Below, one piece after another: positions 1-64,000 of a stretch of DNA of 64,000 bases. The notes below the pieces were generated by a model, which was given only the letters and a program-made list of their open reading frames with translations, had not been told where the DNA came from and made no database searches. Position numbers and translations under genes: made by a program. The stretch lies in the NCBI RefSeq assembly GCF_001029105.3, contig NZ_CP011807.3:558001-622000 (forward strand). Direction: 5' to 3'. The stretch is from Pandoraea faecigallinarum (lineage in GTDB: Bacteria; Pseudomonadota; Gammaproteobacteria; Burkholderiales; Burkholderiaceae). Position 1 is the stretch's first letter. Every line of letters begins with the position of its first letter.

Positions 1-1
1 T

Positions 2-853
2 CGCCCGATCGTTGGCTGGATGGACGATCTTCAGCACATGACCGTGCAGGACGCGCGCGACTGGTACGAGCGTTGGTACGCGCCGAACAACGCCGTGGTG
101 GTCGTGAGCGGCGACGTGGATCCCGCACAGGTGAAAGCGCTGGCGCAACAGTACTACGGGCCGCTCAAGCCGCATACGTTGCCGGAGCGCCGTCCGCAGA
201 ACGAACCGGCGCAGCTTGGCGTGCGCCGGGTATTCGTGAAAGCGCCCGCCGAGAATCCGAACGTGATGCTCGCCTGGCGCGCCCCGCGTCTGACCGATGT
301 GGAGAAGGACGACGACGTCTATGCCCTGCAAGTGCTCGCAGCGGTGCTCGACGGGTATGGCAATGCGCGACTGACGAGCCGTCTGGTGCGCGAGCAGCGC
401 ATCGCGAACGATGTCGGCGCGAGTTATGACGGTGTCGGCCGCGGCCCGCAGTTCTTCATCATGGACGCCACGCCGGCGCAGGGCAAAACGCCCGAGCAGA
501 TCGAGAAGGCGTTGCGTGCGCAGGTCGCCGACATCGCCGCGCACGGCGTAACGCAGGACGAACTCAAGCGCGTGAAGGCGCAGGTCGTCGCTTCGCAGAT
601 CTACAAGCGCGACTCGGTGTTCGGGCAGGCGATGGAAATCGGCCTGAACGAAATGTCGGGGATTTCGTGGCGTCAGATCGATCGCATGCTCGAAAAGGTG
701 AAGGCCGTCACGCCTGCCCAGGTGCAGGCGGTGGCCGGCAAATACTTCGGCGACACCTCCTTGACGGTGGCGACGCTGCTGCCGCAGCCGATCGACGAAG
801 CGACACGCAAGCGCCGCGCCCAAGGGGCGGAAGATCTGAAGAACATGCGCTGA
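2..853 (+). CDS. M16 family metalloprotease, C-terminal part (5' end outside window)
   Basis: The reading frame is open from the left edge, so only the last 283 residues are present. They match the second half of an M16 (pitrilysin/insulinase-like) zinc protease: a VVVVSGDVDP strand, an ASYDG loop and the C-terminal inactive-repeat domain. The HXXEH zinc site that would make it the catalytic subunit lies upstream of the window and cannot be checked. The stop codon is 13 bases before a second M16 gene, so the two very probably form one operon and a two-subunit periplasmic protease, as is common in Proteobacteria. The ATG at 20 is internal, not the start. Confidence 0.9.
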   Translation, partial: RPIVGWMDDLQHMTVQDARDWYERWYAPNNAVVVVSGDVDPAQVKALAQQYYGPLKPHTLPERRPQNEPAQLGVRRVFVKAPAENPNVMLAWRAPRLTDVEKDDDVYALQVLAAVLDGYGNARLTSRLVREQRIANDVGASYDGVGRGPQFFIMDATPAQGKTPEQIEKALRAQVADIAAHGVTQDELKRVKAQVVASQIYKRDSVFGQAMEIGLNEMSGISWRQIDRMLEKVKAVTPAQVQAVAGKYFGDTSLTVATLLPQPIDEATRKRRAQGAEDLKNMR

Positions 854-866
854 GAGGGCCACACGA

Positions 867-2309
867 ATGATGAAAATATCCGCACTGCTGCGTGCGTTCT
901 CGCCTGCGCGCATGGGACTGCTGGCTTCGGCTGCCGTTGGCGCGTTGATGACGTCGATGCCGCTCGCCGCGAATGCCGCGTTGCCGATTCAGAGCTGGAT
1001 CGCTCCGTCGGGCGCCAAGGTGATGCTCGTGGAGAGCCGCTCCATTCCGATGATCGATCTGAATATCGATTTCGATGCGGGCAGCCGCTACGATCCGCCC
1101 GGCAAGTCCGGGCTGGCCTTGCTGACAGCGGGCCTGCTCGATGCCGGCGCGTCGGCCGCGGGCGGGCGCGCGGCACTGAGCGAAGCGCAGATTGCCGACC
1201 GCTTTGCCGACGTCGGCGCGATGGAGGCGACCAGCGCCGGGTGCGATGCCGCAACCGTCACCCTGCGCACGTTGTCCTCGGCTGCCGAGCGCGATGCTGC
1301 CGTCAATACGCTTGCGCAGTTTCTGCAACATCCCACGTTCCCCGAAGCGGTGCTCAAGCGCGAGACGGCGCGTCTGTCGTCGGCGATTGCCGAGGAGGAC
1401 ACGAAGCCCGAGGCGATTGCCGAGAAGGCGTTCCGCAGCGCGATCTACGGCAGCCATCCCTATGGCGTGACGCCCACGGTCGCCAGCGTGAACGCCGTCA
1501 AACGCGACGATCTGGTGCGCTTTTATCGCGACATGTACAGCCCGAAGCGAGCGGTCGTCTCCATCGTCGGCGACATCGATCGTGCGCAGGCGGAAAAGCT
1601 GGTCGCACAGTTGACCGACGCGATGCCTGCGGGCATTGCGCCGCCGGCGTTGCCGCCGGTGGCGGCGCTGCGCAGTGCGGTGCAGATCGATCTGCCGCAC
1701 CCGGCCGAGCAGGCGCATATCGCGACCGGACAGGCGTCGATGGCGCGCAGCGATCCCGACTACTTCCCGTTGCTCGTGGGCAACTACGTGCTGGGTGGTG
1801 GCGGCTTCGTATCGCGTCTGACGGCGGAAGTGCGGGAGAAGCGCGGTCTGACGTACGGTGTGTCGAGCGGGTTCATGCCGCAGTTGCAGGAAGGGCCGTT
1901 CGAGATCAACTTGCAAACGCGTCGCGAGCAAGCGCCCGAAGCACTGAAGGTCGTGCGGGAAACGCTTGCGAAGTTCGTGCAGAACGGGCCGACGGATGAG
2001 GAAATGAAGGCCGCGAAGGACAATCTGACGAACGGCTTCCCGCTGCGGCTCGACAGCAATCGCAAGCTGCTGGCCAATGTGGCCGCCATCGGCTTCTACA
2101 ATTTGCCGCTGGACTATCTCGATACGTGGACGGCCCGGGTTGAAGCGGTCACCGCCGCGCAGGTGAAGGACGCCTTTGCACGTCACGTGCAACCGGACCG
2201 TCTGGCGACTGTCGTCGTCGGCCCCAGCAACGTCTTCGGTGCGGCCAGCGCCGGTGCCGCGGCCCCGAGTGCGACACCTGCGCCACCGACCCGCATGCGG
2301 ACACAGTGA
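867..2309 (+). CDS. M16 family peptidase, non-catalytic subunit, secreted
   Basis: This 480-residue protein has an N-terminal signal peptide (hydrophobic stretch about residues 16-34, likely cleavage after an Ala-rich NAA at 37), so it acts in the periplasm. The fold is M16: residues about 45-190 and 200-430 form the two repeats. Where an active enzyme has HXXEH, this one reads SGLALLTAGLL (about residues 79-89), with no histidines or glutamate. It is therefore predicted to be the inactive partner of the upstream M16 protein, forming the clamshell heterodimer. The tail (about 455-480) is Ala/Pro-rich. A GAGAGGG stretch about nine bases upstream serves as ribosome site. Substrate is unknown. 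Confidence 0.9.
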   Translation: MMKISALLRAFSPARMGLLASAAVGALMTSMPLAANAALPIQSWIAPSGAKVMLVESRSIPMIDLNIDFDAGSRYDPPGKSGLALLTAGLLDAGASAAGGRAALSEAQIADRFADVGAMEATSAGCDAATVTLRTLSSAAERDAAVNTLAQFLQHPTFPEAVLKRETARLSSAIAEEDTKPEAIAEKAFRSAIYGSHPYGVTPTVASVNAVKRDDLVRFYRDMYSPKRAVVSIVGDIDRAQAEKLVAQLTDAMPAGIAPPALPPVAALRSAVQIDLPHPAEQAHIATGQASMARSDPDYFPLLVGNYVLGGGGFVSRLTAEVREKRGLTYGVSSGFMPQLQEGPFEINLQTRREQAPEALKVVRETLAKFVQNGPTDEEMKAAKDNLTNGFPLRLDSNRKLLANVAAIGFYNLPLDYLDTWTARVEAVTAAQVKDAFARHVQPDRLATVVVGPSNVFGAASAGAAAPSATPAPPTRMRTQ

Positions 2310-2388
2310 GCCGGGGCATGCCGTTGCCGGCGTGGCGGGGCTACTTGCCCCATGCGCCATGCCCTACGCCTTGCCTCGATCGGGCGCG

Positions 2389-3270
2389 TTATCGAAGAAT
2401 TCGCCGTCGCAGCAACACCAGTGCGGCACCAAAGCCGGCGAGCGTGTAAATCGCGAGTGCGCCGGCGTGAAGCCACGGCAACTCGACGGCGCGCCCCAGC
2501 ATGGCGGGACGAATCAACGCCACCGCATGCGCCAGCGGCAGCCACTCGGTGATATGCCGCGCTGCCGCGGGCAGTTGCGACAGCGGGAAGAACACACCGG
2601 AGAGCAGCAGCATCGGGGTCATCACGAGCGTCTGGTAGAACATAAAGAAGTCGTAGCTCGGGGCGAGCGCCGTCATGACCATGGCGAGACTGGCGAACGC
2701 CAGGCCGGCGAGCAGGATGGCCACGCCTGAGAGCACTGCCTTGCTCGCGGCCCAGACGACTTCGCCCAGTACGACATCCCCCAGCGTGAGCGGCGTATGC
2801 ATGAGCGCTTCCCATGTGCGTTGCACGTGCATACGCGAAAAGCCGGAATACATCGACTCGAAGCTCGCGGAGAACATTACGCTCGAACCGACGGTGCCCG
2901 CAGCCAGAAAGGCGATGTAGGACGTGCCGTCGACGTCGCCGACCATCATGCCGAGACCGAACCCCAGGCCGAAGAGATAGATCATGGGATCAGCCAGATT
3001 GCCGAACATCGATGCGACGGCGAGCTTGCGCCAGACGAGAAAGTTGCGTCGCCACACGCCCATCCACGGAGTGACGCCCGGCAGATAGCGTGGCGCGTCG
3101 GGGGGGTGAGAGGCGGGCGGGGTGTCATCGATGCCCGGAGGCGATGTTCTTGTCGGGGGCGCGATAGGCATGTGATATGAGGAATGCGTCGTGGAACGGG
3201 GCTTGGAGTGCGCTGTGGAGGGAGAGGCGCTTGCGGTGTCCCGCGTGTCGCGTCGATCCTGTTCAGTCAT
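2389..3270 (-). CDS. NodJ-like ABC-2 transporter permease
   Basis: This is the membrane half of an ABC-2 exporter of the NodJ/DrrB type, 293 residues with about six membrane segments over the last 230, for example around [16 protein letters not shown] and the [20 protein letters not shown] region. The start at 3270 is chosen because it overlaps the stop of the ATPase gene (ATGACTGA) and has a GGGAG ribosome site seven bases upstream. The ATG at 3171 used in shorter models (260 residues, close to classical NodJ length) has no such site. The extra N-terminal 33 residues are polar and poorly conserved in character. With the ATPase it forms an inner-membrane export pump. Outside rhizobia the substrate of such pairs is unknown. 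Confidence 0.85.
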
Positions 3271-4180
3271 CGCGCATCTCCCGGCCGGTGAGCTTGAGAA
3301 AGACATCTTCCAGATTGGCGGGCCGGTGCAGATACCGCACGCCGGGCATGTCTTGCAGGGCATGGACGATGGGGGCAGCGTCGCGCACGTAGCAGAAATG
3401 CGTCTCGCCGCTGGTTTCGATGCGTTCGGCGCGCGGTGCCAGGCTGGCGAGCAACCCCGGCGGTACATCGCCAAAGACTTCGACGACATCGCAGCCGATC
3501 TCCCGCGCGACCAGTTCGGGCGGCGTGCCTTCGGCGATCTTGCAACCCGCATCGATAACGCACAGGCGGTGACACAGGCGCTCGGCTTCTTCCATGAAGT
3601 GTGTCGTCAGCAAGATCGTCTTGCCTTCGTTCATCAACGATTTCAGACGCTCCCAGATCAGATGCCGTGCCTGCGGGTCGAGGCCGGTGGTCGGCTCGTC
3701 GAGTATCAGCACGTCGGGATTATTGATGAGCGCGCGGGCCAGGGTGAGGCGGCGCTTCATGCCGCCCGAGAGCTGGCTCACGCGCGCGTCGGCCTTCGAC
3801 TCCAGTCGCGCGAAACCCAGTAACGCGGGTACGCGCTCCTTGATGTCGGTCGAGGAGAGTCCGAAATAGCGGCCGAAGACGGCGAGGTTCTCGCGTACGG
3901 TGAAGTCGGGGTCCAGATTGTCGAACTGCGGCACGACGCCGACGCGACGTCGCGCTTGCGGCGCCAGGCGCGGCACCGACATGCCGCCGAGACGGATCTC
4001 GCCGGTGTCGGGCGTGACCAGCCCGAGCAACATGCGCAATGTCGTGGTTTTGCCGGCCCCGTTGGGGCCCAGCAGGCCGAAACACTCCCCCGGCGCAACG
4101 CGCAGCGACAGGTGATCGACCACGGGGCGGCCGTCATAGGCCTTGCATAGCTCGGTTACCTCGATGGCGGCATCGGTCAT
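3263..4180 (-). CDS. NodI-like ABC transporter ATP-binding protein
   Basis: This 305-residue ATPase energises the ABC-2 exporter with the permease encoded downstream (8-base overlap). Walker A GPNGAGKT is at residues 38-45. The signature LSGGMKRR, Walker [13 protein letters not shown] and the H-loop TTHF follow in order. The length matches NodI/DrrA-type proteins. The start at 4180 begins the canonical AIEVTEL strand and has AGGAGA upstream; the frame continues open further upstream but has no family similarity there. Related pairs export Nod factors or drugs; here there are no nodulation genes, so only an export function can be asserted. Confidence 0.9.
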
Positions 4181-4567
4181 GGCGAATCCGGCGGTCTCCT
4201 GTTTATCGTTGTTGAGGGGCAGGACAGACACAGGGGGGCTGGGCTGTCTCGGGTCCCTTCGATACCTGGCGGTGCAAGGCGTACGGCTTTCGGCGTACGG
4301 CATACGGCGTGCGATGACGGCACCGGCTGTCCATGATGGGACATCGATGCCGTCGCGGACGTTCACCGCCCGCCAATGAACGCGCGCTCGCAGGCGTCGC
4401 AAATCCTTGTGGGGCATGGGATGCGGGCGATGTGGTATGTTTCGCCTCAACAATGTAGCGTGAATTGTCATGATTTTGGATCCCAGGCGTGCCCAACGGC
4501 ACGCGCAACCCCACGTTTGCACCGTCGACGGTGTGCTCGGCCAAACCCTATTGCGGAGGGCGGCGGT
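4181..4567. other. Intergenic region between divergent nodI-like and rsmD genes
   Basis: These 387 bases hold no convincing gene. They must contain the two divergent promoters, but no clear -35/-10 pair stands out. A short direct repeat GGCGTACGGC occurs at 4278-4287 and 4292-4301, followed by a third degenerate copy. Base composition around 4440-4480 is less GC-rich than the flanking genes, which fits a promoter for rsmD. Confidence 0.5.
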
Positions 4568-5711
<1,144 letters not shown>

Positions 5712-5741
5712 GCCTACTGGCCGAAAGATCGGCGACGAGCG

Positions 5742-5779
5742 AAAACCCCGCAGCGTATCAGCACTCTGCGGGGTTTTTT
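5742..5779 (+). terminator. Intrinsic terminator after coaD
   Basis: An inverted repeat AAAACCCCGCAG / CTGCGGGGTTTT with a 12-base loop runs directly into six T residues, 30 bases after the coaD stop. This is a classic rho-independent terminator in the + direction. Confidence 0.92.
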
Positions 5780-6416
<637 letters not shown>

Positions 6417-6444
6417 CGTCCGTCGTGATGTGAGGGCATAGCGT

Positions 6445-6464
6445 GAGCGGCGTGCATGCCGCTC
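6445..6464. terminator. Hairpin between convergent fdx and pth
   Basis: A seven-base stem GAGCGGC / GCCGCTC with a six-base loop lies in the 84-base gap between two convergent genes. There is no T-run on either side, so termination function is only suggested by position. Confidence 0.35.
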
Positions 6465-6500
6465 GTGGCGTTCGTGTCCTGTTCCGGGCGTTCGAACCGC

Positions 6501-7097
6501 TTACTTCCCCGGCGCTGCGTGCAAGCGCATCATCGCCTTTTCCATATCGCCCTTGATTACCAGATCGACGATGTCGAGCGACCGCGACATGGCGTCGTCG
6601 ATCTCGGCCTGCTCTTCCCTGCGCGGTGGCTTGAGCACGAAGTCGGCGACCTGTTGCTGACTACCGGCCGGTTGCAGCGTGCGCGGGTGGCCGATGCCAA
6701 GGCGCAGACGCCAGAATTCCGGCGTGCTCAGGTGCGCGGCAATGTCCTTCAGGCCGTTGTGGCCACCGGTGCCCCCGCCGCGTTTGAGTCTGACGGTGCC
6801 GGGCAACAGATCGAGTTCATCGTGGACGACGAGAATTTCGTCCGGCAGGATCTTGTAGAAGCGCGCGAGCGCAACGACCGATTGGCCCGAACGGTTCATG
6901 AAGGTCTGTGGTTCGAGCAGCCAAACTTCCTGTCCGGCAATGCGCGCCCGCGCGGCGAAGCCGTGAAAGTTCTTTTGGCTGCTGAGCGAGGCGCCGCATT
7001 GCTGCGCCAGCGCGTCAACGAACCAGAAGCCCGCATTGTGACGCGTCGCTGTATATTCGGCGCCCGGATTGCCGAGCCCTACGATCAGCTTGATCAT
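6501..7097 (-). CDS. pth: Peptidyl-tRNA hydrolase
   Basis: Pth recycles peptidyl-tRNAs that drop off the ribosome by cutting the ester bond. The 198-residue protein has all hallmarks: GLGNPG with Asn10, catalytic His20 (TRHNAG), Asp93 (VHDELD) and Asn114 (GGHNGLKD). The ATG at 7097 gives the standard [10 protein letters not shown] start; a GTG eight codons upstream is possible, and neither has a strong ribosome site. It lies downstream of rplY on the same strand but is separated from it by an intrinsic terminator. Confidence 0.96.
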
Positions 7098-7146
7098 TTC
7101 GGTATCAGGATTTGGGTACACGCCATGGTGGCATGCGCACCGCCAT

Positions 7147-7180
7147 AAAAAAACCCGCCGGACATGACGTCGCGGCGGGT
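7147..7180 (-). terminator. Intrinsic terminator after rplY
   Basis: Read on the minus strand, an ACCCGCCG / CGGCGGGT stem with a 12-base loop runs into seven consecutive T residues, 40 bases after the rplY stop. It separates rplY from pth. Confidence 0.9.
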
Positions 7181-7219
7181 CTTGCGTCCAGCGTCGCCGC
7201 TGAATGCTGCGAACGAGGC

Positions 7220-7837
7220 TTAGGCAGCCGGCGTTTCGCCTTCAGCCGAAGCAGCCGCTTCGTCAGCAGCGGCACCAGCCGGTTGCACGGCTTGTGCGAC
7301 GACCGGGTTTTCTTGCTCGACGTGCAGCGTCAGGGTCACGCCGGCGGGCAGCTTGACGTCCTTGGCATGAACCGTCTTGCCGGCTTCCAGCTTCGACAGG
7401 TCGACTTCCAGGAATTCCGGCAGCTTGCCCGGCAGGCAACTGACGTCCAGTTCGTTGAGCGTGTGGCTGATCACGTTCGAAGCCAGCTTCACGGCCGGGG
7501 CGTTATCCGCGCCCAGGAAGTGCAGGGGCACCTTGACGTGGATCGGCTTGTTCGGATCGACGCGTTGGAAGTCCACGTGCAGAACCAGTTGCTTGAACGG
7601 GTGGTACTGCACATCGCGCAGCAGCACTTGTTCGGACTTGCCAGCGATTTCCAGGTCGAGGATCGACGAGTGGAAGGCTTCCTTGCGGAGGGCGTGCCAC
7701 AGTGCGTTGTGATCGAGTTCGATCAGTTTCGGATCGACGTTACCACCGTACACGATGCCCGTGGTCTTACCGGCATTGCGCAGGCGGCGGCTCGCACCCG
7801 TACCTTGCAGATTGCGCTCAAAAGCGACGACTTTCAT
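7220..7837 (-). CDS. rplY: 50S ribosomal protein L25 (general stress protein Ctc type)
   Basis: This is the 5S rRNA-binding protein of the large ribosomal subunit, in the long two-domain Ctc/TL5 form. The N-terminal L25 domain covers about residues 5-95 and the C-terminal beta domain about 100-185, followed by an Ala/Glu-rich tail. At 205 residues it is the usual size for Betaproteobacteria. The ATG at 7837 is preceded by AAGGAG at ideal spacing. The rplY gene follows prs, the standard order, and is highly expressed in most bacteria. Confidence 0.96.
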
Positions 7838-7921
7838 AACAACTCCTTGGACTGCCCGCGACCAGGCAGCGATTTCTTCCCGAAAATCCCGCGAAAAAAT
7901 GCAGGTCTCAGGAACGACAAA

Positions 7922-7971
7922 GGCGGGGACAGGCCCCCGCCGACATAACAACGGCGCCACACAGGCGCCGT
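7922..7971. other. Two hairpins between prs and rplY
   Basis: ACGGCGCC / GGCGCCGT (7951-7971) and GGCGGGG / CCCCCGCC (7922-7941) form two stable hairpins in the 155-base prs-rplY gap. Neither is followed by a strong T-run on the minus strand, so attenuation or mRNA processing is as likely as termination. Confidence 0.45.
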
Positions 7972-7992
7972 CGCAAAAACTATACCGAACGC

Positions 7993-8940
7993 TTATTCCG
8001 CGAACAGCGACATCACCGAGTCGCCACGACGGATACGCGAGAACGTCTCGGCCAGCAGGTTCGCGCAGCTCAGTTGACGAATCTTGCCGCCCTTCGAATC
8101 GTCGCGCAGCGGAATCGTGTCGGTCACGACCACTTCGTCGAGTTCCGACGCGTTGATGCGGGCTGCGGCACCCCCCGAGAGCACCGGGTGCGTACAGTAG
8201 GCATACACCTTCTTCGCGCCACGTTCCTTCAGCACCTGTGCAGCCTTGCACAGCGTGCCGGCGGTGTCGACCATGTCGTCCATGATGACGCAGGTACGGC
8301 CTTCGACTTCACCGATGATGTTCATCACTTCCGCGACGTTGGCCTTCGGACGACGCTTGTCGATGATGGCCAGATCGCAGTGCAGCTGCTTGGCGAGGGC
8401 ACGGGCACGAACCACACCCCCGACGTCCGGCGACACCACCAGCAGGTTTTCGTGATTCTGCGCGCGCACGTCTTGCAGCAGCAGCGGCGAAGCGTAGATG
8501 TTGTCGACCGGGATATCGAAGAAGCCCTGAATCTGGTCGGCGTGCAGGTCCATCGTGATGATGCGTTCGACGCCCGCGATTTGCAGCATGTTGGCCACGA
8601 CCTTCGCCGAGATCGCCACGCGCGCCGAGCGGGGGCGGCGATCCTGACGGGCATAGCCGAAATACGGGATGGCGGCGGTGATCCGGCCGGCAGACGCGCG
8701 CTTGAGCGCATCGACCATGATCATCAGTTCCATCAGATTGTCGTTCGTCGGGGCACACGTCGACTGGAGGACGAAAACATCCTTGCCGCGCACGTTTTCC
8801 TGGATTTCGACCTGAATCTCACCATCCGAGAACCGGCTGGCCATGGCTTTGCCAAGCGGGATACCGAGAGTGTCGACGACCGCTTGGGCCAGGGCGGGAT
8901 TGGCGTTCCCGGTGAATACCATCAGGTTATCACTACTCAT
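7993..8940 (-). CDS. prs: Ribose-phosphate pyrophosphokinase
   Basis: Prs makes PRPP from ribose 5-phosphate and ATP, feeding purine, pyrimidine, histidine and NAD synthesis. The 315-residue protein shows the regulatory-flexible loop DRRPRSAR, the metal/substrate site [17 protein letters not shown] and the PRPP loop [11 protein letters not shown]. The ATG at 8940 ([15 protein letters not shown]) is the family start, with AGGTAG upstream. It also connects with the phosphonate genes: the C-P lyase route returns PRPP through PhnN. Confidence 0.97.
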
Positions 8941-8989
8941 CTGGCTACCTGCGGGACGTGTGGATGCTGAGACTTTACGACAGAGAAAT

Positions 8990-9066
8990 TGGCAGGGGAG
9001 GAAGGACTCGAACCCTCGTATGCCGGAATCAAAATCCGGTGCCTTAACCAACTTGGCGACTCCCCT
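8990..9066 (-). tRNA. tRNA-Gln (anticodon TTG)
   Basis: A 77-nt cloverleaf is encoded on the minus strand. The seven-base acceptor stem AGGGGAG / CTCCCCT is followed by discriminator G and a genome-encoded CCA (rc of 8990-8992). The anticodon stem CCGGA/TCCGG encloses TTTTGAT, giving anticodon TTG (9030-9032). The T arm reads GGTTCGAGTCC. It lies just upstream of prs in the same direction, the normal ispE-tRNA(Gln)-prs order. Confidence 0.97.
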
Positions 9067-9120
9067 ACACTAACCGATGCCTTCGCTGCGTCGTAGGAAA
9101 CGCAACAAAGTAAAACTTTT

Positions 9121-9990
9121 CTACGCGAAGGCGAACATTGGATGTTCGGCCAGGCTAGTGGTCACTTGACCGATCCAGCGCTCTGGCAATCGCTTGCATG
9201 CCGCTTCCGCTTCAGCCTTCGCGTCGAATACCGCAAAGACGCTGGCGCCGGATCCCGTCATACGCGCAGTGGTGAAGGTTCTGAACCAGTCAATCACAGC
9301 AGCGACTTCCGCGTATTCTCGAGTGACAACCGCCTGCATGTCGTTACGGAAGATTCCATCCGTTTCGAACACGTTTTTGCTGGCGTGCTCAAGAAAGAAC
9401 GCCATTGTGACGATCTTCGAATCCCTTGTCAACAGGGGATCGCTAAATATTTTATTGGTGGCGACGTGCGTGCGCGGATTCACGACAAGAAAGTGTCGCT
9501 GGGGCAAATCGATGGCCTGCAAGTCTTCCCCGAGGCCCTGCGCGAACGCATTGCGGCCGAAGACAAAAAACGGCACGTCCGCGCCCAGTTGCAGCGCTAG
9601 CGTCTGAAGCGTTTCGCGCGGCAGATCGAGCTGCCACATACGGTTGAGCGCCAGCAGGGTAGTGGCCGCGTCGGAACTGCCGCCGCCGATGCCGCCGCCG
9701 GCCGGCAATCGCTTCTCGATGCCGATATCCACACCGAAGCGCACGCCGCAGTGGGCTTGCAGCAGTTGCGCGGCGCGCACGGTCAGGTCCGTCTCCGGCG
9801 GCACGCCCGGCAGCGGGTTCGTGTGCACGATCCGGCCGTCGTCGCGACGTTCGAAATGCAGTGTGTCGGCCCAGTCGATCAACTGGAAGACGGTTTGCAG
9901 TTCGTGATAGCCGTTGGGCCGACGTCCCACGATATGCAGGAACAGGTTCAGCTTGGCCGGGGCCGGGCAGTCACGCAGGATTTCGTACAT
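9121..9990 (-). CDS. ispE: 4-diphosphocytidyl-2-C-methyl-D-erythritol kinase
   Basis: IspE phosphorylates CDP-methylerythritol in the MEP route to isoprenoids. The 289-residue GHMP kinase has Lys13 in [11 protein letters not shown], the ATP loop [15 protein letters not shown] (residues 95-109), LGADVPFF with the catalytic Asp, and TGSGASVF near the C terminus. The ATG at 9990 is the family start ([15 protein letters not shown]) although its ribosome site is weak. It lies between lolB and tRNA-Gln, as in other Burkholderiales. The 157-base lolB-ispE gap contains only a GGCGAG/CTCGCC hairpin. Confidence 0.96.
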
Positions 9991-10147
9991 GGCGAGGTAA
10001 AAGCGGAGGGAAGGAGTTCGGAGACGCGAGCCGCGGGGGCAGACGTTTGCCCGAGGCGGCATTTTACTCGCAGTGGGCGCCGTGCACGATCGGCGAGTCG
10101 AGGCTCGCCCGGTGTCGCGATCAAGCGGTGTCCCAGTGTCCCGTCGA

Positions 10148-10810
10148 TTACTCGTCGATCACGAGTCGCACGGCGAGCGGCGACCCGTCGAGATCGCGCG
10201 AGAGATCGACGCGCTTGACCCGCAGCGGTGTCCCGTCGAAATACGCCTGATAGTCGATAGTCCAGCCGTCCTGTTTGAGACGGATGGGACGTTGCGTTTG
10301 CGGATCGCGCTCGATGCTCGCCTGCGACCCCGGTGCGCCCTGCATATGCAGCCAGTAACGCAGGCCGTCCACCGGCAATGCAAAGCCGAGCGCGTCGCGC
10401 ATGACGTCTTCGAGGCGAGGGCCGCTTAGCGGTGCCTTGCCGGGCAACTCGAGCGAGGCGCGTCTCGGGCTTTCGCGCACAATGGCCTGGGTCTGACCCA
10501 GCGGGTCGAGCAACTGAACGGTCGCGTTCTCCCCGTTCTGCTGCCAGTCGAAATTGCCGTACGTGTTGCGTGCTTCGCCGTTCTGTTCGTAGCGCACGGA
10601 AAAGCGTCCGCGATAATGTTCGACGCTCACACCCGCGATCGGCTCGACGGGCGCGGGCGGCGTCAGACTTGCACAGCCCGTCACCAGCACGGCGGCCGAA
10701 CAGGCAATCGCAAGAACGGTTGTACGCGCGGCCATTTGCCAGGTGATGCGACGCGGCGCTCGCGCCAAAAAACCTTGGGACTTCACCATCGAGCGTTTCG
10801 TCATGCGCAT
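10148..10810 (-). CDS. lolB: Outer-membrane lipoprotein insertion factor LolB
   Basis: LolB receives lipoproteins from LolA and inserts them in the outer membrane; it is itself a lipoprotein. The lipobox is LVTGC, with the acylated cysteine at residue 46 from the ATG at 10810. That start overlaps the stop of the upstream gene as TAATG, so translation is coupled; shorter starts at Met8 or Met26 would give a more ordinary signal peptide. The body (about 60-220) has the LolB beta-barrel pattern, for example FSVRYEQNG and NFDWQQNG. The order TPR gene-lolB-ispE is standard for the group. Confidence 0.9.
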
Positions 10811-12741
10811 TACGGAGCGACGTTGTAACGCTTCATGGTCGAGCGCAGCGTGTCGTCGTCGCCATCGAGCTTGAGGGCTTCACGCCAGGTCTTGCGCGCT
10901 TCGTCCTGCTGGCCCGACTCCCAGAGCACCTCACCGAGGTGCGCACCGATTTCGGCCTGTGCCTGAATGCCGTAGGCGCGGCGCAGCAGTTCGAGCGCTT
11001 GCGGCTTGTCGCCCAGACGGTACTTCACCCACGCGAGACTATCCATGATGTACGGATCGTCGGGCGAGAGCGCCCACGCCTTTTGCAGCAGCTTGAGCGC
11101 TTCGGGCAGACGCGTATTGCGCTCCGTGAGCGAGTAGCCCAGTGCGTTGTACGCCTGCGCGTTTTCCGGCTGCGACGTCATGATTCGACGCATCGCCTTT
11201 TCCATCGTGTCGTAGTGCTTGTTCAGCTCGGCCACCATGCCGTACTGGTAGAGCAGATCCATGTCGTCCGGATGGTTCTTGACCTCGACGGCGAGCAGCT
11301 TCTCGGCGTCGTCATAGCGCTTGGATTTGACGAGCAGATCCGACTCGGCGCGCTTGAGGGCGAGTTGCTCGCGCGGCTCGCTCGACTTGATGCCATGCAG
11401 CAGCGCACGCCCTTCTTCGAGCTTGCCCTGATCGGCAAGCAACTGTGCCCGACCGATTTGTGCCGGGAGATAGGCGTTGCTGTCCTCGCGAATCTTCGAG
11501 AGCCACTTGTCGGCGGCCGGGTAGTCCTTGCGGTCCTGCGCGATCTGCGCGAGGTAGACGTAGGCCTGCGCGCCGTCGGTGTTCTGCTGTTCGGCTTCCG
11601 TCGCGTACTTCTGCAAATACTGCTCGGCCTGCTTCGGATGATTGGCATGCAGGTTCAGCAGCGCCAGCGCCATGAGCGTCGACAGTTCGTGCGGGTAGCG
11701 CTTTTCCAGCGTTTCGAACTGCTTTTGCGCGGCGTCGAGCTGATTGTCGGCAAGCAGCAGCTTGGCGTAGGCGAAGCGCGCTTCCTTGGCGTCCGGATTG
11801 CGGTCCAGGAATGTTTTCAACGCGGCGATCGCGCTGGTGCGCTCGGATGGTCCCATCTGTCCGTACAGCAAGGCCGCGGCTTCGTAATCCGGTTTGAGCC
11901 TGAGCGCGGTTTCGAGCGATGCACGCGCGCCGGCGGTGTCACCGGCGTCGAGCTGCGAACGCGCGATGGCCAGCTGCGCTTCGGGACGCTGCATGTCGTT
12001 TGCCAGCATGCGCTTGAGCGAATCGACGCCCGTCGCGCGTTCCGGGCCGCGGGCGATCATCTGCTGCAATTCGAGAACGGCCTGGCCGCGCCGCGCCTCC
12101 GGTACCTTGTTGAGTTCGTCGACCAGCAGCGGTTCGGCTTCGGCCAGATGGCCGGTGCCGACCTCAAGGCTCGCGAGCAGTTGCGTGGCCGGACGCCAGG
12201 ACGGATCGAGCTGATGCCACAGCTTGGCGGCCACGAGTGCGTCGCCGAGCTGGCGAGCGCCCAGTGCGATCTCGACCGAGCGACGCGCCATGCGCGGATC
12301 CTTCGTTCGGTTGGCCAGGGCAATGTACGTATTGAAGGCGGGGGCGAGGTTGCCCCGTTGCAGGCTCAACTCGGCGGCAAGCACTTCGAAGACGATCTCG
12401 CTCGTGAGCGCGACGTTCGGAAGCTTTTCACGGGGAATGTTCGCGTTCGGCGCAACGTCTTCGCTATCGATGTCCGCCCCGGGGGCGCTCGCCTTGGCGG
12501 GAGCGGCCGGCGCCGCCGAGGGCACGCTCGCCGGACCGGCCGGTGCCTTTTGCACCGTCTGGGCAAAGACGTTGGAAGATGGCAGAAATGCCATGATGGC
12601 GCTGGCGCAGGTGACACCGAGCGCCGTGGCGCCGGCCCACGCCCCGCGAGCCAGTGCGCCGCGCAGGCGCAAAACCGCAGGTGCCACGGTTACCGCGGTC
12701 AGGTCGGCGGCGGGAATGGACTGGAATCGGGTGTTCGGCAT
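10810..12741 (-). CDS. Tetratricopeptide-repeat protein, secreted, upstream of lolB
   Basis: This is a 643-residue protein with a long N-terminal leader. A hydrophobic segment at about 38-61 (ATALGVTCASAIMAFLPSS) ends at VFAQ, probably a signal peptide, so it is likely periplasmic or envelope-bound. An Ala/Pro-rich linker (about 62-95) follows. The rest is a solenoid of TPR-like helical repeats; the clearest are near the C terminus (ALKLLQKAWALSPDDPYI and ALELLRRAYGIQ). Its stop overlaps the lolB start, suggesting a shared role in envelope lipoprotein biogenesis. No enzymatic motif is seen and the exact function is unknown. Confidence 0.88.
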   Translation of the reverse strand: MPNTRFQSIPAADLTAVTVAPAVLRLRGALARGAWAGATALGVTCASAIMAFLPSSNVFAQTVQKAPAGPASVPSAAPAAPAKASAPGADIDSEDVAPNANIPREKLPNVALTSEIVFEVLAAELSLQRGNLAPAFNTYIALANRTKDPRMARRSVEIALGARQLGDALVAAKLWHQLDPSWRPATQLLASLEVGTGHLAEAEPLLVDELNKVPEARRGQAVLELQQMIARGPERATGVDSLKRMLANDMQRPEAQLAIARSQLDAGDTAGARASLETALRLKPDYEAAALLYGQMGPSERTSAIAALKTFLDRNPDAKEARFAYAKLLLADNQLDAAQKQFETLEKRYPHELSTLMALALLNLHANHPKQAEQYLQKYATEAEQQNTDGAQAYVYLAQIAQDRKDYPAADKWLSKIREDSNAYLPAQIGRAQLLADQGKLEEGRALLHGIKSSEPREQLALKRAESDLLVKSKRYDDAEKLLAVEVKNHPDDMDLLYQYGMVAELNKHYDTMEKAMRRIMTSQPENAQAYNALGYSLTERNTRLPEALKLLQKAWALSPDDPYIMDSLAWVKYRLGDKPQALELLRRAYGIQAQAEIGAHLGEVLWESGQQDEARKTWREALKLDGDDDTLRSTMKRYNVAP

Positions 12742-12820
12742 AGGGATCCACGGCAGGTTTCGAGCGATTGTAGCGCGCCCGATACAATAGAGTCTAAATC
12801 CTCAGCAAACGTTCGCAGGC

Positions 12821-13651
12821 ATGCCTGAACTCCCGGAAGTCGAAGTCACCCGCCGCGGTATTGCGCCGCACGTGGCGGGCACGCGTATTGCCCGTATCGA
12901 CGTGCGTAACGGCGCGTTGCGCTGGCCGGTGCCCGACGGGCTCGATACCCTGCTGCGCGGCGAAACGCTCATCGGTGTGACCCGTCGCGGCAAGTATCTG
13001 CTGCTCGAATACGCGCCCGGGTGGCTGCTGGTGCACCTGGGCATGACCGGGACGCTGCGCGTCATGCCGGAACCGGAGTCGCTGCCCGCCGCGGGCGTTC
13101 ACGACCATATCGATCTGGTGTTCGAACGCTGCGCGTTGCGCTACCGCGACCCGCGGCGCTTCGGCGCAGTGCTGTTCCACCCTCGCTCGGCGGGCGACGT
13201 GCTTGCGCATCCGCTGCTCGCCAGCCTCGGAGTCGAACCGCTGACGGACGACTTCGACGCCGCGTGGCTTTACGCCGGCACGCGCGGGCGCACCGTCTCC
13301 ATCAAGCAGGCATTGCTCGCAGGCAACATCGTCGTGGGGGTGGGCAACATCTACGCGTCGGAAAGCCTTTTTCGCGCCGGCATTCATCCACGCATGGCGG
13401 CGGGAAAACTGTCGCGGCCGCGCGCCGGGAAGTTGGCGCAGGCCGTCAAGGTTGTGCTTGCCGCGGCCATCGAAAAGGGCGGAAGCACGTTGCGCGACTT
13501 CGTTGGCAGCGATGGCCGGAGCGGCTATTTCCAGCAGGAGTATTTCGTCTACGATCGCGCCGGTCAGCCGTGCCGGGTGTGCGGCACGACGATCCGGCAG
13601 ATCGTGCAGGGACAACGGTCCACTTTTTTCTGTCCGCATTGCCAGAAATGA
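12821..13651 (+). CDS. mutM: Formamidopyrimidine-DNA glycosylase
   Basis: MutM excises 8-oxoguanine and formamidopyrimidines from DNA opposite C and cuts the backbone. The 276-residue protein begins MPELPEVE, providing the catalytic Pro2 and Glu3. Other conserved elements are RRGKYLL, a helix-two-turn-helix segment ([14 protein letters not shown]) and the C-terminal zinc finger CRVCG..CPHC. It is divergent from the TPR gene; a TACAAT at 12783-12788 is a plausible -10 box. The mutY gene follows 100 bases downstream, so both halves of the oxidised-guanine repair system are linked. Confidence 0.97.
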
Positions 13652-13751
13652 CCGTCAGACATTACGCAGACGTCCACGGCAGGTTGCGTTCCCGGCCGAT
13701 GGCCTCATCTGCAACCGGCAGGACGCTGCAAACGAAGCCCCCCAAAACGCT

Positions 13752-14912
13752 ATGAAAGCATCTTCCAACGACACGACGAGCGGCGCGCTCGCGCACACGT
13801 TCGCCGAGCGGCTGATCGCCTGGCAGGCCGAGCACGGGCGTCACGACCTGCCGTGGCAGAACACGCGCGACGCTTATCGCATCTGGCTGTCCGAGATCAT
13901 GTTGCAGCAAACGCAGGTCGCCACGGTGATTCCCTACTACGGGCGATTCCTGGAGCGCTTTCCCGACGTCGCGGCGCTCGCACGCGCGCCGCAGGACGAT
14001 GTCATGGCGCTCTGGAGCGGCCTCGGCTACTACTCGCGTGCCCGCAATTTACACCGGTGCGCACAGGTCGTCGTCGCCGAGCATGGCGGGCGCTTTCCCG
14101 CCGACCCCGAAACCCTCGCGACGCTGCCCGGCATCGGCCGGTCGACCGCCGCGGCCATTGCCGCCTTCGCCTACGACGCGCACGCCGCCATTCTCGACGG
14201 CAACGTCAAGCGAGTGCTGGCGCGTGTGTTCGGCATCGAAGGATTCCCGGGCGCGCCGAAGGTCGAGCGCGAGATGTGGGCGTTGGCGGAGTCGCTGCTG
14301 CCGCAGCGCGATTTGCCCGCTTACACGCAGGGGATGATGGATCTGGGCGCGACGCTATGCGGGCGCGGCAAGCCGCGTTGCGGCGAATGCCCATTCGACG
14401 GCGATTGCGTCGCCCATGCGACGGGACGCGAGCGAACGTTGCCCACGTCCAAACCGAAGAAAACCCAGCCCGAGCGATATGTCGACGTTCTGGTGATTCG
14501 CGCCGGGGAACGCGTGCTGTTCGAGCGCCGGCCTGACAGCGGCATCTGGGGCGGCCTGTGGAGCCTGCCCGAACTCACGCCGCCAACCGATGCGCGCGAC
14601 CCGGACGATGCGTTGCTGCGGGCGCGCCTGACGGAGCATGCCGCGGCGCTGGGCGCGAAGCTCGGTGCGGTGCAGTCGGTACTGCCGCTGCATGGCCTCA
14701 CGCACGTCTTCACGCACTTCAAACTGCACTTGCGCCCGTGGCTGGTGACGCTGTCGCTCACCGGGGCGCCGACGTCCGCGAACGACGACAACCACGCGTG
14801 GCTGGATGGGGCGGGTGTGGCGGCGGCGGGCTTACCGTCGCCGATCCGGAAGATCGCCGACGCCCTGTCGCTTCATCCCTCGGGCACGGCTCAACTGTCG
14901 TTGCCGACCTGA
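13752..14912 (+). CDS. mutY: Adenine DNA glycosylase
   Basis: MutY removes adenine mispaired with 8-oxoguanine. The 386-residue protein has the catalytic Glu48 (SEIMLQQTQV), the helix-hairpin-helix LPGIGRSTAAAI and catalytic Asp149 (ILDGNVKRV). Its [4Fe-4S] cluster cysteines are spaced C-X6-C-X2-C-X5-C in CGRGKPRCGECPFDGDC. A C-terminal Nudix-like domain that recognises 8-oxoG starts near residue 240 (RYVDVLVIRAGERVL) and includes GIWGGLWSLPE. The ATG at 13752 fits the family start; the open frame extends back into mutM but without similarity. Confidence 0.96.
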   Translation: MKASSNDTTSGALAHTFAERLIAWQAEHGRHDLPWQNTRDAYRIWLSEIMLQQTQVATVIPYYGRFLERFPDVAALARAPQDDVMALWSGLGYYSRARNLHRCAQVVVAEHGGRFPADPETLATLPGIGRSTAAAIAAFAYDAHAAILDGNVKRVLARVFGIEGFPGAPKVEREMWALAESLLPQRDLPAYTQGMMDLGATLCGRGKPRCGECPFDGDCVAHATGRERTLPTSKPKKTQPERYVDVLVIRAGERVLFERRPDSGIWGGLWSLPELTPPTDARDPDDALLRARLTEHAAALGAKLGAVQSVLPLHGLTHVFTHFKLHLRPWLVTLSLTGAPTSANDDNHAWLDGAGVAAAGLPSPIRKIADALSLHPSGTAQLSLPT

Positions 14913-15046
14913 CGGGGACGAACGCATACCGTCGATCCGATGGGGCGACCCGATGGGAGGAGTCCGACGGAGCCGAACCGGCGCAGCCAACCTGACGCAA
15001 GCCCAACGGCAGTCGCGATGCGCACGGGCCTGCTCGCCCGTCAGGG

Positions 15047-15919
15047 TCACGGTGTCTCGGCAGGCGCCAGTTCGCGATGGCGCACGAGCACGGCGGCCTC
15101 GTTGCGAAAGCGCGCGCCCAGCGTCTCGGAGATGAACACCGAGCGGTGCTGCCCGCCGGTGCAGCCGATGGCGACCGTCAGATAACTGCGGTTATCGCGC
15201 ATGTAGCTCGGCAGCCACTTCTGCAAGTAGGCGCCGATGTCGTTGATCATCTCGTCGACCTCGGGAATTGCCGACAGAAAATCGATCACCGGCTGATCGC
15301 GCCCGGTAAGCGGGCGCAACTGCACGTCGTAATACGGATTGGGCAGGGAGCGGACGTCGAACACCAGATCGGCGTCCAGCGGCACGCCGTGTTTGAAGCC
15401 GAACGACTCGAACATCAGCGTGAGTCCCGTCTGGTCGTGCTGAACGAACTCGCGAATCCAGCGTCGCAGCGCACTCGCGCGCAAGTTGCTGGTGTCGATC
15501 TGGTGACCGAGTTCGGTCACGCTACTGAGCATCTCGCGCTCTTTTTCGATGGCTTCCACGAGCGAGCCGGTCGCCGAGAGGATATCGTCGCCGGTCACGG
15601 AGAGCGGATGGCGGCGGCGTGTCTCGGAAAAACGTTGCACCAGTGTCTGCGTGGTGGCGTTCAGGAAAAGCACGCGAACGTCATGGCCAAAACGGCGCAG
15701 GCCGCCAATGATCGGCGGCAATTCGGCGAGCGAGCCGCCGCTGCGCGCGTCGATGGCGACCGCGAGGCGTGTGTAATTTTGCGTGCCGAGGTAGACGGCG
15801 AGTTCAGGCAGAAAGCGCGACGGCAGATTGTCGACGCAGTAGTATCCCGCATCCTCGAGGACGTTCAGAGCGAGCGATTTGCCCGATCCGGAGACGCCGG
15901 TAATCAGTACGATCTTCAT
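15047..15919 (-). CDS. rapZ: RNase adapter protein RapZ (nucleotide-binding)
   Basis: RapZ is a P-loop protein; in enteric bacteria it guides RNase E to the small RNA GlmZ and so controls glucosamine-6-phosphate synthase. The 290-residue protein has Walker A GVSGSGKS near the N terminus, a CVDNLP motif and a C-terminal [11 protein letters not shown] segment typical of the family. The ATG at 15919 is the usual MKIVLITG start. It lies downstream of hprK and ptsN, the conserved nitrogen-PTS neighbourhood. The RNA-target role is inferred from the family only; no GlmZ-like RNA is visible here. Confidence 0.94.
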
Positions 15920-16035
15920 GACATTTCCCGAATACAACCATCATGGTAAGCGATTGTGTCGTACGGGTGTCGAACGGCAAGAAACGGGAATGTTCAGCGC
16001 GTATTCGCCGCATTTGCGCGAAATCACGGGCTTCA

Positions 16036-16065
16036 AACGAAAACGGCGCCCAAAAAGGGCGCCGT
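16036..16065 (-). terminator. Intrinsic terminator after the PsiF-repeat gene
   Basis: On the minus strand a nine-base perfect stem ACGGCGCCC / GGGCGCCGT with a TTTTT loop is followed by TTTCGTTTG. It lies 25 bases after the stop of the small repeat protein, which separates that gene from rapZ transcription. Confidence 0.88.
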
Positions 16066-16089
16066 CGTGTGAATGCCGCGAGAGTGGCC

Positions 16090-16419
16090 TCAGGCAGCGG
16101 GCTGGTTCGACAGACACTGCTTCATGAATGCCTTGCGGTCGTCTCCCTTCTTGCCGGAGGCTTGCGTGTTGCAGGTCTTCATCTTTTCCTGCTGCGTCTG
16201 CTTGGCCGCGGGGGCGCCGCCTGCCGACAGGCATTGCTTCATGAACGCCTTGCGGTCGTCGCCCTTCTTGCCGGCCGCTTGCGCGTTGCAAGCCTTCATC
16301 TTGTCCTGTTGCGAGTTGGTTGCCTTGGGCGCGGATGCCGGTGCGGCGGCCGTCTGGGCAAACACGGGCGATGCGAGCAGCGGGGATACCAGGAGCAATG
16401 CAGCAAGTGCTTTTTTCAT
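16090..16419 (-). CDS. PsiF-repeat small secreted protein
   Basis: This is a 109-residue exported protein. Residues 1-21 form a clear signal peptide ending VFAQ. The mature part is two nearly identical PsiF repeats, KMKACNAQAAGKKGDDRKAF and KMKTCNTQASGKKGDDRKAF, each ending in MKQCLS, with two cysteines per repeat. E. coli PsiF is a phosphate-starvation-induced protein of unknown function. No Pho box is visible upstream. The two repeats are also nearly identical as DNA (about 16105-16200 and 16228-16320), pointing to a recent internal duplication. It has its own ribosome site and terminator, so it looks like an independent unit inserted between hprK and rapZ. Confidence 0.9.
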   Translation of the reverse strand: MKKALAALLLVSPLLASPVFAQTAAAPASAPKATNSQQDKMKACNAQAAGKKGDDRKAFMKQCLSAGGAPAAKQTQQEKMKTCNTQASGKKGDDRKAFMKQCLSNQPAA

Positions 16420-16588
16420 GATCGTCTCTCCATAAGGTCGTCACGCACGGGCACGGGGTGGACCGCGTAGCGATTACAACATGATAGAAAACGCGCCGCA
16501 ATCGGGCGGCGTTGACAGAAAAACGCAAAACTTGCGGTATACCCGGAGGGTTCGGGCGCTACGGACCGTCGCACGGCCCGGTGGTGTT

Positions 16589-17554
16589 TCAGAGCAGCTT
16601 GCCCTGCATGCCGTCCGGATCCTGCATGGCCTGACGCTGGCGTTCCATGAAGTCCTTGAGCGTATCGATGCCGCGCAACTGCAAGATCGTGTTGCGCACG
16701 GCGGCCTCCACCAGCACGGCCAAATTTCGCCCGGCTGCCACTTGCAGAATCACCTTGTTGATGGGCAGCCCCAGCACGTCCACCGTCTGCGCTTCGAGCG
16801 GCAAACGCTGGAATTCGCCGTCGGGACGGCGCACCAGTTGCACGATGAGCTTGAGCTTCATCTTCCGGCGGACCGCGGTTTCACCGAAGATGGTCTTGAT
16901 GTCGAGCAGGCCCAGGCCGCGCACTTCCAGCAGGTTTTGCAGCAACGGCGGGCAGCGGCCTTCGACGAAATCGGGACCCAGACGCACGAAATCGACCGCA
17001 TCGTCGGCGACCAGTCCGTGTCCACGGCTGATGAGTTCGAGGCCGAGTTCGCTCTTGCCCAGCCCGGAATCGCCGGTCAGCAATACGCCCATGCCCAGAA
17101 TGTCGATGAAAACGCCGTGCATCGTGCAGCGCGGCGCGAACACGCGCGAGATATACAGGCGCAGGCTGTCGATGACGGATGCCGTCGACATCGGTGTGGT
17201 GAACAGCGGGGTCGAGGAGCGGGTACAGCGCAACACCAGGTCGGGCGGCGCTTCGAGGCCGTCGGCGACCACGAGGAAGGGCGGTTCCAGCGCGATGACT
17301 TCGCCCATGTGGCGCTTGCGGTTTTCGTCCGTGAGACGCTGGTAGTAACGCAGTTCCGCTTCGCCGAGGACCTGAATCCGGTTCGGGTGGATGAGGTTCA
17401 GGTGGCCCACGAGGTCGGCACTGGACGTGGCGGTCGCCACGCTCTCGGGCGTAAAGCCGCGTTCCCACCCCTCGTGGCCAGTGAGCCACGACAGACGCAG
17501 CGTTGCGGCGTTGTCGTCGAAAATGCTTTGCGCGTTGATGCCGGTCAGTTCCAC
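16589..17554 (-). CDS. hprK: HPr kinase/phosphorylase
   Basis: This bifunctional enzyme phosphorylates and dephosphorylates a serine on HPr-type PTS proteins. The 321-residue protein has an N-terminal domain (about 1-130) and a kinase domain with His146 (MHGVFIDI), Walker A GDSGLGKS at 161-168 and the HprK/P signature [10 protein letters not shown]. The GTG start at 17554 has GAGG seven bases upstream. It is next to ptsN, as in other Betaproteobacteria, where it is thought to tune the nitrogen-PTS rather than sugar uptake. Confidence 0.95.
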
Positions 17555-17633
17555 CGCGTCGCCTCGTTCGGTTGGATGTGAGAGCTACAGGTTCGTCTAT
17601 GTTCGCGGTGACTCGTGCCGGATGGCGGCCGCA

Positions 17634-18089
17634 TCAGGGCTGCCAGTTCTCGAGTGCGATGGAAATATCCCTGGCGCTGGGCGCGTTGACCAGCGTCTCG
17701 CGCATGGTGCGATCCGAGAGCAGCTGCGCAATTTCGGAAAGGATCTCGAGATGTTGCTGTGTGGCCTGTTCGGGCACCAGCAGGAAAAACAGCAGGGAAA
17801 CCGGCTGGCCGTCGGGCGCTTCGAAGGGAATCGCCTCTGCGAGACGAATGAATGCCGCCATCGGGTGCTTCAGGCCCTTGATGCGGCCGTGCGGAATCGC
17901 CACCCCTTCGCCGAGCCCGGTCGAACCCAGACGCTCGCGTGCGAACAGGTTGTCGGTGACCGTAGCGCGGGCAAGCGCGGCTTTGTTCTCGAAGAGAAGG
18001 CCGGCTTGCTCGAAGACGCGCTTCTTGCTGGTGACGGACAGTCCAAGCAGGATGTTGGACTCAGGTAAGAGTTTGAATAAACGGTTCAT
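17634..18089 (-). CDS. ptsN: PTS IIA-like nitrogen regulatory protein
   Basis: EIIA-Ntr is the last phosphoryl acceptor of the nitrogen PTS and regulates potassium, phosphate and nitrogen responses. The 151-residue protein carries the phosphorylated His67 in GEGVAIPHGRIKG. The start at 18089 (MNRLFKLLPESNILL) matches the family; the ribosome site is poor. It lies between hpf and hprK in the conserved rpoN cluster. The EI-Ntr and NPr genes are not in the window. Confidence 0.95.
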   Translation of the reverse strand: MNRLFKLLPESNILLGLSVTSKKRVFEQAGLLFENKAALARATVTDNLFARERLGSTGLGEGVAIPHGRIKGLKHPMAAFIRLAEAIPFEAPDGQPVSLLFFLLVPEQATQQHLEILSEIAQLLSDRTMRETLVNAPSARDISIALENWQP

Positions 18090-18198
18090 CTTGTAATGCG
18101 GGCGAACGCCTGGTCGCCCTCCAACCCCCGATTGACCTCGCATTATAGACCACCCGCCGCCGTGCTCGCGGCGAGCCACGGAACCGGGCCGAGCCATA

Positions 18199-18222
18199 CA
18201 AAAGGGGCCGTTCAACGGCCCC
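18199..18222 (-). terminator. Intrinsic terminator after hpf
   Basis: On the minus strand, stem GGGGCCG / CGGCCCC with a five-base loop is followed by TTTTG. It lies about 100 bases after the hpf stop and upstream of ptsN, so ptsN and hprK may have their own promoter. Confidence 0.8.
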
Positions 18223-18325
18223 GCGGTGGGTGATGCCAGACTTACGAAAGACGGATCTGCACTCGGGTGGTTCCTTACGGCTTTTCGTCAGTGTCTGTCA
18301 TTGCGACTACCACGCCGGAACAGCG

Positions 18326-18682
18326 TTATTGCAGCGGTTCCGCCTCGGGAGGAGGCTGGTGGTGCTTGATGGCCTCGCGACCGTGATCCTGAACCTTGTC
18401 CTTGTACTGCATTACCTTGCGGTCGAGCATGTCGATCAGCTTGTCGATGGCGGCATACATATTCTCGTCACACTTCTCGACGAAAATCTCCTTGCCCTTG
18501 AGATTGACCGTGACGCTCGCGTTCTGGCGTCCCGCTTTCTCCTTGGACTTGTCGACAGAAAGAATCACCTCGACGCTGATGACCTGATCGAAATGGCGCA
18601 ACACGCGTTCGAGCTTGTTGACGACATATTCTTTCAGTGATGCGGTGACTTCGAGATGATGTCCACTGATCTGAAGATTCAT
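18326..18682 (-). CDS. hpf: Ribosome hibernation promoting factor
   Basis: HPF binds the decoding region of the 30S subunit and promotes inactive ribosome dimers in stationary phase. The 118-residue protein is of the short class: [20 protein letters not shown], a basic FDQVISVEV strand and a KGKEIFVEK segment, then a polar Pro/Glu/His-rich tail. The ATG at 18682 has AAGGAGA at ideal distance. It directly follows rpoN, the conserved position of this gene (also called the sigma-54 modulation protein). Confidence 0.95.
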
Positions 18683-18823
18683 AGCTGCTCTCCTTGCTGA
18701 AATGCCGAAGTGCAGGCAGTGTCGACGCTGACGCTGGCCGGCATGAGCGCGAGCCATTGACGTGACGCAATGTCGCACTGCGGCGTAATGCCCCAGCGGC
18801 CAACATGGCGCACCAGGACTGTC

Positions 18824-20311
18824 CTACAAAGATTTGCGCAAGTTCACTGCGGGAATTCGCATGGCCTCGCGGTATTTCGCGACCGTTCGCCGCGCCACCA
18901 CAAAACCTTGCTCTGCCAGCAGTTCCGCGATTCGGCTATCGGAAAGGGGGCTCTGCGGGTCTTCTGCTCCTATGAGTTGCTTGATGAGTGCGCGGATAGC
19001 GGTCGATGACGCAGCGCCTCCGGCTTCCGTTGCCACGTGCGATCCGAAGAAGTACTTAAGCTCGAAGGTCCCAAATGGAGTGAGCATGTACTTACTCGTC
19101 GTCACCCGTGAAATCGTGGATTCATGTAAACCCAGCGTATCAGCAATCTCGCGTAAAACCAAGGGCCGCATGCCGATTTCGCCATGCGTGAAGAAGTTCT
19201 TTTGACGCTCGACAATGGCCTGCGCCACGCGCAGGATCGTATCGAAGCGTTGCTGGATGTTCTTGATAAGCCAGCGCGCTTCCTGCAACTGCTGTTGGAG
19301 GTTGCCCGTACCGGGATCGTTCCGGTTGTTTCGCAGGATCCGCGCGTACATTTCGTTGATGCGCAGACGCGGCATGACCTCCGGATTGAGCTCGGCCGTC
19401 CAGCCGCTGCCTTGTTTGCGCACGAGTACGTCGGGCACAACGTAGTCGGCCTGCGGCGCACCGTAAGCGGCCCCCGGGAACGGATCGAGCGAACGAATGA
19501 GCTGATGGGCGGCGCGCAGGCTGTCTTCGCTCACGCCCAGCAGGCGGCGCAGCCGGGTGTAGTCGCGCGCGGCGAGCAATTCCAGGTGATCGGTGACGAT
19601 GCGAAGCGATAGGGTGCGCACGTTGCTTGCCGGCAGCCGCTGGAGTTGCAGACGCAGGCATTCGGCGGGGCTGCGCGCACCCACGCCCGCCGGGTCGAAA
19701 CTTTGCAGCAGTGCCAGCGCGGCGTTGATCTCTTCGGTCTCGAGCGCCAGTTCCTCGGGCATTTCCGCCTGAATCTCGTCGAGCAGCGAGCCGAGATAGC
19801 CGTCTTCGTCGAGCGATTCGATCAGGAATTCGACCAGTGCGCGATCGCGCGGCCCCGCCTTGGTCAGGCGCAGCTGGGCCAGCAGGTGTTCACGCAGGTT
19901 GGGGTGATCGACGTGGAGTTGCGGGCGCGCATTGTCGTCGTCGTCCGACGCACTTCCCGAGCGGGCAAAGTCGTTCAGGCTCCAGTCGCTGCCGTTGTCC
20001 TGCGCGCTGTCGTCGAAGCGGGCTTCGCCGTCGAGTTCGCGGGTTTCGTCGCGGCCGTTGGCCGGCTCGGCGCTGTCGTTCGAGCTGCTCGACGGCGTGG
20101 TCCGCTCGCTGCGCAGCGACCCGTCGGTGCCGACACGTACCGAACCCGCGAGCCAATCGTCCTCGCGTTCGAGCATCGGGTTCTGCGTGAGGGCGTGCTC
20201 GACTTCCTGTTGAAGTTCGAGCGTCGACAGTTGCAACAACCGGATCGATTGCTGCAACTGCGGCGTGAGGGTCAGGTGCTGCGAGGTGCGGAGTTGAAGA
20301 GTCGGTTTCAT
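18824..20311 (-). CDS. rpoN: RNA polymerase sigma-54 factor
   Basis: RpoN directs RNA polymerase to -24/-12 promoters that need enhancer-binding activators. The 495-residue protein has the Gln/Leu-rich activator-responsive region I ([20 protein letters not shown]), an acidic linker (about 60-125), the core-binding domain and, close to the C terminus, the RpoN box [10 protein letters not shown] (from about residue 473), which reads the -24 element. The ATG at 20311 has GAAGGCGAG upstream. Its position between lptB and hpf is the usual one. A strong sigma-54 promoter is found in this same window at 24267. Confidence 0.97.
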
Positions 20312-20404
20312 AGCGGTCTCGCCTTCATTGTAGAGGCTTTGTCACGCCAACGGAACCGGCCTGGCCTCCTATCGGAGGCAGGGTTTACATGCGAAAAATT
20401 TGCT

Positions 20405-21208
20405 TTACATCCGGAAATTTTCGCCCAGATACACGCGGCGGACGCTTTCGTCGGCAACGATCTGGTCGGGCGTGCCGGCAGCGAGTACCGAGCCTTCGCT
20501 GATGATGTACGCATGGTCGCAGATGCCAAGCGTCTCGCGCACGTTGTGGTCGGTAATCAGGACACCGATGCCACGGTCCTTCAGGAAGCGCACGATCCGC
20601 TGGATTTCCAGCACGGCGATCGGGTCCACGCCCGCGAACGGTTCGTCGAGCAAAATAAAACGCGGCTGCGTGGCCAGCGCACGGGCGATCTCCACGCGAC
20701 GACGCTCGCCGCCCGATAGCGACATGGCCGGATTCTCGCGCAGATGGCTGACCTGAAGCTCGTCGAGCAGCGATTCGATGCGGCGCTCGATCTCGTCGCG
20801 CTTGAGCGGCTTGCCTTGCGCATCCACCTGCAATTCGAGTACGGCGCGGATGTTGTCCTCGACCGTGAGCTTGCGGAACACCGACGCTTCCTGCGGCAGA
20901 TACGACACGCCCATGCGAGCGCGCTCGTGAATCGGCAGCTCGCTGATGAGGTTGCCGTCGAGCTGGATCTCGCCGTCGTCGGCGGGCACGAGCCCCACGA
21001 TCATGTAGAACGACGTCGTCTTGCCCGCGCCGTTCGGCCCGAGCAGTCCCACGACCTCGCCGCTTTTCACGTCGAGCGAGACATCCTTGACGACGGTGCG
21101 TGCGCCGTACTGCTTCTTGAGCGAGCGCACCACGAGCGCGCTCGGCTTGCCCGACGGGCCGGCGCCCGGATGGGCGGTCGAGGGGTTGCTGTTGGCAGAA
21201 TTACTCAC
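20405..21208 (-). CDS. lptB: LPS export ABC transporter ATP-binding protein
   Basis: LptB powers extraction of lipopolysaccharide from the inner membrane with LptF/G. The 267-residue ATPase has Walker A GPNGAGKT (residues 57-64), a Q-loop in [19 protein letters not shown], the signature [15 protein letters not shown] and Walker [14 protein letters not shown]. The GTG start at 21208 overlaps the lptA stop by eight bases (GTGAGTAA), giving translational coupling. The first 22 residues are a Ser/Pro-rich extension absent from E. coli LptB. Confidence 0.95.
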
Positions 21209-21896
21209 GCGGATTCCCGATGTTCTTGGAAGGCGACAGCGGCGGCAGATCCCCCTTGGGCGCCGCGGCCGGCTTGCTTGCGCCGGGCGGCGTGCCTTGC
21301 GTGCCGGTCGCGTTGCGCGGGGCCAGCGTGGCACGCACGCGGCCGTTCGGATTGTTGGGGTTGACCTGGTCCGGGCCGCTGTTGGCCGTGTAGACCTCAT
21401 TGTAAGTGTCGTACGTGATGACGCTGCCATGAATCTCGTCGAGCACCTTCGTCCCGCCGGCCAGACGCTTGAGCGTGGCCTGCGTGGTGAGCGTGGCGAC
21501 TTCGGTCTTGCCGTTGTAATAGATCGTCTGGCCCCAGCCGTCGATGTACTCGTCGAGACCGTCGCGCTTCTGGCGCATATAGGCGAGCGGGCCGCCCGGC
21601 TTGTAATACGCCGTGGCGTACTGGTAGCCCTCCGGATCCTGGGTCACTTCGACGCGATCGGCCTTGAGGAGAATCGTCCCCTTGGTCATCGTCACGTTGC
21701 CGGTGAAGATGTTGACCTGCTTGAGGTCGTCGTAGCTCATGTGATCCGACTCGATATTGAGCGGCTTGTCACGGTCGGCGCGTTCGGCGTGGGCGAGCGG
21801 CGAGGCCAGCGCGCCGAGCATGGCAAAGGCGGCCGCCAGCGCGCGCAGGGCACGCAGCGATAGGGATGCGGGTCGCAGGTGAAGGCGATCGGTCAT
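21201..21896 (-). CDS. lptA: LPS transport periplasmic protein LptA
   Basis: LptA forms the periplasmic bridge that carries LPS to the outer membrane. The 231-residue precursor has a signal peptide (about 1-37, ending LAHA). The OstA/beta-jellyroll part begins [20 protein letters not shown] and includes [20 protein letters not shown] Pro/Gly/Ala-rich tail follows. The ATG overlaps the lptC stop as ATGA. Confidence 0.94.
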
Positions 21897-22570
21897 GGGG
21901 TCTTGGAGCCCTGTTTGGTCGGAGGTGGCGCGCTCGGCGCGGTGGGCGCACCGGACTGGCCGGGCGGCGGCGGACGGTTTCCGCCCAGCTCCGCCGGCTG
22001 GATCGTGCCGTGGACATTGCCGAGCAATTGTACGGCGCGCGAGATGTTATTGAAAATCATGCCGTCGCCGTACATCACGGAGGCGCCGCGAAAGAGCTGC
22101 ACCGGCTTTTCCGTGCGGACGATGTCTTCGTTCACGAGCACCTGGAAATGCTCCGAGAGCGCGCGCATTTCCGGATCGCGAGGCCCGGGCTGACGCACCA
22201 CGACAGCATCGTCGTACAGATCGACGACCGACATGTCGGCGTTAAGCGTGCCGCGCTTGCTCGTCGCGGTCACTTCCGGCTGATCCGGCGTGAACGCGCG
22301 CACGGCGGGCATCGTCATGGCCGTTGTCTGATCGTCCTCGAAATGCGTCATGTGAACGGAGTTGACGCGGTACTGCGTCGTGCCGTTCGGCGACAACATG
22401 GAAATCACCATGTCGTCCGCATAGTAGTCGGGGATGTGTTGCTTCACGTACGGCGCGCGATCGGCGTCCGAGGGCAGCGTGCGTTGCACGAGCCAGTACG
22501 TGCCTGCCGCCAGACCCGCGAGCACGACGATGGCGATCAGCGAAGCCGGAGACACGCGTTGAATGGCCAT
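21893..22570 (-). CDS. lptC: LPS export protein LptC
   Basis: LptC is the bitopic membrane protein that links the LptB2FG pump to LptA. The 225-residue protein has a single N-terminal transmembrane helix (about residues 9-30, SLIAIVVLAGLAAGTYWLV) followed by a periplasmic jellyroll domain (HIPDYYADDMVISML, VQLLGNVHG). The last 30 residues are Pro/Gly-rich. It lies 24 bases after kdsC and is coupled to lptA. Confidence 0.93.
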   Translation of the reverse strand: MAIQRVSPASLIAIVVLAGLAAGTYWLVQRTLPSDADRAPYVKQHIPDYYADDMVISMLSPNGTTQYRVNSVHMTHFEDDQTTAMTMPAVRAFTPDQPEVTATSKRGTLNADMSVVDLYDDAVVVRQPGPRDPEMRALSEHFQVLVNEDIVRTEKPVQLFRGASVMYGDGMIFNNISRAVQLLGNVHGTIQPAELGGNRPPPPGQSGAPTAPSAPPPTKQGSKTP

Positions 22571-22594
22571 AAGTGGATCGGCTCCCTCGGTGCG

Positions 22595-23164
22595 TCAGGC
22601 GAGCGCTTCGGCGAGCAGGGCGTCGTAACGACCCTGTGCGCGCAGCACGAAGTCGCACATCTCGCGCACAGCCCCTTCGCCGCCGCGCGTGCTCGCAATC
22701 CAGTGGCAACGCGCCTTGACTTCGGCGTGTGCGTTGGCCGGGCACGCCGCGAACCCCACGCGCGTGAGCACCGGCAGATCGGGCCAGTCGTCGCCGATAT
22801 GGCCGCAGACGTCGGCCGTCGCGGACACCTTGGCGCACAGGTCTTCGAACGCGGCACGCTTGTCCTGTACGCCCTGATAGACGTGCGCCACGCGCAGGTC
22901 GGCGGCGCGTCTGGCGACGATGTCGGACTGACGTCCGGTAATGATCGCGGTGACGATGCCCGCTTCGGCGAGCAGCTTCAGGCCATGGCCGTCGAGCGAA
23001 TCGAAGGTCTTGATGACTTCGCCTGCCGGGCCGTAGCGCAGACCGCCGTCGGTCAGCACGCCGTCGACATCGAACACCATCACACGCAGGCGCGCTGCGC
23101 GCGCAGTGGCGGCGGCAGCGTCGAAGAGGGTATTGCCGGGATGACTCATGGACAGGAAACTCAC
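22595..23164 (-). CDS. kdsC: 3-deoxy-D-manno-octulosonate 8-phosphate phosphatase
   Basis: KdsC removes phosphate from Kdo-8-P to give Kdo for LPS. The 189-residue HAD-family protein has the nucleophile motif DVDGVLTDG (Asp32/Asp34), TGRQSDIV as motif II and IGDDWPDLPVL as the metal-binding motif. The GTG at 23164 overlaps the kdsD stop as GTGA, favouring coupling; an ATG five codons later (23149, MSHPGN) gives a 184-residue protein and is also plausible. Confidence 0.94.
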   Translation of the reverse strand: MSFLSMSHPGNTLFDAAAATARAARLRVMVFDVDGVLTDGGLRYGPAGEVIKTFDSLDGHGLKLLAEAGIVTAIITGRQSDIVARRAADLRVAHVYQGVQDKRAAFEDLCAKVSATADVCGHIGDDWPDLPVLTRVGFAACPANAHAEVKARCHWIASTRGGEGAVREMCDFVLRAQGRYDALLAEALA

Positions 23165-24141
23165 ACGACCTTGGCGGCGAACAGGTCGTGGACGTTCAGC
23201 GCACCGACGAGGCGGTCGTTCTCGGTCACGAGCAGTTGCGTGATGCCGAAGCGCTCCATCAGTTCGGCGGCCTCGGCGGCAAGGTGGTCGGGGCCGATCG
23301 TGCGCGGGCCGGCCTTCATGACGTCGGCGAGCTTGAGCGAAGTGAAATCGAGCGTTCGCTTGAACAAACGGCGCAGATCGCCGTCGGTAAAGATACCCAC
23401 GACGCGGTCGTCGGCGTCCACGATGGCGGTCATGCCGAGTCCCTTGGCGGTCATCTCGATGAGGGCTTCGGAGAGGCTGGCATTGCTGTTCACGCGCGGA
23501 ATCGCGTCGCCCGTGCGCATCACGTCGCGAACGAAGGTCAGCAGACGTCGGCCGAGTGCGCCGCCCGGGTGCGAGCGGGCGAAGTCTTCGGCACCGAAGC
23601 CGCGGGCGTCGAGCAGGGTCACGGCGAGCGCATCGCCGAGTGCGAGCGCGGCCGTGGTGCTGGCCGTCGGAGCAAGACCCAGCGGGCAGGCTTCCTTTTC
23701 GACGTGCGCGTCGAGGTGCACGTCGGACAGGCGGCCCAGACTGGACGCGGCATTGCCGGTCATGGCGATGAGTTTGGCGCCGATGCGCTTGATCATCGGC
23801 AGGATACTCACCAGTTCGCCGGTTTCGCCGGAGTTCGACAGGGCGACGACGACGTCGTCGGCGGTGATCATGCCCAGATCGCCGTGGCTGGCTTCCGCCG
23901 GGTGGACGAAGAAGGCGGGCGTGCCGGTGCTGGCGAACGTGGCGGCAAGCTTGCGGCCGATGTGGCCGGACTTGCCCATCCCGGTGACGACGACTCGTCC
24001 CTTGCAGGCGAGCAGAAGCGAGACCGCTTCGAAGAAGCTGTCGTCGAGGTGCGCGGACACGCGTTCGATGGCGTCGGCTTCAATGCGCAACACCTCCCGG
24101 GCGACCTCTAGTGCCCGGCCTGGATTGATTTTCGCTATCAT
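23161..24141 (-). CDS. kdsD: Arabinose-5-phosphate isomerase
   Basis: KdsD converts ribulose 5-phosphate to arabinose 5-phosphate, the first step to Kdo. The 326-residue protein has a sugar isomerase (SIS) domain (about 35-170; VVVTGMGKSGHIGRKLAATF, SNSGETGEL, HGDLGM) followed by two CBS domains (about 205-326; GIFTDGDLRR, QLLVTENDRLVGALNVHDLF). It heads the kdsD-kdsC-lptCAB operon and is divergent from the Kef-type gene, with a 200-base gap. Confidence 0.95.
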   Translation of the reverse strand: MIAKINPGRALEVAREVLRIEADAIERVSAHLDDSFFEAVSLLLACKGRVVVTGMGKSGHIGRKLAATFASTGTPAFFVHPAEASHGDLGMITADDVVVALSNSGETGELVSILPMIKRIGAKLIAMTGNAASSLGRLSDVHLDAHVEKEACPLGLAPTASTTAALALGDALAVTLLDARGFGAEDFARSHPGGALGRRLLTFVRDVMRTGDAIPRVNSNASLSEALIEMTAKGLGMTAIVDADDRVVGIFTDGDLRRLFKRTLDFTSLKLADVMKAGPRTIGPDHLAAEAAELMERFGITQLLVTENDRLVGALNVHDLFAAKVV

Positions 24142-24266
24142 GCGCGGAGTATATCAAAACGGACGTGGCATCGAAGGACAGCCGCGCCACGCCTGGCCTT
24201 GCGCCTTTCGGGACATCGCCTGAAGCGTTCCGGTTTCCGTTCCCCGGCCCGCCGCCCGGACGTAAT

Positions 24267-24284
24267 CTGGCACGGCCCTTGCAT
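24267..24284 (+). promoter_or_regulatory. Sigma-54 (-24/-12) promoter upstream of the Kef-type antiporter gene
   Basis: The sequence CTGGCACG-GCCC-TTGCAT matches the sigma-54 consensus YTGGCACG-N4-TTGCW at every defined position. The invariant GG is at 24269-24270 and the GC at 24281-24282. The predicted start is near 24294, giving a leader of about 48 bases to the ATG at 24342. No enhancer-binding site could be identified by eye. Confidence 0.85.
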
Positions 24285-24341
24285 GACACTCGCAAGACAA
24301 CGCACTTCGCCGACTCTGTATCAGGAAACCGACCTTAGCCG

Positions 24342-26324
24342 ATGGCATCGCCGCTCGAACTCACTCTCGTTCTGTTGTTTGCCGCCTGTGTCGGGGTGGT
24401 GCTGTTTCGCATGCTTCATCTGCCGCCGATGCTCGGCTATCTCAGTGTGGGCATCGTCATCGGGCCGCACGCGCTGGGGCTGGCGTCGGATTCGCAGCGC
24501 GTGCAGTACCTCGCGGAGTTCGGCGTTGTCTTTCTGATGTTTTCCATCGGCATCGAATTTTCCCTGCCGAAGCTCAAAAGCATGCGCCGGGTGGTGCTCG
24601 GACTCGGCGTTTCCCAGGTATTGGGGACATTGCTCGTTGCGGTCGGGCTCGGTGCGCTCGTCAACCTGTTCTGGTCTTTTTCCTGGCAGGCATCGGTCGC
24701 GCTGGGCGGCGCACTGGCCATGTCCTCGACGGCCATCGTCACCAAGATGCTCGCCGAGCGGCTCGAACTCGAGACGGAGCATGGCCGCAACATCATGGGT
24801 GTGCTGCTGTTCCAGGATCTGGCGGTGGTGCCGTTGCTGATCGTGATCTCCGCGCTCGGGGGCAACTCGAAGGCGCTGGTGCTCGCGCTCTCGCTCGCCG
24901 CCCTCAAGATCACGGGCGCGCTCGCACTGCTGTTATGGCTCGGTCAGAAGCTGGTCGGGCGCTGGTTCCACATTGTGGCGGCGCGCCGCTCGCAAGAGCT
25001 CTTCATGCTCAACCTGCTCCTGCTCACGCTGGGCCTGGCCTACCTGACCGAGCATCTCGGGCTGTCGATGGCGCTGGGCGCGTTCATTGCGGGCATGCTG
25101 ATCGCCGAGACGCCCTTCCGCCATCAGGTGGAAGACGACATCAAGCCGTTTCGCGACGTGCTGCTCGGCCTGTTCTTCATCACGACCGGCATGCTGCTCA
25201 ATCCGGGCATCGTGCTCAAGCAGCCGCTTCTCGTGCTGCTGTTCTTCGTTGGGCCGCTCATCGTCAAATTCACGCTGATCGCCGGGCTGGCGCGCCTGTT
25301 CGGCAGCCCGCCGGGCACGGCCATCCGCACCGGGCTGGGGCTGGCGCAGGCCGGCGAATTCGGTTTCGTGCTGCTCAATCTCGTGATCGACCGCAATCTG
25401 CTCGACCCGTCGCTCTCCCAGGCGGTGCTCGCCGGCATGCTGCTCTCGATGCTGTGCGCGCCGTTTCTCATCATCAACGCCGATCGCATCGCACTGCGCT
25501 TCGTCGCCAACGAATGGATGATGCAGTCGTTGCAGATGACGAAGATCGCCACGCAGAGCATCAAGACATCGGGGCACGTCATTATTTGCGGCTACGGCCG
25601 ATGCGGTCAGAACCTGGCGCGCATGCTCGAACAGGAGGGCATCGGCTACGTGGCGCTCGACCTCGACCCCGACCGCGTGATGGAAGCGGCAAGCTCGGGC
25701 GAAACGGTGGTGTTCGGCGACGCCGCCCGGCGCGAGGCGCTCATCGCGGCCGGGATTCACCGCGCCGCAGGGATCGTGGTGACGTACGACAGCACGCCGG
25801 CGGCGCTCAAGGTGCTCGCGCAGGTGCAGGCGCTGGAGCCGACGTTGCCCGTCGTCGTTCGGACCGTGGACGACACGCATATCGACGACCTTATCGCCGC
25901 GGGCGCGACCGAAGTCGTGCCGGAGATCGTGGAGGGCAGCCTGATGCTGGCGTCGCACGCGCTGGTGCTCATGGGCGTGCCGATGCGGCGCGTGTTGCGT
26001 CGCGTGGCGCAGGCGCGTAACGAACGCTATAGCCTCTTGCGCGGCTACTTCCATGGGTTGGACGACGAGGACGAAGGCGGCGAGCGCGAGCAGGTCCGTC
26101 TGCAATCGGTGCCGCTCACGCTCAACGCCGACGCCATCGGACGCACACTGGGCGAACTGCGGCTCGACAAGCTCGGGGTGACCGTGACCGCGATCCGCCG
26201 GCATGGCATTCGGGGCGTGGAGCCGGTCGCGGAGACGCGTCTGATGGCCGAGGACATCGTCGTGCTGCGCGGGCTGCCCGACAAGCTCGTCGAGGCCGAG
26301 GTGCGGCTGCTCGGACGCCACTAG
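24342..26324 (+). CDS. Kef-type K+/H+ antiporter with RCK domains (CPA2 family)
   Basis: This 660-residue membrane protein has an N-terminal sodium/hydrogen exchanger domain of about 12 helices (residues about 5-385). A Rossmann NAD-binding RCK-N (TrkA-N) domain starts near residue 409 (GHVIICGYGRCGQNLARMLE) and an RCK-C (TrkA-C) domain covers about 580-655. This is the layout of KefB/KefC/YbaL, potassium efflux systems that protect against electrophiles or regulate ion balance. Ligand specificity cannot be read from sequence. The perfect sigma-54 promoter just upstream suggests control by nitrogen or stress signals. The ribosome site is weak. Confidence 0.93.
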   Translation: MASPLELTLVLLFAACVGVVLFRMLHLPPMLGYLSVGIVIGPHALGLASDSQRVQYLAEFGVVFLMFSIGIEFSLPKLKSMRRVVLGLGVSQVLGTLLVAVGLGALVNLFWSFSWQASVALGGALAMSSTAIVTKMLAERLELETEHGRNIMGVLLFQDLAVVPLLIVISALGGNSKALVLALSLAALKITGALALLLWLGQKLVGRWFHIVAARRSQELFMLNLLLLTLGLAYLTEHLGLSMALGAFIAGMLIAETPFRHQVEDDIKPFRDVLLGLFFITTGMLLNPGIVLKQPLLVLLFFVGPLIVKFTLIAGLARLFGSPPGTAIRTGLGLAQAGEFGFVLLNLVIDRNLLDPSLSQAVLAGMLLSMLCAPFLIINADRIALRFVANEWMMQSLQMTKIATQSIKTSGHVIICGYGRCGQNLARMLEQEGIGYVALDLDPDRVMEAASSGETVVFGDAARREALIAAGIHRAAGIVVTYDSTPAALKVLAQVQALEPTLPVVVRTVDDTHIDDLIAAGATEVVPEIVEGSLMLASHALVLMGVPMRRVLRRVAQARNERYSLLRGYFHGLDDEDEGGEREQVRLQSVPLTLNADAIGRTLGELRLDKLGVTVTAIRRHGIRGVEPVAETRLMAEDIVVLRGLPDKLVEAEVRLLGRH

Positions 26325-26372
26325 CTGGCATAATGTGGCGTGTTCCCCATCAGCACCCCACGAAGGATCCCC

Positions 26373-26924
26373 GTGCAGATCGACGAGTCCCCTGCCGCCT
26401 ATATCAAGAGCCAGATTCGCACCGTACCGGACTGGCCCGCCCCTGGCGTGCAGTTCCGCGACATCACCCCGTTGCTCAAGAACCCGCGTACCTTGCGGGT
26501 GCTCATCGATGTGTTCGTGCACCGCTATATGGCGCAGCGTCCCGATTACGTCGCGGGCCTCGACGCACGCGGCTTCATCCTCGGCTCGATCCTGGCGTAC
26601 GAACTCAACATCGGCTTCATCCCCATTCGCAAGAAAGGCAAGCTGCCGTATCAGACGGTCACGGAGGAGTACGAACTGGAATATGGCAGTGCGACGGTCG
26701 AAATTCATGCCGACGCCTGCGGCCCGGGCGACCGTGTGTTGCTCATAGACGATCTGGTGGCCACGGGCGGCACGATGCTTGCCGGCAAAAAGCTGCTGGA
26801 GCGGCTCGGCGCGACGGTCATCGAAGGCGCGGCCATCGTCGACCTGCCGGAGCTTGGCGGTTCGCGCCTGATCCGCGACGCCGGTCTGGATCTATTCCTG
26901 CTGTGCTCGTTCGAAGGCCACTGA
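26373..26924 (+). CDS. apt: Adenine phosphoribosyltransferase
   Basis: Apt salvages adenine to AMP using PRPP. The 183-residue protein has the PRPP-binding motif [13 protein letters not shown], the [10 protein letters not shown] loop and the KKGKLPY flexible loop. The GTG at 26373 is chosen because AAGGA lies about six bases upstream and the product [15 protein letters not shown] fits the family; a GTG at 26340 would add 11 residues without a ribosome site. Confidence 0.95.
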
Positions 26925-27009
26925 GTCCGGCCTCGCGCCGCGCCCATCCACCTCCCGGCCACTGCCGTTTTCCGGCGTCGGCGGCCGATTTTCCGAACCG
27001 GACACCCCG

Positions 27010-27624
27010 ATGCCCAACCTCTGGCTCTTCTTGCTGACCTCGGTGGCGATCACGCTCGCGCCGGGGCCTGACAACATGCAGGTCATCGCGCGCGGCATCG
27101 CACAGGGGCGCCGGGCGGGGCTGGCCGCCGCGGCGGGTTTCACTTTCGGCTGTTTGTTCCATACGACGATTGCGGCAGTCGGTCTGGCCGCCGTGTTGCG
27201 TTCCTCGCCGTGGGCGTTCGAGGCGATCAAACTGGCGGGCGCCGCGTATCTCGTCTGGATCGGGGTCAGGGCGCTGCGCGCGCGGGGCGCGCTGGCAATG
27301 GCGAATGACGCCACGCCGCAACCGCTGTCCGCTGTGTTTCGGCAGAGTGTGTTCGCCAACATGCTCAACCCGAAGGTCACCCTGTTTTTCCTTGTGTTTC
27401 TCCCGCAGTTCGTGAGTGCCCACGCCGCTCACCCAGGCTGGCAGATGCTGCTTCTGGGCTGCGTGTTCATGGCGCAGACCATTGTCGTGTTCAGCGCGTA
27501 TGGCTGGTTTGCCGGAGTGCTCGGGACGTGGCTCAAGCGCCGTCCCGGCGCGGGCCGCTGGCTTGATCGTGCGGCCGGCGCCATCTTCATCGGTCTGGGG
27601 TTGCGCGTCGCGCTTCAGGGATAA
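27010..27624 (+). CDS. LysE/RhtB family amino-acid exporter
   Basis: This 204-residue inner-membrane protein has about six transmembrane segments. It starts MPNLWLFLLTSVAITLAPGP and carries the family motif ALTLAPGPDN-like near residue 20 and the NPKVTLFFLVFLPQF segment in the middle. Members export lysine, homoserine, threonine or related metabolites; the substrate here is unknown. It follows apt by 85 bases and may share its transcript. Confidence 0.92.
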   Translation: MPNLWLFLLTSVAITLAPGPDNMQVIARGIAQGRRAGLAAAAGFTFGCLFHTTIAAVGLAAVLRSSPWAFEAIKLAGAAYLVWIGVRALRARGALAMANDATPQPLSAVFRQSVFANMLNPKVTLFFLVFLPQFVSAHAAHPGWQMLLLGCVFMAQTIVVFSAYGWFAGVLGTWLKRRPGAGRWLDRAAGAIFIGLGLRVALQG

Positions 27625-27737
27625 GCGCGCGTGAGTGCAGGGCGAAGGCGCGGGGGCGACGCCGTCGAGTCTTCGTTGCCGCATTTGCCCTCATGACTTC
27701 GCTCAGAAATTCGTGGTCCAACTGATATTGTCCGAAC

Positions 27738-28493
27738 ATGCTTGCCGAACAACGCCAACAATACGTGCTCGAACAACTTGCCAAGACCGGGGCGCTGGCG
27801 ATCAGCGATCTGGTACGGGAGCTGGGTGTCTCGCGCGAGACCGTGCGACGCGACCTCAATACGCTTGCCGCTCGCGGGCTACTGCTCATGACGCACGGCG
27901 GGGCGCTGGCGGCCGATCGCAGCGAGCCCGACTGGACGCTGCGCGAGAATGTCAACGCCGTGGGCAAGCGCGCCATCGGCGTGCGCGCCGCGGAACTGGT
28001 GCCTGATGGCGCGTCGGTCATCATCGATTACGGCACGACCACGCGCGCGGTTGCGCAGGCCTTGCTCTCCAAGCATCGTTTGCGCATCTATACGAACGAC
28101 TGGCAGATCGCGCGCCTGCTGGGGCGGCATCACGATAACCGGGTAACGCTGCTCGGTGGTGAGTTGCAGGACAACGAAGACGCCGTGCAAGGCTGGGACG
28201 CGATCAACCAGATTGCGCAATACCATGCGGATTTCGCTTTCATCGGGGTGGGCGGCGTGACGGAGGACGGCAGCATCACCGACTTCAACCGCGCGGCTGC
28301 CGAGTTGCGTGCGCGCATGCTGCTGTGCGCGAACGTCTCGGCCGTCGTCGCCGATCACACCAAGTTCGGTCGCGTGACACCCGTGCGTATCCGGCACTTC
28401 GAGGCTGCGCGCTATCTCATCAGCGACGCCGCGCCGCATAAGAGCATGCTCGCCCAACTGCGTGCGCGCGGCCCCGAACTGCTGATTGCCTGA
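27738..28493 (+). CDS. DeoR/GlpR family transcriptional regulator
   Basis: This 251-residue repressor has an N-terminal DeoR helix-turn-helix (residues about 6-56; ISDLVRELGVSRETVRRDL) and a C-terminal sugar-phosphate-sensing DeoRC domain (about 75-230; VIIDYGTTTRAVAQAL, FAFIGVGGV). Such regulators usually respond to phosphorylated sugars. It is the last gene before the phosphonate genes and could respond to a ribose-phosphate intermediate, but no operator evidence links it to them. No clear ribosome site precedes the ATG. Confidence 0.9.
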   Translation: MLAEQRQQYVLEQLAKTGALAISDLVRELGVSRETVRRDLNTLAARGLLLMTHGGALAADRSEPDWTLRENVNAVGKRAIGVRAAELVPDGASVIIDYGTTTRAVAQALLSKHRLRIYTNDWQIARLLGRHHDNRVTLLGGELQDNEDAVQGWDAINQIAQYHADFAFIGVGGVTEDGSITDFNRAAAELRARMLLCANVSAVVADHTKFGRVTPVRIRHFEAARYLISDAAPHKSMLAQLRARGPELLIA

Positions 28494-28894
28494 GCTTTCT
28501 CCCGCCGCGTGCGGGCGGCCGCGCGACGGCGCCGCAATACCGGCGTCATGTCGTCAGGGGCCGCCACGGCACGCCACAGGTCGCCAAAACCTCCCCAATA
28601 CTTCCCCAATACCTTCTGGCCGCAGCAGCGCCTCGTCTGTCAGGTCTCGTCGTCCGTACCTTTTGGCGAGCCTTGCGGCACAGTCTTTTCGACGCAGCTT
28701 CGCCTGCCCGCGGCTTCCCCACGCATTGCCGAAAAGATGTAGACAAAGTCGTCCCGAGGTGACCTGTGCGTCGTCGCGCAATTTCGTCGCCGCCGACCGT
28801 CACGTGCTCGCAACAAAGCGGAGCGTGTCATTCAGATTGCATCCAAATCGTTGACTTGATGAGGATTTTTGCCGCTCGGGAAAAAGCTCGTCGA
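28494..28894. other. Intergenic region upstream of the phn C-P lyase transporter
   Basis: About 400 bases with no supported gene; open frames here have no coherent composition. It includes a short tandem repeat (TTCCCCAATAC-like, about 28590-28615) and a TTGACT (28851-28856) that could be a -35 element, without a convincing -10. The functional promoter elements lie just after it. Confidence 0.5.
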
Positions 28895-28928
28895 TTGTCA
28901 CCGTGTTGTCATCCAGCCTTTCTAGACT
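28895..28928 (+). promoter_or_regulatory. Pho box and -10 element of the phnCDE promoter
   Basis: Two 11-base-spaced repeats TTGTCAC-CGTG-TTGTCAT (28895-28912) match the PhoB-binding consensus CTGTCAT-N4-CTGTCAT. Exactly ten bases after the second repeat is TAGACT (28923-28928), a -10-like hexamer. This is the spacing of the E. coli phoA promoter, where the Pho box replaces the -35. Transcription would start near 28935. PhoB control of phosphonate uptake under phosphate starvation is therefore predicted. Confidence 0.85.
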
Positions 28929-28939
28929 GCGTTCACTTT

Positions 28940-28955
28940 TGGCACAAATTGCCAC
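28940..28955. promoter_or_regulatory. Putative operator at the phnC start site, shared with the phnR region
   Basis: TGGCACAAATTGCCAC contains the inverted repeat TGGCA-N5-TGCCA and sits at the predicted transcription start. A 16-base copy differing at one position occurs at 54348-54363, upstream of the cluster 2 regulator. It is a candidate repressor site shared by the two phosphonate clusters. Confidence 0.6.
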
Positions 28956-29057
28956 AAAACAGCTAGTCGAGCGATGCGGGCGGCGCCGGTCCCCATGGAT
29001 GGGGCGTGCATCGCCGCGCATCGGAGCCGGCCGGCGATCTGGACTGACAGGTGAACC

Positions 29058-29933
29058 GTGGACGAAGCGATTCGAATCGAGCGACTGACCAAGACTTTCG
29101 GAAGCGGGCGCCGTGCGCTCGACGAAGTGGGGCTCAAAGTCATGCCGGGCGAAATGGTGGCCCTCATCGGGGCGTCGGGCTCGGGCAAATCGACGCTGAT
29201 GCGTCATATCGCCGGCTTTGTCGCGGCCGACCAGCAGCCGGGCAGCATCGAGATTCTCGGCCGTCCGATTCAGCGCGATGGGCGCATCGTGCGCGAAGTG
29301 CGCCAGATCCGTCGCGATATCGGGTTCGTCTTCCAGCAATTCAACCTCGTCGGGCGTTTGCCGGTCATCACCAACGTGTTGACGGGGCTGCTCGCTCGTG
29401 TGCCGCTGTGGCGCAGCCTCATGTTTCGCTTCACGTCGGCGGAGCGTCAGGCTGCACTGGGCGCGCTGGCCGAAGTCGGTATCGCCGATCTGGCGTTTCA
29501 GCGCGCGAGCACGCTCTCGGGCGGTCAGCAGCAGCGTGCGGCACTGGCGCGCACGCTCGTGCAGGGGGCCAAGATCATTCTCGCGGACGAGCCGATTGCC
29601 TCGCTCGATCCCGAGTCCGCACGCAAGGTAATGGACATGCTCGCGCGCATGAATCGCGATCACAAGCTCACGGTCGTCGTCTCGTTGCATCAGGTGGACG
29701 TCGCCATGCGCTATTGCGTTCGCACGGTGGCGTTGCATCAGGGCCGTGTGGTGTACGACGGCCCGTCCTCGGCGCTCACGCCGGACTTGCTGCGCCGTTT
29801 GTATGGCGTGCAGGCGAGTGAGTTGCTGAACGAATCGTCCGACGCGCCGGAAGGGGCGACGGGGGACGCCAACGCGAAGCCGGCCGGGGCCGAAGCGCCG
29901 TTCCTCACCTCGATGTCCCTCAGCCTCACGTGA
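29058..29933 (+). CDS. phnC: Phosphonate ABC transporter ATP-binding protein
   Basis: PhnC powers phosphonate import with PhnD and PhnE. The 291-residue ATPase has Walker A GASGSGKS (38-45), signature LSGGQQQ (153-159), Walker B IILADEP (173-179) and the H-loop SLHQVD. The GTG start at 29058 has an AGGTG ribosome site. The C-terminal 30 residues are a Ser/Ala/Pro extension beyond the usual domain. It is the first gene after the Pho-box promoter, leader about 120 bases. Confidence 0.95.
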
Positions 29934-30002
29934 TTCGCGCATCCCTTTTCCAAAACCTCATCCAAGCCTGCCAAGGCTTTATCTGACCAGGAGCACGCTC
30001 TC

Positions 30003-30971
30003 ATGAAACTGTGGAAATCCCTGCTGGCCGGCGCGGCCATGATCGCCTCGGTCGCGGCGGCACACGCGCAGGAAATCAATTTCGGCATCATCTCGACGGA
30101 CTCCAGCGCGGCACTGCGTCAGCGCTGGCAGCCCCTGATCGACGACATGGAGAAGCAGACCGGACTGAAGGTCACGCCGTTCTTCGCCACCGACTACGCC
30201 GGCGTGATCGAAGGCATGCGCTTTAACAAGGTCCAGTTGGCATGGATGGGCAATAAGGGCGCGATGGAAGCGGTCGATCGCTCGCAGGGCGAAGTCTTCG
30301 CGAAGATCATCTACGCCGATGGCACCGAAGGTTACTACTCGTTGCTGATCTCGAACGCATCGAGCCCATACAAGACGCTCGACGACGTGATCAAAAACGG
30401 CAAGAAGATCAACTTCGGTCTGGGCGATCCGACCTCGACGTCGGGCACGCTGGTGCCGGGCTACTACGTGTTCGCGAAGCACAACATCGATCCGCGCACG
30501 TACTTCAAGACGGCCCGCAGTTCGAACCATGGCGCCAATCTGATGGCGGTCATCAACAATCAGGTGGATGTCGCGACCAACAACACCGAAGAACTGAACA
30601 AGCTCGAAGCGACGCAGCCCGAGAAGGCCAAGCTCGTGCACGTGATCTGGAAATCGCCGCTGATTCCGTCGGATCCGCTGCTGTGGCGCAAGGACCTGCC
30701 GGACGGCACGAAGAAGAAGATTCGCGACTTCTTCCTTGCCTATGGTAAGGACGCGCACGAGAAGGAAGTGCTCAAGAACATCTACAACTACGGCGGCTTC
30801 CGTGCGTCGTCGGATGCTCAGCTTCTCCCGATCCGTCAGCTCGAACTGTTCAAGCAGAAGGTGCAGCTCGAACAGGACGCCAACGTCGATGCCGCCAAGA
30901 AGAAGACGCAACTGGCCGAGCTCGACAGCAAGCTCGCAGCGCTCGACAAGGAACTGAGCAAGACCAAGTAA
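30003..30971 (+). CDS. phnD: Phosphonate ABC transporter substrate-binding protein
   Basis: PhnD is the periplasmic receptor that binds phosphonates. The 322-residue precursor has a signal peptide ending AHAQ (about 22). The mature protein has the family start EINFGIISTDSS, the FFATDYAGVIEGMRF region and GLGDPTSTSGTLVP, the phosphonate-contact loop. The C-terminal 50 residues form a Lys/Glu/Leu-rich helix likely to be a coiled coil. AGGAG lies ten bases upstream. It is followed by two tandem hairpins, which could protect this abundant segment of mRNA. Confidence 0.95.
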   Translation: MKLWKSLLAGAAMIASVAAAHAQEINFGIISTDSSAALRQRWQPLIDDMEKQTGLKVTPFFATDYAGVIEGMRFNKVQLAWMGNKGAMEAVDRSQGEVFAKIIYADGTEGYYSLLISNASSPYKTLDDVIKNGKKINFGLGDPTSTSGTLVPGYYVFAKHNIDPRTYFKTARSSNHGANLMAVINNQVDVATNNTEELNKLEATQPEKAKLVHVIWKSPLIPSDPLLWRKDLPDGTKKKIRDFFLAYGKDAHEKEVLKNIYNYGGFRASSDAQLLPIRQLELFKQKVQLEQDANVDAAKKKTQLAELDSKLAALDKELSKTK

Positions 30972-30972
30972 G

Positions 30973-31007
30973 CGCCGGTATGCGCCGGCGGACGTGACGC
31001 AACGTCC
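30973..31007 (+). other. Two tandem hairpins between phnD and phnE
   Basis: CGCCGG-TATGCG-CCGGCG and GGACGT-GACGCA-ACGTCC are adjacent perfect six-base inverted repeats that share one base, two bases after the phnD stop. There is no T-run, so they look like mRNA-stabilising structures of the kind found after binding-protein genes rather than a terminator. The remaining 156 bases to phnE show no gene. Confidence 0.55.
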
Positions 31008-31163
31008 CCGGCGCAATGCGCGGCAATCGTTGACGACATAGATTCCAGCGATGGCGGGTCCGGGACTTCGGGCCGCCATCTCCTCAGCGGTCCGATTTTC
31101 CACCGGCTTCCCGGGCATCGTTCACGGGCATCGGCCGAGCCGGTATGACTCGTGGTACTCGAC

Positions 31164-31970
31164 ATGAACACCAGCGCATCCATTACAGCCAACGACCGAC
31201 TGCCGGGCGAGCCGCCCAAACGTTCGTGGCTTTCCCTGTTCGGTTGGGGCATCTTCTTTCTGGTCCTGGTGTGGTCGTGGGGCGGTGCCGACATGCGTCC
31301 GCTCGATCTGATTCGCGACTCCGGCAACATGAGCCAGTTCGCGCACGACTTCTTTCCTCCTGACTTTCGCGAATGGCGGGTGTACGTCCACGAAATGATC
31401 GTGACGATCCACATCGCCGTGTGGGGCACGGTGCTTGCGGTGCTGTGCTCGATTCCGATGGGGCTGCTGTCCGCGTCGAACATGGTGCCGGCATGGGTGT
31501 ATCAGCCGGTGCGTCGCGTGATGGACGCCTGCCGCGCGATCAACGAAATGGTCTTCGCGATGCTCTTCATCGTCGCGGTGGGGCTTGGCCCGTTCGCTGG
31601 TGTTCTTGCGCTGTGGGTGCATACGACGGGCACGCTCTCGAAGCTGTTCGCCGAGGCGGTCGAAGCGATCGATCCGCGTCCGGTCGAAGGCGTGCGCGCC
31701 ACGGGGGCGCGCGCCATCGACGAAATTCTGTACGGCGTGCTGCCGCAGGTCATGCCGCTGTGGATTTCGTACACGCTGTACCGTTTCGAGTCGAACGTGC
31801 GTTCGGCGTCGGTGGTCGGCATGGTCGGCGCCGGCGGGATCGGCGTGGTGCTCTACGAAGTGATTCGCAGCTTCCAGTACGCGCAGACGTGCGCCGTCAT
31901 GGTCATCATGGTGATTGTGGTGACGTGCATCGACGTCTTCTCCGCACGCGTGCGCAAGATGGTGATCTGA
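31164..31970 (+). CDS. phnE: Phosphonate ABC transporter permease
   Basis: PhnE is the membrane channel of the PhnCDE importer: 268 residues with about six helices, including [14 protein letters not shown], a central helix around [20 protein letters not shown], and the cytoplasmic EAA loop [20 protein letters not shown] that docks PhnC. The ATG at 31164 is preferred to a GTG at 31152; neither has a good ribosome site. It converges on phnM, with a bidirectional terminator between. Confidence 0.92.
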
Positions 31971-31985
31971 CGATTCGGATGTAAC

Positions 31986-32021
31986 GAACGAAAAAAGGCC
32001 GGACGCGGCCTTTCTTCGTTC
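31986..32021. terminator. Bidirectional intrinsic terminator between phnE and phnM
   Basis: GAACGAA-AAAAGGCC / GGCCTTTCTTCGTTC forms a long stem with A-rich left and T-rich right arms, so it can terminate both convergent phnCDE (+) and phnGHIJKLM (-) transcription. Confidence 0.88.
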
Positions 32022-32035
32022 CACGAGGCCGCGCA

Positions 32036-33181
32036 TCAGGCGATGCGCTGTCCCGTCATATACGTTTCGCGCGGAATGGGCGGCATGCCGGGGCGTACGG
32101 CAACGCGCACCATATCGGCACGCAGGCCCGGCCGGATGCCGCCGCGATCGGTCAGACCCACCGACTGCGCCGGATTCCACGACACCGTGCGCATGGCCTT
32201 CGACAGCGTCCAGCCGTGCGCCGCGTGATCGTTGTGCAACTGGAACGCCGCTTGCAACAGGCTCGCCGGCACGTAATCCGACGACAGAATGTCCAGCACA
32301 TCCTCTCGCGCGAGTTCCGCTGCCGCCACATTACCCGAGTGCGAGCCGCCGCGCACCACGTTCGGCGCACCCATGATGACGCCGATCGACTTGTCGTGCG
32401 CCGCGCGCGCGGCAACGAGCGTCGTCGGAAATTCGGACAGTGCGACGCCGTCACGCCCGGCTTCTTCCACATGTTCGAGCGATGTGTCGTCGTGACTCGC
32501 GAGCGGCAGACCACGCTCGCGGCTCATCGCGACGATGGTGCGACGATGCGCAATGGCGTACTTCTCCTGCTGTGCTTTCAGGTCCGCGAGCATGGCGTCC
32601 CACTGCGCGTCCGGCACCTTGCCGTTGCGCTCATGGTATTGACGGTGCAGCACCGGGTCGTGCCACTGACGTTGTCCCGGCGTGTGATCCATCACCGATA
32701 CGAGACGCAGCAGCGGGTGATCGCACATGTCGGCAAACGTATCGGCGGCGTCCTGCGTCGCGATTTCACAGCGCAGATGCAGGAAGTGGTCCGCACGGAA
32801 AAGACCGGCCGCAATGGTGTCGAGCAGCGCCTGCCCGCACTCGACCTGCACTTTGCGGCTGCGCAGGCCGGACGCGTCACGCTCGCCAATCACCAGCGAG
32901 TCGAACACGGTCGTGATGCCGGCGGCGGCGATCTGCGCGTCGTGGATCGCGAAAGCGGCGTGCGTATTCCAGTACACGCCCGGACGCGGCGCGAGGTGCT
33001 TCTCCAGATTGTCGGTATGCAGCTCCACCAGGCCCGGCACCAGATAGTCGCCCTCCCAGTCGATGGCCTCGGCCGCTTGCGTCGTGCCTTCCTCCACGGC
33101 GTAAATGAGGCCTTCGCGCACTTCGACCACGCCGTGGAAGGTCGTGTCGGGCGTGACGATGCGAGCGTTCTTGATAAGCAT
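32036..33181 (-). CDS. phnM: Alpha-D-ribose 1-methylphosphonate 5-triphosphate diphosphatase
   Basis: PhnM removes pyrophosphate from ribosyl phosphonate triphosphate, giving the substrate of C-P lyase. The 381-residue amidohydrolase-superfamily protein has the metal motif ELHTDNLEKH (His55, Asp57), SHDDTS and later conserved GAPNVVRGGSHSGN and SSDYVP with the catalytic Asp. The ATG at 33181 has CGGAG nine bases upstream. It is the last gene of the phnG-to-phnM operon. Confidence 0.96.
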   Translation of the reverse strand: MLIKNARIVTPDTTFHGVVEVREGLIYAVEEGTTQAAEAIDWEGDYLVPGLVELHTDNLEKHLAPRPGVYWNTHAAFAIHDAQIAAAGITTVFDSLVIGERDASGLRSRKVQVECGQALLDTIAAGLFRADHFLHLRCEIATQDAADTFADMCDHPLLRLVSVMDHTPGQRQWHDPVLHRQYHERNGKVPDAQWDAMLADLKAQQEKYAIAHRRTIVAMSRERGLPLASHDDTSLEHVEEAGRDGVALSEFPTTLVAARAAHDKSIGVIMGAPNVVRGGSHSGNVAAAELAREDVLDILSSDYVPASLLQAAFQLHNDHAAHGWTLSKAMRTVSWNPAQSVGLTDRGGIRPGLRADMVRVAVRPGMPPIPRETYMTGQRIA

Positions 33182-33197
33182 GGACAGACTCCGGGGA

Positions 33198-34019
33198 TCA
33201 ATGAGCGGGACGAAGCACGGGGCGCATCGCGAGCGTGCGCGTCGCCACTTCGTCGCGGGTGGCCTCGTCGTGGAAGATGCCGACGATGGCGCTGCCCGCG
33301 GCACGGGCTTCGGCAATCAGTTGCGCGACCACGGCGCGGTTGTGCGCGTCGAGCGACGCCGTCGGCTCGTCGAGCAGCAGCACGGGGGCGGTGGCGATCA
33401 GCCCGCGTGCGATGTTGATGCGCTGTTGCTCGCCACCGGAGAACGTCGCCGGTGCGAGCGTCCAGAGACGTTCGGGAATGTTCAGCCGTGCCAGCAGGTC
33501 GCGCGCGCGCCTGGCAGCCTCGGCGTCGCCATGCCCCAACCGGCGCAGCGGCTCCGCCACGATGTCCAGCGTGCTCACGCGCGGGATCACGCGCAGGAAC
33601 TGGCTGACGTAGCCGAGTGTGGTGCGGCGCACGGCGAGCACTTCGCGCGCGCTCGCGGCGCTCAGGTCGACCCAGCGCCCGCCGCGTCCGGTCCGGGTGG
33701 CGTCGTGGCGAATCTCGATGCGTCCCTCACCCACGAGGTAGTTGCCGTAGAGGCAGCGCAGCAGCGTACTCTTGCCCGAGCCCGAGGGGCCGACGAGCGC
33801 AACGCACTCGCCGCGCCGTACCGTCAGATCGACACCTTCGAGTGCCGGAATGGCCACGCCGCCCTGCGCGTGCAGACGGAAAGTCTTGTGCAGGCCCTGA
33901 GCGCGCAGCATGACGTCGTCCTCGCGTGTGCCGAGGGTGAGCGCCGCGTCACAGGGCGAGGTGAACGTGGTGGACGTGGCGGAATTCGCGAACGAAGGGA
34001 GAAGAGTTCCGGAGTTCAT
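33198..34019 (-). CDS. phnL: Phosphonate C-P lyase system protein PhnL (ABC-type ATPase)
   Basis: PhnL is an ABC-like ATPase needed with PhnG, H and I to attach phosphonate to the ribose of ATP; it is not a transporter. The 273-residue protein has Walker A GPSGSGKS (77-84), signature [15 protein letters not shown] and Walker [12 protein letters not shown]. The ATG at 34019 overlaps the phnK stop as ATGA. Met37 (33911) would give the more usual N terminus [11 protein letters not shown]; the first 36 residues are Ser/Thr-rich and may not be translated. Confidence 0.94.
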
Positions 34020-34828
34020 ACGGGCAGCACCGAGGAAACCAGCAATTGCGTGTAAGGATGTTGCGGATCGTCGAGTACCTGATCGGTGAGCCCGGTCTCG
34101 ACCACGCGCCCCGCCTGCATCACGATCAGACGATGGGCGATGAGACGCGCCACCCCGATATCGTGCGTGACGATGATGGCGGCCAGATGAAGGCGCTCCA
34201 CCAGCGAGCGCAGCAGATCGAGCAGGCGTGCCTGCACCGACACGTCGAGACCGGCGGTCGGCTCGTCCATGAACACCAGCCGCGGTTCCGTCACCAGATT
34301 TCGCGCAATTTGCAGACGCTGCTGCATGCCGCCGGAGAACGCGCCGGGCATCTCGTCCACCCGCGCGGGGTCGAGTTCGACCTGTGCCATCCAGTGACGC
34401 GCCTTCTCGCGAATGTCTCCGAAGTGACGCGCCCCGACCGCCATCAGCCGGTCCCCGATATTGCCTCCGGCGGATACGTTCATGCGCAGTCCGTCGCGCG
34501 GGTTCTGTTCGACGAATCCCCACTCGGTGCGCAGCAGGCGGCGCCTGTGCGCTTCGTCGAGTGCGCTCAGGTCGTGCAGCGTGCCGTCGATGCCGCGATA
34601 GTGGAGGGAGCCGGCATCGATCTCGTGACGCAGGGCCAGCGCGTTGAGCAACGTCGACTTGCCCGACCCGGATTCGCCCACGACACACACCACTTCGCCG
34701 GGCCAGAGATCGAACGTCACGTCGGCACAGCCGACCCGCTCGCCGTAATGCTTGCCAAGGCCCGTGACGCGCAGCAGCGGTGCGTCCATGGTTGCGGTAC
34801 CTGGCGCTTTATCCGTCGCGGCGTTCAT
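34016..34828 (-). CDS. phnK: Phosphonate C-P lyase system protein PhnK (ABC-type ATPase)
   Basis: PhnK docks on the PhnGHIJ core as an ABC-like ATPase. The 270-residue protein has Walker A GESGSGKS (51-58), signature [15 protein letters not shown] and Walker [13 protein letters not shown]. It is preceded and followed by ATGA overlaps with phnJ and phnL, a tight translationally coupled operon. Confidence 0.95.
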
Positions 34829-35823
34829 GTGCGCTCCCCGGGTGCCCGAGCGGGCGCTGCAGTCGTTACATGAGTCGTTGCATGCGCCGGTACGCGAGCA
34901 GGCGTACGCACCGGTGCGTGCGCCACGCCGGTCATGCCGGCCGAGGCGCGCTCGCCGCAGTAGTCGCTGTCCGAGCACACATACATGCGCGTGCCTTCGT
35001 CGTCGGTGATGACTTCGTCGAGAAAGCTCTCGGTCGCGCCGCACAGCGCGCAATGGGCGTCCCACTTCTGGATCTCGAACGGATGATCGTCGAAGTCGAG
35101 GCTCTGCACCGGCGTGTACGGCGGTATGGCATAGAGACGTCGTTCGCGTCCCGCGCCGAAGAGTTGCAGCGCCGGGTTCATATGCATCTTGGGATTGTCG
35201 AATTTCGGAATCGGTGAGGGCGACATCAGATAACGCCCGTTCACGATGACGGGGTAGTCGTAGGTCGTGGCGATGGCGCCGTGACGCACGATGTCTTCGT
35301 ACAGACGCACGCGCATGAGGCCGTACTCACCGAGCGCGTGCAGCTTGCGCGACTCCGCGATGCGCGGCTCCAGGCGATACATCGGCTCGGGCATCGGCAC
35401 CTGGTAGACTAGGATCTGGCCGTCGGTGAGCGCCGCTTCGGGTATGCGGTGACGTGTCTGGATAACGCTCGCCTGCGTCGTCTTCGTGGTGGTGGCGACC
35501 CCGGCCGTGCGCGCGAAGAAACGGCGAATGTTCACGGCGTTGGTCGTGTCGTCCGCGCCCTGGTCGATGACCTTGAGCCTGTCGCCGGCACCGATCACGG
35601 CGGCGGTGACCTGAATGCCGCCTGTGCCCCAGCCATAGGGCAGCGGCATTTCGCGGCTGCCGAACGGCACCTGATAGCCGGGAATCGCGACCGCCTTGAG
35701 CAGGCTGCGTCGAATCATGCGCTTGGTGTGCTCGTCGAGAAAGGCGAAGTTGTAGCCGTCTGCCGTCGTCGCGCCGGGCGCTGCGGGGTGGGGCGTGTCC
35801 TGCCATGTGGCGGCGTCGTTCAT
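34825..35823 (-). CDS. phnJ: Carbon-phosphorus lyase core radical enzyme PhnJ
   Basis: PhnJ is the radical-SAM enzyme that breaks the C-P bond, releasing the alkane and ribose cyclic phosphate. The iron-sulfur and catalytic cysteines are C258, C261, C283 and C289 (C-X2-C-X21-C-X5-C). The glycyl-radical residue is Gly49 in PGYQVPFG. Both are offset by exactly 17 from E. coli (Gly32, Cys272), so the active site is intact. The protein is 332 residues versus about 281 in E. coli. The extra length is 17 residues at the N terminus and a Thr/Ala/Pro-rich tail after residue about 297. ATGA overlaps on both sides. Confidence 0.97.
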   Translation of the reverse strand: MNDAATWQDTPHPAAPGATTADGYNFAFLDEHTKRMIRRSLLKAVAIPGYQVPFGSREMPLPYGWGTGGIQVTAAVIGAGDRLKVIDQGADDTTNAVNIRRFFARTAGVATTTKTTQASVIQTRHRIPEAALTDGQILVYQVPMPEPMYRLEPRIAESRKLHALGEYGLMRVRLYEDIVRHGAIATTYDYPVIVNGRYLMSPSPIPKFDNPKMHMNPALQLFGAGRERRLYAIPPYTPVQSLDFDDHPFEIQKWDAHCALCGATESFLDEVITDDEGTRMYVCSDSDYCGERASAGMTGVAHAPVRTPARVPAHATTHVTTAAPARAPGERT

Positions 35824-37103
35824 GCGGCCTCCTGAGTGGTCCGGACAGCAGGCGCGACGGCATCGCCTTCGGGCTGCATTCCGTATTTCGCGGCGTGCTC
35901 CGCGCGCAGACGGCGCACCAGTTCCAGCTCGGACTGGAAGTCGACGTAGTGCGGCAGCTTCAGGTGCTGCACGAAGCCCGAGGCTTCCACGTTGTCGCTG
36001 TGGTACAGCACGAATTCCTGTTGCTGGGCAGGCGAGTTGGCTTCGTCGCCCAGTTCCTTCGTGCGCAGCGCACGGTCGACCAGCGACATGGCCATCGCCT
36101 TGCGTTCGTTGTGACCGAAGGCCAGTCCGTAGCCCTGTGTGAACTGCGGCGGCGTCTGCCGATTGCCACCGAACTGCGTGACCATCTGGCATTCCGTCAC
36201 GGCGATCTCGCCGATGTCGATGGCGAAGCCGAGTTCTTCGGGTTCGATTTCGATGCGCACCTGCCCGATGCGGATCTCGCCGGCAAAGGGGTGGTCGTTG
36301 CCGTAACCGCGTTGCGTCGAATAACCGAGCGCCAGCAGGAAACCCTCGTCGCCGCGGGCGAGGTTTTGCAGGCGGGCGGTGCGCGAAGCTGGTGTGAAGA
36401 GCGGCGAGTGCACGAGGTCGTGCGGTTCGGGATCGCTGCTGTCGGTGCACAGCGCTTCGAGCAGGCCGTCGCGCTTCATGATGTCGGTCACGCGCGTGGT
36501 AGCGGCAATGGGCGGAACGTCGGGAACGTCGGGAACGTCCGGGGCGCTGGCCTCGCTCGCGGACGGTGCCGCGTCTGCTGTCTGCTTCGCGGTGTCGGTC
36601 GCAACGTCCACCGCCGTCCGCGCCGCCGAGGCAGCTCCCGTTCCGCCGGCCGTACCGCGCATCTCGCCCGGGAGCGCCGTCCCCGGCATCTCACCCTCGG
36701 CCAGCAGGGCGAAGTCGAGCAGGCGTTGCGTGTAGTCGTACGTGGCGCCAAGCACCTGACCGCCCGGCACGTCCTTGAATGTCGCGGAGATGCGGCGCGA
36801 CAGACGCATCTCCGCCGTATCGATGGGCCGGGTGGTGCCCAGCCGTGGCAGCGTCGTGCGATAGGCACGCAGCAGGAAGATCGCCTCGACGAGATCGCCC
36901 GCTGCCTGCTTGATCGCCAGCGCGGCAAGCGTTTCGTCGTACAACGCGCCTTCGCTCATCACGCGCGAGACGGCCAGACGCATCTGTTCCCGGATCTGGG
37001 TCACGGTCAGCGCAGGGATATCGGGATTGCCGCGTCGCGCCCTGGCGAGCAGATCCCACGATTGTTCGATGGCGCGCTCGCCACCTTTGACTGCGACGTA
37101 CAT
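35820..37103 (-). CDS. phnI: C-P lyase core subunit PhnI with a low-complexity insertion
   Basis: PhnI is the nucleosidase-like subunit that, with PhnG/H/L, displaces adenine from ATP by phosphonate. The start MYVAVKGGERAI and the C-terminal RRLRAEHAAKYGMQ region are typical. The protein is 427 residues, longer than the roughly 354 of E. coli. Much of the excess is an Ala/Gly/Asp/Pro-rich insertion at about residues 138-198, containing DVPDVPDVPP encoded by a 9-base tandem repeat. The ATG at 37103 overlaps the phnH stop as TGATG and has GGAGG upstream. Confidence 0.94.
   Translation of the reverse strand: MYVAVKGGERAIEQSWDLLARARRGNPDIPALTVTQIREQMRLAVSRVMSEGALYDETLAALAIKQAAGDLVEAIFLLRAYRTTLPRLGTTRPIDTAEMRLSRRISATFKDVPGGQVLGATYDYTQRLLDFALLAEGEMPGTALPGEMRGTAGGTGAASAARTAVDVATDTAKQTADAAPSASEASAPDVPDVPDVPPIAATTRVTDIMKRDGLLEALCTDSSDPEPHDLVHSPLFTPASRTARLQNLARGDEGFLLALGYSTQRGYGNDHPFAGEIRIGQVRIEIEPEELGFAIDIGEIAVTECQMVTQFGGNRQTPPQFTQGYGLAFGHNERKAMAMSLVDRALRTKELGDEANSPAQQQEFVLYHSDNVEASGFVQHLKLPHYVDFQSELELVRRLRAEHAAKYGMQPEGDAVAPAVRTTQEAA
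36514..36540. repeat. Three 9-base tandem repeats inside phnI
   Basis: GGAACGTCG occurs twice and GGAACGTCC once, head to tail, in frame with phnI, encoding repeated Asp-Val-Pro. Copy-number change would add or remove three residues without shifting the frame. Confidence 0.9.
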
Positions 37104-37738
37104 CAGCAAACCTCCACGTGCGTGGTGCGCGGCAGCCCGAGCACCGAGTCGCCTGCGGCGATCAATAAATCGAGGCCGGCCGGAAAGCGCGGCGCGAGTG
37201 CGGCGCGCGCCTGCCAGAAGCCGGCGTCAAGCGCGCCGACCGTGACGTCCGCGTGCGTCTCGATGCCTGGGCCGCGCAGACGCAGACGCAGTCCGCCGTC
37301 ACCCGCGTGGCCTTCGGCAAGGGTGGGCACATCGACGATCAACGTGGTGCTGTGTTCCGGCGACCCGGCAGTCCCGAACGCGAAGCGCTCGAGCGCCGGG
37401 CAGCGGGCGGGATCGGTGAGCAGTGCAAACTGCGCCGTCGCGAGTTCGGCTTCGCCACCGAGCAGCGGCGCACCGGTGTGAAAGCGCAGCGCGCTCGATA
37501 CTTCGGTGAGCGGCGCTTGCAGCCATACTGGCGTGGTGGCGTCGGTCAGCGCGAGGAGCGTGGCGCGCGCGGCTACGCTCGCTTCGGCGCTGTGCGCGAG
37601 GCGTTTGCCGACGCTGCGCAGTTGGCCTGGGCGCGCGAGCGCATCGAGCACCGCGCGAAAGACGCCCTGGGCGTCGTGGACCGGATCGGCGAAACCGGGT
37701 TGCAACGCCGACCAGTCAGGCATCCGTGCCGTCGACAT
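37103..37738 (-). CDS. phnH: C-P lyase core subunit PhnH
   Basis: PhnH is a core subunit of the C-P lyase complex with a PLP-transferase-like fold but no cofactor. The 211-residue protein has the family pattern PGFADPVHDAQGVFRAVLDA near the start and ALERFAFGTAGSPEHSTTL in the middle. GGGAGG precedes the ATG at 37738. It starts just before the end of phnG (one base gap), consistent with coupled translation. Confidence 0.94.
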   Translation of the reverse strand: MSTARMPDWSALQPGFADPVHDAQGVFRAVLDALARPGQLRSVGKRLAHSAEASVAARATLLALTDATTPVWLQAPLTEVSSALRFHTGAPLLGGEAELATAQFALLTDPARCPALERFAFGTAGSPEHSTTLIVDVPTLAEGHAGDGGLRLRLRGPGIETHADVTVGALDAGFWQARAALAPRFPAGLDLLIAAGDSVLGLPRTTHVEVC

Positions 37739-37739
37739 T

Positions 37740-38231
37740 TCAGGCCTCCCGGACCATGGTGAAGAACTCGACGCGGCTCGCGGCCGTGTCGGCGTCACGC
37801 TGCTCGGCGGCAGCCGTCAGGCGTTGCGAGATCGTGGCGAGCGCACCGGCGGCGAGCGCGCTGCGGTACAGCGGCATCTGCATGAGGGCATCCAGACGCG
37901 CCACGCGCACGGCGCGCTCGCTGTCGCGTCCGAGCACGTAGCCGGTGCCTATCACGCCGTCCTGCTGTCGCAGGGTGCAGCGCGTGACGGTCGTCTCGCC
38001 GAGGTTGAAACGCTCGCCGCTGCCGCCCACGCGGCCCTGCACCATCACGAGGCCGGTCTGCGGCGCGCGCAGCCAGACGAAGGGTGGCGCGTCGGGACAA
38101 TGGGCGATGGCGTCGTCGAGTTCGTCGCGGGTGGCGCGCGCAAGCAACGCCAGCCACCTGGCACGCTCGGGCCGCGTCTGCCGGGCAGCGCCGTCCTCGT
38201 CACGCGTAGTGTCGGAAGATGTGATTCGCAT
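37740..38231 (-). CDS. phnG: C-P lyase core subunit PhnG
   Basis: PhnG binds PhnI in the core complex and is the first gene of the phnGHIJKLM operon. The 163-residue protein has the family segment RWLALLARATRDELD and a GRVGGSGERFNLGE loop. The ATG at 38231 has no ribosome site. A palindrome that contains a possible -10 sequence lies only five bases upstream, so the mRNA may be nearly leaderless. An in-frame later start is not obvious. Confidence 0.92.
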   Translation of the reverse strand: MRITSSDTTRDEDGAARQTRPERARWLALLARATRDELDDAIAHCPDAPPFVWLRAPQTGLVMVQGRVGGSGERFNLGETTVTRCTLRQQDGVIGTGYVLGRDSERAVRVARLDALMQMPLYRSALAAGALATISQRLTAAAEQRDADTAASRVEFFTMVREA

Positions 38232-38233
38232 GA

Positions 38234-38262
38234 TTGTCTAGTCGTATAGACGTGTGTATGAT
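38234..38262 (+). promoter_or_regulatory. PhnF-type operator overlapping divergent phnF and phnG promoters
   Basis: The palindrome GTCTA-GTCGTA-TAGAC (38236-38251) resembles operators of GntR/HutC regulators. It overlaps TTGTCT-N17-TATGAT (38234-38262), a sigma-70 promoter reading toward phnF. On the other strand it includes TATACG, a possible -10 for phnG. A repressor bound here would block both directions. Confidence 0.65.
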
Positions 38263-38323
38263 CGCAATAATTTCGGCAAGCGGAATTCGCGACCTCATTA
38301 CAACTTTCCGGGGTGTCAATTTG

Positions 38324-39085
38324 ATGACAGCGCAACTCGAACGTGGCGCCGGCGTTGCGGTCTGGCGGCAAATTGCGCAGATTCTGGCGACGGAGATCGG
38401 TGAACGACGCTATGGCGAAGGCCTGCCGGACGATCGTCTGCCGAGCGAGACGGAGCTTGCGCAGCGTTTCGGCGTCAACCGCCACACCGTGCGCCGCGCG
38501 ATTCTCGGACTTGCCGAGCAGGGCCTCGTGAACGTCGAGCATGGCCGCGGCACGTTCGTGCAGGCCGCAGCCATCGGCTACGTGATCGGGCGCCGTACCC
38601 GTTTCACCGAAAACCTCTCGCAGAACAATCTGAAGACGGCGCAGCGGATCGTCTCGGCCCATAAGGTCAAGGCGGAAGGCAGCGTCGCGCAGGCGCTCGG
38701 ACTACGCGCGGGGGCATTCGTCTATCGCGTCGAACTGGCGCGTCGCAGTCTCGACGCCCAAGGCATCGAGTTGCCGCTGGCCTACAGCGAGAACTGGTTC
38801 TCCGCATCGCGCTTTCCCGACTTTCCCGACGTCTTCGAGCAGCACGAAACCATCAGTGCCGCGCTCGCCGTGTTCGGCGTGAAGGATTACACGCGTCGGG
38901 AAAGCCGCATTGGCGCACGCATGCCCGATGCCGACATTGCGCGTCATCTCGGGATCAATCGTCAGCAACCGGTGCTGAGTGTGGAGAGTACCGATGTGGA
39001 CGAGGCGGGCAAGCCGATCAAGTACGGTATCGCCTATTTCCCGGCCGATCGCATGCAACTCGTGGTGCAGGGGGAAGCGCAATGA
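38324..39085 (+). CDS. phnF: GntR/HutC family phosphonate regulator PhnF
   Basis: PhnF is the dedicated transcription factor of C-P lyase operons. The 253-residue protein has an N-terminal GntR winged helix (about residues 10-80; LPSETELAQRFGVNRHTVRR) and a C-terminal UTRA ligand-binding domain (about 100-245). The ATG at 38324 has GGGG ten bases upstream. Its stop overlaps the next gene as ATGA, so it is co-expressed with DUF1045 and phnN. The palindrome between phnF and phnG is its likely site. Confidence 0.93.
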   Translation: MTAQLERGAGVAVWRQIAQILATEIGERRYGEGLPDDRLPSETELAQRFGVNRHTVRRAILGLAEQGLVNVEHGRGTFVQAAAIGYVIGRRTRFTENLSQNNLKTAQRIVSAHKVKAEGSVAQALGLRAGAFVYRVELARRSLDAQGIELPLAYSENWFSASRFPDFPDVFEQHETISAALAVFGVKDYTRRESRIGARMPDADIARHLGINRQQPVLSVESTDVDEAGKPIKYGIAYFPADRMQLVVQGEAQ

Positions 39086-39843
39086 CTGCCGGATCGGCGC
39101 AAGCGCGGTGGCGCGCGCTCGACCTTCGCAGCGCGCGCGTTGCCATCTACTACGCACCGCCCGCGGGCTCGTGCTGGTGGAATGAAGGTAGCCGCTGGCT
39201 CGGGCGCGACGCCGCCTCCGGCCGGGCGCTTCACGCGCCGAGCGTGCCGGGGCTTTCGCGTTCGCTGCACGATCTGACCGCCGAGCCGCGCCGCTACGGT
39301 CTGCACGCGACACTCAAGGCGCCGATGCGTCTCGCCCCGCACGCGCAGTTGAGTGATCTGTCGGAGATTGCGGCGACGTTGGCCGCGCGTCATGCGCCTT
39401 TCGATCTCGTCATGCACACGGACGTGATCGGCACCGAAAATGGCAAGCGCCCGGGTTTCGTCGCGTTGCGTCCCAAGGCGGGGCTGGCGGGTGAAAAGAC
39501 CATCGACGCTTTTGCTGCCGAGTGCGTTGAAGCCTTCGAGGCCATGCGCGCGCCGTTGAACGAGGCGGAACTGGCGAAGCGAAATCCGCATCTGCTGACG
39601 TCGCGTCAGCGCGAGTTGCTCGACCGTTGGGGCTATCCGTACGTGTTCGACGAGTTCCGTTTTCACGTGACGCTGTCCGATCGCGTCGACGCCGCCGACG
39701 CGACCCTCATCGTCGACTGGTGGCAGCCTCGGGTGCAGGCGCTCGGCCCGATGCGCGTCGACGGGCTCGCCATCTTCGTGCAGCCCGCACCCGGCGAGGT
39801 CTTCCACTGCTTCGAGCGTTTTGCTTTCGGGAAAGCCGCATGA
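39082..39843 (+). CDS. DUF1045 phosphonate-operon protein, predicted 2H phosphoesterase
   Basis: This 253-residue protein belongs to the DUF1045 family found beside C-P lyase genes. Two short motifs, LHATLKAP (His75, Thr77) and FHVTLSD (His195, Thr197), are spaced as in the 2H phosphoesterase superfamily, whose members open cyclic nucleotide or ribose phosphates. PhnP, the usual enzyme that opens the 5-phosphoribosyl 1,2-cyclic phosphate made by PhnJ, is not in this window. The protein is coupled by ATGA overlaps to phnF and phnN, whose substrate is the product of PhnP. I infer that it may do the PhnP step; this is not proven by sequence. Confidence 0.85.
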   Translation: MTAGSAQARWRALDLRSARVAIYYAPPAGSCWWNEGSRWLGRDAASGRALHAPSVPGLSRSLHDLTAEPRRYGLHATLKAPMRLAPHAQLSDLSEIAATLAARHAPFDLVMHTDVIGTENGKRPGFVALRPKAGLAGEKTIDAFAAECVEAFEAMRAPLNEAELAKRNPHLLTSRQRELLDRWGYPYVFDEFRFHVTLSDRVDAADATLIVDWWQPRVQALGPMRVDGLAIFVQPAPGEVFHCFERFAFGKAA

Positions 39844-40412
39844 ACCGCGCACGCCTGTATTACGTGATGGGGCCGTCGGGCGCGGGAAAGGACTCGCTGC
39901 TCGCTTACGCCCGAAGTCGGCTCGATGGTGCACGCGCCGACGCCGTGCCAGTGCTGTTTGCGCATCGCTACATCACGCGCGCGCCGTCGGAAGGGGAGAA
40001 CCATATCGCGTTGTCGCACGCCGCGTTTGCGTTGCGGCATTCGCTCGGATGCTTCGCACTTGACTGGCACAGTCACGATTGCCGTTACGGAATCGGCATA
40101 GAGATCGACGCCTGGCTGGCCGCTGGCGCGAACGTCGTCGTGAACGGTTCGCGGGCGTTTCTCGGGCAAGCCGTGGCGCGCTACGGCGAGCGGTTGCATC
40201 TCGTGGAGATTCGCGTGGACCCCGTGGTGCGCGCGATGCGGCTGGCCAGTCGCGGACGCGAAACCGGCGAGGCGCTCGACAGACGTGTGGCGCACACCGT
40301 GTCGTGGATACCGCCCGAAGGGATCCCGCTCTCGGTGGTCGACAACAATGGCCCGCTCGAAGCGGCTGGCGACCGGCTCGTCGCCATACTGATGTCGCAG
40401 GCGCCGCACTGA
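39840..40412 (+). CDS. phnN: Ribose 1,5-bisphosphokinase PhnN
   Basis: PhnN phosphorylates ribose 1,5-bisphosphate to PRPP, the last step of ribose recycling in the C-P lyase pathway. The 190-residue guanylate-kinase-like protein has the P-loop GPSGAGKD (11-18), HRYITRAPSEGENH and GANVVVNGSRAF. The ATG overlaps the DUF1045 stop (ATGA). This completes a phnF-DUF1045-phnN operon. Confidence 0.95.
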   Translation: MNRARLYYVMGPSGAGKDSLLAYARSRLDGARADAVPVLFAHRYITRAPSEGENHIALSHAAFALRHSLGCFALDWHSHDCRYGIGIEIDAWLAAGANVVVNGSRAFLGQAVARYGERLHLVEIRVDPVVRAMRLASRGRETGEALDRRVAHTVSWIPPEGIPLSVVDNNGPLEAAGDRLVAILMSQAPH

Positions 40413-40462
40413 GTCGCGAAGCGATCGCTTCTGCCGCCGGGGCGTGCGCGTAGCGCCGGCGA

Positions 40463-41074
40463 TCAGGCGGTGCCCGGGAAGTTGCGGCCGGCGGGCGACC
40501 TCGGGGCCGCCAGTCCGTCCAGAAGACAGTCGAGCGCTTGCCGGTAGGCGCTATCGTCCGGTGCCGGCAACGCGCCGGCGTGGTCGTTGTGTGCAAACGG
40601 CAGGCCGCTGCCATGTGCATGATCGATGAGGATGTCCCGCCAAAGCTCGGGAGCCGTCGTCATGGCGCGCAACAAGCCGGTCAGACGGTCGGTGATCCGC
40701 CGCGTCACACCGGCAAACGCGCGGGGTGTCGCGAAAATGGCGAGGGTCAGTTGCGGATGGCGGCATACGGCGTCGTGATAGCGGATCAATATTTCCCGGA
40801 TTTCCGCGCGGCACGTCAGGCCCGTCTCGATCCCCTCCAGCACGCTGGCATAGACCTCGTCCGAGACTGCACGCAACAGCCCGGCGTGATCGCCGATGTG
40901 GTGATACAGGCTCATGGGCGTGACGCCGAGCCGGGCGGCGAGCGCGCGCATGCTCAGTCCCCGTCCGCCCTCGCCCCCCTCGCTCTTTTCGTCGAGCAAC
41001 GCGAGCGCCGTCGCGACGATCGCCTCTCGCGTGACGCCAGTGCCCTGCGCGGGTCTTCCACGCGGCCGTCTCAT
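40463..41074 (-). CDS. TetR family transcriptional regulator
   Basis: This 203-residue repressor has an N-terminal TetR helix-turn-helix (about residues 12-65; LAARLGVTPMSLYHHIGDHA) and a C-terminal ligand-binding domain resembling TetR_C. It follows the reductase-like gene by 24 bases on the same strand, so both are probably one operon controlled by the palindrome at 41655. The inducer is unknown; there is no evidence that it controls phosphonate genes. Confidence 0.9.
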   Translation of the reverse strand: MRRPRGRPAQGTGVTREAIVATALALLDEKSEGGEGGRGLSMRALAARLGVTPMSLYHHIGDHAGLLRAVSDEVYASVLEGIETGLTCRAEIREILIRYHDAVCRHPQLTLAIFATPRAFAGVTRRITDRLTGLLRAMTTAPELWRDILIDHAHGSGLPFAHNDHAGALPAPDDSAYRQALDCLLDGLAAPRSPAGRNFPGTA

Positions 41075-41098
41075 GCCATGGTCCTCATGCCACCGCCC

Positions 41099-41638
41099 TC
41101 ATGCCGTCACCACGCGGTAAGTGGACTGCACCAACCCCGAAGGAAAGCAGCGGCTGGCGACGAGTTGCATGTCGATGTCCTTCGTCAACGCACCGAACAG
41201 TGGCTTTCCCGCGCCGATCAGCAGCGGCACCGTGGTGACGACGAGGTCGGCGATCAGTCCGTCGCGCAGAAACGACTGCACGGTTTGTCCCCCGTCGACA
41301 TAGATCCGTTGGACGTTTTCCCGCGCGAGCGCGTCTAGCAGCGCACGAGGGGGCAGGTCGGAAAAGCGCACCTTGCCCTTGAGCGCTTCCGGCACAGGGG
41401 TGCCTGCCAGTTGCGTCGAGAGCACTGTCACGGGCAACTCGTATGTCCACGGTCCCATGGCGCGCACCTTCTCGTAAGTGCCGCGCCCCATCACGATCGC
41501 GTCCTTGTCGGCAATGAATGCGGCGTAACCGTGATCCTCGGCGGGATCGTCGCGTTGCAACAACCAGTCGATGTCGCCGTCGGGCCGGGCGATGTAGCCG
41601 TCCAGACTCGTGGCGATGAACACGTGGGCGGTCGTCAT
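41099..41638 (-). CDS. Dihydrofolate-reductase-like (RibD C-terminal) protein
   Basis: This 179-residue protein has the DHFR/RibD-C fold: the N-terminal VFIATSLDGYIARPDG, IVMGRGTYEKV and YVDGGQTVQSFLRDGLIADL match this family of NADPH-dependent reductases. The ATG at 41638 is used; a TTG three codons upstream is also in frame. Such proteins are usually of unknown physiological role. It heads an operon with tetR. Confidence 0.88.
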   Translation of the reverse strand: MTTAHVFIATSLDGYIARPDGDIDWLLQRDDPAEDHGYAAFIADKDAIVMGRGTYEKVRAMGPWTYELPVTVLSTQLAGTPVPEALKGKVRFSDLPPRALLDALARENVQRIYVDGGQTVQSFLRDGLIADLVVTTVPLLIGAGKPLFGALTKDIDMQLVASRCFPSGLVQSTYRVVTA

Positions 41639-41654
41639 GATGTCCAATTTTATT

Positions 41655-41667
41655 TATACGTCGTATA
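41655..41667. promoter_or_regulatory. 13-base palindrome in the reductase/tetR promoter
   Basis: TATACG-T-CGTATA is a perfect palindrome 17 bases upstream of the reductase start codon, in an AT-rich stretch that also offers a TATAAA -10 hexamer on the minus strand. It is a natural TetR-type autoregulatory operator. Confidence 0.7.
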
Positions 41668-41740
41668 TTTTTTCGTAAACTCACGATGAAAGCAAGCCAC
41701 AACAGGGCGGACGGAACCTTGGGAGCGGCGCAGGGCGAGA

Positions 41741-41777
41741 TGAAGCGACATGGGTGTCACCCATGTGTCGTCGCTTC
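41741..41777 (+). other. Bulged hairpin with a 19-base perfect palindrome
   Basis: ACATGGGTG-T-CACCCATGT (41748-41766) is a perfect palindrome. It lies inside longer outer arms GAAGCGA / TCGCTTC, giving a bulged stem of about 15 pairs. It stands between the divergent reductase and dehydrogenase genes and may be an operator or RNA structure. Confidence 0.6.
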
Positions 41778-41781
41778 TCTG

Positions 41782-41817
41782 TTGCAATAAGTGTTGTTAT
41801 GTTGCAAATTATTGCAA
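41782..41817 (+). promoter_or_regulatory. Three phased TTGCAA elements upstream of the FAD dehydrogenase
   Basis: TTGCAA occurs at 41782, 41802 and 41812, that is 20 and 10 bases apart and so on one face of the helix. The outer two are in the inverted repeat TTGCAATAA / TTATTGCAA. This looks like a cooperative operator about 90 bases before the dehydrogenase start. Confidence 0.6.
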
Positions 41818-41902
41818 TGGGCGTGAAGGTCGCGTAGTCTGGCGCCATCCCCCACGACAATTGCCCGGCGTTGGCCGGTGCGAGCCTTTTCGGAGCCAGT
41901 CC

Positions 41903-44392
41903 ATGCCCTCAGCCATGCCCACCCATGCCCGCGTCGTCATCGTCGGCGGCGGTATCGTCGGTTGTTCCGTCGCGTATCACCTCGCCAAACTCGGCTGGTC
42001 GGACGTTGTCCTGCTGGAGCAGGGGCAACTGTCCTGCGGCACGACGTGGCACGCGGCCGGGCTCGTCGGACAATTGCGCTCGCAGGAAAGCATGACGAAG
42101 CTCATCCGCTATTCCACCAAGCTGTACAGCGAACTGGAAGCGGAGACGGGGCTGGGCACGGGGTGGAAGCAATGCGGCTCGCTGTCCGTGGCGCGCAGCC
42201 AGGAGCGCATGACACAACTCAAGCGCACGGCGGCCGTCGCGCGCGCTTACGGCGTGCAATGCGACGTGATTTCGCCGCGCGAGGCTGGCGAGTTGTGGCC
42301 AGTGATGCGCACCGACGATCTGGTCGGCGCGGTATGGCTGCCCGGCGACGGCAAGGCCAACCCCACGGATCTCACGCAGGCCCTGGCGCGAGGGGCGCGC
42401 AGCCGCGGCGTGCGCATCGCCGAGAACACGCGGATCACACAGATTCATACGGCGTCGCCCAACGGCATACCCACGGCGACGGGCGTGTCGTGGCGGAACA
42501 AGGCGGGCGAGAGCGGGCGCATCGACGCCGAGATCGTCGTGAACTGCGCGGGGCAGTGGGCCAAGGCCGTGGGGCGCATGTGCGGGGTTACCGTGCCGCT
42601 GCACTCGGCCGAGCACTATTACATCGTGACGGAACGTATCCCGGGTGTGCACACGGACCTGCCGGTCATGCGCGACCCGGACGGCTACATCTATTTCAAG
42701 GAAGAAGTCGGCGGTCTGGTGATGGGCGGCTTCGAGCCGAATGCGAAGCCGTGGGGCATGAACGGCATTCCGGAGAATTTCGAGTTTCAGTTGCTGCCCG
42801 ACGACTGGGACCAGTTCGAAATCCTCATGGAGAACGCCCTCATCCGGGTGCCGGCACTGGAGACGGCGCAGATCCGGCAGTTCTACAACGGGCCGGAGTC
42901 GTTCACGCCGGATAACAACTTCATTCTCGGCGAAGCGCCCGAGTTGCGGAATTTCTACGTCGGCGCAGGCTTCAATTCGATGGGCATCGCGTCGGCGGGC
43001 GGCGCGGGCATGGCGCTCGCCGAGTGGATCGTCGCGGGCGAGCCGACGATGGATCTCTGGCCCGTGGACATCCGCCGCTTTGCCGGTTTCAACGGCAACG
43101 ACACGTGGCTGCACGATCGTGTGAAGGAAACGCTCGGCCTGCATTACGCCATGCCGTGGCCGAACCGTGAACTGGATACCGCGCGGCCGTTCCGCCGCTC
43201 GCCGCTGTACGCAACGTTGCTCGACAAGGGGGCGTGCTTCGGCAGCAAGATGGGATGGGAGCGGCCGAATTTCTTCGCGCCGTCGCCCGCCGAGGCAAAG
43301 ATCGAGTACAGCTTCGGGCAGCAGAACTGGCACGCGTGGAGTGCGGCGGAGCATCGCGCATGCCGCGAGGCGGTGGCGCTTTTCGACATGAGTTCGTTCT
43401 CGAAGCTGCTCATCAAGGGCCGTGACGCCGAACAGGTATTGCAGACCCTGTGCAGCAACGACGTTGCCGTCGCGCCGGGGCGCACCGTCTATACCGCCAT
43501 GCTCAACGAACGCGGCGGCTACGAGTCGGACTTCACGCTCACGCGACTCGCTCCCGATCGATACCTCATGGTGACAGGCTCCGCGCAGGCGGTACGGGAC
43601 ATGGATTTTCTGGAGCGGCGCATCGCAAGCCTGCCCGGCGACCCACGCTGCACGGTGGTCGACGTGACCGGGCAATACGCCGTGCTCGCGCTCATGGGGC
43701 CGAACGCTCGTGCGCTGTTGCAGCAGGTCTCCAAGGCCGATTTCTCCAACGAGGCGTTCCCGTTTGGCTCAAGCCGGGAGATCGATCTCGGCTATGCGAC
43801 GGTGCGCGCGACCCGTCTGACCTACGTGGGTGAACTTGGCTGGGAACTGTATGTGCCGGTCGAATTTGCGGTGGGCGTCTATGAGGCGCTGCATGCGGCA
43901 GGCGGGGCTTTCGGCCTGAAAGACGCGGGCTATTACGCGATCGATTCGTTGCGCATCGAGAAGGGCTATCGCGCATGGGGGCGGGAACTCACGCCGGACG
44001 TCAATCCGGTCGAAGCGGGGCTGACGTTCGCCTGCAAGCTCGCAAGCGATATCGCGTTCACCGGACGCACGGCCGTCGAACTCGCCAGATCGAAGGGGGC
44101 GAGGCGCCGGCTCGTGAGTGTGGCGCTGGACGGCGCGGGCGACCGGATGCTTTGGGGCGGCGAGGCTGTGCTGCGTGACGGACAGCCTGTCGGGTTCATC
44201 TCCTCGGCGGCGTTCGGTCATACCGTCGATGCGCCGGTGGGTCTCGCGTTCCTCACGAATCCGGACGGGCCGGTGACGCCCGAATACGTCGACGCGGGCC
44301 GCTATCAGGTCGACCTTGCAGGCGAACGACTCGACGCTCGCGTGCAGCTGCGCGCGTTGTACGACCCGAAAGGCGAGCGCGTGAAGGGGTAG
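41903..44392 (+). CDS. Sarcosine/dimethylglycine dehydrogenase-like FAD protein with GcvT domain
   Basis: This 829-residue enzyme has an N-terminal FAD-binding oxidoreductase (DAO) domain: the dinucleotide fold VVIVGGGIVGCSVAYHLAKL, the flavin-attachment region CGTTWHAAGLVGQL with the His that is covalently flavinylated in relatives, and FYVGAGFNSMGIASAGGAGM. A C-terminal half resembles aminomethyltransferase GcvT (about 430-829), which binds tetrahydrofolate and captures the one-carbon unit. Relatives demethylate dimethylglycine or sarcosine. The substrate cannot be fixed from sequence. Its position between two phosphonate clusters and close to purU makes an N-methylglycine product of C-P cleavage an attractive substrate. 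Confidence 0.88.
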   Translation: MPSAMPTHARVVIVGGGIVGCSVAYHLAKLGWSDVVLLEQGQLSCGTTWHAAGLVGQLRSQESMTKLIRYSTKLYSELEAETGLGTGWKQCGSLSVARSQERMTQLKRTAAVARAYGVQCDVISPREAGELWPVMRTDDLVGAVWLPGDGKANPTDLTQALARGARSRGVRIAENTRITQIHTASPNGIPTATGVSWRNKAGESGRIDAEIVVNCAGQWAKAVGRMCGVTVPLHSAEHYYIVTERIPGVHTDLPVMRDPDGYIYFKEEVGGLVMGGFEPNAKPWGMNGIPENFEFQLLPDDWDQFEILMENALIRVPALETAQIRQFYNGPESFTPDNNFILGEAPELRNFYVGAGFNSMGIASAGGAGMALAEWIVAGEPTMDLWPVDIRRFAGFNGNDTWLHDRVKETLGLHYAMPWPNRELDTARPFRRSPLYATLLDKGACFGSKMGWERPNFFAPSPAEAKIEYSFGQQNWHAWSAAEHRACREAVALFDMSSFSKLLIKGRDAEQVLQTLCSNDVAVAPGRTVYTAMLNERGGYESDFTLTRLAPDRYLMVTGSAQAVRDMDFLERRIASLPGDPRCTVVDVTGQYAVLALMGPNARALLQQVSKADFSNEAFPFGSSREIDLGYATVRATRLTYVGELGWELYVPVEFAVGVYEALHAAGGAFGLKDAGYYAIDSLRIEKGYRAWGRELTPDVNPVEAGLTFACKLASDIAFTGRTAVELARSKGARRRLVSVALDGAGDRMLWGGEAVLRDGQPVGFISSAAFGHTVDAPVGLAFLTNPDGPVTPEYVDAGRYQVDLAGERLDARVQLRALYDPKGERVKG

Positions 44393-44496
44393 GTCACAAA
44401 ACCGCTGCCACGGCGAACTCGCCGCCGCTTCTGTAAAATGCCGCTTTTGCCTCGTTTTCGTGCGTCAGTGTCTGGCGCGCGTCCGGTCTTCGACGT

Positions 44497-45348
44497 ATGT
44501 CTTTTGCCTGTATTGCGGCGGCACGCCGCTTCGACGACAGAGCGCATCTGCCGCTCGTGATCGGCTCGCAGCGTTATGGATGGATTCGCCGTAGCGATGT
44601 CGAGTCGCTGTGCCGCTGGCCCGACGTGTTCGAGATCAGCTCGCTCGCCGTGCGTATCCATCCGCGTCACGACACGTGCGACGCGCGCACGGCGGCGCTT
44701 GCGCCCGTGATCGAGACGCTCGCCGCCGAGGGGCGCATCACCGGGTGGCGCAACGAGCGTTACGCGATCCGCCAGCGTCTTTACGACGCGCCGCTCGCAT
44801 GGATCGAACGCGCCGCCTCCCGCTTTTTCGGCACGCGTACGTTTGCCGTCCACGTGAACGGTTACGTGCCCGCCCGTTTCGTCGGTGAAGCGCCGAAGAT
44901 GTGGATCGCGCGCCGCAGCGTGCTCAAGGCGACCGACCCCGGCTGCCTGGACAATGCGGCCGCGGGCGGGATCGGAAACGGCATCGGCGTGGGCGACACG
45001 CTCGTCAAGGAATGCTGGGAAGAAGCCGGCATCCCGGCGTATCTGGCCAACGAGGCGCGCCCGGGCCGTACGCTGCACATACTTGCGGAGATTCCGGAGG
45101 GTGTGCAGTCCGAGCAGATTTTCGTCTACGATCTCGCGCTGCCGCGCGGCTTCGTTCCCGAAAATCAGGACGGCGAGGCGAGCGCCCACTGGCTGTGCTC
45201 GGCGGGGAACGTACGCGACGTGATCGCGCGCGGCAAGATGACCGTCGACGCGAGCCTCGCGAGTCTCGATTTCCTGCTGCGCGAGGGGGCGATTCGCGCG
45301 AAGGACTGTGCGGGTATCGAGGCGCTGTTCAAGCCGGCGGACGAGTAA
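44497..45348 (+). CDS. Nudix hydrolase with DUF4743 domain (Tnr3-like)
   Basis: This 283-residue protein has an N-terminal DUF4743 domain (about 1-110) and a Nudix domain. The Nudix box at about 157-179 reads GGIGNGIGVG...KECWEEAGI: the EExG part is intact, while the first acidic residue and the Arg are replaced (Lys instead of Arg), as in the yeast Tnr3-type branch. Those enzymes hydrolyse damaged thiamine pyrophosphate forms. The role here is inferred by family. It lies 104 bases after the FAD dehydrogenase. Confidence 0.88.
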   Translation: MSFACIAAARRFDDRAHLPLVIGSQRYGWIRRSDVESLCRWPDVFEISSLAVRIHPRHDTCDARTAALAPVIETLAAEGRITGWRNERYAIRQRLYDAPLAWIERAASRFFGTRTFAVHVNGYVPARFVGEAPKMWIARRSVLKATDPGCLDNAAAGGIGNGIGVGDTLVKECWEEAGIPAYLANEARPGRTLHILAEIPEGVQSEQIFVYDLALPRGFVPENQDGEASAHWLCSAGNVRDVIARGKMTVDASLASLDFLLREGAIRAKDCAGIEALFKPADE

Positions 45349-45508
45349 GCCCGGCATTTCGACGATGGGACGATGGGGCGGTGTGTCGCCCCGGCGCCCG
45401 GCGCCAGGCACCCGGCGAGTGCGCGAGCGAGCGTGTCCCGGGCCTGCCGACCGAGTTCATGAATTTCAACACTGCAACGACATTGCAAGCCTTTGCCCAG
45501 GAGCAACC

Positions 45509-46381
45509 ATGGCACCGATCGAAAATAGCTACATCCTGAAGTTGTCCTGCCCGGACCGTCCCGGCATCGTCCACACGGTGGCCGGTTTCCTGGTCGAGCG
45601 CGGCGGCAACATTCTCGACTCGGCGCAATTCAACGATCGCTTCACGGGCGGCTTCTTCATGCGCGTGCATTTCCAGCAGTTGCCCGGCGAGAGCGATCTG
45701 GCGTCGTTGCAGCGCGATTTCGCGCCGTTGGCCGAGCAGTTCGAGATGCAATGGGAACTGGTCGACGCGTCCATCAAGCCGCGCGTCATGCTGATGGTCT
45801 CGAAGATCGGTCACTGCCTGAACGATCTGCTGTTCCGCTACAAGACCGGGCAACTGAACATCGAGATCCCGGCGATCGTCTCGAACCACAAGGATTTCTA
45901 TCAACTGGCGGCGAGCTACAACATTCCGTTTCATCATCTGCCGCTGATGAATGCGACGCCCGCATCGAAGGCCGCGCAGGAAGCCAAGGTGTTCGAGCTG
46001 GTGCAGGAGAACAACATCGACCTCGTGGTGCTCGCGCGCTACATGCAGGTGCTCTCGAGCGACCTGTGCAAGAAGCTGGAAGGGCGCGCCATCAATATCC
46101 ACCACTCGTTCCTGCCGAGCTTCAAGGGCGCGAAGCCCTACTATCAGGCGTTCGACCGTGGCGTGAAGCTGATCGGCGCGACGGCGCATTACGTGACGTC
46201 CGACCTCGACGAAGGCCCGATCATCGAGCAGGAAGTCGAACGTGTGGATCACACGATGGACCCGGAGCAACTGACGGCCATCGGTCGCGACGTCGAATGC
46301 GTGGCGCTCGCGCGCGCCGTGCGCTTCCATGCGGAGCACCGCATTCTGCTCAACGGTCACAAGACCGTGATTTTCCGCTGA
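45509..46381 (+). CDS. purU: Formyltetrahydrofolate deformylase
   Basis: PurU hydrolyses 10-formyl-tetrahydrofolate to formate and tetrahydrofolate, balancing the one-carbon pool. The 290-residue protein has an N-terminal ACT domain (YILKLSCPDRPGIVHTVAGF) and a formyltransferase domain with NIHHSFLPSFKGAKPY and the catalytic Asp in SDLDEGPI. The ATG at 45509 has CAGGAGC upstream. The nearby sarcosine-type dehydrogenase, which loads one-carbon units on folate, gives a metabolic reason for the neighbourhood. Confidence 0.95.
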   Translation: MAPIENSYILKLSCPDRPGIVHTVAGFLVERGGNILDSAQFNDRFTGGFFMRVHFQQLPGESDLASLQRDFAPLAEQFEMQWELVDASIKPRVMLMVSKIGHCLNDLLFRYKTGQLNIEIPAIVSNHKDFYQLAASYNIPFHHLPLMNATPASKAAQEAKVFELVQENNIDLVVLARYMQVLSSDLCKKLEGRAINIHHSFLPSFKGAKPYYQAFDRGVKLIGATAHYVTSDLDEGPIIEQEVERVDHTMDPEQLTAIGRDVECVALARAVRFHAEHRILLNGHKTVIFR

Positions 46382-46449
46382 ACATGCGCTGATCGACAGG
46401 CCGGCGCCCGGGCGGTCCGCCAGGGCCGCCCGGCCGAGTCGGACCGCTC

Positions 46450-46494
46450 AGTCCCCCAGTCCCCCAGCCCCCCAGCCCCCCAGCCCCCCAGTCC
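46450..46494. repeat. 8-base C-rich minisatellite between purU and MFS genes
   Basis: Five head-to-tail units, AGTCCCCC twice then AGCCCCCC three times, plus a partial AGTCC end two bases before the MFS stop. Just upstream, CCGGGCGG/CCGCCCGG (46408-46433) forms a hairpin. The repeats lie outside both coding regions. Confidence 0.9.
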
Positions 46495-46495
46495 G

Positions 46496-47866
46496 CTAAG
46501 TTCGCTGCGCCAGTTCGCTGCCTGCGTCGCGAGCGAGCCGCGCAATCGAGATCGTCGAACTCACGGCGATCAGCCCCACCACCAGGAAGGCCCACGGGAA
46601 GTCGGCGGCGGCGACATGGTCGCGCCCGTGCAGCCAGGAAGATGTCTGCAACACCGCCGCACCGATCGTGATGCCGAGCGTGAGCGACACCTGCTGTGCA
46701 ACGCTGGCGAGGCTGGTGGCCTGGCTCATGCGATGGCCGGGCACGTCCGCATAGGAAATTGCGTTCAGACTCGTGAATTGCAGCGAGCGGAAGCAGCCGC
46801 CGAACAGCAGCGTGCCGAGAATCACCAGGTGCGACGTCTGGCCGGTGAAGAGTCCATAGCCGCCGATGGTTGCCGAAGCGATCAGCGCATTCGTCATCAG
46901 TACCCGGCGAAAGCCCCAGCGTCTGAGAATGCGCAGCGAGAGCGTCTTCATGAACATGGCGCCTGCCGCCGAGATGAAGGTCAGCGCGCCGGACTCCAAC
47001 GGTGTCATGCCAAAGCCCAGTTGCAGCATCAGCGGTAGAAGAAATGGCGTTGCGCCCACGCCGATGCGGAACAACGTGCCGCCCGCGACACCGGCACGGA
47101 ACGTGGGAATGCGAAAGAGATCGAGGCGCAGCAACGGGTGGTCGAGCCCCTTTGCGTGACGGAGATATGCCGCGAGCAAGGCCGCGCCGAGGGCGACGAG
47201 TCCGAGCGCGAGCGGCGTGGGGATCAGATGACGGCCGATGGTCGACAGCCCGAGCATCAGAATCGAGAGTCCGAACCCCGACAACAGGAAGCCCTTGACG
47301 TCGAGCGGCGGGACTTCGTCTTCATAGAGATCGGGGATGAATTTCGTCGCGAGAATGAAGCCGAGCACCCCGATGGGAATGTTGATGAAGAAGATCCAGC
47401 GCCAGTGCCAATAGGTCGTGATGAAACCGCCGAGCGGCGGCCCCAGGACCGGCCCGACCAGCGCGGGAATCGTGAGGTAGTTCAGCGCGCGCACCATGTC
47501 GCGCTTCTCGACGGACTTGAGCAGCGCGAGACGCCCGACGGGCACCATCATCGCGCCGCCCACGCCCTGCACGAATCGCGCGATCACCAGTTCGGGAAGA
47601 TGGGTCGAGATGCCGCAGCAGATCGAGCCGAGGACGAACACGCCGATGGCGGTGCGAAAGACATTGCGTGTGCCGAAGCGATCGGCGATCCAGCCGCTCA
47701 CCGGAATGAAGACGGCGAGGCTGATGAGGTACGTCGTGAGAGCGAGCTTGAGCGTGATCGGACTCTCGCCGAGATCCTGTGCGATCAGCGGCAGGGAAGT
47801 GGACAACACGGTGGAATCCATGTTCTCCATGAACAGCGCGCAAGCGACGATCAGTGGAACGAGCAT
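46496..47866 (-). CDS. DHA2-type MFS drug exporter (EmrB/QacA-like)
   Basis: This 456-residue inner-membrane protein has about 14 helices in the pattern of drug:H+ antiporter family 2. The motif near MDSTVLSTSLPLIAQDL is the typical start, followed by SGWIADRFGTRNVF (motif A) and PALVGPVLGPPLGGFI (motif C). The start is uncertain: ATG 47866 begins MLVPLIVACALFMENMD but lacks a ribosome site, and the frame stays open to 48022. The exported compound is unknown. Confidence 0.85.
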   Translation of the reverse strand: MLVPLIVACALFMENMDSTVLSTSLPLIAQDLGESPITLKLALTTYLISLAVFIPVSGWIADRFGTRNVFRTAIGVFVLGSICCGISTHLPELVIARFVQGVGGAMMVPVGRLALLKSVEKRDMVRALNYLTIPALVGPVLGPPLGGFITTYWHWRWIFFINIPIGVLGFILATKFIPDLYEDEVPPLDVKGFLLSGFGLSILMLGLSTIGRHLIPTPLALGLVALGAALLAAYLRHAKGLDHPLLRLDLFRIPTFRAGVAGGTLFRIGVGATPFLLPLMLQLGFGMTPLESGALTFISAAGAMFMKTLSLRILRRWGFRRVLMTNALIASATIGGYGLFTGQTSHLVILGTLLFGGCFRSLQFTSLNAISYADVPGHRMSQATSLASVAQQVSLTLGITIGAAVLQTSSWLHGRDHVAAADFPWAFLVVGLIAVSSTISIARLARDAGSELAQRT

Positions 47867-48125
47867 GAGGCATGACGTTGCCGGCGCGGCAACGGAAGTA
47901 AGCAAAGCAGCGGGAAAAACGCGAGAGAACGGGCGCACAATGCCCGGCGCGTCATCGGCGTTCCGAAAACGCTCCCCGGTGTTATAGCAAATTTCGGCTT
48001 TGCCCGTCTCGCGCGCCGGCAAAGCGAGCCTCCGTGCGCTTTTTCGGCGTTATCCCGTCGCGACGCGTCGTTTTGAGAGATGGAATGCCGTGTCGATTCC
48101 CAATACAGGGTGATGGCCGATGCGC

Positions 48126-48617
48126 TCAGTGCGCCTGCAGAAAGTCACGGAGCACGTGCAGATGGGTATGCGCCTCGTCGTCTTCGAGGCGATGGGCGGC
48201 AGTGAGCAATGTCACCGGGCCCTCGGTCAGGCGCGTGCGCAGTTCTTGCAGCATGACGTTATGGCCGGCGTCGAGTTCGGCCAGTTCGGCAAGGAACCGG
48301 TGGCGAAATTCGTCGAATTGGTCGGGATGCTCGTGAAACCACTTGCGCAGCGGCGTGCTCGGCGTTACGTCCTTTGCCCAGAAGTCGATGTGCGCCTTGA
48401 CCTTCGCGAGACCTCGCGGCCACAGGCGGTCGGCAAGCACGCGTTGTCCGTCCGCGGGCTCGGGGGTGTCGTACGCGCGTTTGAACCGAATGTCGACGTG
48501 CTTGCCGCCGCGCTGACTTCCGGGCTTTTCAGACGTTCGGGACTTTGCGGACTTTGCCGGCGCGGCGGCATTGGTTTTCGTCTGCGGTTTTGCGTCTGTG
48601 GCTTTCGATGACGGCAT
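48126..48617 (-). CDS. DUF488 (YeaO-like) protein
   Basis: This 163-residue cytoplasmic protein has the DUF488 core (about residues 42-160): DIRFKRAYDTPEPADGQRVL, DRLWPRGL and VTLLTAAHRLEDDEAHTHL. The first 40 residues are a Lys/Ala/Thr-rich tail with no fold. The family's function is not established. It lies 96 bases after phnW on the same strand and may be co-transcribed, but no mechanistic link to phosphonates is evident. Confidence 0.88.
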   Translation of the reverse strand: MPSSKATDAKPQTKTNAAAPAKSAKSRTSEKPGSQRGGKHVDIRFKRAYDTPEPADGQRVLADRLWPRGLAKVKAHIDFWAKDVTPSTPLRKWFHEHPDQFDEFRHRFLAELAELDAGHNVMLQELRTRLTEGPVTLLTAAHRLEDDEAHTHLHVLRDFLQAH

Positions 48618-48713
48618 GAGGGACAGCCTCCGGAAGGGCAGCGCGCAGGGGCGCGACACCCGAGAGCTTACCGGAGGCAGCCGCGGCACGCGAGCGCCGC
48701 GCTCGGGCGATCG

Positions 48714-49847
48714 CTAGGCGGCGCGCGTGAGCGGCGCGACCTGACGGATGCCCAGCGAGGCCAGCGACTGCGAAATCGCCGTGACGACATTGCGCATTTC
48801 GTTGTCGTCGATGGCGCCGATGCATCCGACGCGGAACGTCTCGATCTGCGTGAGCTTGCCCGGATAGAGGATGTAACCGCGCTCGCGCACCGCTGCGTAG
48901 AACGCCTTGAAGTCGTACTTACTGTCGGCCGGGGCGTGGAATGTCACGATGACCGGCGCCTGCACCTCCGGGGCGAGGAACGGCCGGAACCCCAGTGAGG
49001 CCATACCGTCCACGAGCGTCCTGCAGTTTTTCCGGTAGCGCTCCCCGCGCACCGGTTGCCCCCCTTCGCGCAGGAATTGATCGACCGCGGCACGCAACGC
49101 CGCGACCACGTGCGTGGGCGGCGTGAAGCGCCACTGGGTCGTCTTCTGCATATAGACGTACTGATCGTGCAGATCCATCGCAAGCGAATGGCTGTTGCCG
49201 CCGCTCGCTTCGAGCACCGACTTTTTCGCGATGACGAATCCCATGCCCGGCACGCCTTCGAGGCATTTGCCGCTCGCCGCGATGAGGGCGTCGAACGGCA
49301 TCGACCGGACATCGATCTCCACGGCGCCGAACGAACTCATCGCATCGACGATCAATCCCTTGCCGTGCTTCTGGCAGACACGCGCGATTTCCGCGAGCGG
49401 ATTCAGAACGCCGGCGCCGGTCTCCAGATGCACCTGCGCCACGTGCGTGATCGACGGATCGCGCGTGAGCGCTTCGTCGATGGCCGCGGCGCCGGCAGCC
49501 TGATCCTCGGGAACGGGCAGGGCGACGGCCTCTCGTCCGAGATAGCGGCAGATTTTCAGAATGCGCTGGCAGTACGCACCGTTATCCGGCACGAGAATGC
49601 GGGCGTTACGCGGCGTGAGCGTGCCGATGGCCGCTTCGACCGAAAATGTGCCCGAGCCTTGCAGCGGCACGCAGACATAATCCGCGCCGCCATGCACGAT
49701 GTCCACGAGGTCGCGGCACAGCGAGGCGGTGATCTGGTTGAACTGGGCGTCCCATGAACCCCAGTCGCGCAGCATGGCCTGTCGGGTGGCCGGCGACGTG
49801 GTGAGCGGGCCGGGGGTGAGCAGAATCGGTTCCTGACCGAGAATCAT
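48714..49847 (-). CDS. phnW: 2-aminoethylphosphonate:pyruvate aminotransferase
   Basis: PhnW moves the amino group of 2-aminoethylphosphonate (2-AEP) to pyruvate, giving phosphonoacetaldehyde and alanine. The 377-residue PLP enzyme starts [11 protein letters not shown], has Asp168 in [14 protein letters not shown] for the pyridine nitrogen and the PLP lysine Lys194 in [12 protein letters not shown] class V aminotransferase C terminus ends with RVGCIGAID. It is the last transport/catabolic gene of the minus-strand half of cluster 2. No phnX is present, so its product goes to PhnY. Confidence 0.95.
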
Positions 49848-49981
49848 GACCGCCTCCTATCAAGCGGGGAATGAAGCGAAGGACTGAGCGAATGACGATG
49901 CAAACGAAATAGCGAATACAGGCGCGAACGGTTCCGGCGAAAGCATGGATGACTTCATCGGCTTCAACAGTGTCCTGGCCC

Positions 49982-51796
49982 TCAGTGGCCGTTGCGTGCC
50001 GGGGCGCCCTGCGTCGCCGACGGCCGCCGCCAGGCCTGCGTATAACGTTCCACCACGATCTGAACGCCGTGATAGAGCAGACACACGAGCATCGAAGTGA
50101 GCACGACGAGCGTGGCCATGGCGGCTGCCGGTCCGATGGAGCCGGTCTCATCCATGTTGACGATGGCGACCGAGGCGAGCGACGTATCGGCCGAGTAAAG
50201 GAAGACGACCGCCGAGACCGTCGTCATGGCGTTGACGAACAGGTACCGGCTGATGTCAATGATCGACGGCAGGCAGATCGGCGCGGACACTCGCCAGAAC
50301 GTGCGGTAGAACGGCACCTTGAGCGACGCCGACACGTATTCGAATTCCGGGTCGATCTGCTTGAGTGCCGTCACTGCCGTGAGATGGCTCGACGAGTAGT
50401 AATGCACGACGTTGACGATCACCAGAATGGCGAGCGTGCCGTACAGGTTGTGCAGCGGATTCGCCTCGGAGACGAAGAAGAAGATATAACCGAGGCCCAG
50501 CACCAGCCCCGGCACGCCCATCGGCAGCACGGCCATCATGCGGATGAAGCCGCGCAGCCACACCATGCCGCGTGTCTTCTCAAGCAGATAGGCGATGACG
50601 AAGATGGCCGCCGTACCCCACACCGCGCACCAGAATGCCATCTGCAAGCTGTTCACGTACGAATCCACCGCACCGCTCTCGACGAGACCGAACCGGTAGT
50701 GGCCGAGCGACAGACTGAAGTTGTACGGCCAGAACTTCACGAACGACGCGTACACCGCCATCCCGAGGATGGCCAGCATGATGGCCGCCATGCCCCAGCA
50801 CATTGCCGCCATGACCCAGTCGAACCCGCGCGCGGGTTTCGGCACGTAAGGCACGGCGCGCGCACTGAGCAACGCCTGCTGCTTGCGTTGCACGACCGAA
50901 TCGACGAGATACGTGATGCCCACCGGCACCAGCAACACCAGACCGACGACCGCGCCCTTCGAAAAGTCCTGCTGACCGATCACCAGTTTGTAGATGTCGG
51001 TCGCGAGTACGTTGAAATCGCCGCCGATGACCTTCGGAATACCGAAATCGGAAATCGCATAGGTGAAGACGATCATCGCGGCACTGATAACCCCGTACTT
51101 CGCGCCCGGCAGCGTAATGGTGAAGAAGCGGCGCAGGGCGGGAGTGCCAAGGGCGTCGGCGGCTTCGTAGAGTCGTGCGTCCGTGAGTGAGAGCGCAGTG
51201 ATCAGGATCATCAGCGCATGCGGGAACGTGGCGTTCACGAGCGACATCACGATGCCCAGCGGCCCGTAAATGTCCACGTCACCCATGAACGGACGCAGCA
51301 GCCCCTGATTGCCGAACCAGAAGATGAACGAGATGGCGGGCAGCAGCGTGGGACCGAGAATCGGAATCAGAGCGATGTTGCGCAGCAGGGTCTTGTGGCG
51401 GATGCAACTGCGCGTGAGGGCATACGCGAAAACGAAGGCGAGTGGCACGGTGATGCACGTCGTCACCATCGAAATCCACACGCTGTTCCAGATCGAGCCG
51501 AACAGCGCGGGCGAATGAAAGTACTCGCGGAAATGACGTAAGCCGACGAAGTGGCCGTCGTTATCCTGCACGCTCTTGACGAGAATCGCGGCCATCGGAG
51601 TGAGCAGAAACAGCACGCCGGCAGCCGCCGCGACGAGCAGCAGTGCCTGTGCGAGACGATCGGTCCAATGCGACGCAAGGCGCACCGGGCGCACCGCGCA
51701 CGGCGGCGGACGGTCGGCCAGGCTCTGCGGCGCCTGTGCCGCTTGCGGCTGGGCGCCCTGCGCGGCGCTATCGAGTGTCGAGGATACGGAGCTCAT
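49982..51796 (-). CDS. 2-aminoethylphosphonate ABC transporter permease (two fused domains)
   Basis: This 604-residue protein contains two complete binding-protein-dependent permease domains in one chain: residues about 50-320 and 330-590, each with about six helices and an EAA-type loop (ARLYEAADALGTPALRRF and EFEYVSASLKVPFYRTF). It therefore does the work of separate PhnU and PhnV. Long Ala/Gln-rich N-terminal tail. It follows phnT by five bases. Confidence 0.92.
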   Translation of the reverse strand: MSSVSSTLDSAAQGAQPQAAQAPQSLADRPPPCAVRPVRLASHWTDRLAQALLLVAAAAGVLFLLTPMAAILVKSVQDNDGHFVGLRHFREYFHSPALFGSIWNSVWISMVTTCITVPLAFVFAYALTRSCIRHKTLLRNIALIPILGPTLLPAISFIFWFGNQGLLRPFMGDVDIYGPLGIVMSLVNATFPHALMILITALSLTDARLYEAADALGTPALRRFFTITLPGAKYGVISAAMIVFTYAISDFGIPKVIGGDFNVLATDIYKLVIGQQDFSKGAVVGLVLLVPVGITYLVDSVVQRKQQALLSARAVPYVPKPARGFDWVMAAMCWGMAAIMLAILGMAVYASFVKFWPYNFSLSLGHYRFGLVESGAVDSYVNSLQMAFWCAVWGTAAIFVIAYLLEKTRGMVWLRGFIRMMAVLPMGVPGLVLGLGYIFFFVSEANPLHNLYGTLAILVIVNVVHYYSSSHLTAVTALKQIDPEFEYVSASLKVPFYRTFWRVSAPICLPSIIDISRYLFVNAMTTVSAVVFLYSADTSLASVAIVNMDETGSIGPAAAMATLVVLTSMLVCLLYHGVQIVVERYTQAWRRPSATQGAPARNGH

Positions 51797-51801
51797 CGTG
51801 A

Positions 51802-52896
51802 CTACCCCTGACGGAAGACGCGCACGGCGGCGCTCGGCACGGCAAAGCGCAGCGCACCGCCGGTGGCCGGTTGCAGGGCCTGCATGTCCGCAGGCGAGAG
51901 GTCCGCATAAAGCGGGTGATCGCAGGCATGCATGCGCAGTGTCACGCGCGAGAACGCCCCGAGGAATTCGATCTTCTCCACGGCGCCGTCGAACACGTTC
52001 GCTTCGTCGTCGAGATCGTCGAGATCGCGCACGCGTACGTCTTCCGGGCGGAAGAAGACGCGAATGTCCTCGCCGGAACGGCAGCCGTTGAGCGTGCCGC
52101 AGGTGAGTTCGTACTGCCCCACGCGTACGCGCCCCGCGTCGCCCAGACGGGCGGGCAGGATGTTGGTCTTTCCGACGAAGTCCGCGACGAACGGCGTGGC
52201 CGGATGCTGATAAATTTCCCCCGGCGTTCCCACTTGCTCGATGACGCCCTGATTCATGACCACGATGCGATCGGCCATGGAAAGCGCCTCTTCCTGATCG
52301 TGGGTGACGAGGATCGTGGTGATTCCCAGGCGCTGTTGCAGGGCCCGGATCTCACTGCGCAATCGCACCCGGACGCGGGCGTCGAGCGCGGAGAGCGGTT
52401 CGTCGAGCAGCAGCAGACCAGGCGACGTCGCAAGCGCGCGCGCAATCGCAATGCGCTGTTGCTGCCCGCCTGAGAGCTGGCCTGGGAATTTGCCGCCCGC
52501 ATCGGGCAGCCCGACCATGGCCAGCAGTTCGGCCACGCGCGCTTCCCGTTGCGCGCGTGGCACACGCCGGTTCGTCAGTCCGTAGGCGACGTTCTGCGCG
52601 ACGCTCAGATTCGGAAACAGCGCGTACGACTGAAACACGATGCCGTAGTCGCGCTGCATGGGCGGCAGCAGGGAGATGTCTCTCCCGTTTTGCGACAGCG
52701 TACCCTGCGTCTGCGCTTCGAGCCCGGCAATGATGCGCAGCAACGTGGTCTTGCCGCAGCCCGACGGGCCGAGAAAGCAAAGCATTTCACCGCGCCGCAC
52801 CGTGAGGTGAATGTCTTGCAGGACCACGGTGTTGTCGAACCGCTTGTGAATGCCGGCAAGTTTCAGATACGTGCTTTGATGCTGATCGTCGCTCAT
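51802..52896 (-). CDS. phnT: 2-aminoethylphosphonate ABC transporter ATP-binding protein
   Basis: This 364-residue ATPase powers 2-AEP uptake. Walker A GPSGCGKT is at 43-50, followed by signature [15 protein letters not shown], Walker B LLLLDEPLSALD and a C-terminal TOBE domain (about 290-360). The ATG at 52896 has a perfect AGGAGGT ribosome site; the frame opens six codons earlier, but that would consume this site. It is 111 bases after phnS. Confidence 0.94.
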   Translation of the reverse strand: MSDDQHQSTYLKLAGIHKRFDNTVVLQDIHLTVRRGEMLCFLGPSGCGKTTLLRIIAGLEAQTQGTLSQNGRDISLLPPMQRDYGIVFQSYALFPNLSVAQNVAYGLTNRRVPRAQREARVAELLAMVGLPDAGGKFPGQLSGGQQQRIAIARALATSPGLLLLDEPLSALDARVRVRLRSEIRALQQRLGITTILVTHDQEEALSMADRIVVMNQGVIEQVGTPGEIYQHPATPFVADFVGKTNILPARLGDAGRVRVGQYELTCGTLNGCRSGEDIRVFFRPEDVRVRDLDDLDDEANVFDGAVEKIEFLGAFSRVTLRMHACDHPLYADLSPADMQALQPATGGALRFAVPSAAVRVFRQG

Positions 52897-53007
52897 TCGG
52901 GGGACCTCCTGCATGTCGTTGCGTGGCGTGGCCGGACGCGACGCCGGTGGCCATCGCCCGGCGTCGCTCGAACGTCACTCGGACGTTCATCGGAAGTTAA
53001 GCGTTCT

Positions 53008-54048
53008 TCACTTCTTTTCCGATTTCGCGCCGTAACGCTTCTGCCACTCGGTCAGCACGGACTCCCGGCTCTTCGCGATCTCGGTGAAGTCGTTCTTCAC
53101 GAGCAGATCGGGATAGTTCTCGGGAATCGTCTCGAACTTCTTTGCTACCCCCGGATATGCCACGATGGCCCAGTCCTTCGCGTACATCTGATTCGCTTCC
53201 TTGCTGACGAGCCAGTCCATGTAACGCTTGGCGGCGTCGAGCTTCCTGGTCGTCTTCACGATCCCCGCGGCTTCGATGTCGTAGCCGAGGCCTTCCTTGG
53301 GGAATACCAGGTCGATGGGGGCGCCGGCCGCCTTCGTGCGGTGCGCGTTGAATTCGAACGAGATGCCGATGGGATATTCGCCCGCGCCGGCGTCGCGGCA
53401 CGGCTTGGAGCCCGAGTGCGTGTACTTGACGATGTTCTTGTCGAGCGCGTCCATGTACTTCCAGCCGCCCTCCTTGCCGAACATCTGAAGCCATGCGGTG
53501 ACGTCGAGGAAGCCCGTGCCGGACGTGGCGGGGTTCGGCATCACGATCATCCCCTTGTAGACGGGCTTCGCGAGGTCTTCCCACGACGTGGGCTTCGGCA
53601 GGTTGCGCTTGGCCGCCTCGACCGTGTTGAAGCACACGGTCGCTCCCCACACGTCCAGACCGACCCATGACGGCGGGTTCGCCTTGTCGCTGTAGGCGCG
53701 TGTGAGCTGTTCGAAACCCTTCGGCGCGTATGGCGTGAGCAGACCTTCCTGCTTGATGAGTTCGAGACTCGACGCCGCGAGCCCGGCGATTACGTCGGCC
53801 TGCGGATTGGCCTTTTCAGCCAGCACCTTTGCCGTCACAACGCCGGTCGAGTCACGCACGTATTTGATCTCGATGTCCGGATTCGCTTTCTGGAACGCCT
53901 CGGCATACGGACGCATGACTTCCACTTCCCACGCGGTGTAGACGGTGAGCGTGGTCTTGGCGAGCGCGTGGCCGGCCTGCGCGGCGCAGACAAGTCCTGC
54001 GGCGAGGGCGGCGGCGGCACGCATGGCACGGCGCAAGGATGAATTCAT
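53008..54048 (-). CDS. phnS: 2-aminoethylphosphonate ABC transporter substrate-binding protein
   Basis: This 346-residue periplasmic receptor has a signal peptide ending ALAK (about 31) and an iron-type/extracellular solute-binding fold: TLTVYTAWEVEVMRPYAEAF, a YVRDSTGVVTAKVLAEK region and MVMPNPATSGTGF-like ligand segment. It heads the phnS-T-UV-phnW operon. ATG 54048 has AGGAG six bases upstream. It is unrelated in sequence to PhnD, so the two clusters have independent uptake systems. Confidence 0.94.
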   Translation of the reverse strand: MNSSLRRAMRAAAALAAGLVCAAQAGHALAKTTLTVYTAWEVEVMRPYAEAFQKANPDIEIKYVRDSTGVVTAKVLAEKANPQADVIAGLAASSLELIKQEGLLTPYAPKGFEQLTRAYSDKANPPSWVGLDVWGATVCFNTVEAAKRNLPKPTSWEDLAKPVYKGMIVMPNPATSGTGFLDVTAWLQMFGKEGGWKYMDALDKNIVKYTHSGSKPCRDAGAGEYPIGISFEFNAHRTKAAGAPIDLVFPKEGLGYDIEAAGIVKTTRKLDAAKRYMDWLVSKEANQMYAKDWAIVAYPGVAKKFETIPENYPDLLVKNDFTEIAKSRESVLTEWQKRYGAKSEKK

Positions 54049-54165
54049 GGATGGCTCCTGTGGGTCGCGATCACGGTCGCGTTGTGGGTACGGGCAAAGC
54101 CTTCTGTGAGGCGATCTGTTGCATGTTATTGGCAAATTATGTCGTTTTCTTGAAACCCTTGGTGT

Positions 54166-54199
54166 TTGTCATCTGGTCGTCAAATACCTCCAATAGTAT
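54166..54199 (+). promoter_or_regulatory. Pho-box-like promoter reading toward phnR-phnA-phnY
   Basis: TTGTCAT-CTGG-TCGTCAA (54166-54183) is an 11-base-spaced PhoB-like repeat; the second half is weaker. Ten bases later is TAGTAT (54194-54199), the same geometry as at phnC. It predicts a phosphate-regulated transcript with a leader of about 240 bases. Confidence 0.65.
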
Positions 54200-54347
54200 G
54201 GAAATCGTTGATTCAGATAGGGTTTTGTCGTTGCCGCAACCGACTTACCCGAGCGTGTTGCAAAACCAGTCTGCAATGTCGGATGTGTTTTGTTGACAAT
54301 CTACAAATTACTGTGCTTGAATGTCAACAACAAAAATAATCACGTGA

Positions 54348-54363
54348 TGCCACAAATTGCCAC
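54348..54363. promoter_or_regulatory. Putative operator shared with the phnC promoter
   Basis: TGCCACAAATTGCCAC differs from the element at 28940-28955 at only one position. It lies 82 bases upstream of the chosen start of the FCD-type regulator, the natural candidate to bind it. Confidence 0.6.
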
Positions 54364-54445
54364 GCGCCCATGCGATGACGGTTTGTCCCCCGATGTCACC
54401 GGCGTCGCGCGACTGCACCAGCGTCCAGAGATAAGGAAGACCGGT

Positions 54446-55162
54446 ATGACCCCGAAGCCCACGTCGCCAACGGCAATCGAATTGTTGCAGAGCCAGTCGC
54501 TCACCACGCTCGTCCAGCACGAGATCGAGCGCCAGATCATGGCGGGCACGCTCACGCCCGGCACCAAGCTCAATGAGATCGAGGTGGCCGGTCGTCTCGG
54601 CGTGTCGCGCGGTCCGGTGCGCGAGGCATTCCGTGCGCTCGAAGAAGCGGGGCTGCTGCGTACCGAAAAGAATCGCGGCGTGTTCGTGCGGGTCATCTCG
54701 CTGGAAGAGGCCGAGGAAATTTATGCGCTGCGGGGTGTGCTCGACGAATACGTCGCCCGCACGCTGGCAGAGTCGATCACGTCCGAGCAGCTCATCCGGC
54801 TTCGCGAGTCGGTCGAGGCCATGCATCACGCGGTGGAGGCGGGCGACAGCGAGGCCTATTACCAGTTGAACCTCGCGTTTCACGACACGCTTGTCTCGAT
54901 GGTCGGCAACCGCAAGCTGATGGATACCTACCGGCGTCTGGTCAAGGAGTTGAGCCTGTTTCGTCATGAAGCACTGACGGGCGATTCGTCGGCGCCGCCG
55001 AAGTCCGAGCGCGAACACCGGGACATCGTGAGCGCGATTGCGTCGCGCGACCCCGAGCGCGCGGCACAGGTCACGCGCGACCATCTGGTGCGCGGGCGCA
55101 CGCGCATTCGCGAGATGCTGGCGCGCGCACCGGGCGCCGCAGCGCAGGCGAAGGCCGGCTGA
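54446..55162 (+). CDS. FCD-type GntR regulator of 2-AEP/phosphonoacetate use
   Basis: This 238-residue regulator has an N-terminal GntR winged helix (about 18-80; LNEIEVAGRLGVSRGPVREAF) and an all-helical C-terminal FCD domain (about 88-215). It matches the phosphonate-utilisation-associated regulators of Burkholderia. The ATG at 54446 has AAGGAAG upstream. It is the first gene of the phnA-phnY operon and divergent from phnS, so it probably controls both. Its ligand is unknown; a pathway intermediate is likely. Confidence 0.9.
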   Translation: MTPKPTSPTAIELLQSQSLTTLVQHEIERQIMAGTLTPGTKLNEIEVAGRLGVSRGPVREAFRALEEAGLLRTEKNRGVFVRVISLEEAEEIYALRGVLDEYVARTLAESITSEQLIRLRESVEAMHHAVEAGDSEAYYQLNLAFHDTLVSMVGNRKLMDTYRRLVKELSLFRHEALTGDSSAPPKSEREHRDIVSAIASRDPERAAQVTRDHLVRGRTRIREMLARAPGAAAQAKAG

Positions 55163-55256
55163 GCGTTGAAGATTTTGCTTTGTTGAGATTACGGCCGTAA
55201 GCGCAGCATTCGCGGTGGCGAGAGATGCGCGACGTCTGCCCAGGTCACCCGAATAG

Positions 55257-56528
<1,272 letters not shown>

Positions 56529-56544
56529 TGCCGGACCGAGCCAG

Positions 56545-56605
56545 ATGAAGTAAGAGCCGGCGTCGCCCGAACCTTTTCGCGATGGCGACGCCCGGCCCCT
56601 GTCCA
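56545..56605 (+). other. Imperfect hairpin between phnA and phnY
   Basis: GCCGGCGTCGCC and GGCGACGCCCGGC (about 56556-56600) can pair into an imperfect stem of about 12 bases in the 101-base gap. No T-run follows, so it is more likely an mRNA-processing or attenuation element than a terminator. Confidence 0.4.
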
Positions 56606-56629
56606 GTTGGAGACGCTGTGGAGAACCCC

Positions 56630-58084
56630 ATGAACGCGCCGCACAAGTTGCATCCCGAGTTCCGCGCCGAAGCGCTTCGCATCGGTGGCGAAAAAGTGAC
56701 CCGTGAACGGATCATCGAAGTGTTCAATCCGTATTCGGGCGATCTGGTCGGCACGGTGCCGAAGGCCTCGCTCGACGACGTGCGCCGGGCATTCTCGATT
56801 GCCAAGCAGTATCGATCGACGCTCACACGCTTCGAGCGAGCCAACATTCTGGACAAGGCCGCGGCGTTGCTGCGCGCGCGCACCGCCGAGGCCGCCGCCA
56901 TCATCACGATGGAGTCGGGGCTGTGCAAGAAGGACGCCGTCTACGAAATCGGTCGTGTCGCAGACGTGCTCGGGTTCGCCGCCGGTGAAGCCCTCAAGGA
57001 CGACGGGCAGGCGTTCTCGTGCGACCTCACGCCGCACGGCAAGAAGCGCCGCGTGGTCACGCAGCGCGAGCCGCTGCTGGGCGCGATCTCGGCCATCACG
57101 CCGTTCAATCACCCCATGAATCAGGTGGCGCACAAGGTGGCGCCGTCGATTGCGACGAACAACCGGATGGTGCTCAAGCCGTCCGAGAAGGTGCCGCTCT
57201 CGGCCTATTACCTTGCCGATACGCTGTACGAAGCGGGGCTGCCGCCGGAAATGCTGCAAGTCATCACGGGCGATCCGATGGAGATTGCCGACGAGATGAT
57301 CACGAACGAGAACATCGACATGATCACGTTTACCGGGGGCGTGTCGATCGGCAAGTACATCGCGTCGAAGGCGGGCTACCGTCGTATCGTGCTGGAACTG
57401 GGCGGTAACGATCCGTTGATCGTGATGGAAGACGCGGATCTGGATCGCGCGTCGGACCTCGCCGTGCAGGGGTCGTACAAAAACTCCGGACAGCGCTGCA
57501 CGGCTGTCAAGCGGATGCTCGTCCATCGCGACATCGCCGCGCAGTTCACCGAACTGGTCGTGGAGAAAACGCGCGCATGGAAGTACGGCGATCCCGCCGA
57601 CGGCGCAAACGACATGGGCACGGTCATCGACGAGGCGGCCGCCCGCCTGTTCGAGGCGCGCGTGAACGAAGCCGTGGCACAGGGTGCACGCCTGCTCGTG
57701 GGCAATAAGCGCGAGGGCGCGCTGTATTCGCCGACGGTCATCGATCGCGTCGATCCGAAGATGACGGTCGTGCGGGAGGAGACCTTCGGCCCGGTGTCGC
57801 CGATCCTCACGTTCGGCAGCATCGACGAGGCCATCGCCATGTCCAACGGCACCGCCTTCGGCTTGTCCTCGGGGGTGTGTACGAACCGGCTCGACTATGT
57901 GACGCGCTTCACCAACGAGTTGCAGGTGGGCACGGTCAACGTCTGGGAGGTGCCGGGATATCGCATCGAACTGACGCCGTTCGGTGGCATCAAGGATTCG
58001 GGGCTCGGCTACAAGGAAGGTGTTCAGGAAGCGATGAAAAGCTTCACGAACACAAAGACCTTTACGCTGCCGTGGGGAATCTGA
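56630..58084 (+). CDS. phnY: Phosphonoacetaldehyde dehydrogenase
   Basis: PhnY oxidises phosphonoacetaldehyde (from PhnW) to phosphonoacetate with NAD. The 484-residue aldehyde dehydrogenase has the catalytic Cys290 (NSGQRCTAVKRML), the general base Glu256 (LELGGNDP) and the AITPFNHPMN segment. The phnA-phnY pair distinguishes it from ordinary aldehyde dehydrogenases. The ATG at 56630 has GGAG seven bases upstream. With PhnW and PhnA it makes a complete 2-AEP to acetate plus phosphate path. Confidence 0.95.
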   Translation: MNAPHKLHPEFRAEALRIGGEKVTRERIIEVFNPYSGDLVGTVPKASLDDVRRAFSIAKQYRSTLTRFERANILDKAAALLRARTAEAAAIITMESGLCKKDAVYEIGRVADVLGFAAGEALKDDGQAFSCDLTPHGKKRRVVTQREPLLGAISAITPFNHPMNQVAHKVAPSIATNNRMVLKPSEKVPLSAYYLADTLYEAGLPPEMLQVITGDPMEIADEMITNENIDMITFTGGVSIGKYIASKAGYRRIVLELGGNDPLIVMEDADLDRASDLAVQGSYKNSGQRCTAVKRMLVHRDIAAQFTELVVEKTRAWKYGDPADGANDMGTVIDEAAARLFEARVNEAVAQGARLLVGNKREGALYSPTVIDRVDPKMTVVREETFGPVSPILTFGSIDEAIAMSNGTAFGLSSGVCTNRLDYVTRFTNELQVGTVNVWEVPGYRIELTPFGGIKDSGLGYKEGVQEAMKSFTNTKTFTLPWGI

Positions 58085-58421
58085 GCAAGATATCCACAGG
58101 CAAGGGGACGGACAACCCGCCACGCGAACCGGCCCGGACGGCACGGCCGGCGAACCTCCCGGGCGGTCTGTTCCCCTTGCGCAACAAGGCCTGACAGAAT
58201 GTGCGCAAAAATTGTGACAAATTGATGACACGATTGTTGCGGTGATCGATTTGGTGTACGGTGTACCGATTGGGGATACGCATGACGCGCAGACTTCATA
58301 CGCATCCCGACGCCAGTGTTGGACTGACGCGGGATGCCGGTTTGGCAAACCAGTGCGTGCGTCATGCGGGTGGCGCAATGCGCTGCCCGTCCCGTCGACA
58401 ATAAGATCACGGAACACTGGC
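58085..58421. other. Intergenic region phnY to Na/Pi transporter
   Basis: 337 bases without a supported gene. The only marked element is a Pho-box-like repeat on the minus strand (58214-58231). A GTGTACGGTGTACCG direct repeat lies around 58252-58267. Frames upstream of the transporter ATG are open but have no membrane-protein character. Confidence 0.5.
58214..58231 (-). promoter_or_regulatory. Pho-box-like repeat in reverse orientation
   Basis: On the minus strand GTGTCAT-CAAT-TTGTCAC has the 11-base spacing and TGTCA cores of a PhoB site. It points away from the Na/Pi transporter gene, and no gene lies downstream on that strand. It may repress, act as an upstream site, or be fortuitous. Confidence 0.45.
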
Positions 58422-60239
58422 ATGCTGACACTGCTCAACCTTCTCTCCGGCGTGGCGATGCTGATCTGGGGTACGCACATCGTGCGCACCGGGGTCCTGC
58501 GCGTCTACGGTGCCGATCTGCGGCGTATTCTGTCGCACAGCATCTCCAATCGTTTTCTCGCGTTCGCGGCGGGCGTACTCGTCACCGGCCTCGTGCAAAG
58601 CAGCAATGCGACGGCGCTCATCGTGTCGTCGTTCGGCGCGCAGGGGCTGATCGCTCTCGCTCCGGCGTTGTCCATCATGCTTGGCGCGGATGTCGGCACG
58701 GCGCTCATGGCGCGGATCCTGACGTTCGATCTGCACTGGCTCTCGCCGCTGCTGATTTTCTTCGGCGTTATCTTTTTCCTCTCGCGCAAGCAGACGCGCG
58801 CGGGTCAGCTCGGTCGCGTGTCCATCGGGCTGGGCCTCATCATCCTCGCATTGCAACTGATCGTCGGCGCGACCACACCGATGACCGAAGCCGCCGGTGT
58901 CAAGGTGCTGTTCGGCTCGCTCACGGGCGACGTGATGCTCGATACCCTCATCGGCGCGTTGTTCGCGATGGTGTCGTATTCGAGCCTCGCGGCGGTGCTG
59001 TTGACGGCAACGCTGGCGTCGTCCGGCGTGATTTCGCTCAAGGTGGCGCTGTGTCTCGTGATCGGGGCGAATCTGGGCAGCGGCATGCTGGCGATGCTCA
59101 CCTCGGCGGGGCAGAATGCCGCCGGTCGCCGCGTGGTGTTCGGCAGCCTCCTTTTCAAGCTGATCGGCTGTCTGATCGTGCTGCCGTTCGTCGACTATGC
59201 GCCAATGCTCGTGAGCTGGCTCTCGGACGCCCCCGCGCAAGCCGTCGTCAACTTTCACGTGTTGTACAACCTGGTTCGCTGTGTGGTGTGCCTGGCGTTC
59301 ACCGAGCCGATGGCTCGCCTGTGCGTGCGGCTGCTGGCGGAAAAGCCCGAGGCCGACGGCGTGACCCGGCCGCGTCATCTGGATGAAAGTGCGCTGGAGA
59401 TGCCGTCGCTTGCGCTGGCCAACGCCACGCGCGAGACGCTGCGCATGGGCGACATCATCGAGCAGATGCTCAACGGACTGCTCTTCGTCATCAAGAGCAA
59501 CGACGTGGCGCGCGCGAGAGAGACGCGCCGGCTCGACGACGACGTCGACCATCTCTATACCGCCGTGAAGATGTATCTCACGCGCGTGTCGCGCGAGAAC
59601 CTCAGCGAACAGGACAGCCGCCGCTGGACGGACATCATTTCGCTCACCATCAATCTGGAACATGCGGGCGACATCATCGAGCGCATGGTCGTCGAAGTCG
59701 AAGAAAAGAAGATATCGCACAAGCTGTCGTTTTCCGAGGCCGGGTTGCAGGAGATTTGCGACATGCACGCGCGGCTGGTGACGAACCTGCAACTGGGCTT
59801 GTCCGTGTTCCTGAACACCGACCTCAAGAGCGCGCAGCGGCTAATGGCCGAGAAAGAGAGTTTCCGCGATCTCGAGCGCGCCTATTCGTACACCCACCTG
59901 AATCGTCTGGCGGGACAGTCGGTACAGAGTATCGAGACGAGCTCGCTGCATCTGGACATCATCAGCGACATGAAGCGTCTCAATTCGCTGTTCTGCTCCA
60001 CGGCCTATCCGGTGCTCGACGATGCCGGCGCGCTGCGCAAGAGCCGCATGCGCGACAAGCCGAAGGACGGCAAGGACATGAAGGATCCGAAGGCGCCCAA
60101 GGAAAACAAGGCGTCGAAACTGGTGGCGCTTGCCGATGTCGCGACGGCCGCCGCCGGGGCCGCCTCAATTGCTCGCGACGACAACGAGAGTTCTCACGAT
60201 GGCCCTGAGCCTGCCGGACATCCGCACCCTGTTCGATAA
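58422..60239 (+). CDS. Na/Pi cotransporter family protein with PhoU-like domain (YjbB type)
   Basis: This 605-residue membrane protein has two Na/Pi-transporter repeats (residues about 5-300; the first includes the QSSNAT motif at VQSSNATALIVSSF, the second a conserved SGQN-like region AGQNAAGRR). A C-terminal PhoU-like helical domain covers about 330-550 (EHAGDIIERMVVEVEEKKIS). E. coli YjbB of this type mainly exports phosphate. Directly after a pathway that releases phosphate from phosphonoacetate, an exporter that removes excess phosphate is plausible. The Lys/Asp-rich tail overlaps the next gene. Confidence 0.92.
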   Translation: MLTLLNLLSGVAMLIWGTHIVRTGVLRVYGADLRRILSHSISNRFLAFAAGVLVTGLVQSSNATALIVSSFGAQGLIALAPALSIMLGADVGTALMARILTFDLHWLSPLLIFFGVIFFLSRKQTRAGQLGRVSIGLGLIILALQLIVGATTPMTEAAGVKVLFGSLTGDVMLDTLIGALFAMVSYSSLAAVLLTATLASSGVISLKVALCLVIGANLGSGMLAMLTSAGQNAAGRRVVFGSLLFKLIGCLIVLPFVDYAPMLVSWLSDAPAQAVVNFHVLYNLVRCVVCLAFTEPMARLCVRLLAEKPEADGVTRPRHLDESALEMPSLALANATRETLRMGDIIEQMLNGLLFVIKSNDVARARETRRLDDDVDHLYTAVKMYLTRVSRENLSEQDSRRWTDIISLTINLEHAGDIIERMVVEVEEKKISHKLSFSEAGLQEICDMHARLVTNLQLGLSVFLNTDLKSAQRLMAEKESFRDLERAYSYTHLNRLAGQSVQSIETSSLHLDIISDMKRLNSLFCSTAYPVLDDAGALRKSRMRDKPKDGKDMKDPKAPKENKASKLVALADVATAAAGAASIARDDNESSHDGPEPAGHPHPVR

Positions 60240-60747
60240 GTTCGGTTCGATCGCGTACAGCGGCGAACCCGTCACCCAACTGGAGCACGCGCTGCAAAGC
60301 GGCGCGCTTGCCGAGAGCGAGGGCGCCGACGAAGCGCTCGTCGCTGCCAGTTTTCTCCACGATCTCGGCCATCTGCTCAATCTTCAGGGCGAAACGCCCA
60401 CCGAGCGCGGGATCGACGATCTGCATCAATACTACGCACTGCCTTTCCTCAGGCCGCTCTTCGGCGATGCGGTACTCGATCCCATCCGTCTTCACGTGGA
60501 CGCGAAGCGTTGCCTGTGCGCGATCGACCCCGAGTACTACGGCAACCTGTCCGCGGACTCCGTGCGCAGTCTGGCGTTGCAGGGAGGCGTGTTCAGCGAC
60601 GAGGAGGCGACGGCCTTTCTCGCTCGCGAGCACGCCCAGGCCGCGCTGCGCCTGCGTCGCTGGGACGACCGCGCGAAGATCGCGGGCATGCGCACGCCTT
60701 CGCTGGACCACTACATGAATGTGCTGGCGCGGGTAACGCTTCAGTAA
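60199..60747 (+). CDS. PhnZ-like HD-domain phosphonate-degradation protein
   Basis: This 182-residue HD protein matches the phosphonate-degradation-associated HD family that includes PhnZ, a diiron oxygenase that cleaves 1-hydroxy-2-aminoethylphosphonate. Spacing of key residues is kept: Tyr20 and Glu23 (the gating pair), His30, then His54-Asp55, His76, His99 and Asp156/157. Their distances match PhnZ as I remember it. The ATG at 60199 overlaps the transporter gene by 41 bases. No PhnY*-type dioxygenase is in the window, so the source of its hydroxylated substrate is open. Confidence 0.85.
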   Translation: MALSLPDIRTLFDKFGSIAYSGEPVTQLEHALQSGALAESEGADEALVAASFLHDLGHLLNLQGETPTERGIDDLHQYYALPFLRPLFGDAVLDPIRLHVDAKRCLCAIDPEYYGNLSADSVRSLALQGGVFSDEEATAFLAREHAQAALRLRRWDDRAKIAGMRTPSLDHYMNVLARVTLQ

Positions 60748-60776
60748 ATCTCGCGCGAGCGGCCGGACCCAATGGC

Positions 60777-60813
60777 AAGCCGCGCCAGGGCATTCGCTGC
60801 CCTGGCGCGGCTT
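60777..60813. terminator. Strong 16-base hairpin between convergent phnZ-like and ridA genes
   Basis: AAGCCGCGCCAGGGCA pairs perfectly with TGCCCTGGCGCGGCTT around a five-base loop. It lacks a clear T-run on either side but its position between convergent genes suggests a bidirectional terminator. Confidence 0.7.
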
Positions 60814-60863
60814 CGTCGATTGCGCCGTGGTGTTGCGATTCGCGCAGTTGTGATTCGTGGCGG

Positions 60864-61259
60864 CTAGCCCGCCAGCGCGGTCGCCTCGATTTCCACGGCG
60901 ACACCGTGGCTCAGCGCAGGCACCGGCACCACGCAACGCGCAGGTCTCGCATCGCCGGCCCAAGCGGCGTAGACCTCGTTGAACGGCCCCCAGTGATCGA
61001 CGCTCGTGACATACACGCGAACCTGCACCAGGCGGCTGATGCCCGAGCCGCACGCGGTGAGAATCGCCGCGACGTTATCCAGCGCCTGCTTCGCCTGCAC
61101 TTCGAACGGTGCGCCGCTCAGACGCTCACCCTCCGGCGTGATCGGCAACTGGCCCGAGACAAACACGAAGCCATTCGCGCAAACGCCGTGCGAATAGTGA
61201 CCTCGCGGCGGCTGCATTGTCGGTACGTTGACCGATTCGATGCCACGTTCCTGCGTCAT
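60864..61259 (-). CDS. RidA family enamine/imine deaminase
   Basis: RidA proteins hydrolyse reactive enamine/imine products of PLP dehydratases. The 131-residue protein has the family end LVQVRVYVTSVDHW and the catalytic Arg108 in PARCVVPVPAL. Its ATG overlaps the stop of the upstream dehydratase gene (ATGA), so it is the natural detoxifying partner of that enzyme. Confidence 0.93.
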   Translation of the reverse strand: MTQERGIESVNVPTMQPPRGHYSHGVCANGFVFVSGQLPITPEGERLSGAPFEVQAKQALDNVAAILTACGSGISRLVQVRVYVTSVDHWGPFNEVYAAWAGDARPARCVVPVPALSHGVAVEIEATALAG

Positions 61260-62263
61260 GCCACGTCTCCGAGAGTGAGTCTGGCGAACCGCGCGAGATC
61301 GACGTTGCCACCCGAAAGGACAATGCCGGCGCGCTTGCCGCGTACGTCGATCTTCCCATGCAGCACCGCCGCCGCGGCAAGGCAGCCTGTGGGCTCGACC
61401 ACGATCTTCATGCGGCTGGCGAAGAACTGCATGGTGCTGACGAGTTCGTCGTCGGACACCGTGAGGATGTCGTCGACCAGCGAACGAATGACCGGGAACG
61501 TGTATTGGCCGAGATGCTGCGTCTGCGCGCCGTCCGCAATCGTGCGTGGCGTGTCGATGTGAACGACCTTGTCCGCACGGAAACTCTGCTGACCGTCGTT
61601 GCCCGCCTCGGGCTCCACGCCATAGATTTCGATGTTCGGATTCAGCGCGCGTGCGGCGACCGCGCTGCCTGAGAGCAGCCCGCCGCCACCCAGGCACACG
61701 ACGAGAACGTCCAGTTCGCCCGCGTCCTCGATCAGTTCCTTTGCCGCCGTTCCCTGTCCGGCCATGACATGCGGATGATCGTAAGGCGGAATCAGCGTCA
61801 TGCCGCGCTCGGTCGCCAGGCGGCTGGCCAGCATTTCGCGGTCTTCCTGATAGCGGTCGTACAGAATCACTTCTGCGCCGTAGCCGCGCGTGGCGTCGAC
61901 CTTCATTTGCGGTGCGTCATGCGGCATGAGGATGACGGCCGGCACGCCCAGCTCACGTGCGGACAGGGCGATGGCCTGCGCATGGTTGCCCGACGAGAAC
62001 GCCAGCACGCCCGCGCGCTTTTGCTCGGCAGTGAATTGCGAAATCGCGTTATAGGCGCCGCGGAATTTGAAGGCGCCCATGCGCTGGAAATTCTCCGCCT
62101 TGAAGAAGAGGCTCGCGCCGGCCATGGCGTCGGCGGTGCGCGACGTGAGTACGGGTGTGCGATGCGCCGCCTGGCGAATCCGGTCATGCGCGGCAACGAC
62201 GTCGCCATACGTGATCGCCAGCGGGGTCTGGGGGGCGCAGGGAGGCTGCGTGGGGGTCGTCAT
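61256..62263 (-). CDS. Threonine/hydroxyaspartate dehydratase-like PLP enzyme
   Basis: This 335-residue fold-type II PLP enzyme resembles threo-3-hydroxyaspartate ammonia-lyase and serine racemase/threonine dehydratase. PLP lysine is Lys66 in AFKFRGA, SSGNHAQAIA (about 90-99) contacts the phosphate and GGGGLLSG is the glycine loop. No regulatory ACT domain is present. Substrate cannot be decided from sequence; 3-hydroxyaspartate, serine or threonine are candidates. ATGA overlaps join it to the regulator and to ridA. Confidence 0.9.
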   Translation of the reverse strand: MTTPTQPPCAPQTPLAITYGDVVAAHDRIRQAAHRTPVLTSRTADAMAGASLFFKAENFQRMGAFKFRGAYNAISQFTAEQKRAGVLAFSSGNHAQAIALSARELGVPAVILMPHDAPQMKVDATRGYGAEVILYDRYQEDREMLASRLATERGMTLIPPYDHPHVMAGQGTAAKELIEDAGELDVLVVCLGGGGLLSGSAVAARALNPNIEIYGVEPEAGNDGQQSFRADKVVHIDTPRTIADGAQTQHLGQYTFPVIRSLVDDILTVSDDELVSTMQFFASRMKIVVEPTGCLAAAAVLHGKIDVRGKRAGIVLSGGNVDLARFARLTLGDVA

Positions 62264-62934
62264 GACGCACCTTTCGGGTCGGAGAGATAGGTGTACACGG
62301 TGGATCGCGCGACGCCCAGCGTGCGCGCGACTTCGGCATGCGCGTGACGCAGATCGAGCAGCCCGCGTGCTTCGATAAGACGGATCGCTTCGCGGCGTTG
62401 CCCGAGCGTGAGCGCCTGCGGCGTGGTGTTGCGCTGCGCCGCGAATTCGGCGATGAGCGGGGCGATGTCGTCCAGACGCCGATTGGAGAGCGTCTCTTTG
62501 ACCGATGCCGGTGCCTGATTCGGAACGTTCACCAGTTGCTGAACGCTCGCTGCGGCAGCCGCCAGCATGGAGATGTCCATGTTCAGGCAAATGGCCGCCA
62601 CGTACTCGCCGCTGCTGTTCTTCAGCCCGATGGACGTGCTCTTGGCCGGGCGCCCATCCGGAAACCGGTTTGCGTAGTTGGCGATGACTTCGGGAAAGGC
62701 CGGATCCGCAATACGCGCGAGCCCCATCTCCGTGACAGCGTCGCCCGGTTCGCGGCCCGACAGATTGTTGGCGATGGCCACGATGGCATGGTCGGGATTG
62801 GTCAGGTCGTGCAGCACCACTTCGACGAGTGGTGCGAACGTCTGGCCGAGCGCTTCGACGATTTTGCGCCCTTCACGCAGCAACAGCGTGTTCTCGTCGA
62901 GCTTGCCGGCGGCGGGAGTTTTTCCGGATTTCAT
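62260..62934 (-). CDS. PAS/helix-turn-helix regulator (YheO/DauR-like)
   Basis: This 224-residue regulator has an N-terminal YheO-like PAS domain (about 20-130; LVEVVLHDLTNPDHAIVAIAN) and a C-terminal helix-turn-helix (about 165-220; EVARTLGVARSTVYTYL). DauR-type members repress D-amino-acid catabolic operons. It heads the operon with the dehydratase and ridA and a clear inverted repeat precedes its start, so autoregulation by an amino acid is likely. Confidence 0.9.
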   Translation of the reverse strand: MKSGKTPAAGKLDENTLLLREGRKIVEALGQTFAPLVEVVLHDLTNPDHAIVAIANNLSGREPGDAVTEMGLARIADPAFPEVIANYANRFPDGRPAKSTSIGLKNSSGEYVAAICLNMDISMLAAAAASVQQLVNVPNQAPASVKETLSNRRLDDIAPLIAEFAAQRNTTPQALTLGQRREAIRLIEARGLLDLRHAHAEVARTLGVARSTVYTYLSDPKGAS

Positions 62935-62937
62935 GAT

Positions 62938-62972
62938 TTTGACATTATGTCATTGGTCGACGAAATGTCAAA
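62938..62972. promoter_or_regulatory. Operator-like repeats upstream of the PAS/HTH regulator
   Basis: TGACAT-T-ATGTCA (62940-62952) is a perfect palindrome. A third half-site AATGTCAAA at 62964-62972 mirrors TTTGACATT at 62938-62946. All lie within 40 bases upstream of the regulator start codon, as expected for autoregulation. Confidence 0.7.
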
Positions 62973-63051
62973 TCGACGTCAAAGGTTACGCCCGGCGCCG
63001 GTCCGTCGCGAAAGGCGACTGCCGGCAGCGGGCGTTTGCGGCGGCTACGGC

Positions 63052-64000
63052 TCACACGAGCTGCTTTTCCGCCAGTTCGCTCCTGAGGTAGCCGTAATAG
63101 ATGGGTGCGGCGATCAGTCCCGGCAATCCGAACGCGGCCTCCAGCACGATCATCGCCAGCAGCAATTCCCACGCGCGCGACTGAATCTGGGTGCCGACGA
63201 TACGGGCGTTGAGGAAGTATTCGAGCTTGTGGATGACGATCAGAAAGACGAGCGCCGCAATCGCCACGTACAGCGACACCGACAGGCCGAGTACCACGAT
63301 GAACGTGTTCGAGATCAGATTGCCCACGACCGGCAGCAGGCCGACCACGAACGTCACGACGATCATCGTCTTGCGCAGCGGCAGGTGAATGTCGAACAGT
63401 GGCAGAATGCCGATCAGAAAGATGCCGGTGAACAGCGTGTTGATCGCGGAGATCTTCACCTGCGCAAAGACGATGCGCCGGAAGGCGTCGCCGAACAACG
63501 TCACGCGACGTGTGAGGGCCGCGGCGAGCGGCCGCATGTGGTGCACGGGGCGCACCGACGACAGCGCCACGAGTGCGCCCAGCACCAATCCCACGACGAT
63601 GTGCACCATTGCATTGAGCGCCTCCTTGCCGACGAGCGACATCTCCTGCGTGTGGTCTTTCAGAAAGCCCGTAATCGCCTGATGAATGTCTTCCCCGTCC
63701 GCGGGAAGCCGGTCGGTCACCCACATCGGCAGTTGCGAGCGCGCCTGCTCGACCGCTTCCATCATGCGGCCGTTGATGTGTTCGAGATGTCCTGCATCGC
63801 TGCGAAAGAAGGTGATGATGCCGAAGATCAGCGCGGTCATCAGCGCGACGATGAGCGCCGACAGGAGTGCCACGGCGACGAGCCGCGCGCGCTCGCTGGA
63901 AATGCGTAACTGCAGACGCGGCCCCAGCACGTGGACGAGCTGATAGACCACCATGCCCGCGAGTACCGCCGACAACAGGTGGATGCTAAGTATCAGCCAA
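63052..64000 (-). CDS. AI-2E family transporter, partial (5' end outside window)
   Basis: The frame stays open to the right edge, so the N terminus is missing; 316 residues are seen. They contain the family's helices: VALLSALIVALMTALIFGII, a periplasmic loop, then the conserved ALNAMVHIVVGLVLGALVAL, HLPLRKTMIVVTFVVGLLPVVGNLISNT and the closing LEAAFGLPGLIAAPIYYGYL. AI-2E transporters include quorum-signal exporters and Na+/H+ antiporters; substrate unknown. Confidence 0.88.
   Translation of the reverse strand, partial: WLILSIHLLSAVLAGMVVYQLVHVLGPRLQLRISSERARLVAVALLSALIVALMTALIFGIITFFRSDAGHLEHINGRMMEAVEQARSQLPMWVTDRLPADGEDIHQAITGFLKDHTQEMSLVGKEALNAMVHIVVGLVLGALVALSSVRPVHHMRPLAAALTRRVTLFGDAFRRIVFAQVKISAINTLFTGIFLIGILPLFDIHLPLRKTMIVVTFVVGLLPVVGNLISNTFIVVLGLSVSLYVAIAALVFLIVIHKLEYFLNARIVGTQIQSRAWELLLAMIVLEAAFGLPGLIAAPIYYGYLRSELAEKQLV

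Follow-up and report, generated by a model that had tools for sequence, protein, structure and literature searches.

The stretch of Pandoraea faecigallinarum DNA analyzed here (the window, 64,000 nucleotides) carries a phosphonate (phn) gene cluster in which phnGHIJKLM lies just upstream of, and divergent from, phnF, a DUF1045 gene, and phnN. The features of the locus are as follows, with profile scores and cut-offs in bits unless an E value is given.

32036..33181, - strand: phnM (start approximate); TIGR02318, 443.8 bits, cut-off 390.55
33198..33911, - strand: phnL (start approximate); TIGR02324, 326.2 bits, cut-off 256.3
34016..34780, - strand: phnK (start approximate); TIGR02323, 371.6 bits, cut-off 302.85
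34825..35823, - strand: phnJ, radical C-P lyase subunit; PF06007, E 3.6e-145
35820..37109, - strand: phnI (approximate 5' end); position between phnH and phnJ, and similarity
37103..37798, - strand: phnH (approximate 5' end); TIGR03292, 171.3 bits, cut-off 91.5
37740..38231, - strand: phnG; TIGR03293, 155.9 bits, cut-off 89
38324..39085, + strand: phnF, GntR-type regulator; TIGR02325, 231.1 bits, cut-off 156.8
39082..39843, + strand: DUF1045 / 2H phosphoesterase-like protein, predicted 5-phosphoribosyl 1,2-cyclic phosphate phosphodiesterase; 253 aa
39304..39312, + strand: first HxT motif, H75-A76-T77 (HAT); sequence position
39664..39672, + strand: second HxT motif, H195-V196-T197 (HVT); sequence position
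39840..40412, + strand: phnN, ribose 1,5-bisphosphokinase; TIGR02322, 179.4 bits, cut-off 156

The products of phnG, -H, -K, -L, and -M each scored over at least one NCBIfam cut-off, and PhnJ was assigned via PF06007, whose match spans G000:C1:592945-593757 (window 34945-35757). A profile search of the window matched no NCBIfam model to phnI itself; we assigned it from its position and from its resemblance to the equivalently placed gene of other phn clusters. Two starts were chosen by eye: that of phnF (ATG at 38324; the longest open reading frame runs from 38234) and that of phnJ, an ATG inside a longer open reading frame. The DUF1045 gene overlaps both of its neighbors by ATGA, its ATG (39082-39084) with the phnF TGA (39083-39085) and its TGA (39841-39843) with the phnN ATG (39840-39842); sequence and profile matches thus agree with the initial annotation, which had placed the gene between phnF and phnN with an ATGA overlap on both sides.

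Two further groups of genes lie nearby. On the - strand at 48714-54135 there is a second phosphonate system, for 2-aminoethylphosphonate transport and PhnW transamination, in which the PhnW transaminase (495.5 bits), PhnU2 permease, PhnT2 ATPase, and PhnS2 binding protein each exceeded their NCBIfam cut-offs. Beyond phnN, at 41750-46381 (+), are genes for a DAO + GCV_T two-domain protein, which we take to be of the sarcosine/dimethylglycine dehydrogenase sort, a DUF4743 protein, and the formyltetrahydrofolate deformylase PurU. One might speculate that these genes handle a methyl-amino product of C-P lyase acting on a glyphosate-like substrate.

Domain, motifs, and predicted fold of the DUF1045 protein

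The 253-aa protein matched PF06299 (DUF1045) over the whole 159-position profile, with 160.7 bits against a cut-off of 24.3 (E 3.6e-47), and also scored over the cut-offs of 2_5_RNA_ligase2 (PF13563; 38.6 bits, cut-off 27) and LigT_PEase (PF02834; 24.4 bits, cut-off 23.3). Its sole NCBIfam match at E <= 0.001 was TIGR03223 (putative phosphonate metabolism protein), where it reached 248.5 bits over profile positions 1-227 of 228, a near miss at 0.45 bit below the cut-off of 248.95 that led us to file it under PF06299; its gene company, between phnF and phnN and adjoining phnGHIJKLM, is that of the TIGR03223 family. No match to the PhnP model TIGR03307, and so no sign of homology to PhnP, was found in the NCBIfam profile search. 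The protein would work like PhnP, yet is no PhnP. Its best named database matches are Pandoraea proteins (P. capi, 78%). Residues 119-125 form a short insert: at each of these positions at least 117 of the 119 aligned copies have a gap, rising at three of them to 118 of 119, a count that includes the window protein itself.

HAT at 75-77 and HVT at 195-197 are the only H-x-T/S sequences in the protein, which bears out the pair of HxT motifs of the 2H type read earlier as His75/Thr77 and His195/Thr197. In a structure model predicted from an alignment of 40 of 120 listed homologues, the protein adopts a 2H fold with the motifs at the start of strands 76-82 and 196-202. The comparison with 2H enzymes that the initial annotation had called for came out in its favor, because Foldseek and VIA-align matched the predicted model to 2H phosphoesterase structures, with modest query-normalised TM-scores (0.43-0.45 for the four best). 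The nearest solved folds include the RNA-end enzymes LigT and Usb1. By sequence similarity, no solved structure was found up to E 10.

To gauge motif conservation we aligned 119 DUF1045 domains, omitting one partial copy of the 120 (L123_G155bx) both here and from the tree. His75 is present in 116 of 119 copies, Thr77 in 112, His195 in 115, and Thr197 in 105, with serine in 6 more at this last position. A copy was said to have a phn neighbor if one of the tested phn genes lay no more than 4.5 kb away, a PhnK-like match by itself being insufficient. Both HxT/S motifs were kept in 90 of the 91 copies with such a neighbor; the exception (G155b) is a gene broken in two. Among the 28 copies with no phn neighbor, 21 kept both motifs and 7 had lost them. 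These seven solo paralogues (L076, L080, L081, L087, L092, L095, and L113) have HVHP, MIQM, MLQM, or RCYP at the four positions, and since all fall in one clade their losses are not independent; their sequences suggest a possible non-catalytic paralogue. The neighbors of one of them (L080) encode an FAD oxidoreductase, a Methyltransf_30 protein, and a polysaccharide deacetylase, and other solo copies lie among SpoU methylase, response regulator, or Host_attach genes.

PhnP and DUF1045 across C-P lyase genomes

The initial annotation had proposed that the DUF1045 protein replaces PhnP, having found no PhnP in the window, and had suggested a search of the full genome. That absence extends to the whole host genome (5,732,664 bases in 3 contigs, completeness given as 100): TIGR03307 had no match there at E <= 0.001, and we therefore rejected a PhnP elsewhere in the genome. 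The same search on 14 control genomes gave matches in 11, over the cut-off in E. coli alone. DUF1045 occurs once in the host genome and in none of the 14 controls, and the genome search found neither a second DUF1045 nor any other PF13563 protein. Three PHP-domain matches were present in the host. Two belong to long frames (1215 and 1158 aa), sizes that suggest DNA polymerase III alpha subunits, and the third lies in a 308-aa frame at G000:C1:1820208, about 1.2 Mb from the phn cluster.

To ask how PhnP and DUF1045 are distributed more widely, we examined a phylum sample of 396 genomes, in which PhnJ exceeded its cut-off in 108 and DUF1045, counted at >=133 bits, was present in 91; PhnP was searched in the PhnJ genomes. 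Left out of the counts were weak DUF1045 matches of <=37.8 bits, three of them over the cut-off (G165, G219, and G334) and one below it (G302), together with one genome whose weak PhnJ match fell below the cut-off (G040). The 108 PhnJ genomes divided into 80 with DUF1045 only, 26 with PhnP only, none with both, and 2 with neither. An order sample of 200 genomes contained PhnJ in 22, of which 3 had already been counted, and the 19 further genomes divided in the same manner (DUF1045 only, 13; PhnP only, 4; both, 0; neither, 2). All 127 PhnJ genomes together comprised 93 with DUF1045 only, 30 with PhnP only, none with both, and 4 with neither. PhnP scores split cleanly, with 30 genomes at >=296 bits and the remainder at <=111.2, and all 30 PhnP genes lie 3.9-4.6 kb from phnJ. 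One PhnP-like match (L196) was set aside, as it fits another metallo-beta-lactamase (MBL) family better (NF038231, 221.9 bits, below its cut-off of 360, versus 68.9 for PhnP).

DUF1045 also follows C-P lyase: PhnJ was present in 80 of 91 DUF1045 genomes versus 28 of the 305 others in the phylum sample. Fisher tests gave p values of 5.5e-23 and 0.004 for the exclusion and 6e-47 for the association of DUF1045 with PhnJ, all treating genomes as independent, which the PhnJ tree contradicts; we place no weight on these values. On that tree, built from 119 of the 127 genomes (8 PhnJ sequences were absent from the fetched loci), the PhnP/DUF1045 label changes twice by parsimony, compared to a mean of 26.6 for shuffled labels. 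Given so few changes, the pattern reflects a small number of old replacements that then travelled with the operon. Both enzyme types occur within host families f2 and f12, so the kind of enzyme goes with the operon rather than with the host.

The gene company of DUF1045 was generally, though not universally, that of phosphonate genes. In 62 of the 80 phylum-sample genomes that hold both PhnJ and DUF1045, DUF1045 lies <=15 kb from phnJ. Ten of the remaining 18 copies adjoin phnM and/or phnN (G051, G055, G091, G117, G143, G208, G212, G220, G262, and G395), and eight lie beside no tested phn gene within flanks of about 4-8 kb (G141, G230, G250, G252, G256, G323, G372, and G380); PhnC, PhnD, PhnE, and PhnO were outside the tested set, and generic ABC ATPases matching the PhnK or PhnL models were not counted as phn genes. 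An ABC ATPase of this kind stands near DUF1045 in G141 and G372, where it matches the PhnK model with low direct scores (44-60 bits), and we judged it from its sequence to be generic. Given these 8 of 80 copies away from tested phn genes, and the absence of PhnJ from 11 of the 91 phylum-sample genomes with DUF1045, some members of the family must act otherwise or in trans.

Two variant arrangements were also observed. At L012 (G253), L007 (G095), L013 (G340), and L016 (G378), DUF1045 adjoins phnM and/or phnN and PhnJ was not found, so these loci are either remnants or a different use of these enzymes. In some clusters of the order Burkholderiales that already have phnM, a second, divergent PhnM-like gene lies between phnF and DUF1045 (L018, L023, L024, and L032; truncated in L004), scoring 478-533 bits with NF011987 in the three complete copies that were scanned (L018, L023, and L032).

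The four PhnJ genomes with neither enzyme were G547, G432, G305, and G308. In G547 and G432 the phn cluster runs to the contig edge. G305 (locus L002) and G308 (L003) have complete phnF-phnN clusters, with neither PhnP over the cut-off nor DUF1045 anywhere in the genome, and they belong to a family (f20) in which 11 of 13 PhnJ genomes have PhnP; they are real exceptions to the pattern. A cyanobacterium and archaea that do without phnNOP are mentioned in PMC10574752. Together, these organisms imply that other solutions to the ring-opening step exist.

Among the sampled Pseudomonadota-type C-P lyase genomes, then, the DUF1045 type is about three times as common as the PhnP type (93 versus 30 of 127), and a pathway annotation that demands PhnP would miss most C-P lyase genomes in the sample.

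DUF1045-PhnN fusions and a PhnP-like protein without its metal-binding motif

In two genomes (G444 and G556), DUF1045 and PhnN are encoded in one reading frame, of 425 and 431 aa. Both fusions score 232.3 bits with TIGR03223, below the cut-off of 248.95, and 187.4 and 188.7 bits with TIGR02322 (PhnN), over the cut-off of 156. A database search with the 425-aa fusion returned 1861 matches, and the best 120 of these all carry PF06299, measure 376-454 aa, and cover 83-100% of the query; many of the 120 listed are named only for the PhnN part, e.g., "ribose 1,5-bisphosphokinase." All 33 fusions aligned from the 120 listed keep His63, Thr65, and His174 in the DUF1045 half and the GxSGxGKD residues in the PhnN half, and the second Thr is the consensus residue without being invariant.

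Single-frame fusions numbered 7 among the best 80 of 509 confirmed stretches; these 80 loci from named genomes had been selected for how closely they resemble a fusion, so the 7 in 80 should not be read as a frequency. The seven come from Rhodocyclaceae (L189, the same 18,228-base record as G556), Proteobacteria, Herminiimonas (two), Noviherbaspirillum, Betaproteobacteria, and Rhodospirillaceae. By strict pattern six have both HxT motifs and one (L190) only the first. No PhnP over the cut-off was found in the four of the seven fusion genomes that were searched, nor in G444.

A gammaproteobacterial metagenome-assembled genome (locus L195) looked at first like a contrary case, with DUF1045 and PhnP together in the order phnJ-K-L-M-DUF1045-phnN-PhnP-like; this PhnP, however, has lost its metal-binding motif. 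PhnP is the best match of the frame (5525-6319), at 115.4 bits with TIGR03307 (cut-off 272.25) and 94 bits against PDB 3g1p, presumably the PhnP of E. coli. The frame has PGWGTGR where PhnP has THYHADH, and AGG and PGG in place of RHS and TDT; the residues lost are metal ligands in PhnP, and a THxxH stretch near the end is retained. Nothing else in the L195 genome matches TIGR03307 above 20.1 bits. Corresponding losses are seen in a protein named for Thioalbus denitrificans (P0242), which is 78% identical to the L195 frame and is named in UniRef as the cyclic phosphate enzyme. A protein identical to the Thioalbus one is encoded at L269 beside phnN and an intact DUF1045 gene (HAT, HLT). A search of relatives found motif-less PhnP in 2 of 94 genomes, one being the L195 genome itself.

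In the sources open to a literature search on DUF1045, PF06299, and TIGR03223 we found no description of the fusion or of a motif-less PhnP, and we know of no report of either. We consider it evenly balanced whether the fusions are bifunctional, converting the cyclic phosphate to the bisphosphate and on to PRPP with DUF1045 as a second, metal-free solution, and whether Thioalbus-like organisms have kept a displaced PhnP in a non-catalytic role. Together, the fusions and the motif-less PhnP make a strong genomic case for the function of a family still labelled DUF.

Proposed function and comparison with known systems

We think it highly likely that the DUF1045 gene encodes a metal-independent 2H-type phosphodiesterase that does the job of PhnP. 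This reading draws on the domain, motifs, predicted fold, gene order, replacement pattern, PhnN fusions, and loss of the PhnP motif, all computed here, together with the absence of PhnP from the genome, and these bear out the replacement first suggested for this locus. C-P lyase (PhnJ) leaves 5-phospho-alpha-D-ribosyl 1,2-cyclic phosphate. In the proposed mechanism, the His75/Thr77 and His195/Thr197 motifs would hold this compound, with one His activating water and the other giving a proton to the 2-oxygen as it leaves. Ring opening would give ribose 1,5-bisphosphate, which PhnN, encoded by the overlapping next gene, would phosphorylate to PRPP. From sequence and model, DUF1045 very probably hydrolyses 5-phosphoribosyl 1,2-cyclic phosphate to ribose 1,5-bisphosphate for PhnN; the substrate, the direction of opening (towards the 1-phosphate), the metal independence, and the roles of the His residues are inferred from comparable enzymes, namely LigT, CNPase, and the plant enzyme for ADP-ribose 1'',2''-cyclic phosphate.

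Given that G305 and G308 have neither enzyme, another host enzyme, such as the 308-aa PHP-domain protein, might open the cyclic phosphate while DUF1045 acts elsewhere in phosphonate metabolism. The host does have this one PHP frame that is not of polymerase size, and PMC8774927 names a PhnPP route from the same intermediate, to ribofuranose 5-phosphate. We nevertheless consider this improbable: the PHP gene lies some 1.2 Mb away from the phn genes, two of which (phnF and phnN) DUF1045 overlaps, and both the PhnN fusions and the loss of the PhnP motif beside DUF1045 point to DUF1045.

A LigT-like action on some other cyclic or 2'-linked phosphate (RNA ends, nucleotides), with the place in the phn operon secondary, would suit the nearness of the LigT and Usb1 folds and the solo copies in unrelated surroundings; the concentration of DUF1045 in PhnJ genomes and its co-occurrence with an over-cut-off PhnP in none of the 127 tell against it, and we hold it to be quite unlikely. 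It would be more surprising still if ring opening by DUF1045 yielded, in place of the substrate of PhnN, ribose 2,5-bisphosphate as a by-product or signal. LigT opens a 2',3'-cyclic phosphate so that the phosphate is left on the 2-oxygen, according to PMC5283653, but that paper also cites 2H enzymes whose product from ADP-ribose 1'',2''-cyclic phosphate is the 1''-phosphate, and the PhnN fusions favor a product on which PhnN can act.

The idea that DUF1045 replaces PhnP is well supported and is not new, having been in print, under the gene name rcsF, by 2013, at least 13 years ago. Martinez et al. (2013; PMC3840354) proposed that rcsF replaces PhnP, and in their fosmid experiment E. coli deleted for phnHIJKLMNOP grew on methylphosphonate; as we read it, that growth reflects the fosmid as a whole, without singling out rcsF, and E. 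coli host enzymes could contribute. PMC10574752 cites Podzelinska et al. (2009) for a SEED survey in which 27 of 54 operons had PhnP and 16 operons lacking phnP had rcsF; PMC8235418 cites Hove-Jensen et al. (2014) for DUF1045 as a proposed phosphoribosyl cyclic phosphodiesterase; PMC5649143 and PMC6981132 repeat the rcsF proposal; and a Phaeobacter phosphorus-stress table (PMC10132767) groups a "putative C-P lyase DUF1045" with the C-P lyase proteins. We read RcsF and DUF1045 as one family. In alphaproteobacteria, phnP is reported from seven Marivita genomes, by KEGG-number annotation (PMC8774927), and from a Bradyrhizobium phn cluster, as named there (PMC10708946); these reports count against the pattern if they concern true PhnP rather than DUF1045. 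Our literature search, which most subscription journals lay outside, returned no enzyme assay of a DUF1045/RcsF protein. The present analysis extends the published idea in scale and contributes the predicted fold, the PhnN fusion, and the motif-less PhnP.

Compared with known 2H phosphoesterases, the DUF1045 protein is only distantly similar in sequence. It is 14-16% identical to E. coli LigT and B. subtilis YjcG, for which we know of no phn linkage, and the ligands studied for LigT are nucleotides and RNA, unlike the substrate proposed here. Identity to the Arabidopsis cyclic nucleotide phosphodiesterase (1jh6; 1fsi, titled for Appr>p) is 8-9%, and that enzyme acts on an ADP-ribosyl compound rather than the 5-phosphoribosyl one proposed for DUF1045. 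The PhnPP route consumes the same cyclic phosphate through what is presumably a PHP-type enzyme with a PHP fold, whereas the window has no PHP gene linked to its phn cluster. The RcsF/DUF1045 proteins of phn operons (TIGR03223, PF06299) share the Pfam family, gene company, and motifs of the window protein, which differs from them in its insert and in falling just short of the TIGR03223 cut-off. Finally, the reaction and pathway position proposed for DUF1045 are those of PhnP (TIGR03307; 3g1p), although the E. coli enzyme is unrelated to DUF1045 and presumably has a metallo-beta-lactamase-type fold with metal ligands.
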